Shown in pieces: positions 1-64,000 of a stretch of 64,000 nucleotides of DNA. The stretch spans positions 67,468,336 through 67,532,335 of the forward strand of contig NC_081183.1 in the NCBI RefSeq assembly GCF_029867415.1. The letters run 5' to 3'. The DNA comes from Vicia villosa (taxonomy: Eukaryota > Streptophyta > Magnoliopsida > Fabales > Fabaceae). Every line of letters begins with the position of its first letter. The first letter of the stretch is position 1. The position numbers were made by a program, and so were the translations under genes. The notes below the pieces were generated by a model. That model made no database searches. It was not told the origin of the DNA and saw only the letters and a program-made list of their open reading frames with translations.

Positions 1-320
1 TACTACAGCTCAGATAGGTTTCTTCCTAAAGTATCATTGCGTGGTATGCATGTATCATGTTCGAGGGTGCTTTAGAAGGGGCCGACAATTCTGGGTCACT
101 GGTAGAACCCGTTGCTGAAATCTCTTTATCCATAGAAGTACCTTTGGGAAGGGTATCTCACCTTGTCAAACTCCATGCAAGCCAAACCTAAGGAATTTGT
201 GTGATTTGCGTGGACTTGTCTGTGTTTGTGACTCATGCATCCATGCATCATTCATACATATCATGGCTAACTCATTCCAAGGAGTTAAAGGATTGTTAAC
301 CATAATTTGTTTTGTAGGTC
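1..320 (+). other. Ogre-A 5' leader upstream of ORF1
   Basis: Non-coding. It is homologous to the Ogre-B leader at 47513-47700 (opposite strand): both have an AACCTAAGG-type stretch, a GTGTGATTTG stretch and a T-rich tract ending in AG just before the ORF1 start. No PBS or LTR edge is visible here, so the true leader start is left of the window. Confidence 0.75.
304..317 (+). promoter_or_regulatory. Splice acceptor-like site before Ogre-A ORF1
   Basis: The T-rich stretch AATTTGTTTTGTAG ends three bases before the ORF1 ATG at 321. Ogre-B has the equivalent TTGTTGCAG at 47516-47524 on the minus strand, also three bases before its ORF1 ATG. Use as a real 3' splice site is inferred from this conservation. 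Confidence 0.45.
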
Positions 321-1781
321 ATGGAAATCAAAGTTCGTAAGCCTTTCTGCCTCAGCTTCAAGGGAGTGCCTACATCTCTGAAGATTCTTTGTGATAATGT
401 TTCTGGTGCTTTTGTGCTTTCCGAGTCTCTTAACAGATTAATCAGCCTGGTACAAACCAAAGTGGATGAAACGCTCCTCAATACGATGATCCGGTTTTAT
501 GATCCTTTCCTTCATTGCTTTACTTATAGGGACTTTCAGTTGGTTCCCACATTAGAGGAATTTTCCTCTATACTAGGATTACCGGTACTTGATCAGATGC
601 CCTACACTGGTGAAGAAGAGATTCCTAAGTTGGAAGATGTTGCTGCTGCATTGCATTTGCCTCGGTCAGAAATTAAAAAGGCTTGGGTGAATAAAGGAGA
701 ATATACTAGTTTGCCTATTGACTTCTTGTATGGTCAAGCTGAAATCTTGATTAATGCTGCAAGTATGGATGCTCTTTAAAAAGTCCTCGCTTTCCTAATC
801 TATGGGCAAGTCTTATTCCCTCGTTACGACAAAATTGTTGACGTGATTGCTGTTAAGATCTTCATCAGCAATAATCCCGTTCCTACCTTATTGGTTGACT
901 TGTTGCATTCTATCCATCATCGGTCATCTAAAGGAAAAGGTTGCGTTCTTGGATGTGAACCTCTTCTACATAAGTGGTTTATTTCTCACTTACCCCGTTC
1001 CGTGATAAAGAACGAAGAAGGTTGGACCTGGGTTCAAAGGGTCATGAGGCTTTCTTACGATGATATCGTTTGGAACCAAAAGGAGTTTGAAGGAACCCAT
1101 TTGTTTGATAGTTATGGAGATTTCCCAAATGTACCTCTTCTTGGTACCCGAGGAGGAATAACTTATAATCTCATATTAGCTCGACATCAGTTTGGTTTCG
1201 CTTTGAAAGACAAACCACGCTCCATATACCTTAGCACGGAAAACTTTGATTATGATTCAGATACAACTGGGAAGAAGAAGTTGTTTATTAGAGCTTGGTC
1301 CAAGGTAAAGAAAGTATGTACGAGAGAATTGGGACTAAGGAACTACATCCCTTCAGATCTTTATTTTAGGTGGATTTATGATCGAGTTGTTGAGTATGGT
1401 GTGCCATATCCATCTGATAGCCCTGTTGTGCCAAGGGTTACCCCTCCGGTCATTCCTGTGGTTTTGGAGCCTCATGTTCCCGCTCCAAATGAAGACCTTG
1501 ATGCTACCGTTGCTTCTTTAAGAAGAGAAAAGGCTGATCTTGAAAAGCGCCTAAGTGAGGTTGAGGCTGAAAAAGCAGTGTTAGTGGCTGATGCTAAAGA
1601 GCGAGATGGTATGCTTGAATATTTCTCCCGTAAATGGAAGATTGAGGATTTCGTCTCTCCAGATCAGATATAATCATGGGAACAAGAGATTGATAGACTC
1701 GTCCAAGAAAGAAACGAGATGATTAAAGCTCACAAAGAGGAGATCAGAATTTTAAAGAGAAAGAGCCGACTCGAAGACTGA
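321..1781 (+). pseudogene. Ogre-A ORF1 protein (plant-mobile-domain-like plus coiled coil), two in-frame stops
   Basis: ORF1 is the extra reading frame found before gag in Ogre elements; its function is unknown. The frame opens at ATG 321 right after an acceptor-like AG and ends at TGA 1779-1781, about 486 codons, broken by stops at 777-779 and 1671-1673 with no frameshift. The N-terminal third has the pattern CFTYRDFQLVPTLEEFS followed by LGLPV, reminiscent of the plant mobile domain (PF10536 type), a resemblance judged by eye. The last ~90 residues are a charged heptad-rich coiled coil (LRREKADLEKRLSEVEAEK). The Ogre-B counterpart is 46170-47512. The Ogre assignment is firm; the domain name is tentative. 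Confidence 0.8.
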
Positions 1782-2036
1782 TTTCTATTATTTTCATGTT
1801 ATATTTTATTTTATATTATTTTCAGTACTTTCAGATGTAAATATTAACTTGATAACATTATATTTTTATATTTTTATAAGAGAATTGATATTTTTGCTTT
1901 TATTTTCAATATGTGTTAAAAATCCTTTAATTCCTTGGAAACATTGCATATGCATACACATATCATTCATAGCATTACATCACAGGTTTTCTACAAACAG
2001 GTCTCTCATCTTTCCGCTGTTTATTTCAGTAAGGAA
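1782..2036 (+). other. Spacer between Ogre-A ORF1 and gag with conserved splice acceptor
   Basis: This AT-rich spacer holds no ORF of interest. Its 3' end (about 1998-2029) has AACAGGTCTCTCATCT, then CTGTTTATTTCAG, eight bases before the gag ATG. Nearly the same string precedes the Ogre-B gag (minus strand, 45983-46015). Retention of a pyrimidine tract plus AG at the same place in two diverged copies suggests a 3' splice site that would make a gag mRNA without ORF1. Confidence 0.55.
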
Positions 2037-2748
2037 ATGGATCTCGAACAATCTGTCAAGAATCTCCAGGCTCAAAATGCCGAGTTCCAAGCTTTGATCC
2101 TGAACTTGTCCAAAGGGCAAGATGAGCTGAAATCCCTTCTGACTAAGAAGGAAAAGAAGACCAGGAAACCAGTAAGCATCCTCAACATGGGAAGAAGATT
2201 CAAGGGCCCTCTCAAAAAGGTCAAAGAAGCAGAAATTCCTAAAGACGAAGAGGAAAAAGATGATGATGCTAGTATCAAGACCAACGCCGGAAGCAATGTA
2301 GGCTCTGCTAACCAGGATGATAATGAGGAAGACTATTTCCATGAAGAAGACTATGTTGACGAGAAGTATAGGTTACTAGAAGAGCGTCTGAGAAATATGG
2401 AAATTCAGAAGGTACCTGGGCTGGATTTTGAGGAGCTGGGGCTCATTCCTGGAGTCGTTATTCCTCTAAAGTTCAAGACTCTAACTTTTGCTAAGTATAA
2501 TGGAGTCTCTTGCCCCAAGATGCATCTGAGATCGTATGTGAGGAAGATCCAACCTCATACTGAAGACAAAAGACTATGGATTCATTTCTTTCAAGAGAGT
2601 TTGTCTGGTACTCAACTAGAATGGTATTATCAGCTGGAGAATGTCAATATTCGCACATGGGAGGACATGGCTGCTGCTTTCTACAAGCAATATCAATATA
2701 ATTCTGACCTCGCACCAACTCGCATGCAACTACAAAGCATGTCTATGG
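2037..2748 (+). CDS. gag: Ogre-A gag, N-terminal part (split by Tekay)
   Basis: The start ATG at 2037 was preferred over the upstream in-frame ATG at 1935 because it follows the acceptor-like TTTATTTCAG and matches the Ogre-B gag start MDSEISIKN at 45973. The first ~60 residues form a coiled coil (NLQAQNAEFQALILNL), followed by a basic linker, an acidic stretch, and the retrotransposon gag (capsid-like) domain with LWIHFFQESLSGTQLEWYY. The frame stops being Ogre at 2748, where the Tekay LTR begins, and resumes in phase at 11199. There is no stop or frameshift in this part. Confidence 0.9.
2744..2748 (+). repeat. Target-site duplication TATGG of the Tekay insertion
   Basis: TATGG at 2744-2748 is repeated exactly at 11194-11198, directly outside the TG...CA ends of the inserted element. 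The 5-bp length is normal for Ty3/gypsy integrase. Confidence 0.93.
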
Positions 2749-4718
2749 TGTAACACCCCTCTAATAACCCACGACAATTAAACAATTAATAAATCAGAGT
2801 AAGCATGCAAGAGGTGTCACAATTCATAAAATGAAGAAAACACACGTCGGTACATGTCATGCATTCACTGAAAACAACTGAAATTATAACTCATTAATAA
2901 AATCATGTTTTACACAGCGGAATCAAACACACAGAGTCAACATTCATCATTAATGTATCCGACTCAACCAACAAAACCAATTAGAGTTATAATCAAACTC
3001 AAAACAAACGTGTTCCCAGTGTTACATCTATCAGAGCATGACACCGACACAATACTAAAAACCGACTTTTGAGCTAATCCTCACCAAGTCACGCCGCTAT
3101 CCTCAATCTGAAAAATGATAACAAGTAAGGGTGAGTCTCATCACAATTAACCAATGTTATTGCATCATAAATAATAATATTTCATAGTTATATCATTCAC
3201 CCAATTGTTTCATATTCAGACAAATCATCATTCACACAACCACAGATACACAGACAGTCATCATATAACATATATCATCATGTTATAAACAAATCATGCA
3301 CATGTATGAAACTGACACTATGCATGTGGTACCAAATCATCACCAGTGGAAATCATCCACCGACCGATCTATCATCATCCAGATACGGCCCTGCCAGCAC
3401 AAATTCCACACAATGGGAATTCTGCCATTCACTGAAATCCTCTCATCATCTAGGATTCAGTCCTCATCAATGTTTATGAATGCATGTAGCATATATATAA
3501 CATACTTTCATCATCATACTATGAGTAGCATCATCTATACTCATTTCATCATCATCATCATCATTATTAAGCATGTTCATATATACATTCACATCATTCA
3601 AATACAATCAACATATCAGTAAACCACAGATCGCATCACAAGGTTTACCTATTCTCAAACAGCACACAAAACAGGCCTACAGATCGAAAGTTACACATCA
3701 TTGGACTTTCCAGAAAAATCACAAAACAGAAATTTGCACACACAGTGTCCATACGCGTATCTTCAAGCCCATACGCATCCACACGCGTACCACTATGTCC
3801 CATACACGTATCATACGCATTTCAACAAGATCAGATTTTGCCTAAAAGCAATCTCATATGCGTACCAGTCTTGCCATACGCATATCACCAGAATAATTTT
3901 CCTCTTTCAAAACTTCCATACGCGTATGAGCATCCTCATACGCTCCTCCTACGCAAAACACCAGTACTAGGTATCTGGGACAGGGCACCTGCGTATCATA
4001 CGCGTATAGCCCCTTGGGAGTGTCCCTCATACGCGTATGACCTCATCCCATACGCGTATGGCACTGTTTCATACGCAAAACACCAGAAAAATTGCCCAGA
4101 ACCTACAGCTTCGTAACAGTCCAAAACCCATTCGTTTTTACTCATACAAATCTTTGATTTTGAGTCTAAAAACCAGAAAAATTCACATCTAAACAGCATA
4201 CGAATTCATCCACAACCACAGTATATGATTTTATAATCAATTTCATTCATCATACCCTAAATCTATTAGTTATTAGGGATTCACAGTCCAAATTTCAATG
4301 ATGAACACATACACAATTTCAGAATATAGAATCAATGGATCCAACCATACTCCTAATCCATACTATCACCTATAATACGATAAAAGAGATTAAATGGAGA
4401 GTCTCCCCTTACCTCAGATAAAATCTTGGTTCTTGGTCTCTCCCTCTACAGTTCTCCTTCACGTTCCTTGTTCCCACTTCTGTTCTTTCACGTTCTTTCT
4501 TTTCTTTGTTTCCCAATTCCCAATTATTTTATGAAAAATAATAATATTGAGATTAGTGAAAGCTTTACTAAATTACACCCCCATCTTTACTATTTCCTCA
4601 TATGGCCCAAATGCCTTAAACCATTATTTATTCATTATTTCCTCAAAATCCCTAATAATTCTAATTATTAATTAAATATTCCAATTTAAATTAATAATAA
4701 AATTATACGGGTGTTACA
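2749..4718 (-). repeat. Tekay 3' LTR (left copy)
   Basis: The copy is 1970 bp, with ends TGTAACACCC...GGGTGTTACA forming a short terminal inverted repeat. It pairs with 9229-11193. It contains a block rich in CATACGCGTATG-like palindromes (3749-4077) and an AT-rich end. The small ORFs in it, rich in His, Thr and Ile, reflect CATCAT/ACA simple sequence and are not genes. Confidence 0.93.
3749..4077. repeat. Cluster of CATACGCGTATG palindromes in the Tekay LTR
   Basis: About fifteen full or decayed copies of the palindrome CATACGCGTATG lie within 330 bp. Variants such as CATACACGTAT and CATATGCGTAC differ by CG to CA or TG, as expected from CpG deamination. The core ACGCGT fits the plant CGCG-box consensus bound by CAMTA factors; that link is inference. 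The same block in the other LTR (10223-10552) keeps more intact copies. Confidence 0.8.
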
Positions 4719-4732
4719 ACTCTCCCCCACTA
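4719..4732 (-). other. Tekay polypurine tract
   Basis: On the minus strand TAGTGGGGGAGAGT abuts the 3' LTR. This is the position and composition expected of the plus-strand primer. Confidence 0.85.
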
Positions 4733-4760
4733 AAAGAGTTTTCGTCCTTGAAAACATACC

Positions 4761-5492
4761 TCAGGTAAAAAGTTCTGGATAAGAGTCTTTCATCTGACTC
4801 TCTAGCTCCCAAGTAACATTTCCCTCAGCAGGTCCTCCCCAAGCTACTCTGACCAAAGCTATTTCCTTGCCCCGCAATTGTTTCAGCCTTCGGTCCTCTA
4901 TCCTCACAGGTAAAGTCTCAACCGTCAAGTTATCTTTCACCTGTACATCATCTACTTGGATCACATGGGACGGATCTGAAATGTATTTCCTCAACTGAGA
5001 CACATGAAATACATCATGTAAATTTGCAAGCATCGGCGGTAAAGCGATACGATAAGCCACTTCTCCCACTCTTTCAATAATTTGGAATGGTCCGATAAAA
5101 CGCGGAGTCAACTTCTTCGACTTCAATGCCCGACCAATCCCTGTCATAGGAGTAACTCTCATAAACACATGATCTCCCTCTTGAAACTCAAGTGTTTTCC
5201 TCCTCTTGTCATGATAGCTCTTCTGACGACTCTGAGAAGCCTTCATCTTCTCTTGAATCATTTTAATCTTCTCTGTAGTCTGTTGTACAATTTCTGGACC
5301 AATCACAGCACTCTCACCAGATTCGTACCAACACAACGGTGTCCTACATCTCCTACCATACAAAGCCTCAAACGGAGCCATACCGATACTCGAATGAAAA
5401 CTGTTGTTGTAGGTAAACTCAATCAAAGGCAGATAACTATCCCAAGTACCTCCTTTTGCCAACACACAAGCGCGTAACAAATCCTCTAACGA
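4761..5492 (-). pseudogene. pol: Tekay integrase C-terminus and chromodomain (downstream of a stop)
   Basis: Same frame as the upstream integrase block, separated by the TAG at 5493-5495. It covers the end of the integrase core (YNNSFHSSIGMAPFEALYGR), the GPY/F-like region (KLTPRFIGPFQIIERVGEVAYRLA-type segment), and a terminal chromodomain-like segment with VTWELESQMKDSYPELF. Chromodomains in this clade bind histone marks and direct integration to heterochromatin. The natural stop lies at 4761-4763, about 40 bp before the PPT. Confidence 0.88.
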
Positions 5493-6488
5493 CTAAATCG
5501 TTCTCTCAGTCTGTCCATCAGTCTGCGGATGATAAGCAGAACTTAGTCTCAGCTTAGTACCCAAAGCTTTCTGCAAACCTTCCCAAAACTTAGACGTAAA
5601 CCTCAGATCTTTGTCTGACACGATACTTGAAGGAATACCATGAAGACTAACTATCTTCTCAATATACAACTGAGCTAGCTTCTCCATCGGATAATCCATT
5701 CTCACCGGTATAAAATGTGCAGACTTTGTCAACCTGTCTACCACGACCCAGATAGCTTCACAATTTCTGACAGTTCTCGGCAAACCCGACACAAAATCCA
5801 TTGATATGCTATCCCACTTCCACTCAAGAATAAACATCGGTTGCATCAACCCAGATGGTTTCTGATGCTCAATCTTCGACTTCTGGCAAGTCAAACAAGA
5901 GTACACAAACTCAGCAACTTCTTTCTTCATACCAGGCCACCAAAACAACTTTTTCAAATCATGATACATCTTGGTAGCACCAGGATGAATGCTCAGTCCA
6001 CTACGGTGTCCTTCTTCCAGAATACGTTTTCGGAGTTCATCAACATCAGGAACACAAACTCTGTCACCGAACCTCAGTATACCATTCTCATCCACACTTA
6101 ATTCACCACTCTTGCCTTGGTTAATCAAAGTCATCTTGTCGAACAATTCGACATCAGCCTTCTGACCCTCTCTGATTTCTTCAAGAATACCATTGGTCAG
6201 CTTCAGCATACCCAACTTAACACTAGTAGGAGTACTTTCACACACTAAACTCAAGTCTCTGAATTGTTCAATCAAATCCAATTCCCTCACCATTAGCATA
6301 GACATATGCAAGGTCTTCCTACTCAAAGCATCAGTTACCACGTTTGCCTTACCCGGATGGTAATTCAAACCAAAATCATAATCTTTCAGAAATTCTAACC
6401 ACCTTCTCTGCCTCATATTCAACTCTTTCTGATCGAAGAGATACTTCAGGCTTTTATGGTCACTGAATACCTCAAATCTCGAACAATA
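5493..6488 (-). pseudogene. pol: Tekay RNase H end and integrase core
   Basis: Starts after the in-frame stop at 6489-6491 and ends at the stop at 5493-5495. The end of the RNase H is recognisable as HPGKANVVTDALSRK. It is followed by the integrase zinc finger (HPGATKMYHD, then CLTCQKSK) and a DDE core with SMDFVSGLP, SSIVSDKDLRFTS and the YHPQTDGQTER region. In all it is one long block with no further lesion. Confidence 0.9.
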
Positions 6489-8819
6489 CTAATAGTGTCG
6501 CCACAACTTCAAAACAAAAACCACGGCTGCCAACTCCAAATCATGAGTCGGGTAGTTCCTCTCATGCACTTTGAGTTGTCTCGACGCATAAGCGACTACT
6601 TGTTGATTCTGCATCAATACACCACCTAAACCCATCAGCGACGCATCACAATAAACCACAAACGATTCTGTCGGATTTGGAAAAATCAAAATAGGAGCAC
6701 TAGTCAACCTCCTCTTCAGCTCTTGGAATCCTTCTTCACACTTTACATCCCAAATAAAGGCTTGTCCTTTCCTGGTTAATTTAGTTAATGGCAATGCTAA
6801 ATTTGAAAATCCCTCAATGAACTTTCTGTAATAACCTGCAAGACCAAGAAAACTACGAATCTCTGACACTGACTTCGGAGCTTCCCACTGAGACACAGCT
6901 TCTATCTTTGTAGGATCAACAGCAATACCATCCTTAGAAATCACATGTCCAAGAAAACTGACTTCTTCTAACCAGAATTCACACTTCGACAATTTGGCAA
7001 AAAGTTGCTTCTCTTTCAACAGTTCTAACACAGTTCTGAGATGCTCTGCATGTTCTTCCTCACTCTTAGAATATATCAGGATATCGTCTATAAACACCAC
7101 TACAAACTTGTCGAGATAAGGATGAAAGATCCTGTTCATATATTCCATAAAAACACCAGGTGCATTAGTAACTCCAAACGGCATTACAGAATACTCATAA
7201 TGTCCGTACCTCGTTCTAAAAGTAGTCTTCTGAATATCATCATCTTTCACACGTATCTGATGATACCCCGATCTCAGATCAATCTTACTAAACACACGTG
7301 CTCCAACCAACTGATCCATCAAGTCATCAATCCTCGGCAATGGATATCGATTCTTGATAGTAACCTTGTTCAATTGTCTGTAATCTACACACAGTCTCAT
7401 TGAACCCTCTTTCTTCTTTACCAGCAACACAGGCGCACCCCACGGCGAAACACTAGGACGAATAAATTTCTTCTCAAGCAATTCCTCTAACTGCTTCTTC
7501 AGTTCAGCCAATTCAGACGACGACATACGATACGGTGCCATCGACACTGGACTAGTTCCCGGAACCAAATCAATAGAAAATTCCACTTCTCTTTCTGGTG
7601 GTAATTCATTCACATCTTCTGGAAAAACTTCTGGAAACTCACACACCACAGGCAATTCGCCACTCGCCACTTTCTCCTTCACATTCATCAATGCGAACAA
7701 TATAAACACTGTTGCTCCATCTCCGATGGCTTCATTCACTTGTCTAGCTGTCATTTCCAGTTCATCATTACTAACCTCTTCAGGAAAAATTACCGTCTTC
7801 GTAAAACAGTTGATATGAACACGGTTGAATTCCAACCAGTTCATTCCTAGGATTACATCGAGTTGCTTCAACGGAAGGCACACTAAGTCCATCCCGAATT
7901 CTCTACCAAAAATGTCAACCGGACAATTCAGGCATGCAGACGAAGTAGTTACTGAACCCGACGCAGGAGTGTCAATAACCATACTTCCATTTATATCAGA
8001 TATCTTAAGATTCAACCTCATAGCACAATCCAAAGAAATAAAAGAATGAGTTGCTCCAGTATCAATAATTGTAACTAAAGGTGTGCCATGAATGAAACAC
8101 GTACCTTTAATCAACCTGTCCTCTGGAGTAGTCTCAGACCCGGTCAAAGCAAAAACCTTTCCTCCCGATTGGTTCTTCTTTGGCTTAGGACAATTAGGAC
8201 TGATGTGACCCTCTTCACCACAGTTATAACAAGTCACAACCCTCTTCTTGCAGTCAGCAGCAATATGACCCACTTGGTCACACTTGTAACACTTCTTCTG
8301 ATCAAGCTTGCATTCATTCCTACGATGCCCCATCTCACCACAATTGTAACATCTGATACAAGCACTGGAATCTCCCCCACTGGGTTTCTTCCAATCAGTA
8401 GTTTTACCGCGACCATATGGCTTACCTCTATCCATATGTTTCTTTCCTTTTCTGTCAACCAACTCGCGAGAGTGAGATGACCTCAGCTTAATGTTATCTT
8501 CCTCAAAAATCCTGCTATAATCCACCAGATCAACAAATCTCCGGATTCTCTGGTACCTGATACCTTGCTTGATCTCATCACGAAGGCCGTTCTCAAATTG
8601 GACACATTTCGAGAACTCACTGGCTTCATCATCATTATAGTGCACATAGTACTTTGCCAGTTCCACAAACTTAGCAGCATACTCCGGCACCGACATATTG
8701 CCTTGAACCAGTGCCAGAAATTCAACTTCCTTTCTGCCCCTGACATCTTCAGGAAAATACCTCCTCAGAAATTCCCTCCTGAATACAGTCCAGGTAATTG
8801 CTGTACCACCAGCATCCAA
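6489..8819 (-). pseudogene. gag-pol: Tekay gag C-terminus, protease, reverse transcriptase, RNase H
   Basis: The 776-codon open block contains, in order: the gag capsid remainder; three CX2CX4HX4C knuckles ([42 protein letters not shown]); a retropepsin with [15 protein letters not shown] with [10 protein letters not shown] and the catalytic FIDDILIYS; and RNase H with [13 protein letters not shown] and ending WRHY before the premature TAG. The frame is +/-1 relative to the gag start block, so a small indel lies near 8815-8830. Lacking the start, it could not make full Gag-Pol as it stands. Confidence 0.92.
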
Positions 8820-9100
8820 CTATCATCAGCTTCCTCAGACAACATGTGAGTGCCATATCTCACCTTGAGATTCTCAGCACAGTCAATGACTCTGAAAATC
8901 CTCTCGATCTCCTTAAGCCATTTCTGAGCACCCTCGGGATCATGCGTGCCCTTGAACAATGGAGGATTATTCCTCTGAAAATTCCCCAACTGTCTTTCAG
9001 CACCAATCCCAGCCCCTATAGCATTTCCTCCAAGCACACCAGCAATCATGCCCAGAGCCTCAGCGATAGCATCATCGTTTCTTCCTCCTCTTCCAGCCAT
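8765..9100 (-). pseudogene. gag: Tekay gag N-terminus
   Basis: The start was chosen at the ATG at 9098-9100 (MAGRGGRND), the usual Tekay gag opening. The upstream extension to 9199 crosses the short leader and has no family resemblance. The block contains the gag helices FKGTHDPEGAQKWLKEIERIF and runs out of frame just after [13 protein letters not shown]. The leader between the PBS (9213) and this ATG is about 110 nt. Confidence 0.88.
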
Positions 9101-9212
9101 TGTTCTGCTTACACCAACAATCCAGTCAGAACAAAAGTATCGACAAATAACTCGTATTAGTCGCATACACAGAAAGACTGACACTAAGACTCTGGTCACA
9201 ACGACCGACTAT

Positions 9213-9224
9213 GCTCTGATACCA
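9213..9224 (-). other. Tekay primer binding site, tRNA-iMet
   Basis: TGGTATCAGAGC on the minus strand complements the 3' end of initiator tRNA-Met. It lies four bases inside the 5' LTR end. Confidence 0.92.
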
Positions 9225-9228
9225 CTAT

Positions 9229-11193
9229 TGTAACACCCCTCTAATAACCCGCGGCAATTAAACAATTAATAAATCAGAGTAAGCATGCAAGAGGTGTCAC
9301 AATTCATAAAATGAAGAAAACACACGTCGGTACATGTCATGCATTCACTGAAAACAACTGAAATTATAACTCATTAATAAAATCATGTTTTACACAGCGG
9401 AATCAAACACACAGAGTCAACATTCATCATTAATGTATCCGACTCAACCAACAAAACCAATTAGAGTTATAATCAAACTCAAAACAAACGTGTTCCCAGT
9501 GTTACATCTATCAGAGCATGACACCGACACAATACTAAAAACCGACTTATGAGCTAATCCTCACCAAGTCACGCCGCTATCCTCAATCTGAAAAATGACA
9601 ACAAGTAAGGGTGAGTCTCATCACAGTTAACCAATGTTATTGAATCATAAATAATAACATTTCATAGTTATATCATTCACCCAATTGTTTCATATTCAGA
9701 CAAATCACCATTCACACAACCACAGATACACAGACAGTCATCATATAACATATATCATCATGTTATAAACAAATCATGCACATGTATGAAACTGACACTA
9801 TGCATGTGGTACCAAATCATCACCAGTGGAAATCATCCACCGACCGATCTATCATCATCCAGATATGGCCCTGCCAGCACAAATTCCACACAATGGGAAT
9901 TCTGCCATTCACTGAAATCCTCTCATCATCTAGGATTCAGTCCTCATCAATGTTTATGAATGCATGTAACATATATATAACATACTTTCGTCATCATACT
10001 ATGAGTAGCATCATCTATACTCATTTCATCATCATCATTATTAAGCATGTTCATATATACATTCACATCATTCAAATACAATCAACATATCAGTAAACCA
10101 CAGATCGCATCACAAGGTTTACCTATTCTCAAACAGCACACAAAACAGGCCTACAGATCGAAAGTTACACATCATTGGACTTTCCAGAAAAATCACAAAA
10201 CAGAAATTTGCACACACAACGTCCATACGCGTATCTTCAAGCCCATACGCATCCACACGCGTACCACTATGTCCCATACGCGTATCATATGCATTTCAAC
10301 AGGATCAGATTTTGCCTTAAAGCAATCTCATACGCGTACAAGTCCTGCCATACGCGTATCACCAGAATAATTTTCCTCTTTCAAAACTTCCATACGCGTA
10401 TGAGCATCCTCATACGCTCCTCATACGCAAAACACCAGTACTAGGTATTTGGGACAGGGCACCTGCGTATCATACGCGTATAGCCCCTTGGGAGTGTCCC
10501 TCATACGCGTATGACCTCATCCCATACGCGTATGGCACTGTTTCATATGCGAAACACCAGAAAAAATTGCCCAGAACCTGCAGCTTCGTAATAGTCCAAA
10601 ACCCATTCGTTTTTACTCATACCAATCCACGATTTTGAGTCTAAAAACCAAAAAAATTCACATCTAAACAGCATACGAATTCATCTACAACCACAGTATA
10701 TGATTCTATAATCATATTCATTCATCATACCCTAAATCTATCAGTTATTAGGGATTCACAGTCCAAATTTCAATGATGAACACATACACAATTTCAGAAT
10801 ATAGAATCAATGGATCCAACCATACTCCTAAACCATACTATCACCTATAATACAATAAAAGAGATTAAATGGAGAGTCTCCCCTTACCTCAGATAAAATC
10901 TTGGTTCTTGGTCTCTCCCTCTACAGTTCTCCTTCACGTTCCTTGTTCCCACTTCTGTTCTTTCACGTTCTTTCTTTTCTTTGTTTCCCAATTCCCAATT
11001 ATTTTATGAAAAATAATAATATTGAGATTAGTGAAAGCTTTACTAAATTACACCCCCATCTTTACTATTTCCTCATATGGCCCAAATGCCTTAAACCATT
11101 ATTTATTCATTATTTCCTCAAAATCCCTAATAATTCTAATTATTAATTAAATATTCCAATTTAAATTAATAATAAAACTATACGGGTGTTACA
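9229..11193 (-). repeat. Tekay 5' LTR (right copy)
   Basis: 1965 bp, the partner of 2749-4718. It differs by scattered substitutions and small indels, for example a shorter CATCAT run near 10030. It contains the same ACGCGT palindrome block at 10223-10552. The LTR ends at the CA of 11192-11193, followed by the second TATGG. Confidence 0.93.
10223..10552. repeat. Cluster of CATACGCGTATG palindromes, second LTR copy
   Basis: The block matches 3749-4077. Several palindromes that are decayed on the left (CATACACGTAT, CATATGCGTAC) read CATACGCGTAT or CATACGCGTAC here, while one or two are decayed here and intact on the left. Confidence 0.8.
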
Positions 11194-11198
11194 TATGG

Positions 11199-13671
11199 GA
11201 CCTAAGGAAAGTTTCAAGGAGTATGCTCAAAAGTGGAGAGATTTAGCTGGAAGAGTCCAACCTTCCTTGACTGATAGGGAATTGGTGGACATGTTCATGG
11301 GCACGCTAACTAGGCCGTTCTATAGTCACTTGCTAGGTAGTTCCTCATCTGGTTTCACCGATCTCATATTGACTAGAGAATGTGTAAAGAGTGGTATTCG
11401 AAGTGGGAAGATTCAAGTAGGCGTATCTTCTGGTACTACAAAGAAGCCCTATCATGGAAGAAATGAGTCTAACGCTGTTCATAGTCAGAGGGGCCGTAAT
11501 AAGAATGATCAAAATCCGTCTATTGGAGCTGTTCTCATCTCTACACCAACGCCTCAACAAGCTCCTAGACAGGGGTATCAGCGCAAGTCAAACACACCTA
11601 GAAGGCAATTCACTAAAATCAACATGCCTTTATCTCAAGCTCTGCAACATCTGGTGAAGGCCAATTTGATCACTATAAGAGATCCTCCGAAGAATGTCAC
11701 TACTACGTCTCCAAACTATGATCCTAATGCAAAATGTGTGTACCACTCTAATAGCCCTGGACATAATGCTGATAACTGTTGGGCATTGAAAAATAAGATC
11801 CAAGACATGATAGATGCTGGCGAAATCGAGTTTGACCCGCCAGAAACTCCGAATGTCATCACTGCCCCTATGCCAAAGCATGACAAGACTGTTAATGCTA
11901 TCATGGACACGGTCCATGTCTATGATGTGAGAGATCTGTCAACTCCTCTCCCTGACATCAAGAGAAAGCTGCTGCAAGCTTGTTTATTTCTAGGTTGCGA
12001 CCCAGGTTGTTATTATTGTGCATCCCAACCCAATGGTTGTGAGAACCTGAAAAGAGGTATTCAAGGCTGGATGGATCGTCGCACTATCAGGTTTGAAAAT
12101 TTTCCTTCTATAGAGAATTTGTGCGAAGGTTTCTCCCGTGGCTTGAAGATTGAATACGTGTCAGTAATTTCCAAAGCTCCGCTGAAGATCCCTACTAAGG
12201 CTTCATTCAAGATTTCTGCTGAACTCCGTGTGGCTCCTATTATCATCACTAAGCCTGGTCCGATTCCATATTCTTCTGATAAGGCTATCCCTTGGAACTA
12301 TGGTGCCGAGGTCTATATTCAAGGAGTTAAGCAAGAACTCATAGCTGACAAAGTTTCTGAAGACGCCAATCCTGATGTGGGTAATATTGCCGGAAATAGT
12401 AAAGTGACAAGAAGTGGAAGAGTGTTTTCTCCAGAGATCTCTCCAAACACTGCTTCACTTGCTGCTACAATTATTCCTAATCAAAATCCTGATACTCGAG
12501 TTAAAGGCCCATTGCATGAACCTGTCCAGACACCAGTTGAGACCGTTACTGAAAATCCATCTTCCGAAGAAGCAAATGAGTTCTTGAAGATCATCCGCAA
12601 AAGTGATTACGACATCGTTGAACAGATGGGGCATACTCCTTCCAAGATTTCTATGTTGTCACTCCTAAGTTGCTCCAAGACTCACGCCAAAGCTATGATG
12701 AAGTTCCTAGAGGCTGCTCATGTGCCACAAGAGATTTCTATCACCCGACTCGAGAATTGTATTGCAAACCTGACGATAGATAACTACCTGGGGTTTTCTG
12801 ATGCTGATCTAAGTCCTAGTGGAAAGAATCATAACAAAGCTCTACATATATCCATCGAATGTGGGGGCACCACTCTGGCCCATGTACTGGTTGACAATGG
12901 CTCGTCTCTGAATGTACTACCCAAGTTGGTGTTGGACAAACTCAACCCTGAAGGAATCGTGCTGAAATCCAGTGATGTGATAGTCAAAGCTTTTGATGGT
13001 TCAATGAGTACTGTATATAGCGAAGTTGAGCTCCCGATCAGAGTAGGTTCCCAGACTTTCAACACTGTATTCTATGTGGTGGACATTCATCCCGCTTATT
13101 CCTGTCTACTTGGATGTCCTTGGATACATGGGGCAAATGCCGTGACATCAACTCTCCATCAGAAACTGAAATATCCGGCGAAAGGCAAGATTGTCACTGT
13201 GTATGGCGAGGAAGAATATGTGGTGAGCTTCATAGATGAGACCAAGTATGTTGAATTCACTGTTGAAGCTTTTGAATCTCCCCGTCAAGCGTTTGAATTG
13301 GTCCCTCAAGTGGTCCCTGAGACTAAACCCATCAATGTTGTTCCTAAAGTTACTAGAGTTCCTCCTACAATGGCTTCTTTGAAAGACGCTAGGGTTGTGG
13401 TAGAAGAAGGTGGCTGCACTATCTGGGGGCAACTACCTGACATCCCTTACAAATCCAACAAATGGGGTCTAGGCTACACTGCTAAAGATCAGAATGGAGA
13501 ACAACATCATCGTCCAAAAGGATTGAAGTATCATTTCATCCGCAAAGGAGTCAATGCCGTAGGAGAAGACGAAGATGGTTGCAACCTGGACAAGTGGATC
13601 TTTCCTACATCAGACAAAGGGCTGAACAACTGGAAGAATGAAGACATTGTTTCTATCTCTTATAGTCAGGA
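11199..13671 (+). CDS. gag-pro: Ogre-A gag C-terminus and aspartic protease (exon before the intron)
   Basis: The frame continues from 2748 in phase once the Tekay element and one TSD copy are set aside. It is open to the TAA at 13673-13675. It holds the gag helices; a variant zinc-binding motif CX2HX5HX4C (CVYHSNSPGHNADNC) instead of the CCHC knuckle; a second Cys cluster (CDPGCYYCASQPNGC); and a retropepsin-like domain with VLVDNGSSLNVLP, where the active site reads DNGS rather than DTG. The C-terminus is KWIFPTSDKGLNNW. No stop or frameshift over the combined ~3.2 kb makes this the best preserved long frame of Ogre-A. Confidence 0.9.
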
Positions 13672-13930
13672 GTAATTTCCATTCTTAGTTTTTGCTTTTC
13701 TTTATGTTTTCCAGTTTTAATTTATGTACTTTAATAAACAATAAACTTTAAAGTCGTGTGTCTTGCCCAGGGCACAACGGTCCTTTTTGTTAGGGCTTGT
13801 CATTTCATAAGCATATTTTCATTCAATAAAAGCATTGGACGTTTCTTATTCAAATTGTGTGTTGCTTTTTATTTTTCTTTACTTTTCTATAGCTATGTGT
13901 TCTTACACACACCCACATAATACACTGCAG
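13672..13930 (+). other. Ogre-A intron between protease and reverse transcriptase
   Basis: 259 bp, GT...AG. The donor GA/GTAATT overlaps the gag-pro stop codon, and the acceptor is TACACTGCAG/A. Removing it deletes the TAA and joins the frames as ...Q-E-S-I-S-T-L-D-P. Ogre-B gives the same solution with its own bases (25050-25319). A pro/RT intron is a published property of Ogre elements; these exact borders are my reading. Confidence 0.8.
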
Positions 13931-14738
13931 ATCCATATCCACTCTGGATCCTATTGATAACGACTCTGCTATTGCTAAATATGACTTTGAAAATCCGATC
14001 TATCAAGCTGAGGATGAAGGTGAGGAAGATTGTGAAGTGCCTAGAGAACTTGCCAGATTGTTAGAGCAAGAAGAAAAGACTATACAGCCGCATGAAGAGC
14101 CAATCGAGATTGTGAACATAGGTACTGACGAAGAAAAGAAAGAAATCAAGATAGGGGCTGAACTAGAAGATGTTGTCAAATATAGATTAATTCAGATGTT
14201 ACGAGACAATGTTGAGATATTTGCTAGGTCCTACGAAGATATGCCCGGACTCGATACTGATATTGTGGTTCACCGTCTACCTATCAAAGAAAAACGTCCT
14301 CTGGTTAAACAGAAGTTACGAAGAAGCAGACCTGACATGGCTCAGAAGATCAAAGAGGAGGTTGAGAAACAGTTCAACGCCGGTTTCCTGAAAGTTATGA
14401 GTTATCCATCATGGATCGCCAACATAGTACCGGTACCTAAGAAAGACGAAAAGGTCAGAATGTGTGTAGACTACAGAGACTTGAATCGAGCAAGTCCCAA
14501 AGATTTTTTCCCGCTACCACATATTGATATCCTATTTGACAGTACTGCACAATGCAAAGTGTTTTCCTTCATGGATGGGTTCTCAGGTTATAATCAGATC
14601 AAGATGGCACCCGAAGATATGGAAAAAACAACCTTTACTACTCCTTGGGGCACCATCTGTTACAAGGTCATGCCATTTGGGTTGAAGAACGCAGGGGCAA
14701 CGTATCAGCGTGCAATGGGAGCCTTGTTCCATGATATG
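13931..14738 (+). CDS. pol: Ogre-A reverse transcriptase, N-terminal part (split by Ogre-B)
   Basis: Open frame from the intron acceptor. After an acidic linker (PRELARLLEQEE) come the RT fingers and palm: VRMCVDYRDLNRASP, FSFMDGFSGYNQIKMAPEDMEKT and FGLKNAGATYQRAM. It ends at FHDM where the Ogre-B LTR begins (14739). The catalytic YVDD lies in the continuation at about 52912. The residues after FHDM in the local frame belong to the Ogre-B LTR. Confidence 0.9.
14734..14738 (+). repeat. Target-site duplication ATATG of Ogre-B
   Basis: ATATG at 14734-14738 is repeated at 52883-52887, bounding a 38-kb insertion. The RT frame resumes in phase at 52888. Confidence 0.93.
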
Positions 14739-14810
14739 TGTTATCCTCGGTTTTTTTTGTGGGATGCAAACTGACTCTTCTTTTATTTATTTTTTAGTTG
14801 TGAAAATCAG

Positions 14811-14820
14811 AGAGTCGCCA
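14811..14820 (-). other. PBS-like sequence inside the Ogre-B LTR
   Basis: TGGCGACTCT on the minus strand equals the first ten bases of the true PBS (48188-48205). It is present in both LTR copies (48282-48291). An 11-base match occurs in the Ogre-type LTR at 63746-63756. Confidence 0.6.
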
Positions 14821-14906
14821 CCGACTTTTATTTTATCCAATTAAGGAAAGGTTTATAAAAGAAACAGAAAAAGACCTTAAAGAGATTTTAGGTTCGGGGG
14901 TAGGTT

Positions 14907-14954
14907 ATACAAAGGGAAGGTGTTAGCACCCTTTGTATCCATGGTTATCCATGG
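14907..14954 (-). other. Twin conserved hairpins in the Ogre-B 3' LTR
   Basis: Hairpin B has arms ATACAAAGGG (14907-14916) and CCCTTTGTAT (14929-14938), with loop AAGGTGTTAGCA. Directly abutting is hairpin A, with arms CCATGG at 14939-14944 and 14949-14954 and loop TTAT. The same two structures with different stem bases occur at 55728-55776 and 63854-63901. See the first finding for the covariation. Confidence 0.8.
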
Positions 14955-17827
14955 GCTCTTAATTGCTTAGCTCACTTGTTTGAATCGTTTGTCTTGCTTT
15001 GAAATGCTTGTATGTGGTTTTAAATATTTTTGTAAAGAATTAACTTTGTAATGATCCTTGTGCGGATGTATACAAAGTGTTTATCTTTCGAAAGATATTT
15101 TGATGGTTCGAAAAAAAGATTTTTAACTTCGTAATGATCCTTGTTTGGATATATACAAAGTGTTGTCTTTTTGAAAGTTTGTTTTGAAAAAATAGTGATG
15201 TGTAAGAACTTCTGTTGTTTTTGATTGAGCAAGCAATTAGGAGGCATACCCTAAGTTCATAAGGTTCTTTCCCATTTCTTTTAGAAAATTTTCTTTGACT
15301 GGATACAGAAAGAAATTTGAATTGTATTTGAACAGTAGAATTGATTTTTGAAAAGAGTAACAGAGGGATTACCCTAAGAGGTGCAAGTGTGATTGTGATT
15401 TATTTTCAGATATGTTATCTTGAGATTAGTGATCTAGCGCTTCAGTTTTATTCTTGTCATACACGCAGTTTTATATGTACAGGAATTAAAGTGCGGGAAT
15501 GTAAAATGCGGAAAGTAAATCTACGTTATTACATCGATTGTGCGAGAAATGTAAACTACGCTATTTGCATGAATTTGACAACCTATACACTTATCTATGA
15601 ATTTAAATTGCAATAAGATAAAGGGAAAATATTTTTTGGATTTTTGGATGGTTGATTTTAATTAAAATTAATTAATTTAATTAAAAGGTTAAGAATTAGA
15701 AATAAAATTTAAACCTAAAAAATTAAGTCTAAAATATATCCAAATTGTTTGTTAATTAATTTTAAAATAAAATTAATTTTTTTGTGATTTTTGAAATTGT
15801 TTTTAAGATTATTAAGTTAATTAACATATAATTATACAAATAATTATACACATAAATTAAACTTAAAGAGAAAAATATTCTAAATATGTGCAAAATTAGT
15901 ATATAATATATAAACTTAATTTAATGAAAAAAAATATTTTTTTCTGATTTTTTTTTATAGGTTAGGAATAATTAAAAGATAAATGTATAATATTATCTAA
16001 TTAATTAAACAAAATATTTTAAATATTAAGAAAAATAAAATATTTTTGTGTCAAAAATTAAGACAATATTTTATCAACCTAAAATATTTTTTTGCATATT
16101 TTTCTGATTTATTAAACTATTTTTAAATAATTTTGCAAAAGAAAATTAAACAAAATAGAAAATATATTAAATTTGGATCAAGTGTGGTAGACTGGAGAGT
16201 CTATGGTATGGAAGGCGTGATCAGATGCGTTAGATCTTGAATTAATGAGATCTGAGGGCTTCAAATGATAGGGTGCATCCTAAGTGTGTGGGATTAAAAC
16301 ATTGGATCTATCAGTTTAAAAACATTTCACGTGGGACCCAGAATTTAAATCAGAGCCAATCAGAGCTCTTCCCTCCGCCACGCAAGCCTTGACCTAGTCA
16401 AGGAAAGTCAGCGACGCCGGAGTCAAACCTCCGGTCGTCTTCTCCGGCGACCTCAGCCCTCCACCTGCAAAAATAAGGACAATAAACATTCAAAAGGGAC
16501 CCTACCCCCCTAATTCGAGGGCTGCGATTCCATTGGTGATGGTTTTGTGGCCTGAAAGTTCCTGGTTCATGAGACTCGAAGAAGATTTTGAACACACGGT
16601 TAGCAATGACAACCTAGGTTATGGACGTTAGAGCTCTCATGCTAGGGTTCAAACCTGACCTAATGATCATTATAAACTCAACCATAACCGTTAGACATGA
16701 TAACAATGCATAAATGAAGAGTTTGAATTCAATGGAAATTTACCAAACCGGAGAGTGGTGGAACTCGAGTTTCAGGTCCTTATGAACTTGGCTATTGATC
16801 CAAACTTACTCAAACAAGTCCCAGGAGATGATTTATGGACTTGGTTTGCTTTGAAACTAGCTGCAAAATCAAACACGAAAATTAAAGTTTCTTGTAAAAA
16901 ATTTTAGTTTTGTGAAGTTTGTGAGCTATTCTTTGTGAACTATTTCGTGTGTCCTTTGTTGCTGAAGTGTTCATGTCATTTATAAGCAATATGAGTGCTG
17001 AAATCTTAAGCTACCAAGCTCTTGAGTGTCTTTGAACTTTTGATTTTTTTAATAATAAAAGCTTTGAATTTCTTGGCCATGGCTTCAATTTTCTTCACCC
17101 CTCTTGCCATAGGTCTTCTGTACCTCTATGCTGCAGAACTTGGATCAAACTTGGTGACTCAAGCTAAGGACAAAAGCCTTGAATCATTATCTTGAACCAT
17201 TTCTTTTTTAATTTAACTTTAAATGAAATAAAATTAAATTAAAAAAGAAATAAAAATGTCATGGGCCTAATGTTGGTCGTGGGAGCCCTTTAACATCATT
17301 AGAAACATGTTTGGATCATGAATGCTTGGCCTCTTTTGGAAAAAAAAAAACAATTTTGATCAATGCTAGTTTCATGCATTTTCCCAAAAAATAGCCAACT
17401 TCAACAAGGCATAATTCCTTCAATTTTGATCATATGAAGGAGTTCTAGTACTTTTTAGAAACCTCAAGATGTCCTCTACAAGCTACGTTGTAAAATTTTT
17501 TGCATTTGGAGAAGTTATCTTGATGTTATGGGCTTTGACAAAAAACTGCTTTTTGTTGACTTTGAAAATGACATGTAATGTCTTAGCTCATATTTTCCAA
17601 ATGGTAAATCCAATGACCATGGGACCAATTTCATTGGAAAGATAATTGAATTTCCTTCAAAATAATCTTTGGTTGGAATTTTTCGGATGAACGAGGAGAG
17701 AGTTATGGCCGGTCAAAGTTCAGCTGACTTTTTAGGAGAAAACCCTAATTTTAAAACTTAGAGTTTTGTCGATTTCTGAACTTTTCTTGATGAATTATGA
17801 TCAACCATTGATCAAATGATGAATATT

Positions 17828-17918
17828 TTGACAAAATATGGATATTGACAAAAAAAATCATTTTTGACTGTCTGTTGACTTTTCGGTCAAACTGGTCGTC
17901 TATTGACTGTTTGAGCTG
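17828..17918. promoter_or_regulatory. TTGAC (W-box-like) cluster in the Ogre-B LTR
   Basis: At least five TTGAC/GTCAA cores lie in about 90 bp, including TTGACT and the close pair TTGACTTTTCGGTCAA. WRKY factors bind TTGAC(C/T) elements. A similar cluster lies in the Ogre-C LTR near 59523-59600. Function is not shown. Confidence 0.4.
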
Positions 17919-18612
17919 CTGACTGTGCGTCCTAGCGAATCAAAGTTTGAAAATTTGTCTAATGGTACTTTGAGACATATGGAGATCCATGAAATCCATT
18001 TGAGGTCTCAAAAAACTTGTTCTTCTGAAAAAAAACAAAAACCCTAGTTAGGGACTGTTTGTGTAGGAGACAGTTAAGCGTACCTGATTTTTGTGCAGTG
18101 TTGAGTCTCTGCTGATCATGTGATTATCAGAAGACTTCTAGAACAAAAATCTTGGAATTTTGAAATGCAAAAGATTGATTTGACTGATGGTACAAACACG
18201 GAGAATCGTGCTGTCAGCGAGTTTGACTGTTAACTAGCTGTCGGGGTATTAACGTAACAGTTAAAGTGAAAACTTAACAGTTAAAGTTAATTTTTTATCC
18301 TTTTGTTTTTGTTGTGTTAATGGTGAAAATTTATTTACATGATTTTTTAGAAAAACAAAAACATAATAAATAAATAAAATATACTGTACGCGAACGAAAT
18401 TACTGATAATAATCTTGAGAAGGATTTAATGCACAGAAAAATAAATATTTACATAGCAATAAACACACATAATATTATCTTACTAATTAAACGACGGTAC
18501 AACAGATAGTACAATATTTAATACTGACAGTACAAATATTACATAATATAACGAACAGTACGACAAATATAATGAACGGTACATTATTTGAAAGCGAAAG
18601 ATACGACAAACT

Positions 18613-18780
18613 TTAAGTATGACGATTAAAAACCCATGCTATAAACAACAATATATAGATGTACGGGAGTGCAAGCATCCCAGGTCCGCATTTTTCAGGA
18701 CTATGCAGACAGAAAAAGGACATGATCACCACAAAAACAGTGATGACCATAAGAAAAAACGTATCCATCCACTTTGCCAT
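18613..18780 (-). CDS. Small ORF in the Ogre-B LTR, predicted two-span membrane peptide (left copy)
   Basis: 55 codons from ATG 18780 to TAA 18613-18615. The context is good for plant initiation (AAAATGG), about 100 nt downstream of a TATA box at 18878-18885 on the same strand. The peptide starts MAKWMDTFFLMVITVFVVIM, has a hydrophobic span at residues 7-25, a short polar loop with CLHSPEKCGPG, and a second hydrophobic span (YIYILLFIAWVF) near the C-terminus. The other LTR copy (52082-52249) differs by one residue (Ala to Ser). I do not recognise the family. It could be a real LTR-encoded or captured peptide, or chance. Confidence 0.45.
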   Translation of the reverse strand: MAKWMDTFFLMVITVFVVIMSFFCLHSPEKCGPGMLALPYIYILLFIAWVFNRHT

Positions 18781-18877
18781 TTTTGCCGGGGAAGAAGAGA
18801 AAATAATTATGAGATAGTATGATAGAAAATAATTATGAGTGAAATTTGATGTGAGAATTTATGGAAAAAATGAGGAG

Positions 18878-18885
18878 TATATATA
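18878..18885 (-). promoter_or_regulatory. TATA box in the Ogre-B LTR
   Basis: TATATATA in a GC-flanked context (CTCTATATATACTCC on the minus strand), about 530 bp from the U3 end. The right-LTR equivalent is 52349-52356. If used, R would begin near 18850 and the leader of the full RNA would be over 4 kb. Confidence 0.5.
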
Positions 18886-19411
18886 GAGTGAAAAGAAGGA
18901 TGGAGACGTTGGGGAATGAAGTGATACCGTACAAAAAAGGAAAGTTTGAGTGGTAGTAGGATTTGAAAGAAAGTGTATGGAATAAAGTTAGGATTTGATT
19001 TGAAAGAAAGAGATTTGAAAAGAAAGGAAAAGATTTGAAAACAATAATATAGTACAAAAATTAGTGGGAAACAAAACCAATAATAATTTAATTGTTACCA
19101 GTACAGTCTGAATCCCTGGACTCTTGCGCCTGCAAAATTTTGATTCTGTACCAATTCCGTCAGTATCATTTATCTAAAAATAAATCTCAAATAAATAGTG
19201 TATGAAGTGATAAACAGTATCTGGCGTTTGTGTAAGAATAAATTCAACAGCGAACCAAAATACCGTACAAAAACATTCTAAAAGCTGAGTATTCATAAAA
19301 TCAGAATATTTACGAAATAAAATCCAAGATTCTATAAAACTCCTAATTTTTAGACAGAAGTCTGTTGCCTTCTCTTTGAAAAAAGATGCGGGCAAATTTT
19401 GGGGTATAATA

Positions 19412-19432
19412 GTTGCCCCTATTCAATCTTCT
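19412..19432 (-). other. Ogre-B polypurine tract region
   Basis: On the minus strand AAGATTGAATAGGGGCAAC abuts the 3' LTR. The same arrangement with GAACAGGGGCAAC borders the Ogre-C LTR at 59824, which supports it as the plus-strand primer site. Confidence 0.65.
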
Positions 19433-21577
19433 TAAACCTGAAGAGACCGATTCGAATCTGAAGGTAGAAGATGATTGAATATTTAGATGCCCTGAAAATT
19501 TGCACTTACCTTCACCAGAAGTGATGCTGGAATTTGTATTGAATGTGGTTTGAGAAATATCGTTGGCGGATCAAAACATTACTTGAGATGGGCTTTCAGA
19601 TGCCATCTAGTGAATGTGTTGATGGTTTGTTCATCAGAATGAATCCATTGATTATATCTTGATGAAGGATTTGAATCTCTGTGTTGACCGTTACGGATCC
19701 GTCCGAGGTTACCGCTTTAAATATTGGAGGTTGATCGTTACGGAACTTTCCAAAGTTTTCGCTTTAGATTTTGAATGTTGATCGTTACAGAATCGTCCGA
19801 AGTTTCCGCTTTAGATCTTAAAGATTGATTGCTTTAAGGAACCGTCTGAGGTATCGACTTTGATCTGAAGGTAAATCATTAAGGAACCGTCAAGGTATCA
19901 ACTTAAATCTGAGGGTAGATCATTAAGGAACCGTCAAGGTATCTACTTAAATTTGAGGGTAGATCATTAAGGAACCGTCCAAGGTATCGACTTAGATCTG
20001 AGGGATTTGAAGTTGTTTATTTGACTGTGGTATAGCCTGGAAATGTCAGAATGAGTCACCATTAAACCGTATATGCTTTGCTTGTTTAGAGTTGATAAGT
20101 GATTTGGAAAGAGAGAGCTCTTCAGAATGAATCTTTGGTTTGATTATATCTGAGAGGAATGCTTGTCTGGACAGAACCCGGGAGAATATTGCACGTGATT
20201 GAGAATAATCTGCTGAGGATAATTCGTCCACCTGAAAAACCAAGTTAGTGACATGCAATGTCATGATGCATGTATATGTTGAGATTCTCAAACTAAATGA
20301 AAATCGTGCATGCTATGTATGCGTTTGTCATGAAAAATTATATGCTATGTATGAATATGCATATGATGTATGATGTATGGACATGACTTATGCAGTTTAG
20401 AGCGTATCAAACTTCTGGTTGGGAAAATAAATCCCTGCTTGTTATTTCAGAAACGATGATATTATGACCGTTGATGATCTTTGCTATCTTGTTCGAGTAC
20501 ACTCAGCTGGGGGAATTTCCTTACGGACCAGGATGCTCTGTTGAGGGATCTTTGACTACCGCTTGGGGATGAAGGTAATTTGAAGGTTCTGATTTTGATG
20601 CACCTTGAATGGGAATAAGAGAGATGTGTAATTCTCCGATGCACTATTTGATCAAGCCTTGATGTGGAGGATCACACCTTCTAGGGATAGTGATCTTGAA
20701 CAGCCTTGCTGGGGAACGAGGAGTAATTGTCCGATGTAATATCTTGTCCGAGCTTGAAGATAGGGCCCCTCGAATCACATTATTGGAGAGGGAAATCTCA
20801 TCGAGGATTCTGCTGAGAAATGTATCTCTGTTGGGGAGCTGTTTCTTTTGATGCCCGTACTCAGTGTCGGTGATAGAACATTCCGTCGGGGAATTAATTG
20901 GACCTTGCTTATCTGGGGATAACTCCTTGAAGATTGCACTGTGGGGGATATTCCCATGTTGCTGGTTTTGGGATGATGTCCAGATGATTGGGACATTACC
21001 CGAATGCTATTCCTGTTTTTCTTATAAACATCAATCATATTCAAATGCATATGTTCATTCAAAATTATCCTTGGGACATTTACGTATTCAAAACAGAAAA
21101 AGTGAAAACATTGATTTTGAGCATGAATTGTATTAATTTGAAAGAGATCCGTAATAGGCAGATTAGTACAAGGAGACAAAAATCCTAGTAGTAGGAATTT
21201 GTCATAAAACTTTGAAAAGTACTTATAAAGGGAAATAGCTATGTGAAAACAATCCAGTCAAGTTTCAACTCTGCTATTGCCGATCTGTCTTTGAGTATCT
21301 CATCCCTCACTTGTTGGAAGAAAAATGATTGGACTGATTGGTGCCTTTGATGTGTTGAACCTTGAAGGTGAGTAGGTGGCCAAACGGGACATAGTCGTAT
21401 GCTTTATTCCCTAACTTTTGCCTAGGCTACCTTTTCAAGTTTTCAGCCTACCGGGATAATTATTTTTTTTTTAGTCTCTAATTTTTGCCTGGATCGCCCT
21501 TTCAGGTTTTCAATCCACCGAGACGCTCATTTTTTCCTAAGTCGCCCTTTCAGGTTTTCAACTTAGCGAGCTTTTCT
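19433..21577 (-). other. Ogre-B 3' untranslated region
   Basis: Non-coding region between the pol stop and the PPT. It contains a degenerate tandem array (19686-20005), GATGCATG-like and ATGTATG simple sequence (20250-20400), and just after pol three spaced copies of a CCTTTCAGGTTTTCA-like motif (about 21430-21560). The corresponding Ogre-C region (59824-62560) keeps the same order of landmarks. Confidence 0.75.
19686..20005. repeat. Tandem array in the Ogre-B 3' region
   Basis: About seven diverged units of 45-50 bp with core AAGGAACCGTC-AGGTATCGACTT; the two left-most units instead read CGTTACGGA...CCGCTTTA. It is homologous to the longer, cleaner array of Ogre-C (60086-60830). Confidence 0.8.
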
Positions 21578-22963
21578 TTAAGCGAAGTATTTTTTGATTA
21601 TGTCCGCATTTACAGGGTGTGGGAAATCCTTGCCATCCATAGTGGTAAGCAACATGGCTCCGCCGGAGAATACCTTCTTGATTACAAATGGTCCCTCATA
21701 AGTGGGAGTCCACTTGCCCCTGGGGTCGCCCTGTGGTAAGATGATGCGTTTTACAACCAAATCACCAATTTGATATGCCTGACTTTTGACTTTCTTGTTG
21801 AAGGCCTTGATCATACGTTTCTGGTACAACTGACCATGACAAATAGCCGCAAGCCTCTTCTCATCAATCAAGTTTATCTAGTCCAACCGAGTCTGAATCC
21901 AATCGTCTTCGTCTAGATCGGCTTCTTTCATAATCCTTAGGGAAGGAATCTGAATTTCAATTTGAAGAACTGCCTCCATACCATAGACTAAGGAGAATGG
22001 AGTTGCCCTTGTTGAAGTACGTGTTGAGGTGCGATAACCATGAAGAGCAAAAGGTAACATCTCATGCCAGTCTTTGTAGGTTACTGTCATCTTTTGTATG
22101 ATCTTCTTGATGTTCTTGTTGGCAGCTTCCACGGCGCCATTCATCTTTGGTCGGTATGGGGATGAATTATGATGTTTGATCTGGAACTGCGTGCAGAGTT
22201 TGGTAATCATCCTGTTGTTTAAATTTGTGCCATTGTCTGTGATGATCCTTTCAGGGATGCCATACCGACAAATGAGATTATGCTTAATAAACCGGGCCAC
22301 AACATTCTTGGTGACAGAAGCAAACGAGGCTGCCTCTACCCATTTTGTGAAGTAGTCAATAGCGACTAGGATAAAACGATGTCCGTTGGAGGCAGTAGGC
22401 TTGATTTCTCCAATCATATCGATTCCCCAAATTCCAAAAGGCCAAGGAGCCGTCAGAACGTTTAATGGGACTGGAGGTATATGTACTTTGTCGGCATATA
22501 TCTGGAATTTGTGACAAGTTTTGGAATGGCGGTGGTAGTCTGTCTCCATGGTAGACCAATAATAACTTGCTCTTAAGATCTTTTTAGCCATTGTATGTCC
22601 ACTTGAATGAGTACCAAAGGCACCATCGTGTATATCTTCCATAATCTATTCCACTTCCTTCTTGTTCACACAACGAAGCAGAGTCGAGTCATGGTTGCGC
22701 TTGTACAGGATTCCATTACTTAGAAAGAATTTGGCAGCAAATCTTCTTAGAAACTTTCTATCGTTAATGGATGCCCCTTCAGGGTACTCCTGGGCTTCGA
22801 GATATCTTTTTACTTCATGGAACCATGGTTTTTCCTCCACTCCTTTGGTATCAATCTCGTTGCAATAGGCTGGTTCATCCTGTCTGTAAATGGTGATCAT
22901 TGGCGCCTCATTATCCCACCTGACTTTGAACATAGATGACATGGTAGCTAAGGTACCAGCCAG
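21578..22963 (-). pseudogene. pol: Ogre-B integrase
   Basis: One frame with stops at 22646-22648 and 21878-21880 before the natural end at 21578-21580. The HHCC finger is seen as HDGAFGTHSSGH, then TCHKFQ, where the last Cys is replaced by Phe. The DDE core shows GIDMIGEIKPTA, IITDNGTNLNN and NGAVEAANKNIKK. The C-terminus has GDLVVKRIILPQGDPRGKW and YEGPFVIKKVFSGGAM. Ogre-A has the matching block at about 54230-55537. Confidence 0.9.
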
Positions 22964-24046
22964 TTAATTTTCTTCTCGCGGGATATGTTCAAAAGTAATT
23001 TCTTCAAAGTAAGGAATCAAACTCAGCACATATTCTTTGTAAGGAATTAGATTCGGGTGCTTCGTGTCCCATTCCCCTTTAACTTGATAAATTACAAGGG
23101 CCGAATCTCCATAGACCTCCAGGAACTTGATTCTCAGATCGATTGCAGCTTTGAGACCCAGAATACATGCTTCATACTCAGCTATATTGTTAGTGCAGTT
23201 GAAACATAATCTGGAAGTGAATGGTGTATGTCCTTCTGCAAGAGAAATTATCACAGCTCCGATGCCATTGCCAAGCGCATTAGAGGCTCCATCAAAAACC
23301 ATAGTCCATCAGGATCCTGGCTCGGGTCCTTCCTCCGGTCCAGGTTGTTCGTAGTCAGTAACTAGCATAATATCTTCATCTGGGAAGTCAAAGTTTAATG
23401 CTTGATAATCATCCACTACTTGATGAGCCAGATGATCAGCTACCACACTTCCTTTGATCGCCTTTTGCAAAGTGTACTGGATGTCATACTCTGTTAAGAT
23501 CATTTGCCATCTTGCTATTCTTCTAGAGAGAGCAGGTTTTTCGAACACATATTTGATAGGATCCATTTTGGAGATCAGTAAAGTGGTATGGTTTAGCATA
23601 TACTGTCTTAGTCGGCGAGCCGCCCATGCCAAGGCACGGCAAGTTTTCTCAAGCAGTGAGTACCTTGTTTCACAATCGGTAAACTTTTTGCTAAGATAGT
23701 AGATTTCATGCTCTTTTCGGCCAGACTCGTCATGTTGCCCCAGTACACACCCCATTGAATCTTCTAACACTGTTAGGTACATTATCAGAGGTCTTCCTTC
23801 CACTGGCGGTAACAAGATTGGTGGTTTTTGAAGATATTCTTTGATCTTGTCAAAGGCTAATTGGCATTTATCGTTCCATCTTTCTACTTGATCTTTCTTC
23901 AACAATTTGAAGATTGGCACACAAGTAGTAGTCATATGGGCAATAAATCTGGCGATGTAGTTCAGACGTCCCAAGAATCCTCTGACTTGTTTCTCGGTAC
24001 GGGGTATGGGCATTTCTTGAATGGCTTTGACCTTGGCAGGATCAAC
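22964..24046 (-). pseudogene. pol: Ogre-B RNase H and archaeal-type RNase H
   Basis: Continuous frame with stops at 23309-23311 and 22964-22966. The first half is the usual Ty3 RNase H (LNYIARFIAHM tether, LYVLEDSMGCVLGQHDE-type core, ETRYSLLEKTCRALAWAARRLRQY). The second is the additional archaeal-type RNase H of the Tat lineage: MVFDGASNALGNGIGAV, ECILGLKAAIDL-type helix with NIAEYEACILGL, and VYGDSALVIYQVKGEW. Having both is diagnostic of Tat/Ogre elements. Confidence 0.88.
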
Positions 24047-25049
24047 TTAAATACCCTTGTTGCTGACAATGAAACCTAAGAGTTTACCGGATCTCACCCC
24101 AAAGGTACACTTGTTCGGATTCAGTCGCAACCTGTACTTCTTGAGTCTGTCAAACAGCTTGTGCAGATGACCCAAATGTTCTTCTTCGGTGTTGGACTTT
24201 GCAATCATATCATCCACATAAACCTCTATTTCCTGATGAATAATATCATGGAACAGAGCTACCATTGCACGCTAATACGTTGCTCCTGCATTTTTTAAAC
24301 CAAAGGGCATTACTTTGTAACAAAAGGTTCCCTAGGGTGTTGTGAAGGTTGTTTTTTCCATGTCTTCGGGCGCCATCTTGATTTGATTGTAATTTGAGAA
24401 TCCATCCATAAAGGAAAATATCTTGCATTGTGCAGTATTGTCAACCAGTACATCAATGTGTGGTAAAGGGAAATCATCTTTGGGGTTTGCCCGATTCAGA
24501 TCTCTGTAGTCTACACACATTCTGACTTTCCCGTCTTTTTTAGGTACAAGCACGATGTTAGCTATCCATGGAGGATAACTTAAAACTTTTAGAAAACCGG
24601 CGTTGAATTGCTTCTCAACCTCGTCTTTAATCTTTTTGGACATGTCGGGCCTACTTCTTCGCAGCTTCTGCTTAACTGGAGTGCTTCCTTCTTTGATCGA
24701 CAAGCGATGGACCACAATATCGGTATCGAGACCAGGCATATCTTCGTAGGACCAAGCGAATATCTCGACATAGTCTTGTAACATTTGAATCAGCCTTTGC
24801 TTGACACTGTCTTCTAAATCAGCTCCTATCTTGACTTCTTTCTTTTCTTCGTCACTGCCCAGGTTGATAACCTCAATTGGCTCTTCATGCGGCTGTATAG
24901 TCCTTTCTTCTTGTTCTAATAGCCTTGCAAGTTCCCTAGGTAATTCACAATCTTCCTCACTTTCGTCCTCAGTTTGGTAGATCAGATTTTCAAAGTCATG
25001 ACTGGCAATAGCAGAATCGTTATCAACAGGATCTAGAGTGAATGTGAAT
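24047..25049 (-). pseudogene. pol: Ogre-B reverse transcriptase
   Basis: Begins at the intron acceptor (25049) with FTFTLDPVDNDSA, then a linker and RT motifs VRMCVDYRDLNRANP and FSFMDGFSNYNQIKMAPEDM. The catalytic EVYVDDMIAKS follows in the same frame after two stops at 24332-24334 and 24272-24274. A third stop at 24047-24049 closes the block. There is no frameshift. The first part (24597-25049) is also present as a detached copy at 40251-40703. Confidence 0.9.
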
Positions 25050-25319
25050 CTGCATTTATTATGTGGGTGTGTGTAAGAACACATAGCTATTTAAAAATGA
25101 ATAAAGTAAAGAAAGAAACAAAAAGGATCGCAAAATTTGAATATGCAAATGTCCCATGATTTTATTGAATGAACATATGATCATGGTATGACAAACCCTT
25201 ATAAAAAGGACCAGTGTGCTTCGGGCAAGGCACCTGGCTTTTAAGTTCACGGCTCGATAGTACAGGAACCATTTTTATTTTTGAACATATAAACAACGAA
25301 AACAGGAAATTGCATTTAC
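25050..25319 (-). other. Ogre-B intron between protease and reverse transcriptase
   Basis: 270 bp on the minus strand. The donor GA/GTAAAT overlaps the gag-pro TAA (25316-25318), and the acceptor AAATGCAG/A is at 25050. Joining gives Q-E-F-T-F-T-L-D-P in frame, parallel to Ogre-A. The interior shares blocks with the Ogre-A intron, such as GCACACTGGTCCTTTTT versus GCACAACGGTCCTTTTT. Confidence 0.8.
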
Positions 25320-25341
25320 TCCTGATCAAAGGAGATAACAT
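25320..25341 (-). CDS. gag-pro: Last codons of Ogre-B gag-pro (separated by SIRE)
   Basis: Reads GAA GAT GTT ATC TCC TTT GAT CAG, matching the EDIV..SQE end of Ogre-A. SIRE is inserted just upstream, so the rest of this gene lies at 42225-45973. Confidence 0.8.
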
Positions 25342-25346
25342 CTTCT
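25342..25346 (-). repeat. Target-site duplication CTTCT of SIRE
   Basis: CTTCT occurs at 25342-25346 and 42220-42224. A third copy at 40996-41000 belongs to the anomalous internal duplication of the flank. Confidence 0.9.
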
Positions 25347-25560
25347 TGAAGGATAGAAAAACACTTAGAAAGGGGGGGGGGGGGGTTGAATAAGTGTAGT
25401 CTAAAAACTTGGACGATAAAAATAAATTTGCACAGTTATTTTTATCCTGGTTCGTTGTTAACTAAACTACTCCAGTCCACCCCCACGGAGTGATTTACCT
25501 CACCTGAGGATTTAATCCACTAATCGCAACAGATTACAATGGTTTTCCACTTAGCCCACG

Positions 25561-25735
25561 ACTAAGTCTTCTAGAGTATCCTGATCACAACCTGATCACT
25601 CTAGGAACAAATGCTTAGACACAAGCTAAGACTTTCTTAGAGTATCCTGACCACCACGTGATCACTCTAATTACAACTGCTTAGACACAAGCTAAGACTT
25701 CCTAGAGTATCCTGATCAACACTTGATCACTCTAG
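25561..25735. repeat. Three tandem dyad units in the SIRE LTR
   Basis: Three units of about 60-68 bp each hold an inverted repeat of the form TAGAGTATCCTGATCA...TGATCACTCTA and a spacer GCTTAGACACAAGCTAAGAC. They are conserved in the right LTR at 41215-41390. Confidence 0.75.
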
Positions 25736-25975
25736 TTACTTACAAATTAATGTAATCAATTCTAAGAGTATTACAATTGCTTCTGAAAAGCTATAATCAC
25801 AACAGTGATATTTCTCTTAACGTTTAAGCTTAATCTCACTAATATATTACAACAGCAATGTAGTGAGCTTTGATGAAGATGAAGTTTTTGAGCTTTTAGT
25901 TGAACAGCGTTTCAGCAAGTTTATATTCACAGGAATCGTCAAGAATTGGTAAACCTTGCTTCTCATCAGAACTTC

Positions 25976-25983
25976 ATATTTAT
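25976..25983 (-). promoter_or_regulatory. TATA box of the SIRE LTR (left copy)
   Basis: TATAAATA in GCCTATAAATATGAAG on the minus strand, about 590 bp from the U3 end. The copy in the functional 5' LTR is at 41625-41632 (GCCTATAAATACGAAG). Confidence 0.65.
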
Positions 25984-26572
25984 AGGCACTTGAGAAGATG
26001 ACCGTTGGGAGCATTTAATGCTTTGTGTATTCCGTACAGCATTGCATTTAATGTTTCACGCTTTTGTCAACTACCTCGAGCCTTGTTCATGCTGTGTCTA
26101 CTGACGTTGCCTTTAATAGCTTCCAACGTTCCTTTTGTCAGTCAGCGTAGCCTGCCACCTGTACTTTCTTCTGATCTGATGTTTGTGTATACAACGTTTG
26201 AATATCACCAGAGTCAAACAGCTTGGTGCAAAGCATCTTCTTGTCTTCTGACCTTGAAGTGCTTCTGAGCGTGATACCATGAGAACTTCAGTGCTTCTGC
26301 TTCTGATCTCAAGTTCTTCTGATGCTTCCATAGACCCATGTTCTGATTCTGCCTTGACCATCATCTGATGTCTTGCCAGACCATGTTCTGATGTTGCATG
26401 CTGAACCTTCTGAGTCAAAGCTTCTGAGCGCTGATTTGTGCATACTCTTTATATATATTTCCTGAAAAAGGAAATTGTAATGTATTAGAGTACCACATTA
26501 TCTCACACAAAATTCATATCCTTGTTATCATGAAAATTAAGAATATTGATCAGAACAAATCTTGTTCTAACA

Positions 26573-26586
26573 ATCTCCCCCTTTTT
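26573..26586 (-). other. SIRE polypurine tract
   Basis: AAAAAGGGGGAGAT on the minus strand directly abuts the 3' LTR. Confidence 0.85.
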
Positions 26587-26686
26587 GATGATGACAAAAA
26601 CATATATAAATGATATGAATTTGCGATCAGAAAGAGCAGACGGCTAAAGACAATTTACACAGCTATAGCATAAGCATGTGAATATG

Positions 26687-26740
26687 TCTCCCCCTGAGAT
26701 TAACAATCTCCCCCTGAGATGAATAATCTCCCCCTGAAAT
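26687..26740 (-). repeat. Triplicated PPT-like sequence of SIRE
   Basis: Three copies of ATCTCAGGGGGAGA (last one ATTTCAGGGGGAGA), spaced 20 bp apart. Multiple polypurine tracts upstream of the 3' LTR are a known Sirevirus trait. Confidence 0.8.
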
Positions 26741-26808
26741 TAATACTAGAAGAATTTTATAAATAAAAGACTTCCCTGAGTATTTCAGTAGAGACGTTCA
26801 CAGTGCTT

Positions 26809-27085
26809 GATCTTCAGAACATTCATGACTTCTGATTTCTGCTTCCATAGGACAGCTTCAGAACATTGAATTTCTTTAGATCCTCAGAACATTCACAGCT
26901 TCTGACTTCTGCTTCCATCGGACAGCTTCAGAACTTGAATTTCTTTGATCTTCAGAACATTCCCAGCTTCTGACTTCTGCTTCCATCGGATAGCTTCAGA
27001 ACTTGAATTTCTTTAGATCTTCAGAACATCCACAGCTTCTGATTCTTGCTTCCATTGGGACAGCTTCAGAGCTTGAATTTCTTCT
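26809..27085. repeat. Tandem repeat in the SIRE 3' region
   Basis: Four units of about 69 bp beginning GATCTTCAGAACATT and containing CAGCTTCTGACTTCTGCTTCC. The whole SIRE 3' region (26741-27715) is rich in CTTCTGA/TCAGAA. No coding signal was seen. Confidence 0.8.
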
Positions 27086-27715
27086 TACATCACTTCATGC
27101 TAGACTGTATCAGAACATTTTTGAATGTACCAGAGCATCATCAGAGCATCTCTACATCCTGAAATGTTACAAAATAAAACTAAACGAAAAAAGTCAGCAT
27201 GAATGAGTCAAAACATAGAATATGTTTCAGAACACATAATATGTATCAGAGCCATAAAGAATGTGTCAGAACAAAAACATAATGTTTCAGATCATATTCT
27301 ATCATCAGAATATCTTAACATTCTTCCTTCTTGCTTCTGATTCTGATTCTGAAGCTTCATAGCACTCAGCTTGCTTCAAGAATCCACAGCATTCATCTTG
27401 TTGCTTCTCATGTTGATCTTTTAAAGAGAATCTTCAATTCCTGCAACAACACAACTTAAAGCATAGAACTTTGCAAGTTCTGTTAGTAATGTGGGGCCTT
27501 TTTACCCGGTAACTGATAATATTAATCAGATCATTTATCATATATTTTCTCCCCCTTTTTGTCATAACATCAAAAAGAATATAAAAGATTCAAATGTATA
27601 AAACGACAAAGGAAAGAAACAGAATCAAACTTTTCATTGATTAAGCAAACAGAATTACAAAAGATGTATGCAGAAAACAGATGCAACAAGGAAAGAAAAC
27701 TACAAAGACCAAAGA

Positions 27716-28387
27716 CTAAGACCCTAACTTAGACAAAATCTGCGCCAGAGTGTCATGAACCCCGCCAGTTCTTGCAGTTTGCCTTGCCATGAAGGAGCGA
27801 AACTCAGCATTGGCTGCTTCTTGCGCGTCCAAACGAGAAGCCAACATAGCTTGATTCTGATGCAGAGCTTCCAAGGTCTTCATCAGAGCTGAGGGTTCAC
27901 CAGAAGAAGAAACACCTGAACTTCTGCCAACAGGGACAGCAATCTCAGCAGGATGATCTTCTGGAAGGTCTTCAGCTTCTGTACCTTCCATCTCAACATC
28001 TGAGTCTAACTCAGGAGCAGCCTCACCATATTCTGGTTCAGGCAACTCAGAAGCTCCAACTTCCAACGCCTGAAGAATAGCTGCTAGGTTTGTTGGAGGA
28101 GTAGGACCAGCAACTTCAGCAGGAGAAACCACTTTTGGAAAGACCATGTGAGGAGCACTTTCAAAAGGGTTCATTCTAAACCAATCAAACAACCATTGAA
28201 AATCTCCAGTCAGCACAAGATACCTTGGTCTCCATACCACGATGTCTCTGCAGGGATTTTCTTCTACCATCTCATCTACAGGTATCCTCTCTTCAAGAAC
28301 TCTTCTGTTCCTGATGAGATAGTGATAGCTGCTTTCACCAACTTCCAAGAGACGACCACGAGCCCCAGGTGCTTCAGTCATGATCAT
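27716..28387 (-). pseudogene. SIRE third ORF (env-like), main part
   Basis: 223 codons downstream of pol in the position of the Sirevirus env-like gene, whose role is unproven. Seen: a globular N-terminal part (CRDIVVWRPRYLVLTGDFQW), an acidic proline-containing middle (EPEYGEAAPELDSDVEMEG), and a C-terminal coiled coil (LMKTLEALHQNQAMLASRL). No clear transmembrane segment or signal peptide, so an envelope role is not supported by the sequence itself. The frame is shifted against the start fragment at 28384-28548. Confidence 0.6.
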
Positions 28388-28548
28388 TCTCTGGAGTAGT
28401 TTCCAGACATCATAGCTTCAAAGGGATTCACCTTGAGAGGGTCATAGGTGATCCTTACTCTTTTTGGTTTGTTTTCTGGTTCATCAGTTGCCTTTCTCTT
28501 TTGTTTACGATCAGTTTCTTGATTTGCAGAACTTGGCGAGGGATTCAT
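28384..28548 (-). pseudogene. SIRE third ORF, start fragment
   Basis: Begins with ATG 28548 and reads MNPSPSSANQETDRKQKRKA, a basic Ser/Lys-rich leader with KPKRVR, a possible nuclear localisation signal. It ends at TGA 28384-28386 in a different frame from the main part, so a small indel near 28385 separates them. The start was chosen as the only ATG with an open basic leader before the main ORF. Confidence 0.5.
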
Positions 28549-29010
28549 GATGAAGTTGCTGATAGTGAAAACTGCTAGGGTTTATGATATGAATGCAAAG
28601 AGAGAGAGAGCGAAAAGGAAACTGAATGCAAGAGAGAGAAATATAAGAGGGAAAAGAAACGTTTAAAGAGTATTAAAAGAAAAAGAAATAAAAGGAAATG
28701 ATGGATAGCATTTAATGTTACATGACGTGAGGAGAGATAATAATGACAAGAGAAGTGATTAGCACAGTTACCTAAGTAGGCGTCCCCTCAACTGCACGCA
28801 CGCTTGTCCAGAATTAGTGAACACGTGTTTACCATCTGGATAGCCAGTTACAGCTGTTTTACTTTTAAAGAGATTCTGAGTCAACTTAGACAATGAAACG
28901 TTAGTAATAACAGAATCACTACTTCTAATTGATTACAATCAGAACTTCTTATAAAAGACTAATCCAATCTCATTTCAGAAGATACTCATACATAAGATCT
29001 TCTCATCTTC
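28549..29010 (-). other. SIRE spacer between pol and third ORF
   Basis: AT-rich with an AGAGAGAG stretch near 28600. I see no ORF or clear structure in it. It could hold the start or splice signal for the third ORF, but none is distinctive. Confidence 0.5.
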
Positions 29011-31227
29011 TCATTCTGGGCATAAATACATACTGATATTCTTCAGAATGAACTTAAACCTATCTTCAGCAAGGGGTTTTGTAAAGATATCAGCCCATTG
29101 ATGGTCTGTATCCACAAAGTTTAAAGATATAACACCCTTCTGAACATAGTCCCTTATGAAATGATGTTTAATCTCAATATGTTTAGCTTTTGAATGTAAG
29201 ATAGGATTCTTAGATAAACATATAGCAGAAGTATTATCACAGAAAATAGGAATGTTACTCTCATATATCTGATAATCTTCTAGCTGACTTCTCATCCAGA
29301 GCATTTGTGTGCTACACCCAGCAGCAGCAACATATTCTGCTTCTGTTGTTGAGAGGGCAATAGTAGCTTGCTTCTTGCTGTACCATGAGATCAGATGACT
29401 TCCAAGAAATTGACAACTTCCAGAAGTGCTCTTCCTTTCAATTCTATCTCCAGCATAGTCAGCATCACAGAATCCTACTAAGTTGTAATCTTTGGATCTT
29501 CTGTAAACTAAACCAACATTAGTAATACCTTTCAGATACCTCAGAATTCTCTTAACCGCAGTTAAATGAGATTCTCTCGGATCTGATTGGAATCTAGCAC
29601 ACAAACAAACACTGAAGAGAATGTCAGGTCTAGAAGCAGTTAGGTATAGAAGAGATCCAATCATACCTCTGTACAACTTCTGATCTACCTTCTTACTTAC
29701 CTCATCCTTACCTAGGACACATGTTGGATGCATAGGAGTTTTGGCTTCTTTACTTTCAGAAAGATTAAACTTCTTCAGAAGTTCTTTCACATACTTCGTT
29801 TGATGAACATAGGTTCCATCAGAAGTTTGGTTGATTTGAATCCCAAGGAAATACTTGAGTTCACCCATCATGCTCATCTCAAACTCAGCCTGCATAGACT
29901 CAGCAAACTCCTTTCCAAGTGTAGCATTAGATGTTCCAAAGATAATATCATCAACATATATTTGACAAATTAAAATATCCTTTTTAAATGTTTTACAGAA
30001 GAGAGTAGTGTCCACTTTTCCTCTAGTGAAACCATTTTCCAGAAGGAAAGAACTCAAACGTTCATACCAAGCTCTAGGAGCTTGTTTCAATCCGTATAAT
30101 GATTTCTTTAATTTAAAAACATGATTTGGAGACATGGAGTCTTCAAAACCAGGAGGTTGATGGACATAAACTTCTTCATCTATGTAACCATTTAAGAAGG
30201 CACTCTTAACATCCATCTGATAAAGAGTGATGTTGTGTTGAGTGGCAAAAGAAATTAATAGACGAATAGATTCTAACCTGGCCATTGGTGCAAAGGTTTC
30301 TGTATAGTCAATTCCTTCTTGCTGACTATAACTCTGAGCCACCAGTCTGGCTTTGTTTCTTACCACTTCACCTTTCTCACTCAGCTTGTTTCTGAAAACC
30401 CATTTTGTTCCTATAATATTGAATCCTTTAGGTCTTGGAACAAGATCCCAAACATCATTCCTTGTAAACTGATTTAACTCTTCTTGCATGGCAATTATCC
30501 AGTCTGTATCTTCTAGAGCTTGATCAACAGAAGTTGGCTCGATCAGAGAAACCAGACCTAATTGACATTCAACATTGTTCTTGAGGAATGCTCTTGTTCT
30601 GATAGGATCATCTTTCTTTCTAATAATGACATCTTCTGAGTGAGCAGATGTGAGTCTAGATGATCTTCTGATAGTTGGCTCTTCAAGAATCCTGAGAATC
30701 TCTAAAGATGCAGCAACTTGATCTTCTGATCCATTGCTTCTGAGACTTCCAGCTTCTGCAGCATTGCTTCTTGGTTCTACTGCTTCTGATATATCAATAT
30801 CAAAATCTGCAAAATTCTCAAACTGCTTTGGTTTTTCAAGACCAAGCTTATCATCAAACCTGATATTGATTGATTCTTCTACAATCAATGTCTCAGTATT
30901 GTATACTCTGTAGCCTTTAGAGCGTTTAGAATATCCAAGAAGGAAACACTTTTGTGCTTTAGAATCAAACTTACCAATATGATCTTTAGTATTCAGAATA
31001 AAACATACACATCCAAAAGGATGGAAATATGAAATGTTGGGCTTTCTGTTCTTCCACAATTCATAAGGAGTCTTATTTAGAATAGGTCTGATAGAGATTC
31101 TATTCTGAATATAACACGCAGTGTTTATTGCTTCTGCCCAGAAATGCTTAGCCATATTGGTTTCATTGATCATGGTTCTGGCCATTTCTTGTAGAGTCCT
31201 ATTCTTTCGCTCTACAACTCCATTTTG
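29011..31227 (-). pseudogene. pol: SIRE integrase end, reverse transcriptase, RNase H
   Basis: Continuous frame after the stop at 31228-31230, ending naturally at 29011-29013. It begins with the integrase end (ERKNRTLQEMARTMINETN), then the GKFDSKAQKCFLLGYS region. RT follows with YQMDVKSAFLNGYIDEEVYV, SLYGLKQAPRAWYERLS and catalytic IYVDDIIFGTS, and RNase H with GFCDADYAGDRIERKSTSG and LSTTEAEYVAAAGCSTQMLW. Copia order (INT before RT) and motif spelling fit SIRE. No lesion inside the block. Confidence 0.93.
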
Positions 31228-32151
31228 CTATGGAGTTCTAGGACAAGAGAAATCATGGGCAATACCATTTTCTTTGAAGAACTCCTCAAAGAATCTGTTC
31301 TCAAATTCGCCACCATGATCACTTCTGACCTTTATGATTTTGCACTCTTTCTCAGATTAGATCTGAGTGCAGAATTCAAAGAACACTGAATGAGACTCAT
31401 CCTTGTGTTTTAAGAACTTTACCCATGTCCAGCGGCTATAATCATCTACAATGACTAATCCATATTTATTCCCTCTGACAGATGCTGTTTTGACTGGGCC
31501 AAACAGATCAATGTGCAAGAGTTCTAACGGCCTTGAGGAAGAAACAACATTCTTAGACTTGAATGCAGGTCTGGAGAACTTGCCCTTCTGACATGCTTCA
31601 CAAAGAGCATCTGATTTGTATTTCAGATTTGGGAGTCCTCTGACCAGATTTAGTTTGTTAATCTGAGAAATCTTTCTCAAACTAGCATGTCCTAATCTTC
31701 TGTGCCAGACCCATTGCTCCTCAGAAACAGACATAAGACAAGTCACCTTCTGCTTCTCAAGATCAGAAAGATCAATCTTATATATGTTGTTCTTTCTCTT
31801 GCCTGTAAATAGGATTGAGCCATCCTTCTGACTTACAGCCTTGCAAGACTTTTGATTAAAGATTATGTCATACCCATTGTCACTTAATTGACTTATGGAC
31901 AGTAAGTTATGAGCTAATCCTTCTACAAGAAGTACATTAGTTATGGAAGGAGAGTTACCAAGACTTATGGTTCCAAAGCCAATGATTTTGCCCTTCTGTT
32001 CTCCTCCAAACTTGACTTCTCCAGCAGATTTAAGCACCAGGTCTTGGAACATAGACCTTTTTCCCGTCATGTGTCGCGAGCACCCAGAGTCCAGGTACCA
32101 TGACATTTTGCTTTTTGTCCTCTTTGCCGCCAAGGATATCTGCAACAGAAA
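31228..32151 (-). pseudogene. pol: SIRE protease and integrase core with two stops
   Basis: The protease shows SWYLDSGCSRHMTGKRSMF (active site DSG). The integrase shows the pre-core WHRRLGHASLRKISQINK, the finger end CEACQKGKFS, and the core start LHIDLFGPVKTAS and VIVDDYSRW. Stops at 31357-31359 and 31228-31230 interrupt it, both in frame with RT. The frame is +1 relative to the gag end and overlaps it over about 120 nt. Confidence 0.88.
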
Positions 32152-32299
32152 TTATCTTCTCCTTAGGTACCCACAATTTCTTGGGTCCTTTCTTGTTAGT
32201 TCTCCTCAAGTTCTGATTGAACTTGGGTTTAGCAAAATATTTAACAGGAGGAACAGCATGATATTCTTTAGGTTTGTCAGCATGATATTTCTTAGGATG
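32030..32299 (-). CDS. gag: SIRE gag C-terminal end (downstream of the LARD)
   Basis: Continues the gag frame after the LARD and one TSD copy are set aside: HPKKYHADKPKEYHA, a basic stretch, then GPKKLWVPKEKIISVADILG and an end THDGKKVYVPRPGA before a stop at 32030-32032. Its last ~120 nt overlap the protease in another frame. The overlap may be natural or a frameshift mutation. Confidence 0.65.
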   Translation of the reverse strand, partial: HPKKYHADKPKEYHAVPPVKYFAKPKFNQNLRRTNKKGPKKLWVPKEKIISVADILGGKEDKKQNVMVPGLWVLATHDGKKVYVPRPGA

Positions 32300-32304
32300 T
32301 GTCA
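32300..32304 (-). repeat. Target-site duplication TGTCA of the LARD
   Basis: TGTCA at 32300-32304 and 38325-38329 flanks a TG...CA element exactly. Confidence 0.92.
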
Positions 32305-33078
32305 TGAAATTCTGGTAAGACAGACTCAGAATGTCATACACAATGTCACGACATCTTTTCTGTCATCAGCTTAGCTGAGGCAGTACATACAGATCCCCCA
32401 ATTTTTTTACTTCTAACATCCAGAAGTCTGGAAGTGTTGGGATCACATATCAGTTCAGTTAACATAACCAAATCTGCTTTGCAGAGATTCTGTGTTAGCA
32501 CAGTCATTAAATCACACACTGATGTCAGGCACGATGTTATGACATCCAAACTGAACTTACAAATAAACAATGCAGAAACATAAACAACACAACAGAATTG
32601 TTAACCCAGTTCGGTTCAATCAACCTACTCTGGGGGCATACCAAGCCAGGGATGAAGTCCACTATTAGCAGTATCAATTCAGAGCTAAACTCCCAGTTTA
32701 CAACTCCTCACTTAATCACTACCCAATGACCCCTCTACCTAGGTTCTCCCTAGATATGGAATATCTCCATTCCACTCCCAATCATACCAATGATGTCTAG
32801 CAGTCAACACCTCAGCCACTGCATCGACAGCTTAATTACCAACATTCAAAGCACACAAATAAACATATCTTAGAGTTGCTTCAAAGCTTCCTCCAAGCAC
32901 ACAACTCCACTCATTGCTTTACACTTTTGAGTGAATAAAACAAACCTCTTACCTACAGGCTTCGAGGCACAAATCAGTGACCTTCCCACAAACTGGGAGG
33001 TTCACTTACACGGCTAACCCTAAAAACTACATCTTGTCAATACTTGGCTAGCTTCCTAAACTAGGTTACAAAGTTTCC

Positions 33079-33086
33079 TATTTATA
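33079..33086 (-). promoter_or_regulatory. TATA box of the LARD LTR (left copy)
   Basis: TATAAATA in GGTTATAAATAGGAAAC on the minus strand, about 760 bp from the U3 end. The copy in the 5' LTR is at 37557-37564. Confidence 0.7.
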
Positions 33087-33740
33087 ACCTATTCCCAACT
33101 GGACTTGGGCTTACAATCGCAGCATTATTTGCTGTTACAAATCACAGAATTCTTCTGCTACAAACAAGGTCTTCAATCATAAGTTTCCTAATTTATCTTC
33201 ATAATTGGAAACTGCATAATTCTCCAATATTCTAATCTTGATTCTCTTGACCTTTAAACCCGCCACATAGGATTGCATAATATTCCAAAGAATATTCTGC
33301 ATCTTTTGAGTACTTACTGAATCTTTATATTCCAGCTCAGCAGGCGCGTGACAGCTAAATATAACAGTAACTGCTGTCAAATACTGATGTCACAGAGCAT
33401 GTCGTGACATTCCATGTTCTGCATAAATCACAGCAAACAGTATTCTTCACTTCAATTCTCAGCTTCTCACATATCAGGGTGCCAAAAAGACAGCCCATGA
33501 TTTGTTCTATTACTGATGTACAATCAGCACAATCTTTAGTTTCCCAAAATAAAGACTGAGATAAATAAGGAAACATAATAGAAATAGAATAGAAAATGTA
33601 GCAGCTGCTGCTGTCAAACACTGATGTCATGACGTCGAGCATGACATCCAACTCACAGCATGTATTAGCTTACACAACCAAAACCTGCATAACCTTTAAC
33701 ACTACACACCACATGTCATGACCTTAGTCAAGACAACAGA

Positions 33741-33846
33741 ATACACATGAATGTTTTACCACAAAATGCAGCCAATCAAAACATCTATAATCTCCCCATA
33801 CACATGAATGTTTTACCACAAAATGCAGCCAATCAAAACATCTACA
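33741..33846. repeat. 57-bp duplication at the U3 end of the LARD LTR, including a PPT copy
   Basis: Unit 1 (33741-33797) ends with ATCTATAATCTCCCC. Unit 2 (33798-33846) ends with the LTR terminus ATCTACA and is followed outside the LTR by ATCTCCCC. So unit 1 contains an internal copy of the LTR end plus the PPT. The right LTR has the same arrangement (38219-38324). Confidence 0.85.
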
Positions 33847-33860
33847 ATCTCCCCCTTTGG
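33847..33860 (-). other. LARD polypurine tract
   Basis: CCAAAGGGGGAGAT on the minus strand abuts the 3' LTR. Confidence 0.85.
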
Positions 33861-36768
33861 CAAATTTTTGGCTAAAACATCTTGTCATCACAGCAGCACA
33901 AACACAACTAGCAAACTACCAGTTATGCAGAATTGCTAAAGCACGTCAAAACATCAGACCTGCTGAATAAGTTCCACTAGCTACACTATCACATACCATG
34001 AATAGAAATAACTTGTTCAATATGATCTGGGGTGACAATCTCTTCTCCCCCTGTTTGGCCATAAATGTTGCCAAAGCAACGTACAGCTCCCCCTTAAAAG
34101 TTACTCTGCATGACATAACCACGACACACACAAAAAATACACCATCTGATAATCTTTAGATACCACTTCGCCACCAGCTTGATTAGAATACAATAAGTCA
34201 CCCACAATGGGAGATCTATATTACAAGATGCACTCTTTCATATATAGCTCATAACTTCTACCCCAAGCTCCAAGAGGTGAATAGAGAACACCTCCTTTTT
34301 GTCTTCAACTTATTACTCTTCTGCCCAAAAGTAATTTGTCTAAGACTATCCTCAAGAATAATCAGCTGCCATATGTTGATTATCTTGATCCTTCGAACCC
34401 ACTTCTAAGATGAACCAAATGTCAACACATTGTGTTTTAACATCTAGCTGTTGAATTCAGCTCCTTCTTCTGCCACTTGAAAGAACTTCCTCCCTTTACA
34501 GAACCAGAGTTCAATGCTCTCATAGACCTGATTGTGAAACCAAGTTTGAGTACGCAACCTCCATCCTGCAGTTATGCAGTTATGTCATCCAAGCTCACAC
34601 TTTTATGAATCCCTGCTTCTTTTCCAACAACATCAGACACTCTGATGCATGAGTCATCAGAAGGACTAGTTAGAGACTAATCCTCTAGCTGTACCAAGGA
34701 TGCCACTTCCTTGAGCAAAGCTATTTCCATGATGTCAAGAATACTGCCACTTGTTCTTGACTTCACAGTGTGCATTAGCCAATGCACTTCCTTACCTAGA
34801 TCAGAAATAAACTGATCCAAGTAACCACCATCAAGATTATGATGTCTTCTTCTTCTTGTGCACTCCAAAGCTGAACATGTTTCTTGCCAGGAAACCTTTT
34901 TCAGTGATCATATGCTTCTGCTGCCACCAAAGAGATAGATCTTAAAACAATTGCACTATCCTTCCTGTACATGGTCTTGAAGAAGAGATGTTCCAACATC
35001 TTTAAGAACATCAGTTATCTTGAACTTCCAAGGATAATCAATTAAATACTTGTACTTTGCACAAATAACAATTGATCTTAAGTCCTTTCCCAGTTAGATT
35101 CACCCTTAGGGAAGAGAGAGATGAATCTTTCCTTACAAATGTGTCACACAACAACCAGAACCCATGTGACACCGTTCAATAGCCAACTAAACACAAGGTT
35201 GAATCAGACGTGGGGAGGTTAACCAAATCTCCCCCTCAAACAAACAATCATGGAAACTCCACACCGCTTATCCATGCATTGTACATAAAAGTCTCATTAT
35301 ACAACATCCCTACTAGAGGCAACTAACTCCATGAGTTATACCTATACATACTTCATACACCAGTTGAGGATACTATACTTACATAAACCATGGTTAACAG
35401 AGATACCATGCAGCGGAAAACAACTAAAATATATCCTCAATAAACCTCAGGCCTAAAACAATAACCTTTGCATCAGTCAGCTACACACCATTCATGATTA
35501 AGGGATAATATATGCCATATCTCAACAAGGTTTCTGGAACAGATTCACTTATGACATAACTCCTGAAAATACCTCAGATTCCACACAGTAATCTGACTCC
35601 CTTGAATCATCACACAATATTCAAAACCATACTTCACTATGCACGATACACAGTATTCAGTTTTCAACACTAACTGTTCTATGGTTAAGAAAACAATTCA
35701 CACATCTGGTTCCTTTGATCAAAAGAACATACCAGATACAAGCTCGTCTTTGGATTTTCATAGAGGTCTTGAAAAGAAAACCTGAATGAATCCTTTCACT
35801 TACACTGAGCTCTTCTTCCAACTCCCATAAGCTTATGCCTGAAATAAACTAACATTTGGGATGGAAGGTTCAATTGATTGTATTCTGACCAATCAACACA
35901 AAAAGCAGATGTCTCCTCTTCCAGATCAGGAGTAGGTTCCAAACAAATGTACACACATTACATAAGTTTAGCACCAGAACATCTGTTCTTCAACTGGTAG
36001 CTGCATACCAGTATGCCATCAGTTCCTTCTTCTTGGAACACACAATTCTTGACAATCTTGAGGATTATCAAACAACTTTGCAGATGAACATGAGGAACAC
36101 TGATCATATGAACCTCTTCAACCTCAATAACCATGCCTTTATGAGTGGACTTGAGAAAAAAATCTCAAGTATCTTTGACACTTGTACTAAAGTTGAAAAC
36201 AATCTGCTACAAATTCTGTTGAAAACCATATAACCCTAGAGATCTTCTTTCAAAGATAGGATTATGCATCAGATGCTATGCAGCAGAAAATAGCCATATA
36301 TCAACAGAGATTACACAATGCTTACTCCCAGAACCAGTTGTAAGCATGACATCCAAGAATTGCAGCTGAACAATTCATCAATATGCTTGCTTCTTCTTCA
36401 AGCAACACAACAAGACCTAACCAATATTCTGACCAGAAAGAAACAGATAAGCACAAAGAATACCTTATCATTAACTTCACTCCCGCATGAAGGTTTTGAC
36501 AATCTTCTTCTCTGTACCCTGCTATATGCTGAATAAAACACCCCAAATTCTTCACTCCCGCATGAATCATTTGGATATCAGTAACACCATCTTCCCTTGC
36601 CAAGAGAATACACCTGTCATGGTCAGTTTGGTCCAGTCTTCCACACATAGGTCCATCCTCCACTTCTAGGGACCATTCAATATGAACATGAATGTTCAAA
36701 CAATCAACTACCTCCAACAACCAGAAAGTATCTCCCATGGATCTCATCCAGAAACAGACAGGATGCCT
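33861..36768 (-). other. LARD interior, non-coding
   Basis: 2.9 kb without retroviral domain motifs in any frame. The longest open stretch (about 36322-36819) starts partly in the LTR and has no family resemblance. A short motif CTTCATGCGGGAGTGAAG (minus) occurs near 36481-36498, with a close copy near 36560. Confidence 0.75.
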
Positions 36769-36780
36769 GCTCTGATACCA
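36769..36780 (-). other. LARD primer binding site, tRNA-iMet
   Basis: TGGTATCAGAGC on the minus strand, two bases inside the 5' LTR. Confidence 0.92.
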
Positions 36781-36782
36781 AT

Positions 36783-38324
36783 TGAAATTCTGGTAAGACA
36801 GACTCAGAATGTTATACACAATGTCACGACATCTTTTCTGTCATCAGCTTAGCTGAGGCAGTACATACAGATCCCCCAATTTTTTTACTTCTAACATCCA
36901 GAAGTCTGGAAGTGTTGGGATCACATATCAGTTCAGTTAACATAACCAAATCTGCTTTGCAGAGATTCTGTGTTAGCACAGTCATTAAATCACACACTGA
37001 TGTCAGGCACGATGTTATGACATCCAAACTGAACTTACAAATAAACAATGCAGAAACATAAACAACACAACAGAATTGTTAACCCAGTTCGGTTCAATCA
37101 ACCTACTCTGGGGGCATACCAAGCCAGGGATGAAGTCCACTATTAGCAGTATCAATTCAGAGCTAAACTCCCAGTTTACAACTCCTCACTTAATCACTAC
37201 CCAATGACCCCTCTACCTAGGTTCTCCCTAGATATGGAATATCTCCATTCCACTCCCAATCATACCAATGATGTCTAGCAGTCAACACCTCAGCCACTGC
37301 ATCGACGGCTTAATTACCAACATTCAAAGCACACAAATAAACATATCTTAGAGTTGCTTCAAAGCTTCCTCCAAGCACACAACTCCACTCATTGCTTTAC
37401 ACTTTTGAGTGAATAAAACAATCCTCTTACCTACAGGCTTCGAGGCACAAATCAGTGACCTTCCCACAAACCGGGAGGTTCACTTACACGGCTAACCCTA
37501 AAAACTACATCTTGTCAATACTTGGCTAGCTTCCTAAACTAGGTTACAAAGTTTCCTATTTATAACCTATTCCCAACTGGACTTGGGCTTACAATCGCAG
37601 CATTATTTGCTGTTACAAATCACAGAATTCTTCTGCTACAAACAAGGTCTTCAATCATAAGTTTCCTAATTTATCTTCATAATTGGAAACTGCATAATTC
37701 TCCAATATTCTAATCTTGATTCTCTTGACCTTTAAACCTGCCACATAGGATTGCATAATATTCCAAAGAATATTCTGCATCTTTTGAGTACTTACTGAAT
37801 CTTTATATTCCAGCTCAGCAGGCGCGTGACAGCTAAATATAACAGTAACTGCTGTCAAATACTGATGTCACAGAGCATGTCGTGACATTCCATGTTCTGC
37901 ATAAATCACAGCAAACAGTATTCTTCACTTCAATTCTCAGCTTCTCACATATCAGGGTGCCAAAAAGACAGCCCATGATTTGTTCTATTACTGATGTACA
38001 ATCAGCACAATCTTTAGTTTCCCAAAATAAAGACTGAGATAAATAAGGAAACATAATAGAAATAGAATAGAAAATGTAGCAGCTGCTGCTGTCAAACACT
38101 GATGTCATGACGTCGAGCATGACATCCAACTCACAGCATGTATTAGCTTACACAACCAAAACCTGCATAACCTTTAACACTACACACCACATGTCATGAC
38201 CTTAGTCAAGACAACAGAATACACATGAATGTTTTACCACAAAATGCAGCCAATCAAAACATCTACAATCTCCCCATACACATGAATGTTTTACCACAAA
38301 ATGCAGCCAATCAAAACATCTACA
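36783..38324 (-). repeat. LARD 5' LTR (right copy)
   Basis: 1542 bp, the partner of 32305-33846, nearly identical. Its last bases create the spurious end (CRCFDWLHFVVKHSCV twice) of the adjacent gag reading frame. Confidence 0.93.
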
Positions 38325-39980
38325 TGTCACATGCTTCTTGGTGTGAATAGTGTTAAACTTCTGTGCATGTGAAGTAAGCCTAATATCATGTACATGGCCA
38401 TATTTGAACTGATCATACAATGGCTTGTATGTGATCTTCAGATCATCAATAGGTTCAAATTTATGTGAGGTATCACCCTCATAGCCAAAACCAAACCTTC
38501 TGTTTCCAAAAACACCATATATCATAGAAGCAAGATGACTTCTGCCAATACTTCTAGATAAGAACTTTATGAAGCTCGAGTCATATTCTTTTAGAATATG
38601 ATTCATGCTAGGAATGGATTTTTCTGTTTCAGAAGGAGATCCACTATCTTTGGATAGATTTAAAACTTTTTCCTTCAGTTCAGAATTTTCCACTTCCACC
38701 TTCTTAGTTTCAAATTCAAACTGCTTCTTCAGCTTTTTGTATTTGATACTAAGATGAGCCTTGAGTTCCAGAAGTTCTGTTAAACTGGAAACTAACTCTT
38801 CTCTAGATAGTTCAAAAAATACCTCTTCAGAATCTGATTCTGATGTAGATTCTGATCCATCATCTTCTGTAGCCATCAGCGCGAAGTTGGCCTGCTCTCC
38901 TTCAGAGTCTGATTCTGATTCTGATTCAGAATCATCCCATGTTGCCATAAGACCTTTCTTCTTATGAAACTTCTTCTTGGGATTCTCCTTCTGAAGTTTT
39001 GGACACTCGTTCTTGTAATGTCCAGACTCATTGCACTCATAGCAGACAGCCTTCTTTTTGTCAGATCTTCTGTCACCAGAAGATTCTCCTCGTTCAAATC
39101 TCTTTGAACTTCTGAAGCTTCTGAACTTCCTTTGCTTGCTCTTCCAGAGTTGGTTTACCCTTCTGGAGATCATGGACAATTCATCTTCTTCTTCAGATTC
39201 TGATTCTTCAGGATCTTCTTCTCTAGCCTGAAAAGCGTTAGTGCATTTTTTAACATTAGATTTTAATGTAATAGACTTACCTTTCTTCTGAGGCTCGTTT
39301 GCATCCAGCTCTATTTCATGGCTTCTCAAGGCACTGATAAGCTCTTCCAAAGAAACTTCATTCAGATTCTTGGCAATCTTGAATGCAGTCACCATTGGAC
39401 CCCATCTTCTGGGTAAGCTTCTGATAATCTTCTTTACATGATCAGCCTTGGTATAGCCTTTATCCAGAACTCTCAATCCAGCAGTTAGAGTTTGAAATCT
39501 TGAGAACATCTTCTCAATATCTTCATCATCCTCCATCTTGAAGGCTTCATATTTCTGGATTAGAGCAAGAGCTTTAGTCTCCTTGACTTGAGCATTTCCC
39601 TCATGGGTCATTTTCAATGACTCATATATATCATAGGCCGTTTCCCTGTTAGATATCTTCTCATACTCAGCATGAGAGATAGCATTCAGCAAAACAGTTC
39701 TACATTTATGATGATTCTTGAAAAGCTTCTTCTGATCATCATCCATTTCTTGCCTTGTAAGCCTTACGCCACTAGCTTTCACTGGATGTTTGTAACCATC
39801 CATCAGAAGATCCCATAGTTCACCATCTAGACCAAGAAAGTAACTTTCCAGTTTATCTTTCCAGTATTCAAAGTTTTCACCATCAAATACTGGTGGTCTA
39901 GTATAACCATTGTTACCATTGTATTGCTCAGCAGAGCCAGATGTAGATGCAGGTGGATCTGTTGGAATTTCACCAGCCAT
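38325..39980 (-). CDS. gag: SIRE gag, N-terminal part (split by the LARD)
   Basis: 552 codons from ATG 39980 (MAGEIPTDPP) with no stop. It has the gag core (PPVFDGENFEYWKDKLESYF, later FKMEDDEDIEKMFSRFQTL), a zinc knuckle CYECNESGHYKNEC (CX2CX4HX4C), long acidic Ser/Asp runs, a coiled coil around LELKAHLSIKYKKLKKQFEF, and a basic tail. The SIRE part ends at KKHVT where the LARD begins; the residues beyond belong to the LARD LTR. The gene resumes at 32299. Confidence 0.92.
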
Positions 39981-40052
39981 CTTTTACTGAAGCGTTTTTC
40001 TCTTCCTGAATCTTTTCTAAACACGGTTAAGTGCTTGCACCTTAGAACCGGC
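39981..40052 (-). other. SIRE leader between PBS and gag
   Basis: Short non-coding leader. The gag ATG at 39980 is the first in a suitable position after the PBS. Confidence 0.7.
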
Positions 40053-40064
40053 GCTCTGATGCCA
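40053..40064 (-). other. SIRE primer binding site
   Basis: TGGCATCAGAGC on the minus strand, one base different from the canonical iMet site TGGTATCAGAGC. It is two bases inside the LTR edge at 40067. Confidence 0.85.
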
Positions 40065-40066
40065 AT

Positions 40067-40250
40067 TGAAGGATAGAAAAACACTTAGAAAGGGGGGGTT
40101 TGAATAAGTGTAGTCTAAAAACTTGGACGATAAAAATAAATTTGCACAGTTATTTTTATCCTGGTTCGTTGTTAACTAAACTACTCCAGTCCACCCCCAC
40201 GGAGTGATTTACCTCACCTGAGGATTTAATCCACTAATCGCAACAGATTA
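40067..40250 (-). repeat. Truncated SIRE LTR (first 184 bp)
   Basis: Matches the first part of the full LTR (41001 onward) up to CAACAGATTA, then changes abruptly to Ogre-B RT sequence. This is the LTR edge next to the PBS, so the true 5' LTR has been broken here. Confidence 0.9.
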
Positions 40251-41000
40251 CCGGCGTTGAATTGCTTCTCAACCTCGTCTTTAATCTTTTTGGACATGTC
40301 GGGCCTACTTCTTCGCAGCTTCTGCTTAACTGGAGTGCTTCCTTCTTTGATCGACAAGCGATGGACCACAATATCGGTATCGAGACCAGGCATATCTTCG
40401 TAGGACCAAGCAAATATCTCGACACAGTCTTGTAACATTTGAATCAGCCTTTGCTTGACACTGTCTTCTAAATCAGCCCCTATCTTGACTTCTTTCTTTT
40501 CTTCGTCACTGCCCAGGTTGATAACCTCAATTGGCTCTTCATGCGGCTGTATAGTCCTTTCTTCTTGTTCTAATAGCCTTGCAAGTTCCCTAGGTACTTC
40601 ACGATCTTCCTCACTTTCGTCCTCAGTTTGGTAGATCGGATTTTCAAAGTCATGACTAGCAATAGCAGAATCGTTATCAACAGGATCTAGAGTGAATGTG
40701 AATCTGCATTTATTATGTGGGTGTGTGTAAGAACACATAGCTATTTAAAAATGAATAAAGTAAAGAAATAAACAAAAAGGATCGCAAAATTTGAATATGC
40801 AAATGTCCCATGATTTTATTGAATGAACATATGATCATGGTATGACAAACCCTTATAAAAAGGACCAGTGTGCTTCGGGCAAGGCACCTGGCTTTTATGT
40901 TCACGGTTCGATAGTACAGGAACCATTTATATTTTTGAACATATAAACAACGAAAACAGGAAATTGCATTTACTCCTGATCAAAGGAGATAACATCTTCT
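40251..41000 (-). repeat. pol: 750-bp duplicate of Ogre-B flank inside SIRE
   Basis: Corresponds base for base to 24597-25346: the end of gag-pro, the intron, and the RT N-terminus up to EKQFNAG. About a dozen substitutions separate the two copies. It ends with the CTTCT target site and then a complete SIRE LTR, exactly as the left junction does. The junction with the truncated LTR shows only AC as shared bases. Confidence 0.9.
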
Positions 41001-42219
41001 TGAAGGATAGAAAAACACTTAGAAAGGGGGGGTTTGAATAAGTGTAGTCTAAAAACTTGGACGATAAAAATAAATTTGCACAGTTATTTTTATCCTGGTT
41101 CGTTGTTAACTAAACTACTCCAGTCCACCCCCACGGAGTGATTTACCTCACCTGAGGATTTAATCCACTAATCGCAACAGATTACAATGGTTTTCCACTT
41201 AGCCCACGACTAAGTCTTCTAGAGTATCCTGATCACAACCTGATCACTCTAGGAACAAATGCTTAGACACAAGCTAAGACTTTCTTAGAGTATCCTGACC
41301 ACCACGTGATCACTCTAATTACAACTGCTTAGACACAAGCTAAGACTTCCTAGAGTATCCTGATCAACACTTAATCACTCTAGTTACTTACAAATTAATG
41401 TAATCAATTCTAAGAGTATTACAATTGCTTCTGAAAAGCTATAATCACAACAGTGATATTTCTCTTAACGTTTAAGCTTAATCTCACTAATATATTACAA
41501 CAGCAATGTAGTGAGCTTTGATGAAGATGAAGTTTCTGAGCTTTTAGTTGAACAGCGTTTCAGCAAGTTTATATTCACAGGAATCGTCAAGAATTGGTTA
41601 ACCTTGCTTCTCATCAGAACTTCGTATTTATAGGCACTTGAGAAGATGACCGTTGGGAGCATTTAATGCTTTGCGTATTCCGTACAGCATTGCATTTAAT
41701 GTTTCACGCTTTTGTCAACTACCTCGAGCCTTGTTCACGCTGTGTCTACTAACGTTGCCTTTAATAGCTTCCAACGTTCCTTTTGTCAGTCAGCGTAGCC
41801 TGCCACCTGTACTTTCTTCTGATCTGATGTTTGTGTATACAGCGTTTGAATATCATCAGAGTCAAACAGCTTGGTGCAAAGCATCTTCTTGTCTTCTGAC
41901 CTTGAAGTGCTTCTGAGCGTGATACCATGAGAACTTCAGTGCTTCTGCTTCTGATCTCAAGTTCTTCTGATGCTTCCATAGACCCATGTTCTGATTCTGC
42001 CTTGACCATCTTCTGATGTCTTGCCAGACCATGTTCTGATGTTGCATGCTGAACCTTCTGAGTCAAAGCTTCTGAGCGCTGATTTGTGCATACTCTTTAT
42101 ATATATTTTCTGAAAAGGAAATTGCAATGTATTAGAGTACCACATTATCTCACACAAAATTCATATCCTTGTTATCATCAAAACTAAGAATATTGATCAG
42201 AACAAATCTTGTTCTAACA
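41001..42219 (-). repeat. SIRE 5' LTR, complete (right copy)
   Basis: 1219 bp with seven G where the left LTR has fourteen. TATA box at 41625-41632. It is followed by CTTCT and the Ogre-B gag-pro. It is not adjacent to its PBS because of the intervening truncated LTR and Ogre-B segment. Confidence 0.92.
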
Positions 42220-42224
42220 CTTCT

Positions 42225-43732
42225 GCTTCCCAGTTGTTCAATCCATTGTTGTGAGTAGGGAATATCCAGTTGCTCCAATTGCAGTTGTCTTCTTCGTCTT
42301 CCACAGCATTGACTTCTTTGGTGACGAGATGAGCTGTTGATCCTTCAGGATGAGCAATATGCTCTGCTGGATATGAGAGCCCAGGCTGAGGTACCTCTGT
42401 TGGCTGAGAGAGATACTCGATGAGATCGTCCCATCCCGTTGGGATGATGTCTTTGATAGAGACTTGTGCACTCTGATGAGCAGTGTACTCCAACAGAAAA
42501 TCATTCTTGCCATTTGGCGTTTCCCAGACTTCTTCAGGAGTGACAGGGTTTGTGATTGTCACATTGTTTTCAAAATGTTCATCCCATCCAGTTGGGATAA
42601 TGTCTTCGATAGCGATTTGTGAGCTCAGGGGAGCGGAATACTTCACCATAAAGTCATACTTGCCACTCGGTTCTCCCAGCATATCCCAGACTTCTTTTGG
42701 ACTCGGTGGACTTTGGTATTGCTTAGCAATGGAACCAATGATACTTATGTCATCTTCGAACTGATCATCCCATCCAGTTGGGACAATGTCTTCAATGGCA
42801 ATCAAAGAACTTTGAGGAGCAGTGTACCTCACTAGAAAGTCGTACTTACCGCATGGTTCTCCCAAAGTATCCCAAACTTCCTTGGAAACGGGTGGAACTT
42901 CATTTGGATGTTGTTTAGGAATATGGTTTGAGATCACTTCGTCGTCTTCAATAGCATTTACTCCTTGGATGATAAAATGGGACATTAATCCTCCAGAACG
43001 AGGACTTTGATCATTCTTCTGAGTTCCATTAGCATAGCCCAGACCTAGCTTATCGAACTTGTAAGGCACATCAAGGAGCTGTCCCCATACTATGCAACCA
43101 CCCTCTTCGATCACAGCCTTAGCATCTTTGAGAGAAGCCATTATTGGAGTTATTCTTGTAGCAGGAGTAGCAGAAATATGTTTGGCAGTAGAGACAGCCG
43201 GAGGGACCACCTCAAAAGCTTGGCAGGGGGTCTCGACGAATTCACCATCCATCTCAACATACTTGGAGTTACTTAGGTGGCTAACCACATATTCTTCTTC
43301 ACCATGAACCGTGACGACCTTGCCTTTTACCGGATATTTTAACTTCTGATGCAGAGTAGAAGTTACAGCGCTTGCCCCATGTATCCAAGGGCGTCCTAGT
43401 AAACAGGAGTATGCTGGATGAATTTCCATCACGTAAAAGGTAGAATCAAAGATCTGAGAGCCCACTCTGATTGGGAGCTTAACTTCTCCGTATACTGTTC
43501 TTGTTGACCCGTCGAAGGCTCTTACCACAACATCGCTTGGTTGTAACACAACTCCTTCGAAGTCAAGTTTTTCCAGTACTACCTTTGGTAACACATTTAA
43601 TGAGGAACCATTGTCTACCAGCACATGAGACAAAGTGGTGCCGTTACATTCAATAGAAATGTGCAGGGCTTTATTGTGATTTTTCCCTGCGGGGGTTAAA
43701 TCAGCATCAGAGAAACCGAGACCGTTATCCAC
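42225..43732 (-). pseudogene. gag-pro: Ogre-B protease region and C-terminal repeat domain
   Basis: Frame shifted against the gag block. It starts with LGFSDADLTPAGKNHNKALH and a retropepsin-like VLVDNGSSLNVLPKVVL, then CLLGRPWIHGASA. After a stretch shared with Ogre-A it carries three repeats of a 40-60 residue unit (42414-42880) that Ogre-A lacks, then NWIFPTHNNGLNNWEAE. The SIRE insertion follows at 42224; the last codons are at 25320-25341. Confidence 0.88.
42414..42880 (-). repeat. Triplicated protein unit in Ogre-B gag-pro
   Basis: Units begin at 42880, 42694 and 42532. The shared pattern is EVWD-LGEP-GKYDF-V-Y-AP-SS-IAIEDI-PTGWDD. The block sits between GVNAIEDDE and EVNAVEDEE, which look like a duplicated flank, while Ogre-A has a single GVNAVGEDE at this place. 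I do not recognise the domain. Confidence 0.85.
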
Positions 43733-43734
43733 TG

Positions 43735-45798
43735 TTAGACTGGCAACACAATTTTTTCAAATTGGTCGACTGAAATCTCCTGTGGTACATGTGCATCTTT
43801 CAAGAATTTCATCAGGGCCTTGGCATGAGCTTCTGAATACTTTAACAGAGATAAAATTGAAATTTTTGAAGCAGTGTGCCCCAGTTGTTCGACAATATTG
43901 TAATCACTTTTGCTGATGATTTTCAATATTTCCTCCATTTCTTGCCTCGAAGGATCTTCAATAGTGACTTCAACAGGTACTTGAACTGGTTCAACTAGTG
44001 GCTCTTTACCTCGAGCATTGACATTTTGATTAGGAACCGGGACCTGGACTGGAGTAGTAGTAACATTTGGAGAAATTTCTGGCGAAAAGATCCTTCCACT
44101 TCTTGTAATCTTACTAGTTCCCACAATATTATCAACAGCTGGATTAGTAAAATTTACGGCCTCTTTAGTCAAGGTGTCTTGTTTAACTCCATGGACATAA
44201 ACATTAGCGCCATAACTCCACGGGACAGCTTTGTCTAAGGAATATGGAAATGGAGCCGGATTGATGATGATTACAGATGCCACTCTGGGTGCAGCAGAAA
44301 TTTTGAAGGGAGCCTTGGTAGGGATTTTCAATGGTATGTTAGAAACCACTGAGACGTCCTCTATCTTCATCCCATTTGAAAAAACTTCGCACAAATTGTC
44401 TATAGAAGGAAGTTTCTCAAACATAATGATACGACGATCCATCAACTTTTGAATTCCTCTTTTCAGATTTTCACAACCATTGGGTAGGTGTGCACAATAA
44501 AAGCAATCAGGGTCACAACCTGGAAATAAACCAGCTTGTATTAGCTTTCTTTTGACTTCAAGGATTGGCGTTGACAGTTCTCTCACATCATAGATATAAA
44601 CAGTGTCCATGATAGCATTAACGGTCTTGTCATGTTTTGGCATAGGCGCAGTGATGACATTTGGAGTCTCTAGAGGATGGAATTCAATTTCCCCAGCATC
44701 TATCATGTCTTGGATTTTATTTTTCAGGACCCAACAGTGATCTGCGTCATGTCCAGGACAATTGGAGTGGTATGCACATGTTGCGTCGGGGCGATAACTA
44801 GGAGAGGAAGTGTTGACATTCTTTGGAGGATCTTTCAATGTAATCAGATTTGTTTTTAACAAGTGCTGCAATGTTTGAGAGATCGGCATGTTGATTTTGG
44901 TGAAGTTTCTTCTCTGTGCATCTGGTCGACGCGTATATTTCGGCGGTTGATCTTTTTGAGGTGCAGATGCAGAGATCAGAACAGCCCCTACAGATTGGTG
45001 ATGCTCACTTTTGCGACCTTTCTGACTGTGCACTGTATTGACTTCATTTCTCCCACTGATGGGCCTCTTTGTAGTACCAGAGGAGGAGCCTACTTGAATT
45101 TTTCCACTTTGAATGCCACTTTCGACACGCTCTCCAGTTAATATCAGGTCAGTGAAACCTGACGACGAGCTTCCCAGCAAATGACTGTAGAAAGGGCCAG
45201 TTAAAGTGCCCATGAACATGTTGACCAGCTCGCGATTAGATAAGGGAGGTTGAACCCTTCCAGCTAGCTCTCTCCACTTTTGTGCATACTCTTTGAAACT
45301 TTCTTTTGGTGCCATGGTCATGCCCCGTAGTTGAGTACGGGTTGGTGCAAGGTTAGCGTTGTATTGATACTGTTTGTAGAAAGCAGCAGCCAGATCTTCC
45401 CAGGTATGAACTTTTGTACTTTCCAGTTGGTAGTACCACTCGAGTTGAGTACCCGACAGACTTTCTTGGAAGAAATGAATCCACAACTTTTTATCTGCTG
45501 TATGAGGTTGTATCTTTCTCACATAGGACCTTAGATGCAGCTTTGGGCAAGAGACTCCATCATACTTTGCAAAGACAGGAACTTTGAACTTTGGAGGTAT
45601 AACAACATATGAGACTAGCCCAAGATCGTTGAAGTCTAAACCAAGTATTTTCTGTATCTCCATAGCTTTCATGCATTCTTCCAACTGCTGGTATTTGCTA
45701 TCACCCTGTTTGTCTTCGGAATGATAATCTTCTTCGTCAGGAGAGAGAGAGTTTGGCAGAACCCTGGTTGCTGTGATTGTCTTCTTGATCACCTTCAC
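43735..45798 (-). pseudogene. gag: Ogre-B gag
   Basis: 687 open codons with the gag core LWIHFFQESLSGTQLEWYYQ, the linker SSGTTKRPISGRN, the variant knuckle CAYHSNCPGHDADHC (CX2HX5HX4C), the second Cys cluster CDPDCFYCAHLPNGC, and a C-terminal segment leading to the protease. The frame is lost at 43752-43757, where a run of six A appears to have gained two bases relative to Ogre-A. The N-terminus is in another frame (45737-45973). Confidence 0.9.
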
Positions 45799-45973
45799 CG
45801 ACTTCTTCAGGGATTGGCGCTTTTCTGGGCATCCTGGCTGGGACTCTGACTTTCCTCACGAGGTGGCTTAAACCTACAGATCCCTTGGACTTCTTTTTCT
45901 TCTTGGTCATCAGGGCTATCTGAACTTGGACGTTTTGTGCCTCGATATTCTTGATGCTTATTTCGGAATCCAT
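45737..45973 (-). pseudogene. gag: Ogre-B gag N-terminus
   Basis: ATG 45973, ten bases after the acceptor-like CTGTTTATTTCAG. Reads MDSEISIKNIEAQNVQVQIA, a short coiled-coil start, then a Lys-rich basic segment. It runs out of frame around 45745-45800, where the main gag block takes over; a small indel is implied. Corresponds to 2037-2260 of Ogre-A. Confidence 0.85.
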
Positions 45974-45982
45974 CCCTTCTAA

Positions 45983-46169
45983 CTGAAATAAACAGTGAGG
46001 AGATGAGAAACCTGTTATGTGAACCTGTTATGCAATGTTTATGAATGAAATGTATATGCAATGTTTTCAAGGATCTTAGAATTTAAATTTGTTTAAACAA
46101 AAGAGAAACAAACGCTTATTAGTCAAACATTTTATTTTTTCTTTTGTCTTTTCTTTTCTCTTTTTTTCT
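45983..46169 (-). other. Ogre-B spacer between ORF1 and gag
   Basis: Ends at an acceptor-like CTCACTGTTTATTTCAG (AG at 45983-45984), nearly identical to that before the Ogre-A gag. The rest is AT-rich with no further feature seen. Confidence 0.6.
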
Positions 46170-47512
46170 TCAAGCCTCCCATGGACGCTTTCTCTTTGCT
46201 CCCAGGAATGTGTTGATCTGTTGTTCTTCATAGAGTTGTCTGGTGAGTTCCAACACTTTCCTCTCATAGTCTTGACAGTGTGCTTTGAAGGTGTCCCTTT
46301 CTCCTTTTAGTTGAACTCAATATTTTTGCAACTCTTCCAGGTCAATTGGCATGTCCGGATGTAGAATAACTCGAGGTTCTTCCCCTTCGACTTCTGGCTC
46401 AATAGTCACAGGTAGGATAGCGGGATATGGCATGATGAACTTCTGAGCACGAGCGCGCACCCATTTGAGGTAAGGCTCCATGGGAATAGAATTCCATTGT
46501 CCTAAAGTCTTGCTTTCTACTTTGTAGACACTGCCCCAAGCATGTATAAACCTTCATCGATATCTTTGGGAATCATCTTCGTAGTCGAACACAATGTCGT
46601 GGATGATCATGTCATGAGGACCATTTCTTCGTGCATATCCAAATTGGCGCAAAGCTAAAAAGGGATTGTAGGTGATGCCTCCCCTAATGCCAAGGAGTGG
46701 CATATTAGGGTACTCCCCACAATGGTCAATAAGAGTGATGTTTTCTTGAAAAAAGTTGTTCCACCGGATATCTGATGAGACAAAGACATAATCCTGCGAG
46801 ACCATTGCATCCTTTGCTCATTTCTCAACACTGATCGGGGAAGGTGTGATGTAAACCATCTAGCCAGTAGTGGTACACAACACATAAGATTTCCTCACTT
46901 TTTCATGGTACGAGTGTGTAGAGAATGTAGAATGTCTCCTAGCAAAGTAGGTACCGGATTGCGGGTTAAGAAAATGTTGATAGCGTGCACACTTATGAAT
47001 TGGTCGGGATTAGCGAATAAAACCAACCCATAAATCAAAAGAGCCGCAACTTCTTAAAAAGCTTGGTAACTCCTATCTTTTAATAGTGATCGAGCCTTTC
47101 CCATTAAGAACTTAGCAAGCAAACCCTCGACTCCACTCTTTGTTTCCCAATTAGACTCGATTTCTGACTTTCGTAAATGTAAGGCAGCAGCAATGATTTC
47201 AGGCTTTGGAATCTTTTCTAAACCAGTGAAAGGTAATTGATCTCGAACAGGCAACCTAATCAGTTCAGAGAATTCTTCCAAGGTGGGTACTAGCTGGTAA
47301 TCGGGAAATGTAAAACAATGATGCTCGGGATCAAAAAATTGGAACAGGACTCGTATCATGTCTTCTTCAAATTTTGAGGTAACCAAATGGAGTAGGTGAC
47401 CGTGCCTCTCGGTGAATTGAGCATTTCTGGGAAATTCTGATATTAATTCCTTAAGTTCAGATGGTACTGTTGTGATGTTGATCCGGATATAATCTCTAGT
47501 AGCGGGAGCCAT
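46170..47512 (-). pseudogene. Ogre-B ORF1 protein, heavily broken
   Basis: ATG 47512 (MAPATRDYIRIN), three bases after TTGTTGCAG. Homologous to Ogre-A ORF1: CFTFPDYQLVPTLEEFSELI, then stops at 47054-47056 and 46895-46897, a frameshift near 46800-46860, then NMPLLGIRGGITYNPFLALR and further stops (46554-46556 and in the coiled coil). The end is a Lys/Arg-rich tail at TGA 46170-46172. The start was chosen at MAPAT because the track upstream crosses the acceptor. Confidence 0.8.
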
Positions 47513-48187
47513 TACCTGCAACAACAGAACAAAGGTAAACTCTTCGATCCTTGAAATGATTAGTGAGAAAAATGATATGTTTATGATGCTTATGATGTCA
47601 TGATGTCAAACATGTGGAAAACACAAACAAATCACACAATAGCCTTAGGTTTAAAGGCTTGCACGAGGTTCATAGGTGATACCTTCCCCACTGAAGTTGA
47701 GTTGGTTTAAACCTGTCTTAGAATGGTATTCGGGTTCTACGATCCTTGGAGACAACATCTCAATACGGCACTCGGACGGTCGATCAAAACATTCCTCGAG
47801 GATAACTAACTTTGATCAATTTCAAAGCCAGTCACTTAATAGGCCACAAGTCAAGTTCAACTAAAGGTTCTAAGGCAAATTTGTGCTTGATGACATTTCG
47901 GAAGCCTAACATACTCCTTGATCATTTTCAAGGGATATCAGTACAGACCAAAGTGTCGCACTAACGGTGACTACCAGATCAACCGTATCGGTACATGCCG
48001 TACAGTTTCCTTGGTCTACTGTCACATACTTAAGGTATCTCGAGATTCGGGCTAGAATCTTTCACACAAGTAAATTCAATTCCCAAACAAACCTTTGAAA
48101 AATAGAGCAAACAAGACAAACAATTGAAAACATCGAAGTGATCTAAACTCTAAGGTAACCCCTTTAAAAATATTTTTGTTTTTGAAG
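47513..48187 (-). other. Ogre-B 5' leader
   Basis: About 675 nt between PBS and ORF1, non-coding. It contains a GTACGGCATGTACCG-like stretch near 47990 and ends with an acceptor-like TTGTTCTGTTGTTGCAG at 47516. A donor-like site was not singled out. Confidence 0.65.
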
Positions 48188-48205
48188 TCCCCAGCAGAGT
48201 CGCCA
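48188..48205 (-). other. Ogre-B primer binding site, probably tRNA-Arg
   Basis: TGGCGACTCTGCTGGGGA on the minus strand, four bases inside the LTR. It complements the 3' end of a plant tRNA-Arg apart from one or two bases, from memory; tRNA-Arg is the primer reported for Ogre. Confidence 0.8.
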
Positions 48206-48377
48206 GTTAGGTTATCCTCGGTTTTTTTTGTGGGATGCGAACTGACTCTTCTTTTATTTTTTTTTTACTTGTGAAAATCAGAGAGTCGCCACCGACTTTT
48301 ATTTTATCCAATTAAGGAAAGGTTTATAAAAGAAACAGAAAAAGACCTTAAAGAGATTTTGGGTTCGGGGGTAGGTT

Positions 48378-48425
48378 ATACAAAGGGAAGGTGTTAGCAC
48401 CCTTTTTATCCATGGTTATCCATGG
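48378..48425 (-). other. Twin conserved hairpins in the Ogre-B 5' LTR
   Basis: Arms ATACAAAGGG (48378-48387) and CCCTTTTTAT (48400-48409, one mismatch), then CCATGG-TTAT-CCATGG (48410-48425). They lie about 170 nt from the PBS in the RNA. Confidence 0.8.
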
Positions 48426-51400
48426 GCTCTTAATTGCTTAGCTCACTTGTTTGAATCGTTTGTCTTGCTTTGAAATGCTTGTATGTGGTTTTAAATATTT
48501 TTGTAAAGAATTAACTTTGTAATGATCCTTGTGCGGATGTATACAAAGTGTTTATCTTTCGAAAGATATTTTGATGGTTCGAAAAAAAGATTTTTAACTT
48601 CGTAATGATCCTTGTTTGGATATATACAAAGTGTTGTCTTTTTGAAAGTTTGTTTTGAAAAAATAGTGATGTGTAAGAACTTCTGTTGTTTTTGATTGAG
48701 CAAGCAATTAGGAGGCATACCCTAAGTTCATAAGGTTCTTTCCCATTTCTTTTAGAAAATTTTCTTTGACTGGATACAGAAAGAAATTTGAATTGTATTT
48801 GAACAGTAGAATTGATTTTTGAAAAGAGTAACAGGGGGATTACCCTAAGAGGTGCAAGTGTGATTGTGATTTATTTTCAGATATGTTATCTTGAGATTAG
48901 TGATCTAGCGCTTCAATTTTATTCTTGTCATACACGCAGTTTTATATGTACAGGAATTAAAGTGCGGGAATGTAAAATGCGGAAAGTAAATCTACGCTAT
49001 TACATCGATTGTGCGAGAAATGTAAACTACACTATTTACATGAATTTGACAACCTATACACTTATCTATGAATTTAAATTGCAATAAGATAAAGGGAAAA
49101 TATTTTTGGGATTTTTGGATGGTTGATTTTAATTAAAATTAATTAATTTAATTAAAAGGTTAAGAATTAGAAATAAAATTTAAACCTAAAAAATTAAGTC
49201 TAAAATATGTCCAAATTGTTTGTTAATTAATTTTAAAATAAAACTAATTTTTTTGTGATTTTTGAAATTGTTTTTAAGATTATTAAGTTAATTAACATAT
49301 AATTATACAAATAATTATACACATAAATTAAACTTAAAGAGAAAAATATTCTAAACATGTGCAAAATTAGTTTATAATATATAAACTTAATTTAATGAAA
49401 AAATATATTTTTTTTCTGATTTTTTTTTATAGGTTAGGAATAATTAAAAGATAAATGTATAATATTATCTAATTAATTAAACAAAATATTTTAATTATTA
49501 AGAAAAATAAAATATTTTTGTGTCAAAAATTAAGACAATATTTTATCAACCTAAAATATTTTTTTGCATATTTTTCTGATTTTTTAAACTATTTTTAAAT
49601 AATTTTGCAAAAGAAAATTAAATAAAATAGAAAATATATTAAATTTGGATCAAGTGTGGTATACTGGAGAGTCTATGGTATGGAAGGCGTGATCAGATGC
49701 GTTGGATCTTGAATTAATGAGATCTGAGGGCTTCAAATGATAGGGTGCATCCTAAGTGTGTGGGATTAAAACATTGGATCTGTCAGTTTAAAAACATTTC
49801 ACGTGGGACCAAGAATTTAAATCAGAGCCACTCAGAGCTCTTCCCTCCGCCATGCAAGCCTTGACCTAGTCAAGGAAAGTCAGCGACACCGGAGTCAAAC
49901 CTCCGATCGTCTTCTCCGGTGACCTCAGCCCTCCACCTGCAAAAATAAGGACAATAAACATTCAAAAGGGACCCTACCCCCCTAATTCGAGGGCTGCGAT
50001 TCCATTGGTGATGGTTTTGTGGCCTGAAAGTTCCTGGTTCATGAGATTCGAAGAAGAGTTTGGACACACGGTTAGCAATGGCAACCTAGGTTCTGGACGT
50101 TAGAGCTCTCATGCTAGGGTTCAAACCTGGCCTAATGATCATTATAAACTCAACCATAACCGTTAGACATGATAACAATGCATAAATGAAGAGTTTGAAT
50201 TCAATGGAAATTTACCAAACCGGAGAGTGGTGGAACTCGAGTTTCAGGTCCTTATGAACTTGGCTATTGATCCAAACTTACTCAAACAAGTCCCAGGAGA
50301 TGATTTATGGACTTGGTTTGCTTTGAAACTAGCTGCAAAATCAAACACGAAAATTAAAGTTTCTTGTAAAAAAATTTAGTTTTGTGAAGTTTGTGAGCTA
50401 TTCTTTGTGAACTATTTCGTGTGTCCTTTGTTGCTGAAGTGTTCATGTCATTTATAAGCAATATGAGTGCTGAAATATTAAGCTACCAAGCTCTTGAGTG
50501 TCTTTGAACTTTTGATTTTTTTAATAATAAAAGCTTTGAATTTCTTGGCCATGGCTTCAATTTTCTTCACCCCTCTTGCCATAGGTCTTCTGTACCTCTA
50601 TGTTGCAGAACTTGGATCAAACTTGGTGACTCAAGCTAAGGACAAAAGCCTTGAATCATTATCTTGAACCATTTCTTTTTTAATTTAACTTTAAATGAAA
50701 TAAAATTAAATTAAAAAAGAAATAAAAATGTCATGGGCCTAATGTTGGTCGTGGGAGCCCTTTAACATCATTAGAAACATGTTTGGATCATGAATGCTTG
50801 GCCTCTTTTGGAAAAAAACAATTTTGATCAATGCTAGTTTCATGCATTTTCCCAAAAAATAGCCAACTTCAACAAGGCATAATTCCTTCAATTTTGATCA
50901 TATGAAGGAGTTCTAGTACTTTTTAGAAACCTCAAGATGTCCTCTACAAGCTACTTTGTAAACTTTTTTGCATTTGGAGAAGTTATCTTGATATTATGGG
51001 CTTTGACAAAAAACTGCTTTTTGTTGACTTTGAAAATGACTTGTAATGTCTTAGCTCATATTTTCCAAATGGTAAATCCAATGACCATGGGACCAATTTC
51101 ATTTGAAAGATAATTGAATTTCCTTCAAAATAAGCTTTGGTTGGAATTTTTCGGATGAACGAGGAGAGAGTTAGGCCGGTCAAAGTTCAGCTGACTTTTT
51201 AGGAGAAAACCCTAATTTTGAAACTTAGAGTTTTGTCGATTTCTGAACTTTTCTTCATGAATTATGATCAACCATTGATCAAATGATGAATATTTTGACA
51301 AAATATGGATGTTGACAAAAAATTTCATTTTTGACTGTCTGTTGACTTTTCGGTCAAACTGGTCGTCTATTGACTGTTTGAGCTGTTGACTGTGCGTCCT

Positions 51401-52081
51401 AGCGAATCAAAGTTTGAAAATTTGTCTGATGGTACTTTGAGACATATGGAGATCCATGAAATCCATTTGAGGTCTCAAAAAACTTGTTCTTCTGAAGAAA
51501 AAAACAAAAACCCTAGTTAGGGACTGTTTGTGTAGGAGACAGTTAAGCGTACCTGATTTTTGTGCAGTGTTGAGTCTCTGCTGATCATGTGATTATCAGA
51601 AGACTTCTAGAACAAAAATCTTGGAATTTTGAAATGCAAAAGATTGATTTGACTGATGGTACAAACACAGAGAATCGTGCTGTCAGCGAGTTTGACTGTT
51701 AACTAGCTGTCTGGGTATTAACGTAACAGTTAAAGTGAAAACTTAACAGTTAAAGTTAATTTTTTATCCTTTTGTTTTTGTTGTGTTAATGGTGAAAATT
51801 TATTTACATGATTTGTTAGAAAAACAAAAACATAATAAATAAATAAAATATACTATACGCGAACGAAATTACTGATAATAATCTTGAGAAGGATTTAATG
51901 CACAGAAAAATAAATATTTAAATAGCAATAAACACACATAATATTATCTTACTAATTAAACGACGGTACAACAGATAGTACAATATTTAATACTGACAGT
52001 ACAAATATTACATAATATAACGAACAGTACGACAAATATAATGAACGGTACATTATTTGAAAGCGAAAGATACGACAAACT

Positions 52082-52249
52082 TTAAGTATGACGATTAAAA
52101 ACCCATGCTATAAACAACAATATATAGATGTACGGGAGTGAAAGCATCCCAGGTCCGCATTTTTCAGGACTATGCAGACAGAAAAAGGACATGATCACCA
52201 CAAAAACAGTGATGACCATAAGAAAAAACGTATCCATCCACTTTGCCAT
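52082..52249 (-). CDS. Small ORF in the Ogre-B LTR (right copy)
   Basis: Same 55-codon ORF as 18613-18780, with one amino-acid change. Here the frame is open further upstream through the leader to 52528, but the first good-context ATG after the TATA box (52349-52356) is at 52249. Confidence 0.45.
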   Translation of the reverse strand: MAKWMDTFFLMVITVFVVIMSFFCLHSPEKCGPGMLSLPYIYILLFIAWVFNRHT

Positions 52250-52348
52250 TTTTGTCGGGGAAGAAGAGAAAATAATTATGAGATAGTATGATAGAAATTT
52301 GGGAGATGAGTGAAATTTGATGTGAGAATTTATGGAAAAAATGAGGAG

Positions 52349-52356
52349 TATATATA
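52349..52356 (-). promoter_or_regulatory. TATA box in the Ogre-B 5' LTR
   Basis: TATATATA, the copy that would drive the full-length RNA of Ogre-B on the minus strand. Confidence 0.5.
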
Positions 52357-52887
52357 GAGTGAAAAGAAGGATGGAGACGTTGGGGAATGAAGTGATACCG
52401 TACAAAAAAGGAAAGTTTGAGTGGTAGTAGGATTTGAAAGAAAGTGTATGGAATAAAGTTAGGATTTGATTTGAAAGAAAGAGATTTGAAAAGAAAGGAA
52501 AAGATTTGAAAACAATAATATAGTACAAAAATTAGTGGGAAACAAAACCAATAATAATTTAATTGTTACCAGTACAGTCTGAATCCCTGGACTCTTGCGC
52601 CTGCAAAATTTTTATTCTGTACCAATTGCGTCAGTATCATTTATCTAAAAATAAATCTCAAATAAATAGTGTATGAAGTGATAAACAGTATCTGGCGTTT
52701 GTGTAAGAATAAATTCAACAGCGAACCAAAATACCGTACAAAAACATTCTAAAAACTGAGTATTCATAAAATCAGAATATTTACGAAATAAAATCCAAGA
52801 TTATATAAAACTCCCAATTTTTAGACAGAAGTCTGTTGCCTTCTCTTTGAAAAAAGATGCGGGCAAATTTTGGGGTATAACAATATG

Positions 52888-55537
52888 ATTCACAAAGAGA
52901 TAGAGGTCTATGTTGATGATATGATTGCAAAGTCCAACACCGAAGAAGAACATCTGGTCCACCTGCAGAAGTTGTTTGATAGGTTGAAGAAATACAAGTT
53001 GAGACTGAATCCAAATAAGTGTACTTTTGGTGTGAGGTCTGGTAAGCCACTAGGTTTCGTTGTTAGCAGCAAAGGTATTGAAGTCGATCCTGTGAAAGTA
53101 AAAGCCATACAAGAAATGTCGGTTCCACGAAATGAGAAAGAAGTTAGAGGATTCTTGGGACGTTTGAACTACCATTGCCAGGTTCATCTCCCATCTGACC
53201 GCTACTTGTGAACCGATCTTCAAGTTACTGAGGAAAGATCACGCAGTGAAATGGAATGACCAATGCCAAGAAGCTTTTGACAAGATCAAGAAATATCTTC
53301 AAGAACCTCCGATTATGATACCGCCTATTGAAGGAAGACCTCTAATTATATACCTAACAGTATTGGAGAACTCAATGGGGTGTGTACTGGGGCAACATGA
53401 CGAGTCTGGTCGAAAAGAGTCTGGTCAAAAAAGTTTACCGACTGAAACAAGATACTCACTGCTCGAGAAAACTTGCTGTGCTTTGGCATGGGCTGCTCGC
53501 CGACTGAGACAGTATATGTTGAACCATACCACTTTATTGATTTCTAGAATGGATCCTATCAAGTACGTGTTTGAGAAACCCGCTCTCTCCAGACGAATAG
53601 CAAGATGGCAAATGATACTAACAGAGTACGACATCCAGTATACAACACAAAAAGCAATCAAAGGAAGTGTGTTAGCAGATCATTTGGCCCAGCAAGCTGT
53701 AGACGACTATCAATCTATGAGTTTTGAATTTCTAGATGAAGATGTTATGCTTGTAACTGATTGAGAACAACCTGGTCCGGATGAAGGACATGAACTAGGA
53801 TCCCGATGGACGATGGTTTTTGATAGAGCTTCAAATGCACTTGGTAATGGTATTGGCGCTGTGATTATCTCTCCAGCAGGTGGACACACTCCATTTACAG
53901 CAAGACTGTGTTTTGATTGTACCAACAATATGGCTGAGTATGAAGCGTGTATCTTGGGTCTCAGAGCTGCTATCGACTTAAGAATCAAGTTCTTAGAAGT
54001 ATATGGGGATTCAGCCTTGGTGATTAGCCAGATCAAAGGAGAATGGGACACGAAGCATCCTAATCTCATGCCTTACAAAGATTTGGTGTTATCTTTGATT
54101 CCTCACTTAGAAGAGATTACGTTTGAACATATCCCCCGAGAGGAGAATCAATTGGCAGACGCATTAGCTACTATGTCATCAATGTTCAAGGTCAGATGGG
54201 ACAATGAGGCTCCTATAGTTATTATTTAAAGACATGACGAACCGACATACTGTTACGAGATAGTTACTGACGAGGCTGAAGAAAAGTCGTGGTTTCATAA
54301 AGTAAAAAGATATCTCGAAGCTCAAGAATACCCTGAAGGGGCATCTATCAATGACAAGAAGTTCTTAAGAATATTTGCTTCAAAATTCTTCCTAAGTAAT
54401 GGTACCCTATACAAGCGCAATCACGATTCAACTCTTCTTCGGTGTGTGAACAAGAAGGAAGCAGAAGAGATTATGGAAGATATGCATGACGGTACCTTTG
54501 GAACTCATTCTAGTGGACATACTATGGCCAAAAAGATCTTGAGAGTGGGCTACTACTGGTCCACTATGGAAACTGACTGCCATCGACATTCTAGAACGTG
54601 CCACAAAAGCCAGATATATGCTGACAAAGTACACGTACCTCCAGTTCCATTAAATGTCATGACCGCTCCTTGGCCTTTTGCAATGTGGGGCATCGATATG
54701 ATCGGGTAAATCAAACCTACTGCTTTCAATGGACATCGTTTCATCCTTGTGGCCATTCATTACTTCACCAAATGGGTAGAAGCTGCTTCATTCGCCTCCG
54801 TTACTAAGAATGTGGTGGCTCGATTCATTAAGCACAACCTTATTTGTCGATATGGTATCCCCGAAAGGATTATCGCAGACAACGGTACCAACCTGAACAA
54901 CAAAATGATTACTGAACTTTGCACGCAGTTCAAGATCAAACACCACAACTCTTCTCCCTACAGACCAAAGATGAATGGTGCAGTGGAGGCCACCAACAAA
55001 AACATAAAGAAGATTATACAGAAGATGATCGTTACTTACAAAGATTGGCATGAGATGTTACCATTTACTCTTCATGGTTACCGCACTTCAGCACGCACCT
55101 CAACTGGGGCAACCCCATTTTCACTAGTCTATGGCATGGAAGCAGTGTTACCGATTGAAGTTCAGATTCCATCTCTAAGAATTATGAAAGATGCAGAGAT
55201 AGAGGAAGATGAATGGATCCAAACTCGACTAGACCAGATAAACCTGATTGATGAGAAGAGACTTGCGGCTGTTTGTCATGGGCAGTTATATCAGAAGCGT
55301 ATGATCAAGGCGTTCAACAAAAGAGTCAAGCAACAAGCGTACCAGACTGGTGACTTGGTAATAAAGCGAATCATTCTACCACGAGGTGATCCTAGGGGCA
55401 AGTGGACTCCCACCTATGAGGGACCATTTGTAATCAAGAAAATCTTCTCTGGAGGAGCAATGATACTCACTACTATGGACGGTGAAGACTTTCCACACCC
55501 TGTGAACGCAGACATAGTCAAAAAATACTACGCATAA
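52888..55537 (+). pseudogene. pol: Ogre-A pol C-terminal part: RT end, RNase H, archaeal-type RNase H, integrase
   Basis: Resumes in phase with 14738. It contains the RT catalytic EVYVDDMIAKS, connection, RNase H (ENSMGCVLGQHDESG), archaeal-type RNase H (MVFDRASNALGNGIGAV, NMAEYEACILGLRAAI), and integrase with GIDMIG, IIADNGTNLNN and NGAVEATNKNIKK, ending KKYYA at 55535-55537. Lesions: an extra C at 53172-53173 shifts the frame, and stops occur at 53762-53764, 54227-54229 and 54707-54709. The integrase finger reads TCHKSQ where a second Cys is expected. Confidence 0.9.
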
Positions 55538-55562
55538 ATAAGACCTGCTAGGTCGACGTACC
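55538..55562 (+). other. Ogre-A 3' region stub
   Basis: 25 bp after the pol stop, resembling the sequence just after the Ogre-B pol, before the Ogre-C LTR cuts in. Confidence 0.6.
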
Positions 55563-55727
55563 TGTAGCGGGGAAATTCTGATATCGAAGCCATAGGATTG
55601 ACTCGAATCAATATTTCGTTTGAAATCGCCACCGCGCTTTATTTTTTCAAAGAAAAAGGGAAAAGAACGAAAAACCCAAAGTTTTGTTTTTAAAACAAGA
55701 AAGAGATCTCAGGTACGGGTGTTAATT

Positions 55728-55776
55728 ATATGAGGGGAAGGTTTAAAGCACCCCTCATATCTGTGGTACTCCACAG
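55728..55776 (-). other. Twin conserved hairpins in the Ogre-C LTR
   Basis: Hairpin B arms ATATGAGGGG (55728-55737) and CCCCTCATAT (55751-55760), loop AAGGTTTAAAGCA. Hairpin A is CTGTGG-TACT-CCACAG (55761-55776). All pairs are Watson-Crick, with stem bases different from Ogre-B. Confidence 0.82.
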
Positions 55777-58563
55777 GAACCTTTTTGAAAATCTGTGTCG
55801 TGTGTGCTAAAAAACGGTTTGTTTTATTTTTAAAATAAGCTCGGCAAGACGTTAAGCCTTGTGCCTACATACCTCCTTGGTGCAATGGAGAAGTCAGAGC
55901 TATTGTAGTTCCGCTTAAAGGGAAAACATTTTAAAAACGAATAAACACTTTATCGTCGTCGGAGAGAAATACTCAGCCATTGATCTTGAGCATGAGAACA
56001 AATGAATTCTTTGCATCGCAAATGAAAGAAGGGCTCCAACTCGGATAAAAAATCAACGAGTATGCCACTAGCTCTCTCACGTAGAAAAGATCTCATTATA
56101 TCAATCAATTTCAAAATCGTGGGGTATAACCACTCGTTTCGACAATTAATAGTGTCTAAACTTTTGAAGAAAAAAAAAGGCCATTGAAGGCAAAAGATAT
56201 TTTAAAAGAAAAGGTTTTAAAAATGTTTTACAAACATAAGAATATTTTGGAAAAAGGGAGATGATTTTGAAAATTTAAGAATGGGAGGAGATGAAGAGGC
56301 TATCCTATTGCGTAAAATAAAAGCTAAGGAAAGAAACGGTATAACCGAAGAAGAAGCCAACACTTGACATTATGAGTCAAGGTAGATTTCCCATCCTTTG
56401 GAATATCAATACTAAACCAAACATCATCACTTGGGGATCCGGATGAAATTATGATCTTAGCACCACTTTGCATTAAGCACATTAAAATTCTGACAAAAAT
56501 CGGGCAGAGTAACGGCTGTTTTCGGGTAAAATCCTTATCTCAATGCCTTGGAATTAACCATCAAGGGCTTTCAAGGAAATACCTGCACACATAAACAGAC
56601 AACAATCCAATGCCAGACAGACAGAACAATCACAGAGTAACAACAGAATAAGGGTCCAGAGGCACTAAGTCCATAAGTCCGAATCTCCAACATGCTAGGG
56701 ATAGTAGCCCATAGTCCAAAAGAGAGCCTTAGGTGTTTTTAGATTTTTTTTGTTATTTATTAGTGTTTTAGCATAAAAGTAAAGTATGGTCCAAGTGGAC
56801 AAAGAGAAAATGGCGGAAACATAAACATATGTCCAAATGGACAAAGAGAAAATAGCGGAATATAAACGTCCAAATGGACAAAGAAAAAATAGCGGAATGT
56901 AAATATGATGAAATGATAAAATAAAGCGATAAAGCGAGAAATATAAAGAGCGGTATAATAAAGTGCGAAAATTAAAGTCAGTTGTTAGATGTTAAAGATA
57001 ACCATCTTAAAACTTGTCAAGTATGTTATCAAAGTTAGTAAGAAAGATCGATGGTGAGTGAAGGATGTTCTCGGATTTAGATTCAATGGGAGCTTATCAG
57101 AAGCTTGATAGAATCATAGCGACTACACGATAAATTTCCATAAGTCCTAAATCAACCGCATACAATTCTCTTCCATGTTTGATCTTTTTTTATTCGGGAA
57201 ACGAAATATTGCGCTATGTTAAGCAGATCGCCAAGTGATTTATGTAGAAATCACCCTACAACGAGGCCGGTCAAAACTTTATGTGCTAATGCATGCAAGA
57301 GGAATGATATGTAGATCATTCTCCGAAAGCAATACCGCACGAAAAGAAAATGGTGAGTGATCCAGTCTTTACTAAGAATCCATAAGAATTCTCACAGTGT
57401 TAAGACTTTCATCGATCAAAATAAAGAGAAACAAAAGATGGAACCACATTAAAAGCTCCTTTCATCCATAATTTCAATCACATAATTTTGCGAATTTGGA
57501 TTCTCATCCTATCGACGCCCTAAGTCCATTGAAATTAGAGAGAAATTAGGCCTCTAATTTGTGATTCAAAGAAAATATCAAAAGAAAGGAGTAGAAGAAG
57601 AGTTAGAACCAAAAACAAGTTGAAAATAGCAAAAACAAGCATTCTGCCTCACTGGAGGTTAACAAACCTAAAAATTGATTATGACAAAATATTTTTTTCG
57701 ATTAGATTATCTAATCCTAACTAAATAATTAAACATCTAATTTAAGTTAATTATTAAATATATGAGTAAAAATAATTTAAAAAAATTTAATCTTTCTTAA
57801 ATAGAAAAATATTTTTATCATTAAATAGAAAGAATTTAAAAAAAAAACAAAAAGAAATTTGGGTGAAAAATAAATAAAATAGTAATAAATAAATAGTTGA
57901 AATTGAACTAAATAAATAAAATAAAAAAAAAAGAAAAGCAATCCAGTGGCCTTTATGCATCATCTTCTACATGTGGCGCTGCGGAAACACCTGTGGATTC
58001 ACTTGCCGCATTACCTGCGGATTCTCCTTGCATTCATCATCTTTTTTTTTACGCGACTTAACCTGCAAAAAACAAAGTGAAGTGCAGAAACCAACAAACT
58101 AGATCCACTGTATTGGGCCCTACAAATCTCGTGGTGACATTATCTTGGTCTGAAACGGCCTGGATCGTAAAACACGAATACTCTTTTTCCTTGTGCCCTA
58201 ACAATGGTACCTCACGTTTAGGGTACAAGAGCTTCACTCCAATGGTTCAGTTCCTCTCTAAACTCCATCTTGAACTCAAATATGCCATCCAAACGCATTA
58301 GAACATGGTAATGAGAGAGATACGAAAAAAGAAAGAACATGTAGAATATGTGAAATTGGTCTGCACATTATAGATGCTATAAAGGCTCAAGAACGACACA
58401 ATCTTACCTTATCTTACCTCAGGAATGATTTGAGATTGTTATTTTGTATTGAAACTGGCTGAAGCAATTTTTGTCACGTGCCCTAGTTTGAGAAATTTTG
58501 GAAGCTTTGAATCCTACTCTCTTGGCCAACTTTTTTCGTCCTCTCCTCTTGGCTCAGCATGTT

Positions 58564-58669
<106 letters not shown>

Positions 58670-59823
58670 TGTACTAGGGTTTTGGTCAAAAACAAAGGAA
58701 AGATATATTGCCTTGAATGCAAAAATAATCTTTTGTAAATATTGATAAAATCTTTCCAAAAATGGATGTTTATTCTCCTTAAAGCTTGTGCACGAATTTT
58801 GTATCTTATAGAGTGTGATTTTGATGATTGGATTGATTGGTAATTAAGATTAAATCAAATCTCTCCATAATTTCTTTAAATCTTTGATTTTCATCAATTT
58901 TTTAATGAATAAAAATTCACTAAAAATCAAATAATAATCAAAATTTCGTGGCATAGAGGTTGGAGCTTCTAGATGACTTGAGTAACAAGATTGGGCCATA
59001 AAAAGTTGGGCCTCTTTGCAAAGAAATTCATTTTGAACCTTTTCTTTTCACATTTTCTCTCCAAAATAGTCCAACTTTGACAAGGCCTATCTCTCTCAAT
59101 TTTTGAGGTATGGAGGAGTTCTAGGACTTTTTAGAAACCTTAAAGAGTCCTCTAACCAGTGTCTTTGGTCTCATATCAAAATTATTTTCCATAATCCTTG
59201 TGTGTCCTTTTGAAAAAAATGTCTTTTGGTTGACTTTTGAAAAGGACCTATAATGTTTCGGTCCATATCTCTCAAATGGAGCATTTGTAGGCTTGGCATA
59301 TGAGAGACAAATTTGTAGAGAATCCAATTTCCTTCAAGATGAGCTTTGGATGGAAATTTTCTGATGTTCCATGTGAGAGTTATGGCTGGTCAAAGTTCAG
59401 TTGACTTTCTCCCATACAAACCCTAATTTAGAAACTTTTTGAACTGTTGATTTTTTATCTTTCCTTGATGAACCATGATCAATACTTGATCAAATAGTGA
59501 ATGATACTTCAATATTAGGATCTTGACAAAAAAATCAGGAGTTTTGACTTTACTTCGCCCACAGTTGACTTTTAGGTCAACCCAGTCGACTGTTGACTTT
59601 CTGAACATTTGAGTGATCAATCTTTTAAGCTGAGACTTGATACTTGACATAGAGGTAATGTAAGATACTTTGAGCCATATGGGATGCCTTGGAGCCATTG
59701 ATTCATTGATTTTCCTTTGAACAAACCAAACCCTAGTCTCTGAGCCTTGTATAGGAGAATGTTTTATGTATTGATTTGAATTTGAATAGGAGAAATAGTA
59801 TGGGAAAATTTTGGGGTATGACA

Positions 59824-62800
59824 GTTGCCCCTGTTCAATTTTCTTATATCTGAAGATGTAGACTGGCATGTGCGCCTGTCGGAATTTGAGGGTAGAAGAG
59901 GATTGAACACTAGAATACCCAAGAATTTGCCCTAGCTGAAGATGAAGGGGCTTTTGTCGGAGATGGGCTTAAAGATGCCATCCTGGTGAGCATGCCTTAG
60001 ACTATGTTTGAAGTGTTTGAGAAGTAGTTGTTTAAATGTTGATCGTGTCATTACTGTTCGTGGTAGATGGATTAGATCTTTGCGCGTTGACCGTTACGGA
60101 ACCGTCTGAGGTTACCGCTTTTAGATTTTGAATGTTGATCGTTACGGAACCGTCCGAGGTCTCCGCTTTAGATTTTGAAAAGTTGATTGTTTAAGGAACC
60201 GTCTGAGGTATCGACTTAAATCTGAAGGTAGATCATTTAAGGAACCGTCCAAGGTATCGACTTAGATCCGAAGGTAGATCATTTAAGGAACCGTCCAAGG
60301 TATCGACTTAGATCCGAAGGTAGATCATTAAGGAACCGTCCAAGGTATCGACTTAGATCCGAAGGTAGATCATTAAGGAACCGTCCAAGGTATCGACTTA
60401 GATCCGAAGGTAGGTCATTAAGGAACCGTCCAAGGTATCGACTTAGATCCGAAGGTAGATCATTAAGGAACCGTCCAAGGTATCGACTTAGATCCAAAGG
60501 TAGATCATTAAGGAACCGTCCAAGGTATCGACTTAGATCCAAAGGTATATCATTAAGGAACCGTCTGAGGTATCGACTTAGATCCGAAGGTAGATCATTT
60601 AAGGAACCGTCCAAGGTATCGACTTAGATCCAAAGGTAGATCATTTAAGGAACCGTCCAAGGTATCAACTTAGATCCAAAGGTAGATCATTAAGGAACCG
60701 TCCAAGGTATCGACTTAGATCCGAAGGTAAATCATTAAGGAACCGTCCAAGGTATCGACTTAGATCCAAAGGTAGATCATTAAGGAACCGTCCAAGGTAT
60801 CGACTTAGATTCGAAAGGTTTTGAAGTTGTTTATTTGACTGCAGCAGTAACCTGAAAAAGGCAAAGTTAGTTTTTTTATGCCATGTCATGATGCATGTAA
60901 TGCGTTTATGTGACGGGATTCTCAAAATAAATGAGAACCTTGCATGTTATGTACGCATTTGTCGCGATGCATTATGTATTATGTATGAACATGTATGCAA
61001 TTGTATGAATATGTTTATGATTTATGACGTATGACTATGATTTATGCTATTTGACACATCTTGATTGAGAAGGTGGATCTCCATGTCATTGTAATTTTGA
61101 TGTTTGATCTTATCTTGAAGATGCTCAACTGGGGATTTATGATTTCTGCTTGGGGACGATCAGTAACTTGATGTACCCTGATTGGGGATTAGAGATATTA
61201 ATACACCATGTTGGAGAAGAGAAAAGTGTTGGAGAACCGGTAGGGTTGAAGATGTAAACTCTGTTGGGGAGTCATGTCTTTGTCGGGACGAGTATGTTTG
61301 AAGATATCTTCTTGAGAATTGCTCTGTGGGGATATGATCTTGTGAAATCAGAGATGTGGGAAGGCATGGATGCCTTGAACATTGCCCCCGGTATTATAGT
61401 AACTACCATTCCTGGATTTGATTAGGACACACCGCTGAGTATTGATCAAGATGTCAAACTGGACTTGCATAGATTTGCCCCCGCTAGTAGAGACTTTGAA
61501 AAGATTCGCCTAGCGAGGACTTTATGAGACGTGCGCTATGGGCGATATGCCCCTAGTAATCATAGGCCAAAGACAATATCCCATGTTGGTTGGGAAGTAG
61601 CTTCAGATCTACTTGGATGCATGCCCCTGATTGTCTCGGCGTCCTTGAGAGATCCTCGGAATCTTGACTCGATTGCCCCAAATTGATCAGAGGAATAGTT
61701 GGAAATCCACTTGGGATATATGCCTTTGACTGTTTGTCATTTGAGAGATTCTTGGAATATTGACTTGATTGCCCCAAATTGATTGGGCAGAATGTGTCGT
61801 GCCCCTTGTATACGTAAGAGACATGGCTTCTTGGAGTAATATTATCAGTCGGGATAACTTTCAGTTATTAGTTGAACCCTGTGCAAATTCTTTCTGATGC
61901 CAACATTTGAAATTATGTAGCAGAATATGTTTAATAATGAATTCATGAGATGCAATGCATACGTCTGTCTTGAGTATGTTGAAAAAACATTAAAACAAGG
62001 GATGTAAAAGTGTGATTTTTGTAAAAACATGCTATTTTTGTAGAAACGAAACATCGACTCAGCATTTGTGGTAAACCTTAAGGAGTCGGGATACCTTTGT
62101 TGTGATAGTATGCTTTCGAACTAACCATGCTTCAGTTAGGACTTTCGAGGGTTGTAGCGTGGCTTGGTTCACGGTTTAAGAAACAAAGGATAATGGCTCA
62201 ACAAATTTATTTATACCCATCCCCATCTTCGTGATGTTCTTCGATCCTATGCTCAGTTAATTCAACTTATGCATTCAGGTTCCAAGAGACTTTTGGATTT
62301 GCACCTTTGATAATGATGATGGTTCACGAGCAAAGATAACTTTTGAGGTGGCAGTCACTTCTTCCTTTTGGTAGTCACAACATTGTGTTGTTCAGGAATT
62401 TATTGACTTCTCATTTTTCATCTTTTTGATATCCCTAACTTTTGCATGAACTGTCTATTTTGAGCTTACAGTCAGCGGGATGCCTTGATTTTTGCCTAAG
62501 TCATCTTTTTGATTTTGACTTAGCAGGCTTTTCTTTGTATATATGTTTTTTCATCATCATTTTTTTTTGAAAGATTATTGATTGCCTTGCTTAATGATTG
62601 ATGAACCATCATTGGCTTTTGATTGACGTCTCCAACACTTCTTTGATGTGTGCGGATGAACGCTTGTGATTGAAACCTTTGTTGAAAGGTGTACTGAATG
62701 ATTCTCTAAAAATAGAATGCACAGTCAAATTAACTGAGAACTACCCTGCCCCAGGTTATGATCAAGGGTTTTAATTAGTACCAGAAAGAAACTTCTACTT

Positions 62801-63177
62801 CTTAGGCTCAAAGGGGTTGACGAGGGATTAACATCCTTATATCTCCACTGTTTAGGAATTGAAACAATGCCTGTACATCGTCAACATAGTCTGTTCAAAA
62901 GCATACTGTGTGAAGTTGCGGTATCGTTTTCGTCATTCTCCCTCAAAAGGCTTACAGCTTAGCAGGAGTTGAATAAGCACAAAACATATGCAAAGTAAAT
63001 ACACAATTTAAAACGAGTGATAGCGAAATAATTTATTCAAGACGAGCATATGCAATGCACTAATGACGGTTATTAAAATAGATAATTTCTATCATAAGTC
63101 GAATGTTTAAACAAACATAATAGAATTTACGCGAATGAAAGTAAAACTAATGATCCAAAAGTTCGTCCGTCTAGACA
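59824..63177 (-). other. Ogre-C 3' region (non-coding)
   Basis: Starts with the PPT-like GAACAGGGGCAAC (minus), followed by the tandem array, ATGCATG/ATGTATG simple sequence near 60890-61030, a long stretch resembling the Ogre-B 3' region, and the motif group seen after the Ogre-B pol (62425-62530). The last ~640 bp (62540-63177) match neither Ogre pol nor anything else here that I can identify. Confidence 0.7.
60086..60830. repeat. 45-bp tandem array in the Ogre-C 3' region
   Basis: About 16 units of 45-46 bp, consensus with AAGGAACCGTCCAAGGTATC and GACTTAGATCCGAAGG. The two units at the left end are of the CGTTACGGAACCGTC type. Because 45 is a multiple of three, the minus strand gives open frames repeating DLSRYLGRFLNDLPS; these are not considered genes. 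Confidence 0.92.
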
Positions 63178-63721
63178 TCAATCAGTCTTGTCATGATTAG
63201 GCATGGGAGTGGTGATCAACAAAGGAGTCTTGGGAGAGTTGAACTCAATTTCACCAGCATCAATCATATCTTGGGTCTTGTTTTTTAACGACCAACAATT
63301 ATTGGTGTCATGTCCAGGACTATCGGAATGATATGCGCACCTTGCATCGGGCTTATAGCTAGGAGCAGAAGTGTTGGGTTTCACGGGAGGATCCCTTATA
63401 GTAATCAAGTTTTCCTTCAGCAGATGCTGCAATACCTGAGCCAGTGACATATTGATCTTTGTGAACTGACGCTTAAGCGTGCTTTGCTTATTTAGACGAC
63501 TTTGTTGTGGGGTCGGTGTGGAGATCAGAACTGCCCCCACATATTGGTTGTGTTCATTACGCCCTTTCAGATTGTACACATCGTTAGCCATGTAAGGCTT
63601 CTCAAGTGAGTTAAAGTCAATGATCTTGTCATCAATGAGGTCTTGAATCTTGCGCTTCAATTGCCAACAATCCTCTGTATCATGACCAGGACTATTCGAA
63701 TGATAAGCACATCTTGCATGG
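63178..63721 (-). pseudogene. gag: Ogre-C gag fragment with two variant zinc motifs
   Basis: Open on the minus strand to a stop at 63178-63180. It has two CX2HX5HX4C motifs, CAYHSNSPGHDTEDC near the inserted LTR and CAYHSDSPGHDTNNC downstream, each followed by a similar helix (CWQLKRKIQDLID and CWSLKNKTQDMIDAGEIEF). Between them is the gag stretch GAVLISTPTPQQ...FTKINMSLAQVLQHLL. Ogre-A and Ogre-B have a single motif. The frame stops right after PMPNHDKTD, where Ogre-A/B continue with NAIMDTV. The first residues of the open frame come from the inserted LTR. Confidence 0.8.
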
Positions 63722-64000
63722 TGTCGCACGCTCGCGAAATGTGAACAGAGTCGCCACCAATATATTTATCCCATAAGGGAAAGGAATATCAGAAAACCTA
63801 GAATAAGGATAAGAGAAGGTCTTGCGACCAGAGATAAGGTACGGGAGTCGGTTACGCAAGGGGAAGGTGCTAGCACCCCTCACGCCCATCGTACTCGATG
63901 GTATCCACCTATGTTTGTTCTATTCTAAGGGTGTATAAATCTAAGGCTTAATTACTAAGGGAATGCATGCAAATGAAAGAAAAGAAACACGGGGAAAATA
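63722..64000 (-). mobile_element. Start of another Ogre-type LTR element, minus orientation
   Basis: TGTCGCACGCTCGCG begins abruptly inside the Ogre-C gag (flank CATGG, 63717-63721). It has the CAGAGTCGCCACC block, a GGTACGGGAGT stretch and the twin hairpins in the same order as the other Ogre-type LTRs, so it is the outer end of an Ogre-like LTR. The rest is outside the window. Confidence 0.75.
63854..63901 (-). other. Twin conserved hairpins in the third Ogre-type LTR
   Basis: Hairpin B arms ACGCAAGGGG (63854-63863) and CCCCTCACGC (63876-63885), loop AAGGTGCTAGCA. Hairpin A is CCATCG-TACT-CGATGG (63886-63901). Three pairs of B are A/C or C/A on the plus strand, which become U-G or G-U in the minus-strand RNA. 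Confidence 0.78.

Follow-up and report, generated by a model that had tools for sequence, protein, structure and literature searches.

Host elements in the 64-kb window

The window, the whole 64,000-nucleotide stretch of Vicia villosa DNA analysed here, contains one minus-strand Ogre-type element (element A, 14739–52882) that is stretched over about 38 kb by nested insertions. Its 3′ LTR (14739–19409, minus strand) was delimited by LTR alignment and the flanking ATATG, and its 5′ LTR (48210–52882, minus strand) by the same evidence and by reading; positions 14740–19409 and 48211–52880 are 98.35% identical, and the ATATG copies at 14734–14738 and 52883–52887 form a 5-bp target duplication around the element. 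Element A is inserted into the reverse-transcriptase (RT) gene of a related plus-strand element (13893–14738, resuming at 52883), which has RVT_1 before the insertion and RNase H, RVT_3 and integrase after it.

In the sense direction element A has a primer-binding site (PBS; 48205–48188), a DUF7745 ORF, gag, protease, RT, RNase H and integrase. An extra ORF upstream of gag is a mark of the Ogre lineage, and element A carries one in the form of the DUF7745 ORF (47054–47605, minus strand; E 5.4e-39), with gag at 43738–45855; its gene order and 4.67-kb LTR presumably place it in that lineage. The 18-nt PBS, found by reading, adjoins the 5′ LTR on the minus strand (48188–48205), with the model match described below starting 226 nt away from it, and may fit tRNA-Arg, as the PBS of the Ogre lineage does. 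An additional RNase H domain is described as a mark of the Tat clade in the available text of PMC6317226. The related plus-strand element has RVT_3 after RT_RNaseH (53765–54226); for element A, no RVT_3 was seen among the nine ORFs scanned. A 1.97-kb stretch including RT sequence is present twice in element A, at 24596–26572 and 40250–42219, with 98.3% identity.

Two further LTR families, divergent in sequence and in the same orientation as element A, lie to its right. In family B (55563–61382, minus strand) the two ends were placed by eye, provisionally on the right, where a polypurine-like run was the guide; family C is represented by the 3′ part of an LTR (63721–64000, minus strand; end read by eye) that runs off the window. 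Within the family B LTR, a long self-complementary run at 58566–58666, a TA-type microsatellite by its matches, floods inverted-repeat scans, and a head-to-tail repeat array at 60031–60871 is related to 19682–20056.

Twin hairpins in LTRs of three families

On the element-sense (minus) strand, four LTR copies from these three families have a 6-bp hairpin (hairpin A, 4-nt loop) that is followed directly by a 10-bp one (hairpin B, 12–13-nt loop). In the 3′ LTR of element A, hairpin B occupies 14907–14938 (10-bp stem, 12-nt loop) and hairpin A 14939–14954 (6-bp stem, 4-nt loop); the corresponding positions in the 5′ LTR are 48378–48409, with one broken pair, and 48410–48425. Hairpins B and A are located at 55728–55760 (10-bp stem, 13-nt loop) and 55761–55776 in family B, and at 63854–63885 (three G-U pairs on the sense strand) and 63886–63901 in family C.

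The arms and loops quoted in the initial annotation for 14907–14954, 55728–55776, 63854–63901 and 48378–48425 read back as given, including the hairpin A arms CCATGG/CCATGG, CTGTGG/CCACAG and CCATCG/CGATGG. The 130–170 nt that it placed between the structure and the LTR 3′ end agree with the distances for hairpin B of 168 (14907), 168 (48378), 165 (55728) and 133 (63854) bases, and its remark that the non-Watson-Crick pairs of family C are G-U pairs only on the minus strand holds, with 16 of 16 positions paired there and three of them wobbles.

When each copy was folded alone as sense RNA, both hairpins formed the minimum-energy structure in three of the four copies (z -4.1, -3.5 and -2.5); the copy at 48.4 kb, with its broken pair, has a different minimum-energy fold. 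Antisense folding was nearly as good as sense folding for the first two families but not for the third, as expected if the three wobbles of family C pair on the minus strand only. A core pattern with up to three mismatches gave three matches in the window, missing family B, and a mean of 0.00 in 100 shuffles. A bare twin-stem descriptor that allows G-U pairs is not rare, being present in 37 of 60 shuffled windows, and the evidence therefore lies in position and covariation rather than in the stems alone. A covariance model built from the four window copies recovered all four at E 1.1e-30 or lower and had no further match in the window below E 0.05; this includes two other pairs of LTR-like direct repeats, one (2749–4718 with 9229–11193) flanking a gypsy polyprotein with a zinc knuckle and RVP_2, and the other at 32305–33846 with 36783–38324. 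Directly 3′ of hairpin B, many copies have a second conserved block, ACnCCCGnACC or similar, for example at 14891–14906 on the minus strand.

Copies across the Vicia villosa genome

The 2.03-Gb genome was sampled in twenty 10-kb stretches (200 kb) at round coordinates on contigs C1–C4. Only these stretches are unselected; 50 further loci and another 18 were chosen by core pattern, and all aligned copies come from this one genome. Model R1 (E below 1e-5) found 12 copies in the 200 kb, and model R2 found the identical 12 and none further; these are among the 37 rows of R2 and score 54.5 bits or more. Scaling from 200 kb suggests that the genome-wide total is in the region of 100,000 copies, give or take a wide margin. 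Three exact core patterns, which are mutually exclusive in that no site can match two, gave 13,743, 22,602 and 2,599 matches genome-wide, or 38,944 together, and their reversed controls gave 0 each.

A third LTR class was recognised in 31 of the 33 loci L087–L119 (all but L089 and L090). These loci, which score 37.9–53.2 bits, retain hairpin B and its loop type on different arms, and in place of hairpin A they have a different small stem or an unclear one. Hairpin B is the core of the structure, and hairpin A varies more.

Compensatory change in both stems

The four window copies have 98.4% of 64 cells paired and a double change in 8 of 16 pairs. None of 500 shuffles reached this paired share or this double-change count, and 125 of 500 reached the count of further pair types; sliding the partners lowered pairing to 44–59%. 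In pairwise simulations, all pairs were kept in 72,692 of 400,000 runs from family A to family B, 1,202 of 400,000 from A to C and 314 of 400,000 from B to C. The first of these comparisons is weak because transitions leave G-U pairs, and the other two are stronger.

Larger alignments gave the same picture of stems that differ in their letters and keep their pairing, as had been claimed from the window. The 37 copies (36 distinct rows) have 95.4% of 548 cells paired and 102 double-change cells, and the 87 copies (72 distinct rows) have 94.8% of 1,075 cells paired and 271 double-change cells. Covariation and strand counts use the 72 distinct rows, and loop, PBS and third-class counts use all 87 copies. 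The covariation score of the 72 rows is 0.585, a value that none of 500 shuffles (mean 0.217) attained, and it falls to 0.067–0.131 when partners are slid; of five measures, the number of double-change pairs was reached by 4 of 500 shuffles, the number of further pair types by 19 of 500, and the rest by none. Individual pairs of hairpin B take up to six pair types among these rows.

We also scored column pairs with an R-scape-like script (not R-scape itself) that uses a G-test with average-product correction. Its null preserves the tree, each branch's substitutions being moved to other columns with the same base, and comprised 200 null alignments. The 37-copy, 34-row (37 rows minus two fragments and one identical row) and 72-row alignments were fitted to the structure, whereas a MAFFT alignment of 35 rows (37 minus the two fragments; 236 columns, 27,261 column pairs) was blind to it. 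In this structure-blind alignment the best four of the 27,261 column pairs all fall in the stems, two per hairpin (51–58 and 49–60 in hairpin A, 64–94 and 69–89 in hairpin B); family-wise p values of the top four are 0/200, 0.005, 0.02 and 0.105, and the best pair outside the stems has 0.81. The best four pairs are again stem pairs in the fitted 34-row alignment and in the fitted 72-row alignment, where the family-wise p is 0/200 for two of them and 0.075 and 0.1 for the others, and where 8 of the 16 pairs fall under an E of 0.05 (16 tests). Thus in this genome the two adjacent stems are kept by compensatory change. The broad alignment, covariation test and covariance-model search for which the initial annotation had called were all passed within the one genome.

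Strand preference of the hairpins

Hairpin B has 73 G-U and 3 A-C combinations in the sense orientation among 720 cells (72 rows). With both hairpins included the counts are 81 and 11, which leaves 8 of each for hairpin A; such cells count sequences rather than events, and as distinct arm states the two hairpins have 46 G-U against 11 A-C. When folded in about 400 nt of context, hairpin B has a mean pair probability of 0.83 in the sense and 0.50 in the antisense direction, and of the 35 copies 30 exceed 0.5 as sense RNA and 19 as antisense RNA; hairpin A has 0.67 and 0.70 respectively. The excess of G-U over A-C in hairpin B indicates that selection sees the sense-strand RNA. Hairpin A is supported by covariation, without a strand bias.

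Two explanations would dispense with a selected RNA. The arms could form a DNA-level dyad, either a palindromic protein-binding site or a cruciform in the LTR, in line with the palindromic repeated motifs reported upstream of the TATA box in Sirevirus LTRs (PMC2829016, available text) and with the equal G-U and A-C counts of hairpin A. The two DNA strands are equal, however, and the lopsided count in hairpin B disfavours a dyad there, so that we regard this as very unlikely. Pairing could also arise as a mutational artefact if RT template switching recopied one arm into the other, a process generally known to be able to perfect short inverted repeats; yet it predicts perfect arms rather than strand-biased G-U pairs, and it gives no account of why the loop and the GGG/CCC helix that closes it hardly vary and recur at a similar place. 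We give this the least credence of the explanations considered. A conserved, covarying, element-sense RNA structure near the PBS in three LTR families, as initially annotated, is borne out by covariation and by the G-U bias of hairpin B, and within this genome we consider the reading as a functional RNA close to settled.

Loop conservation and alternative pairing

The loop of hairpin B is conserved, in agreement with the initial annotation: one 13-nt form accounts for 50 of the 87 copies and a 12-nt form for 13. It is closed by a nearly invariant GGG/CCC helix, whose three G-C pairs are retained in 72, 70 and 71 of the 72 rows. Within the same region, GGUG and CACC are complementary at all four positions in 83 of the 87 copies. 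Pairing between them could give an alternative state in competition with the upper part of the stem, of the kind seen in the predicted minimum-energy fold of the 48.4-kb copy; since GGUG/CACC hardly varies, covariation is no proof of it.

Possible poly(A) signal, PBS echo and probable R region

A possible poly(A) signal, AATAAA, lies downstream of the hairpins at 14827–14832, 48298–48303 and 55638–55643 on the minus strand; family C is without an exact one. In 24 of the 37 copies AATAAA is positioned 122–157 nt from the match start, or about 67–102 nt after hairpin B, and it is found anywhere downstream in 22 of the 50 further loci. In this usual place it is outside both stems in the 24 copies, in contrast to a retroviral poly(A) hairpin, which holds AAUAAA inside.

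Close by, further towards the LTR end, is a short motif that echoes the PBS, at 14812–14822, 48283–48293 and 63748–63758 on the minus strand, with a kept part at 55626–55633 in family B. AATAAA and a GGTGGCGA-type motif are both present in 16 of the 37 copies, AATAAA standing 10 nt ahead of the motif in 13, with a spacing of 11 nt in one and other values in two. The echo motif TGGCGACT is present in 48 of the 50 further loci, 11 of which have a PBS within reach. Across all copies a PBS was found downstream in 16 of 87, and in 15 of these 16 an echo that shares 9–11 nt with the start of the PBS lies 37–86 nt before it. The echo is conserved amid LTR sequence that otherwise aligns poorly, and in the third class the PBS, where found, is 42–57 nt after the echo.

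TATA boxes upstream of the hairpins have no fixed place and give no start for R. Because a poly(A) signal follows the hairpins in many copies, we infer that they probably lie in R, with the R end near the echo. Hairpins in R would be carried both in the 5′ leader and at the 3′ end of the RNA.

Proposed role of the hairpins

On sequence grounds we propose, at roughly even odds (a probability of about 0.5), that the twin hairpins are a cis-acting handle on the genomic RNA of Ogre-type (Tat clade) elements, acting in packaging or in the start of reverse transcription. The stems would display the loop, UGC(C)UAACACCUU, for binding by a protein of the element, either Gag nucleocapsid or RT. Protein bound to the loop would mark the RNA for packaging, and the bound handle would mark the start of reverse transcription at the PBS, about 90–170 nt downstream. 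We favour this because selection has preserved almost every letter of the loop and of the pairs that close it but only the shape of the stems, and because the location is that of a leader preceding the PBS; the distance from the hairpins to the LTR end and to the PBS is similar from copy to copy.

The best rival is that hairpins located in R ahead of AAUAAA control 3′-end formation or minus-strand transfer, by silencing the 5′ poly(A) site, exposing the 3′ one or guiding jumps between R copies. The position of AATAAA after hairpin B and its usual 10-nt spacing from the echo-type motif speak for such a role, as do the conserved R stem-loops reported in the available text on retroviral LTRs (PMC3601003). 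However, AATAAA is missing from many copies, including most of the third class, in spite of a kept hairpin B; where it is in its usual place it is outside the hairpins, and simple occlusion needs no nearly invariant loop. We therefore consider control of 3′ ends or transfer possible but doubtful. Considerably less probable is the kissing-loop dimerisation signal that the initial annotation saw in a near-palindromic loop core, although loops in family C and a few other copies are self-complementary, Ty3 is reported to dimerise in vitro through a 5′ palindrome (PMC11381356) and Ty1 through kissing loops (PMC5454406), both in the available text. A palindrome of at least 6 nt in the open loop is present in only 7 of the 87 copies and absent from the commonest loop (50 of 87), and kissing-loop dimerisation is thus not general; the GGUG/CACC complement could instead serve an inner hairpin.

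A broader form of the proposed handle would have the twin hairpins, the poly(A) signal and the PBS echo act together as a single module, in which the tRNA bound at the PBS pairs with the 3′ echo and circularises the genome. With the module in R at both RNA ends, the echo would lie beside the poly(A) tail, the hairpins would be the protein-bound anchor, and the circularised genome would serve the first strand transfer. We think this unlikely; if true, it would to our knowledge give plant LTR retrotransposons their first RNA module supported by covariation.

Relation to known structures

We place the hairpins with the cis-acting RNA structures of LTR retroelements, a class already known. Among the nearest known structures are the leader hairpins of retroviral R/U5 (TAR, the poly(A) hairpin and the packaging stem-loops), which lie in or near R, before the PBS, in genomic RNA, as the present ones probably do. 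In the available text, stem-loops are associated with the conservation of the longer R regions of retroviruses (PMC3601003), and TAR is described at both RNA ends, with its opening affecting dimerisation and packaging (PMC3432602). The present hairpins differ from these in sequence, in having AAUAAA outside the hairpins and in their plant Tat-clade hosts; the available text of the LTR survey (PMC3601003) gives 0 matches for 'ogre' and 'athila'. Ty3 belongs to the same superfamily as Ogre, and the part of its PBS at the other RNA end could correspond to the echo (PMC11381356, available text), although the echo described here repeats the PBS start itself and, in contrast to the Ty3 dimerisation palindrome, the hairpin loop is mostly not palindromic. 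Sireviruses, like the elements described here, are plant LTR retrotransposons with conserved inverted repeats (PMC2829016, available text), but they are Copia elements and their motifs are upstream of TATA or at the PPT rather than shortly before the LTR 3′ end. Rfam gave 0 matches at gathering score over the whole window and 0 at E up to 1 over 14700–15050. No description of the twin hairpins was found in the open-access PMC text that was searched.

Ogre elements are credited with up to 54% of a Fabeae genome (Vicia faba) and with 57% of the genome-size variation studied in Fabeae (PMC4659654, available text), and a shape that is kept while its letters change is a sign of a job in the life cycle of such very abundant elements. 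Little is known about the way in which LTR elements of plants recognise their RNA; the available text of a 2025 review of their life cycle (PMC12786077) has 8 matches for 'packaging' but does not contain 'dimeri-', 'secondary structure' or 'stem-loop'. Spanning about 50 nt, with covarying stems and a loop that hardly varies, the element described here offers a handle for tests of binding, packaging and reverse transcription, and the hairpins provide a structural profile for LTRs whose sequence aligns poorly.

Searches beyond the plant genome

Viral contigs contain 23 stretches that match the core pattern, which we rejected as the stems are absent, as judged by eye, from their printed contexts; an RT protein search of viral contigs found no relative. 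In prokaryote genomes a looser pattern gave seven sites, of which a single bacterial MAG accounts for three. These 30 core-holding viral or prokaryote loci were scored as hard negatives, and the best of them reached 21.0 bits. Spurious ORFs across the hairpins were tried as a route to other plants and dropped, one search giving 13 proteins without a named source and a second giving none; some of the 13 matched proteins extend into the frame of the PBS.
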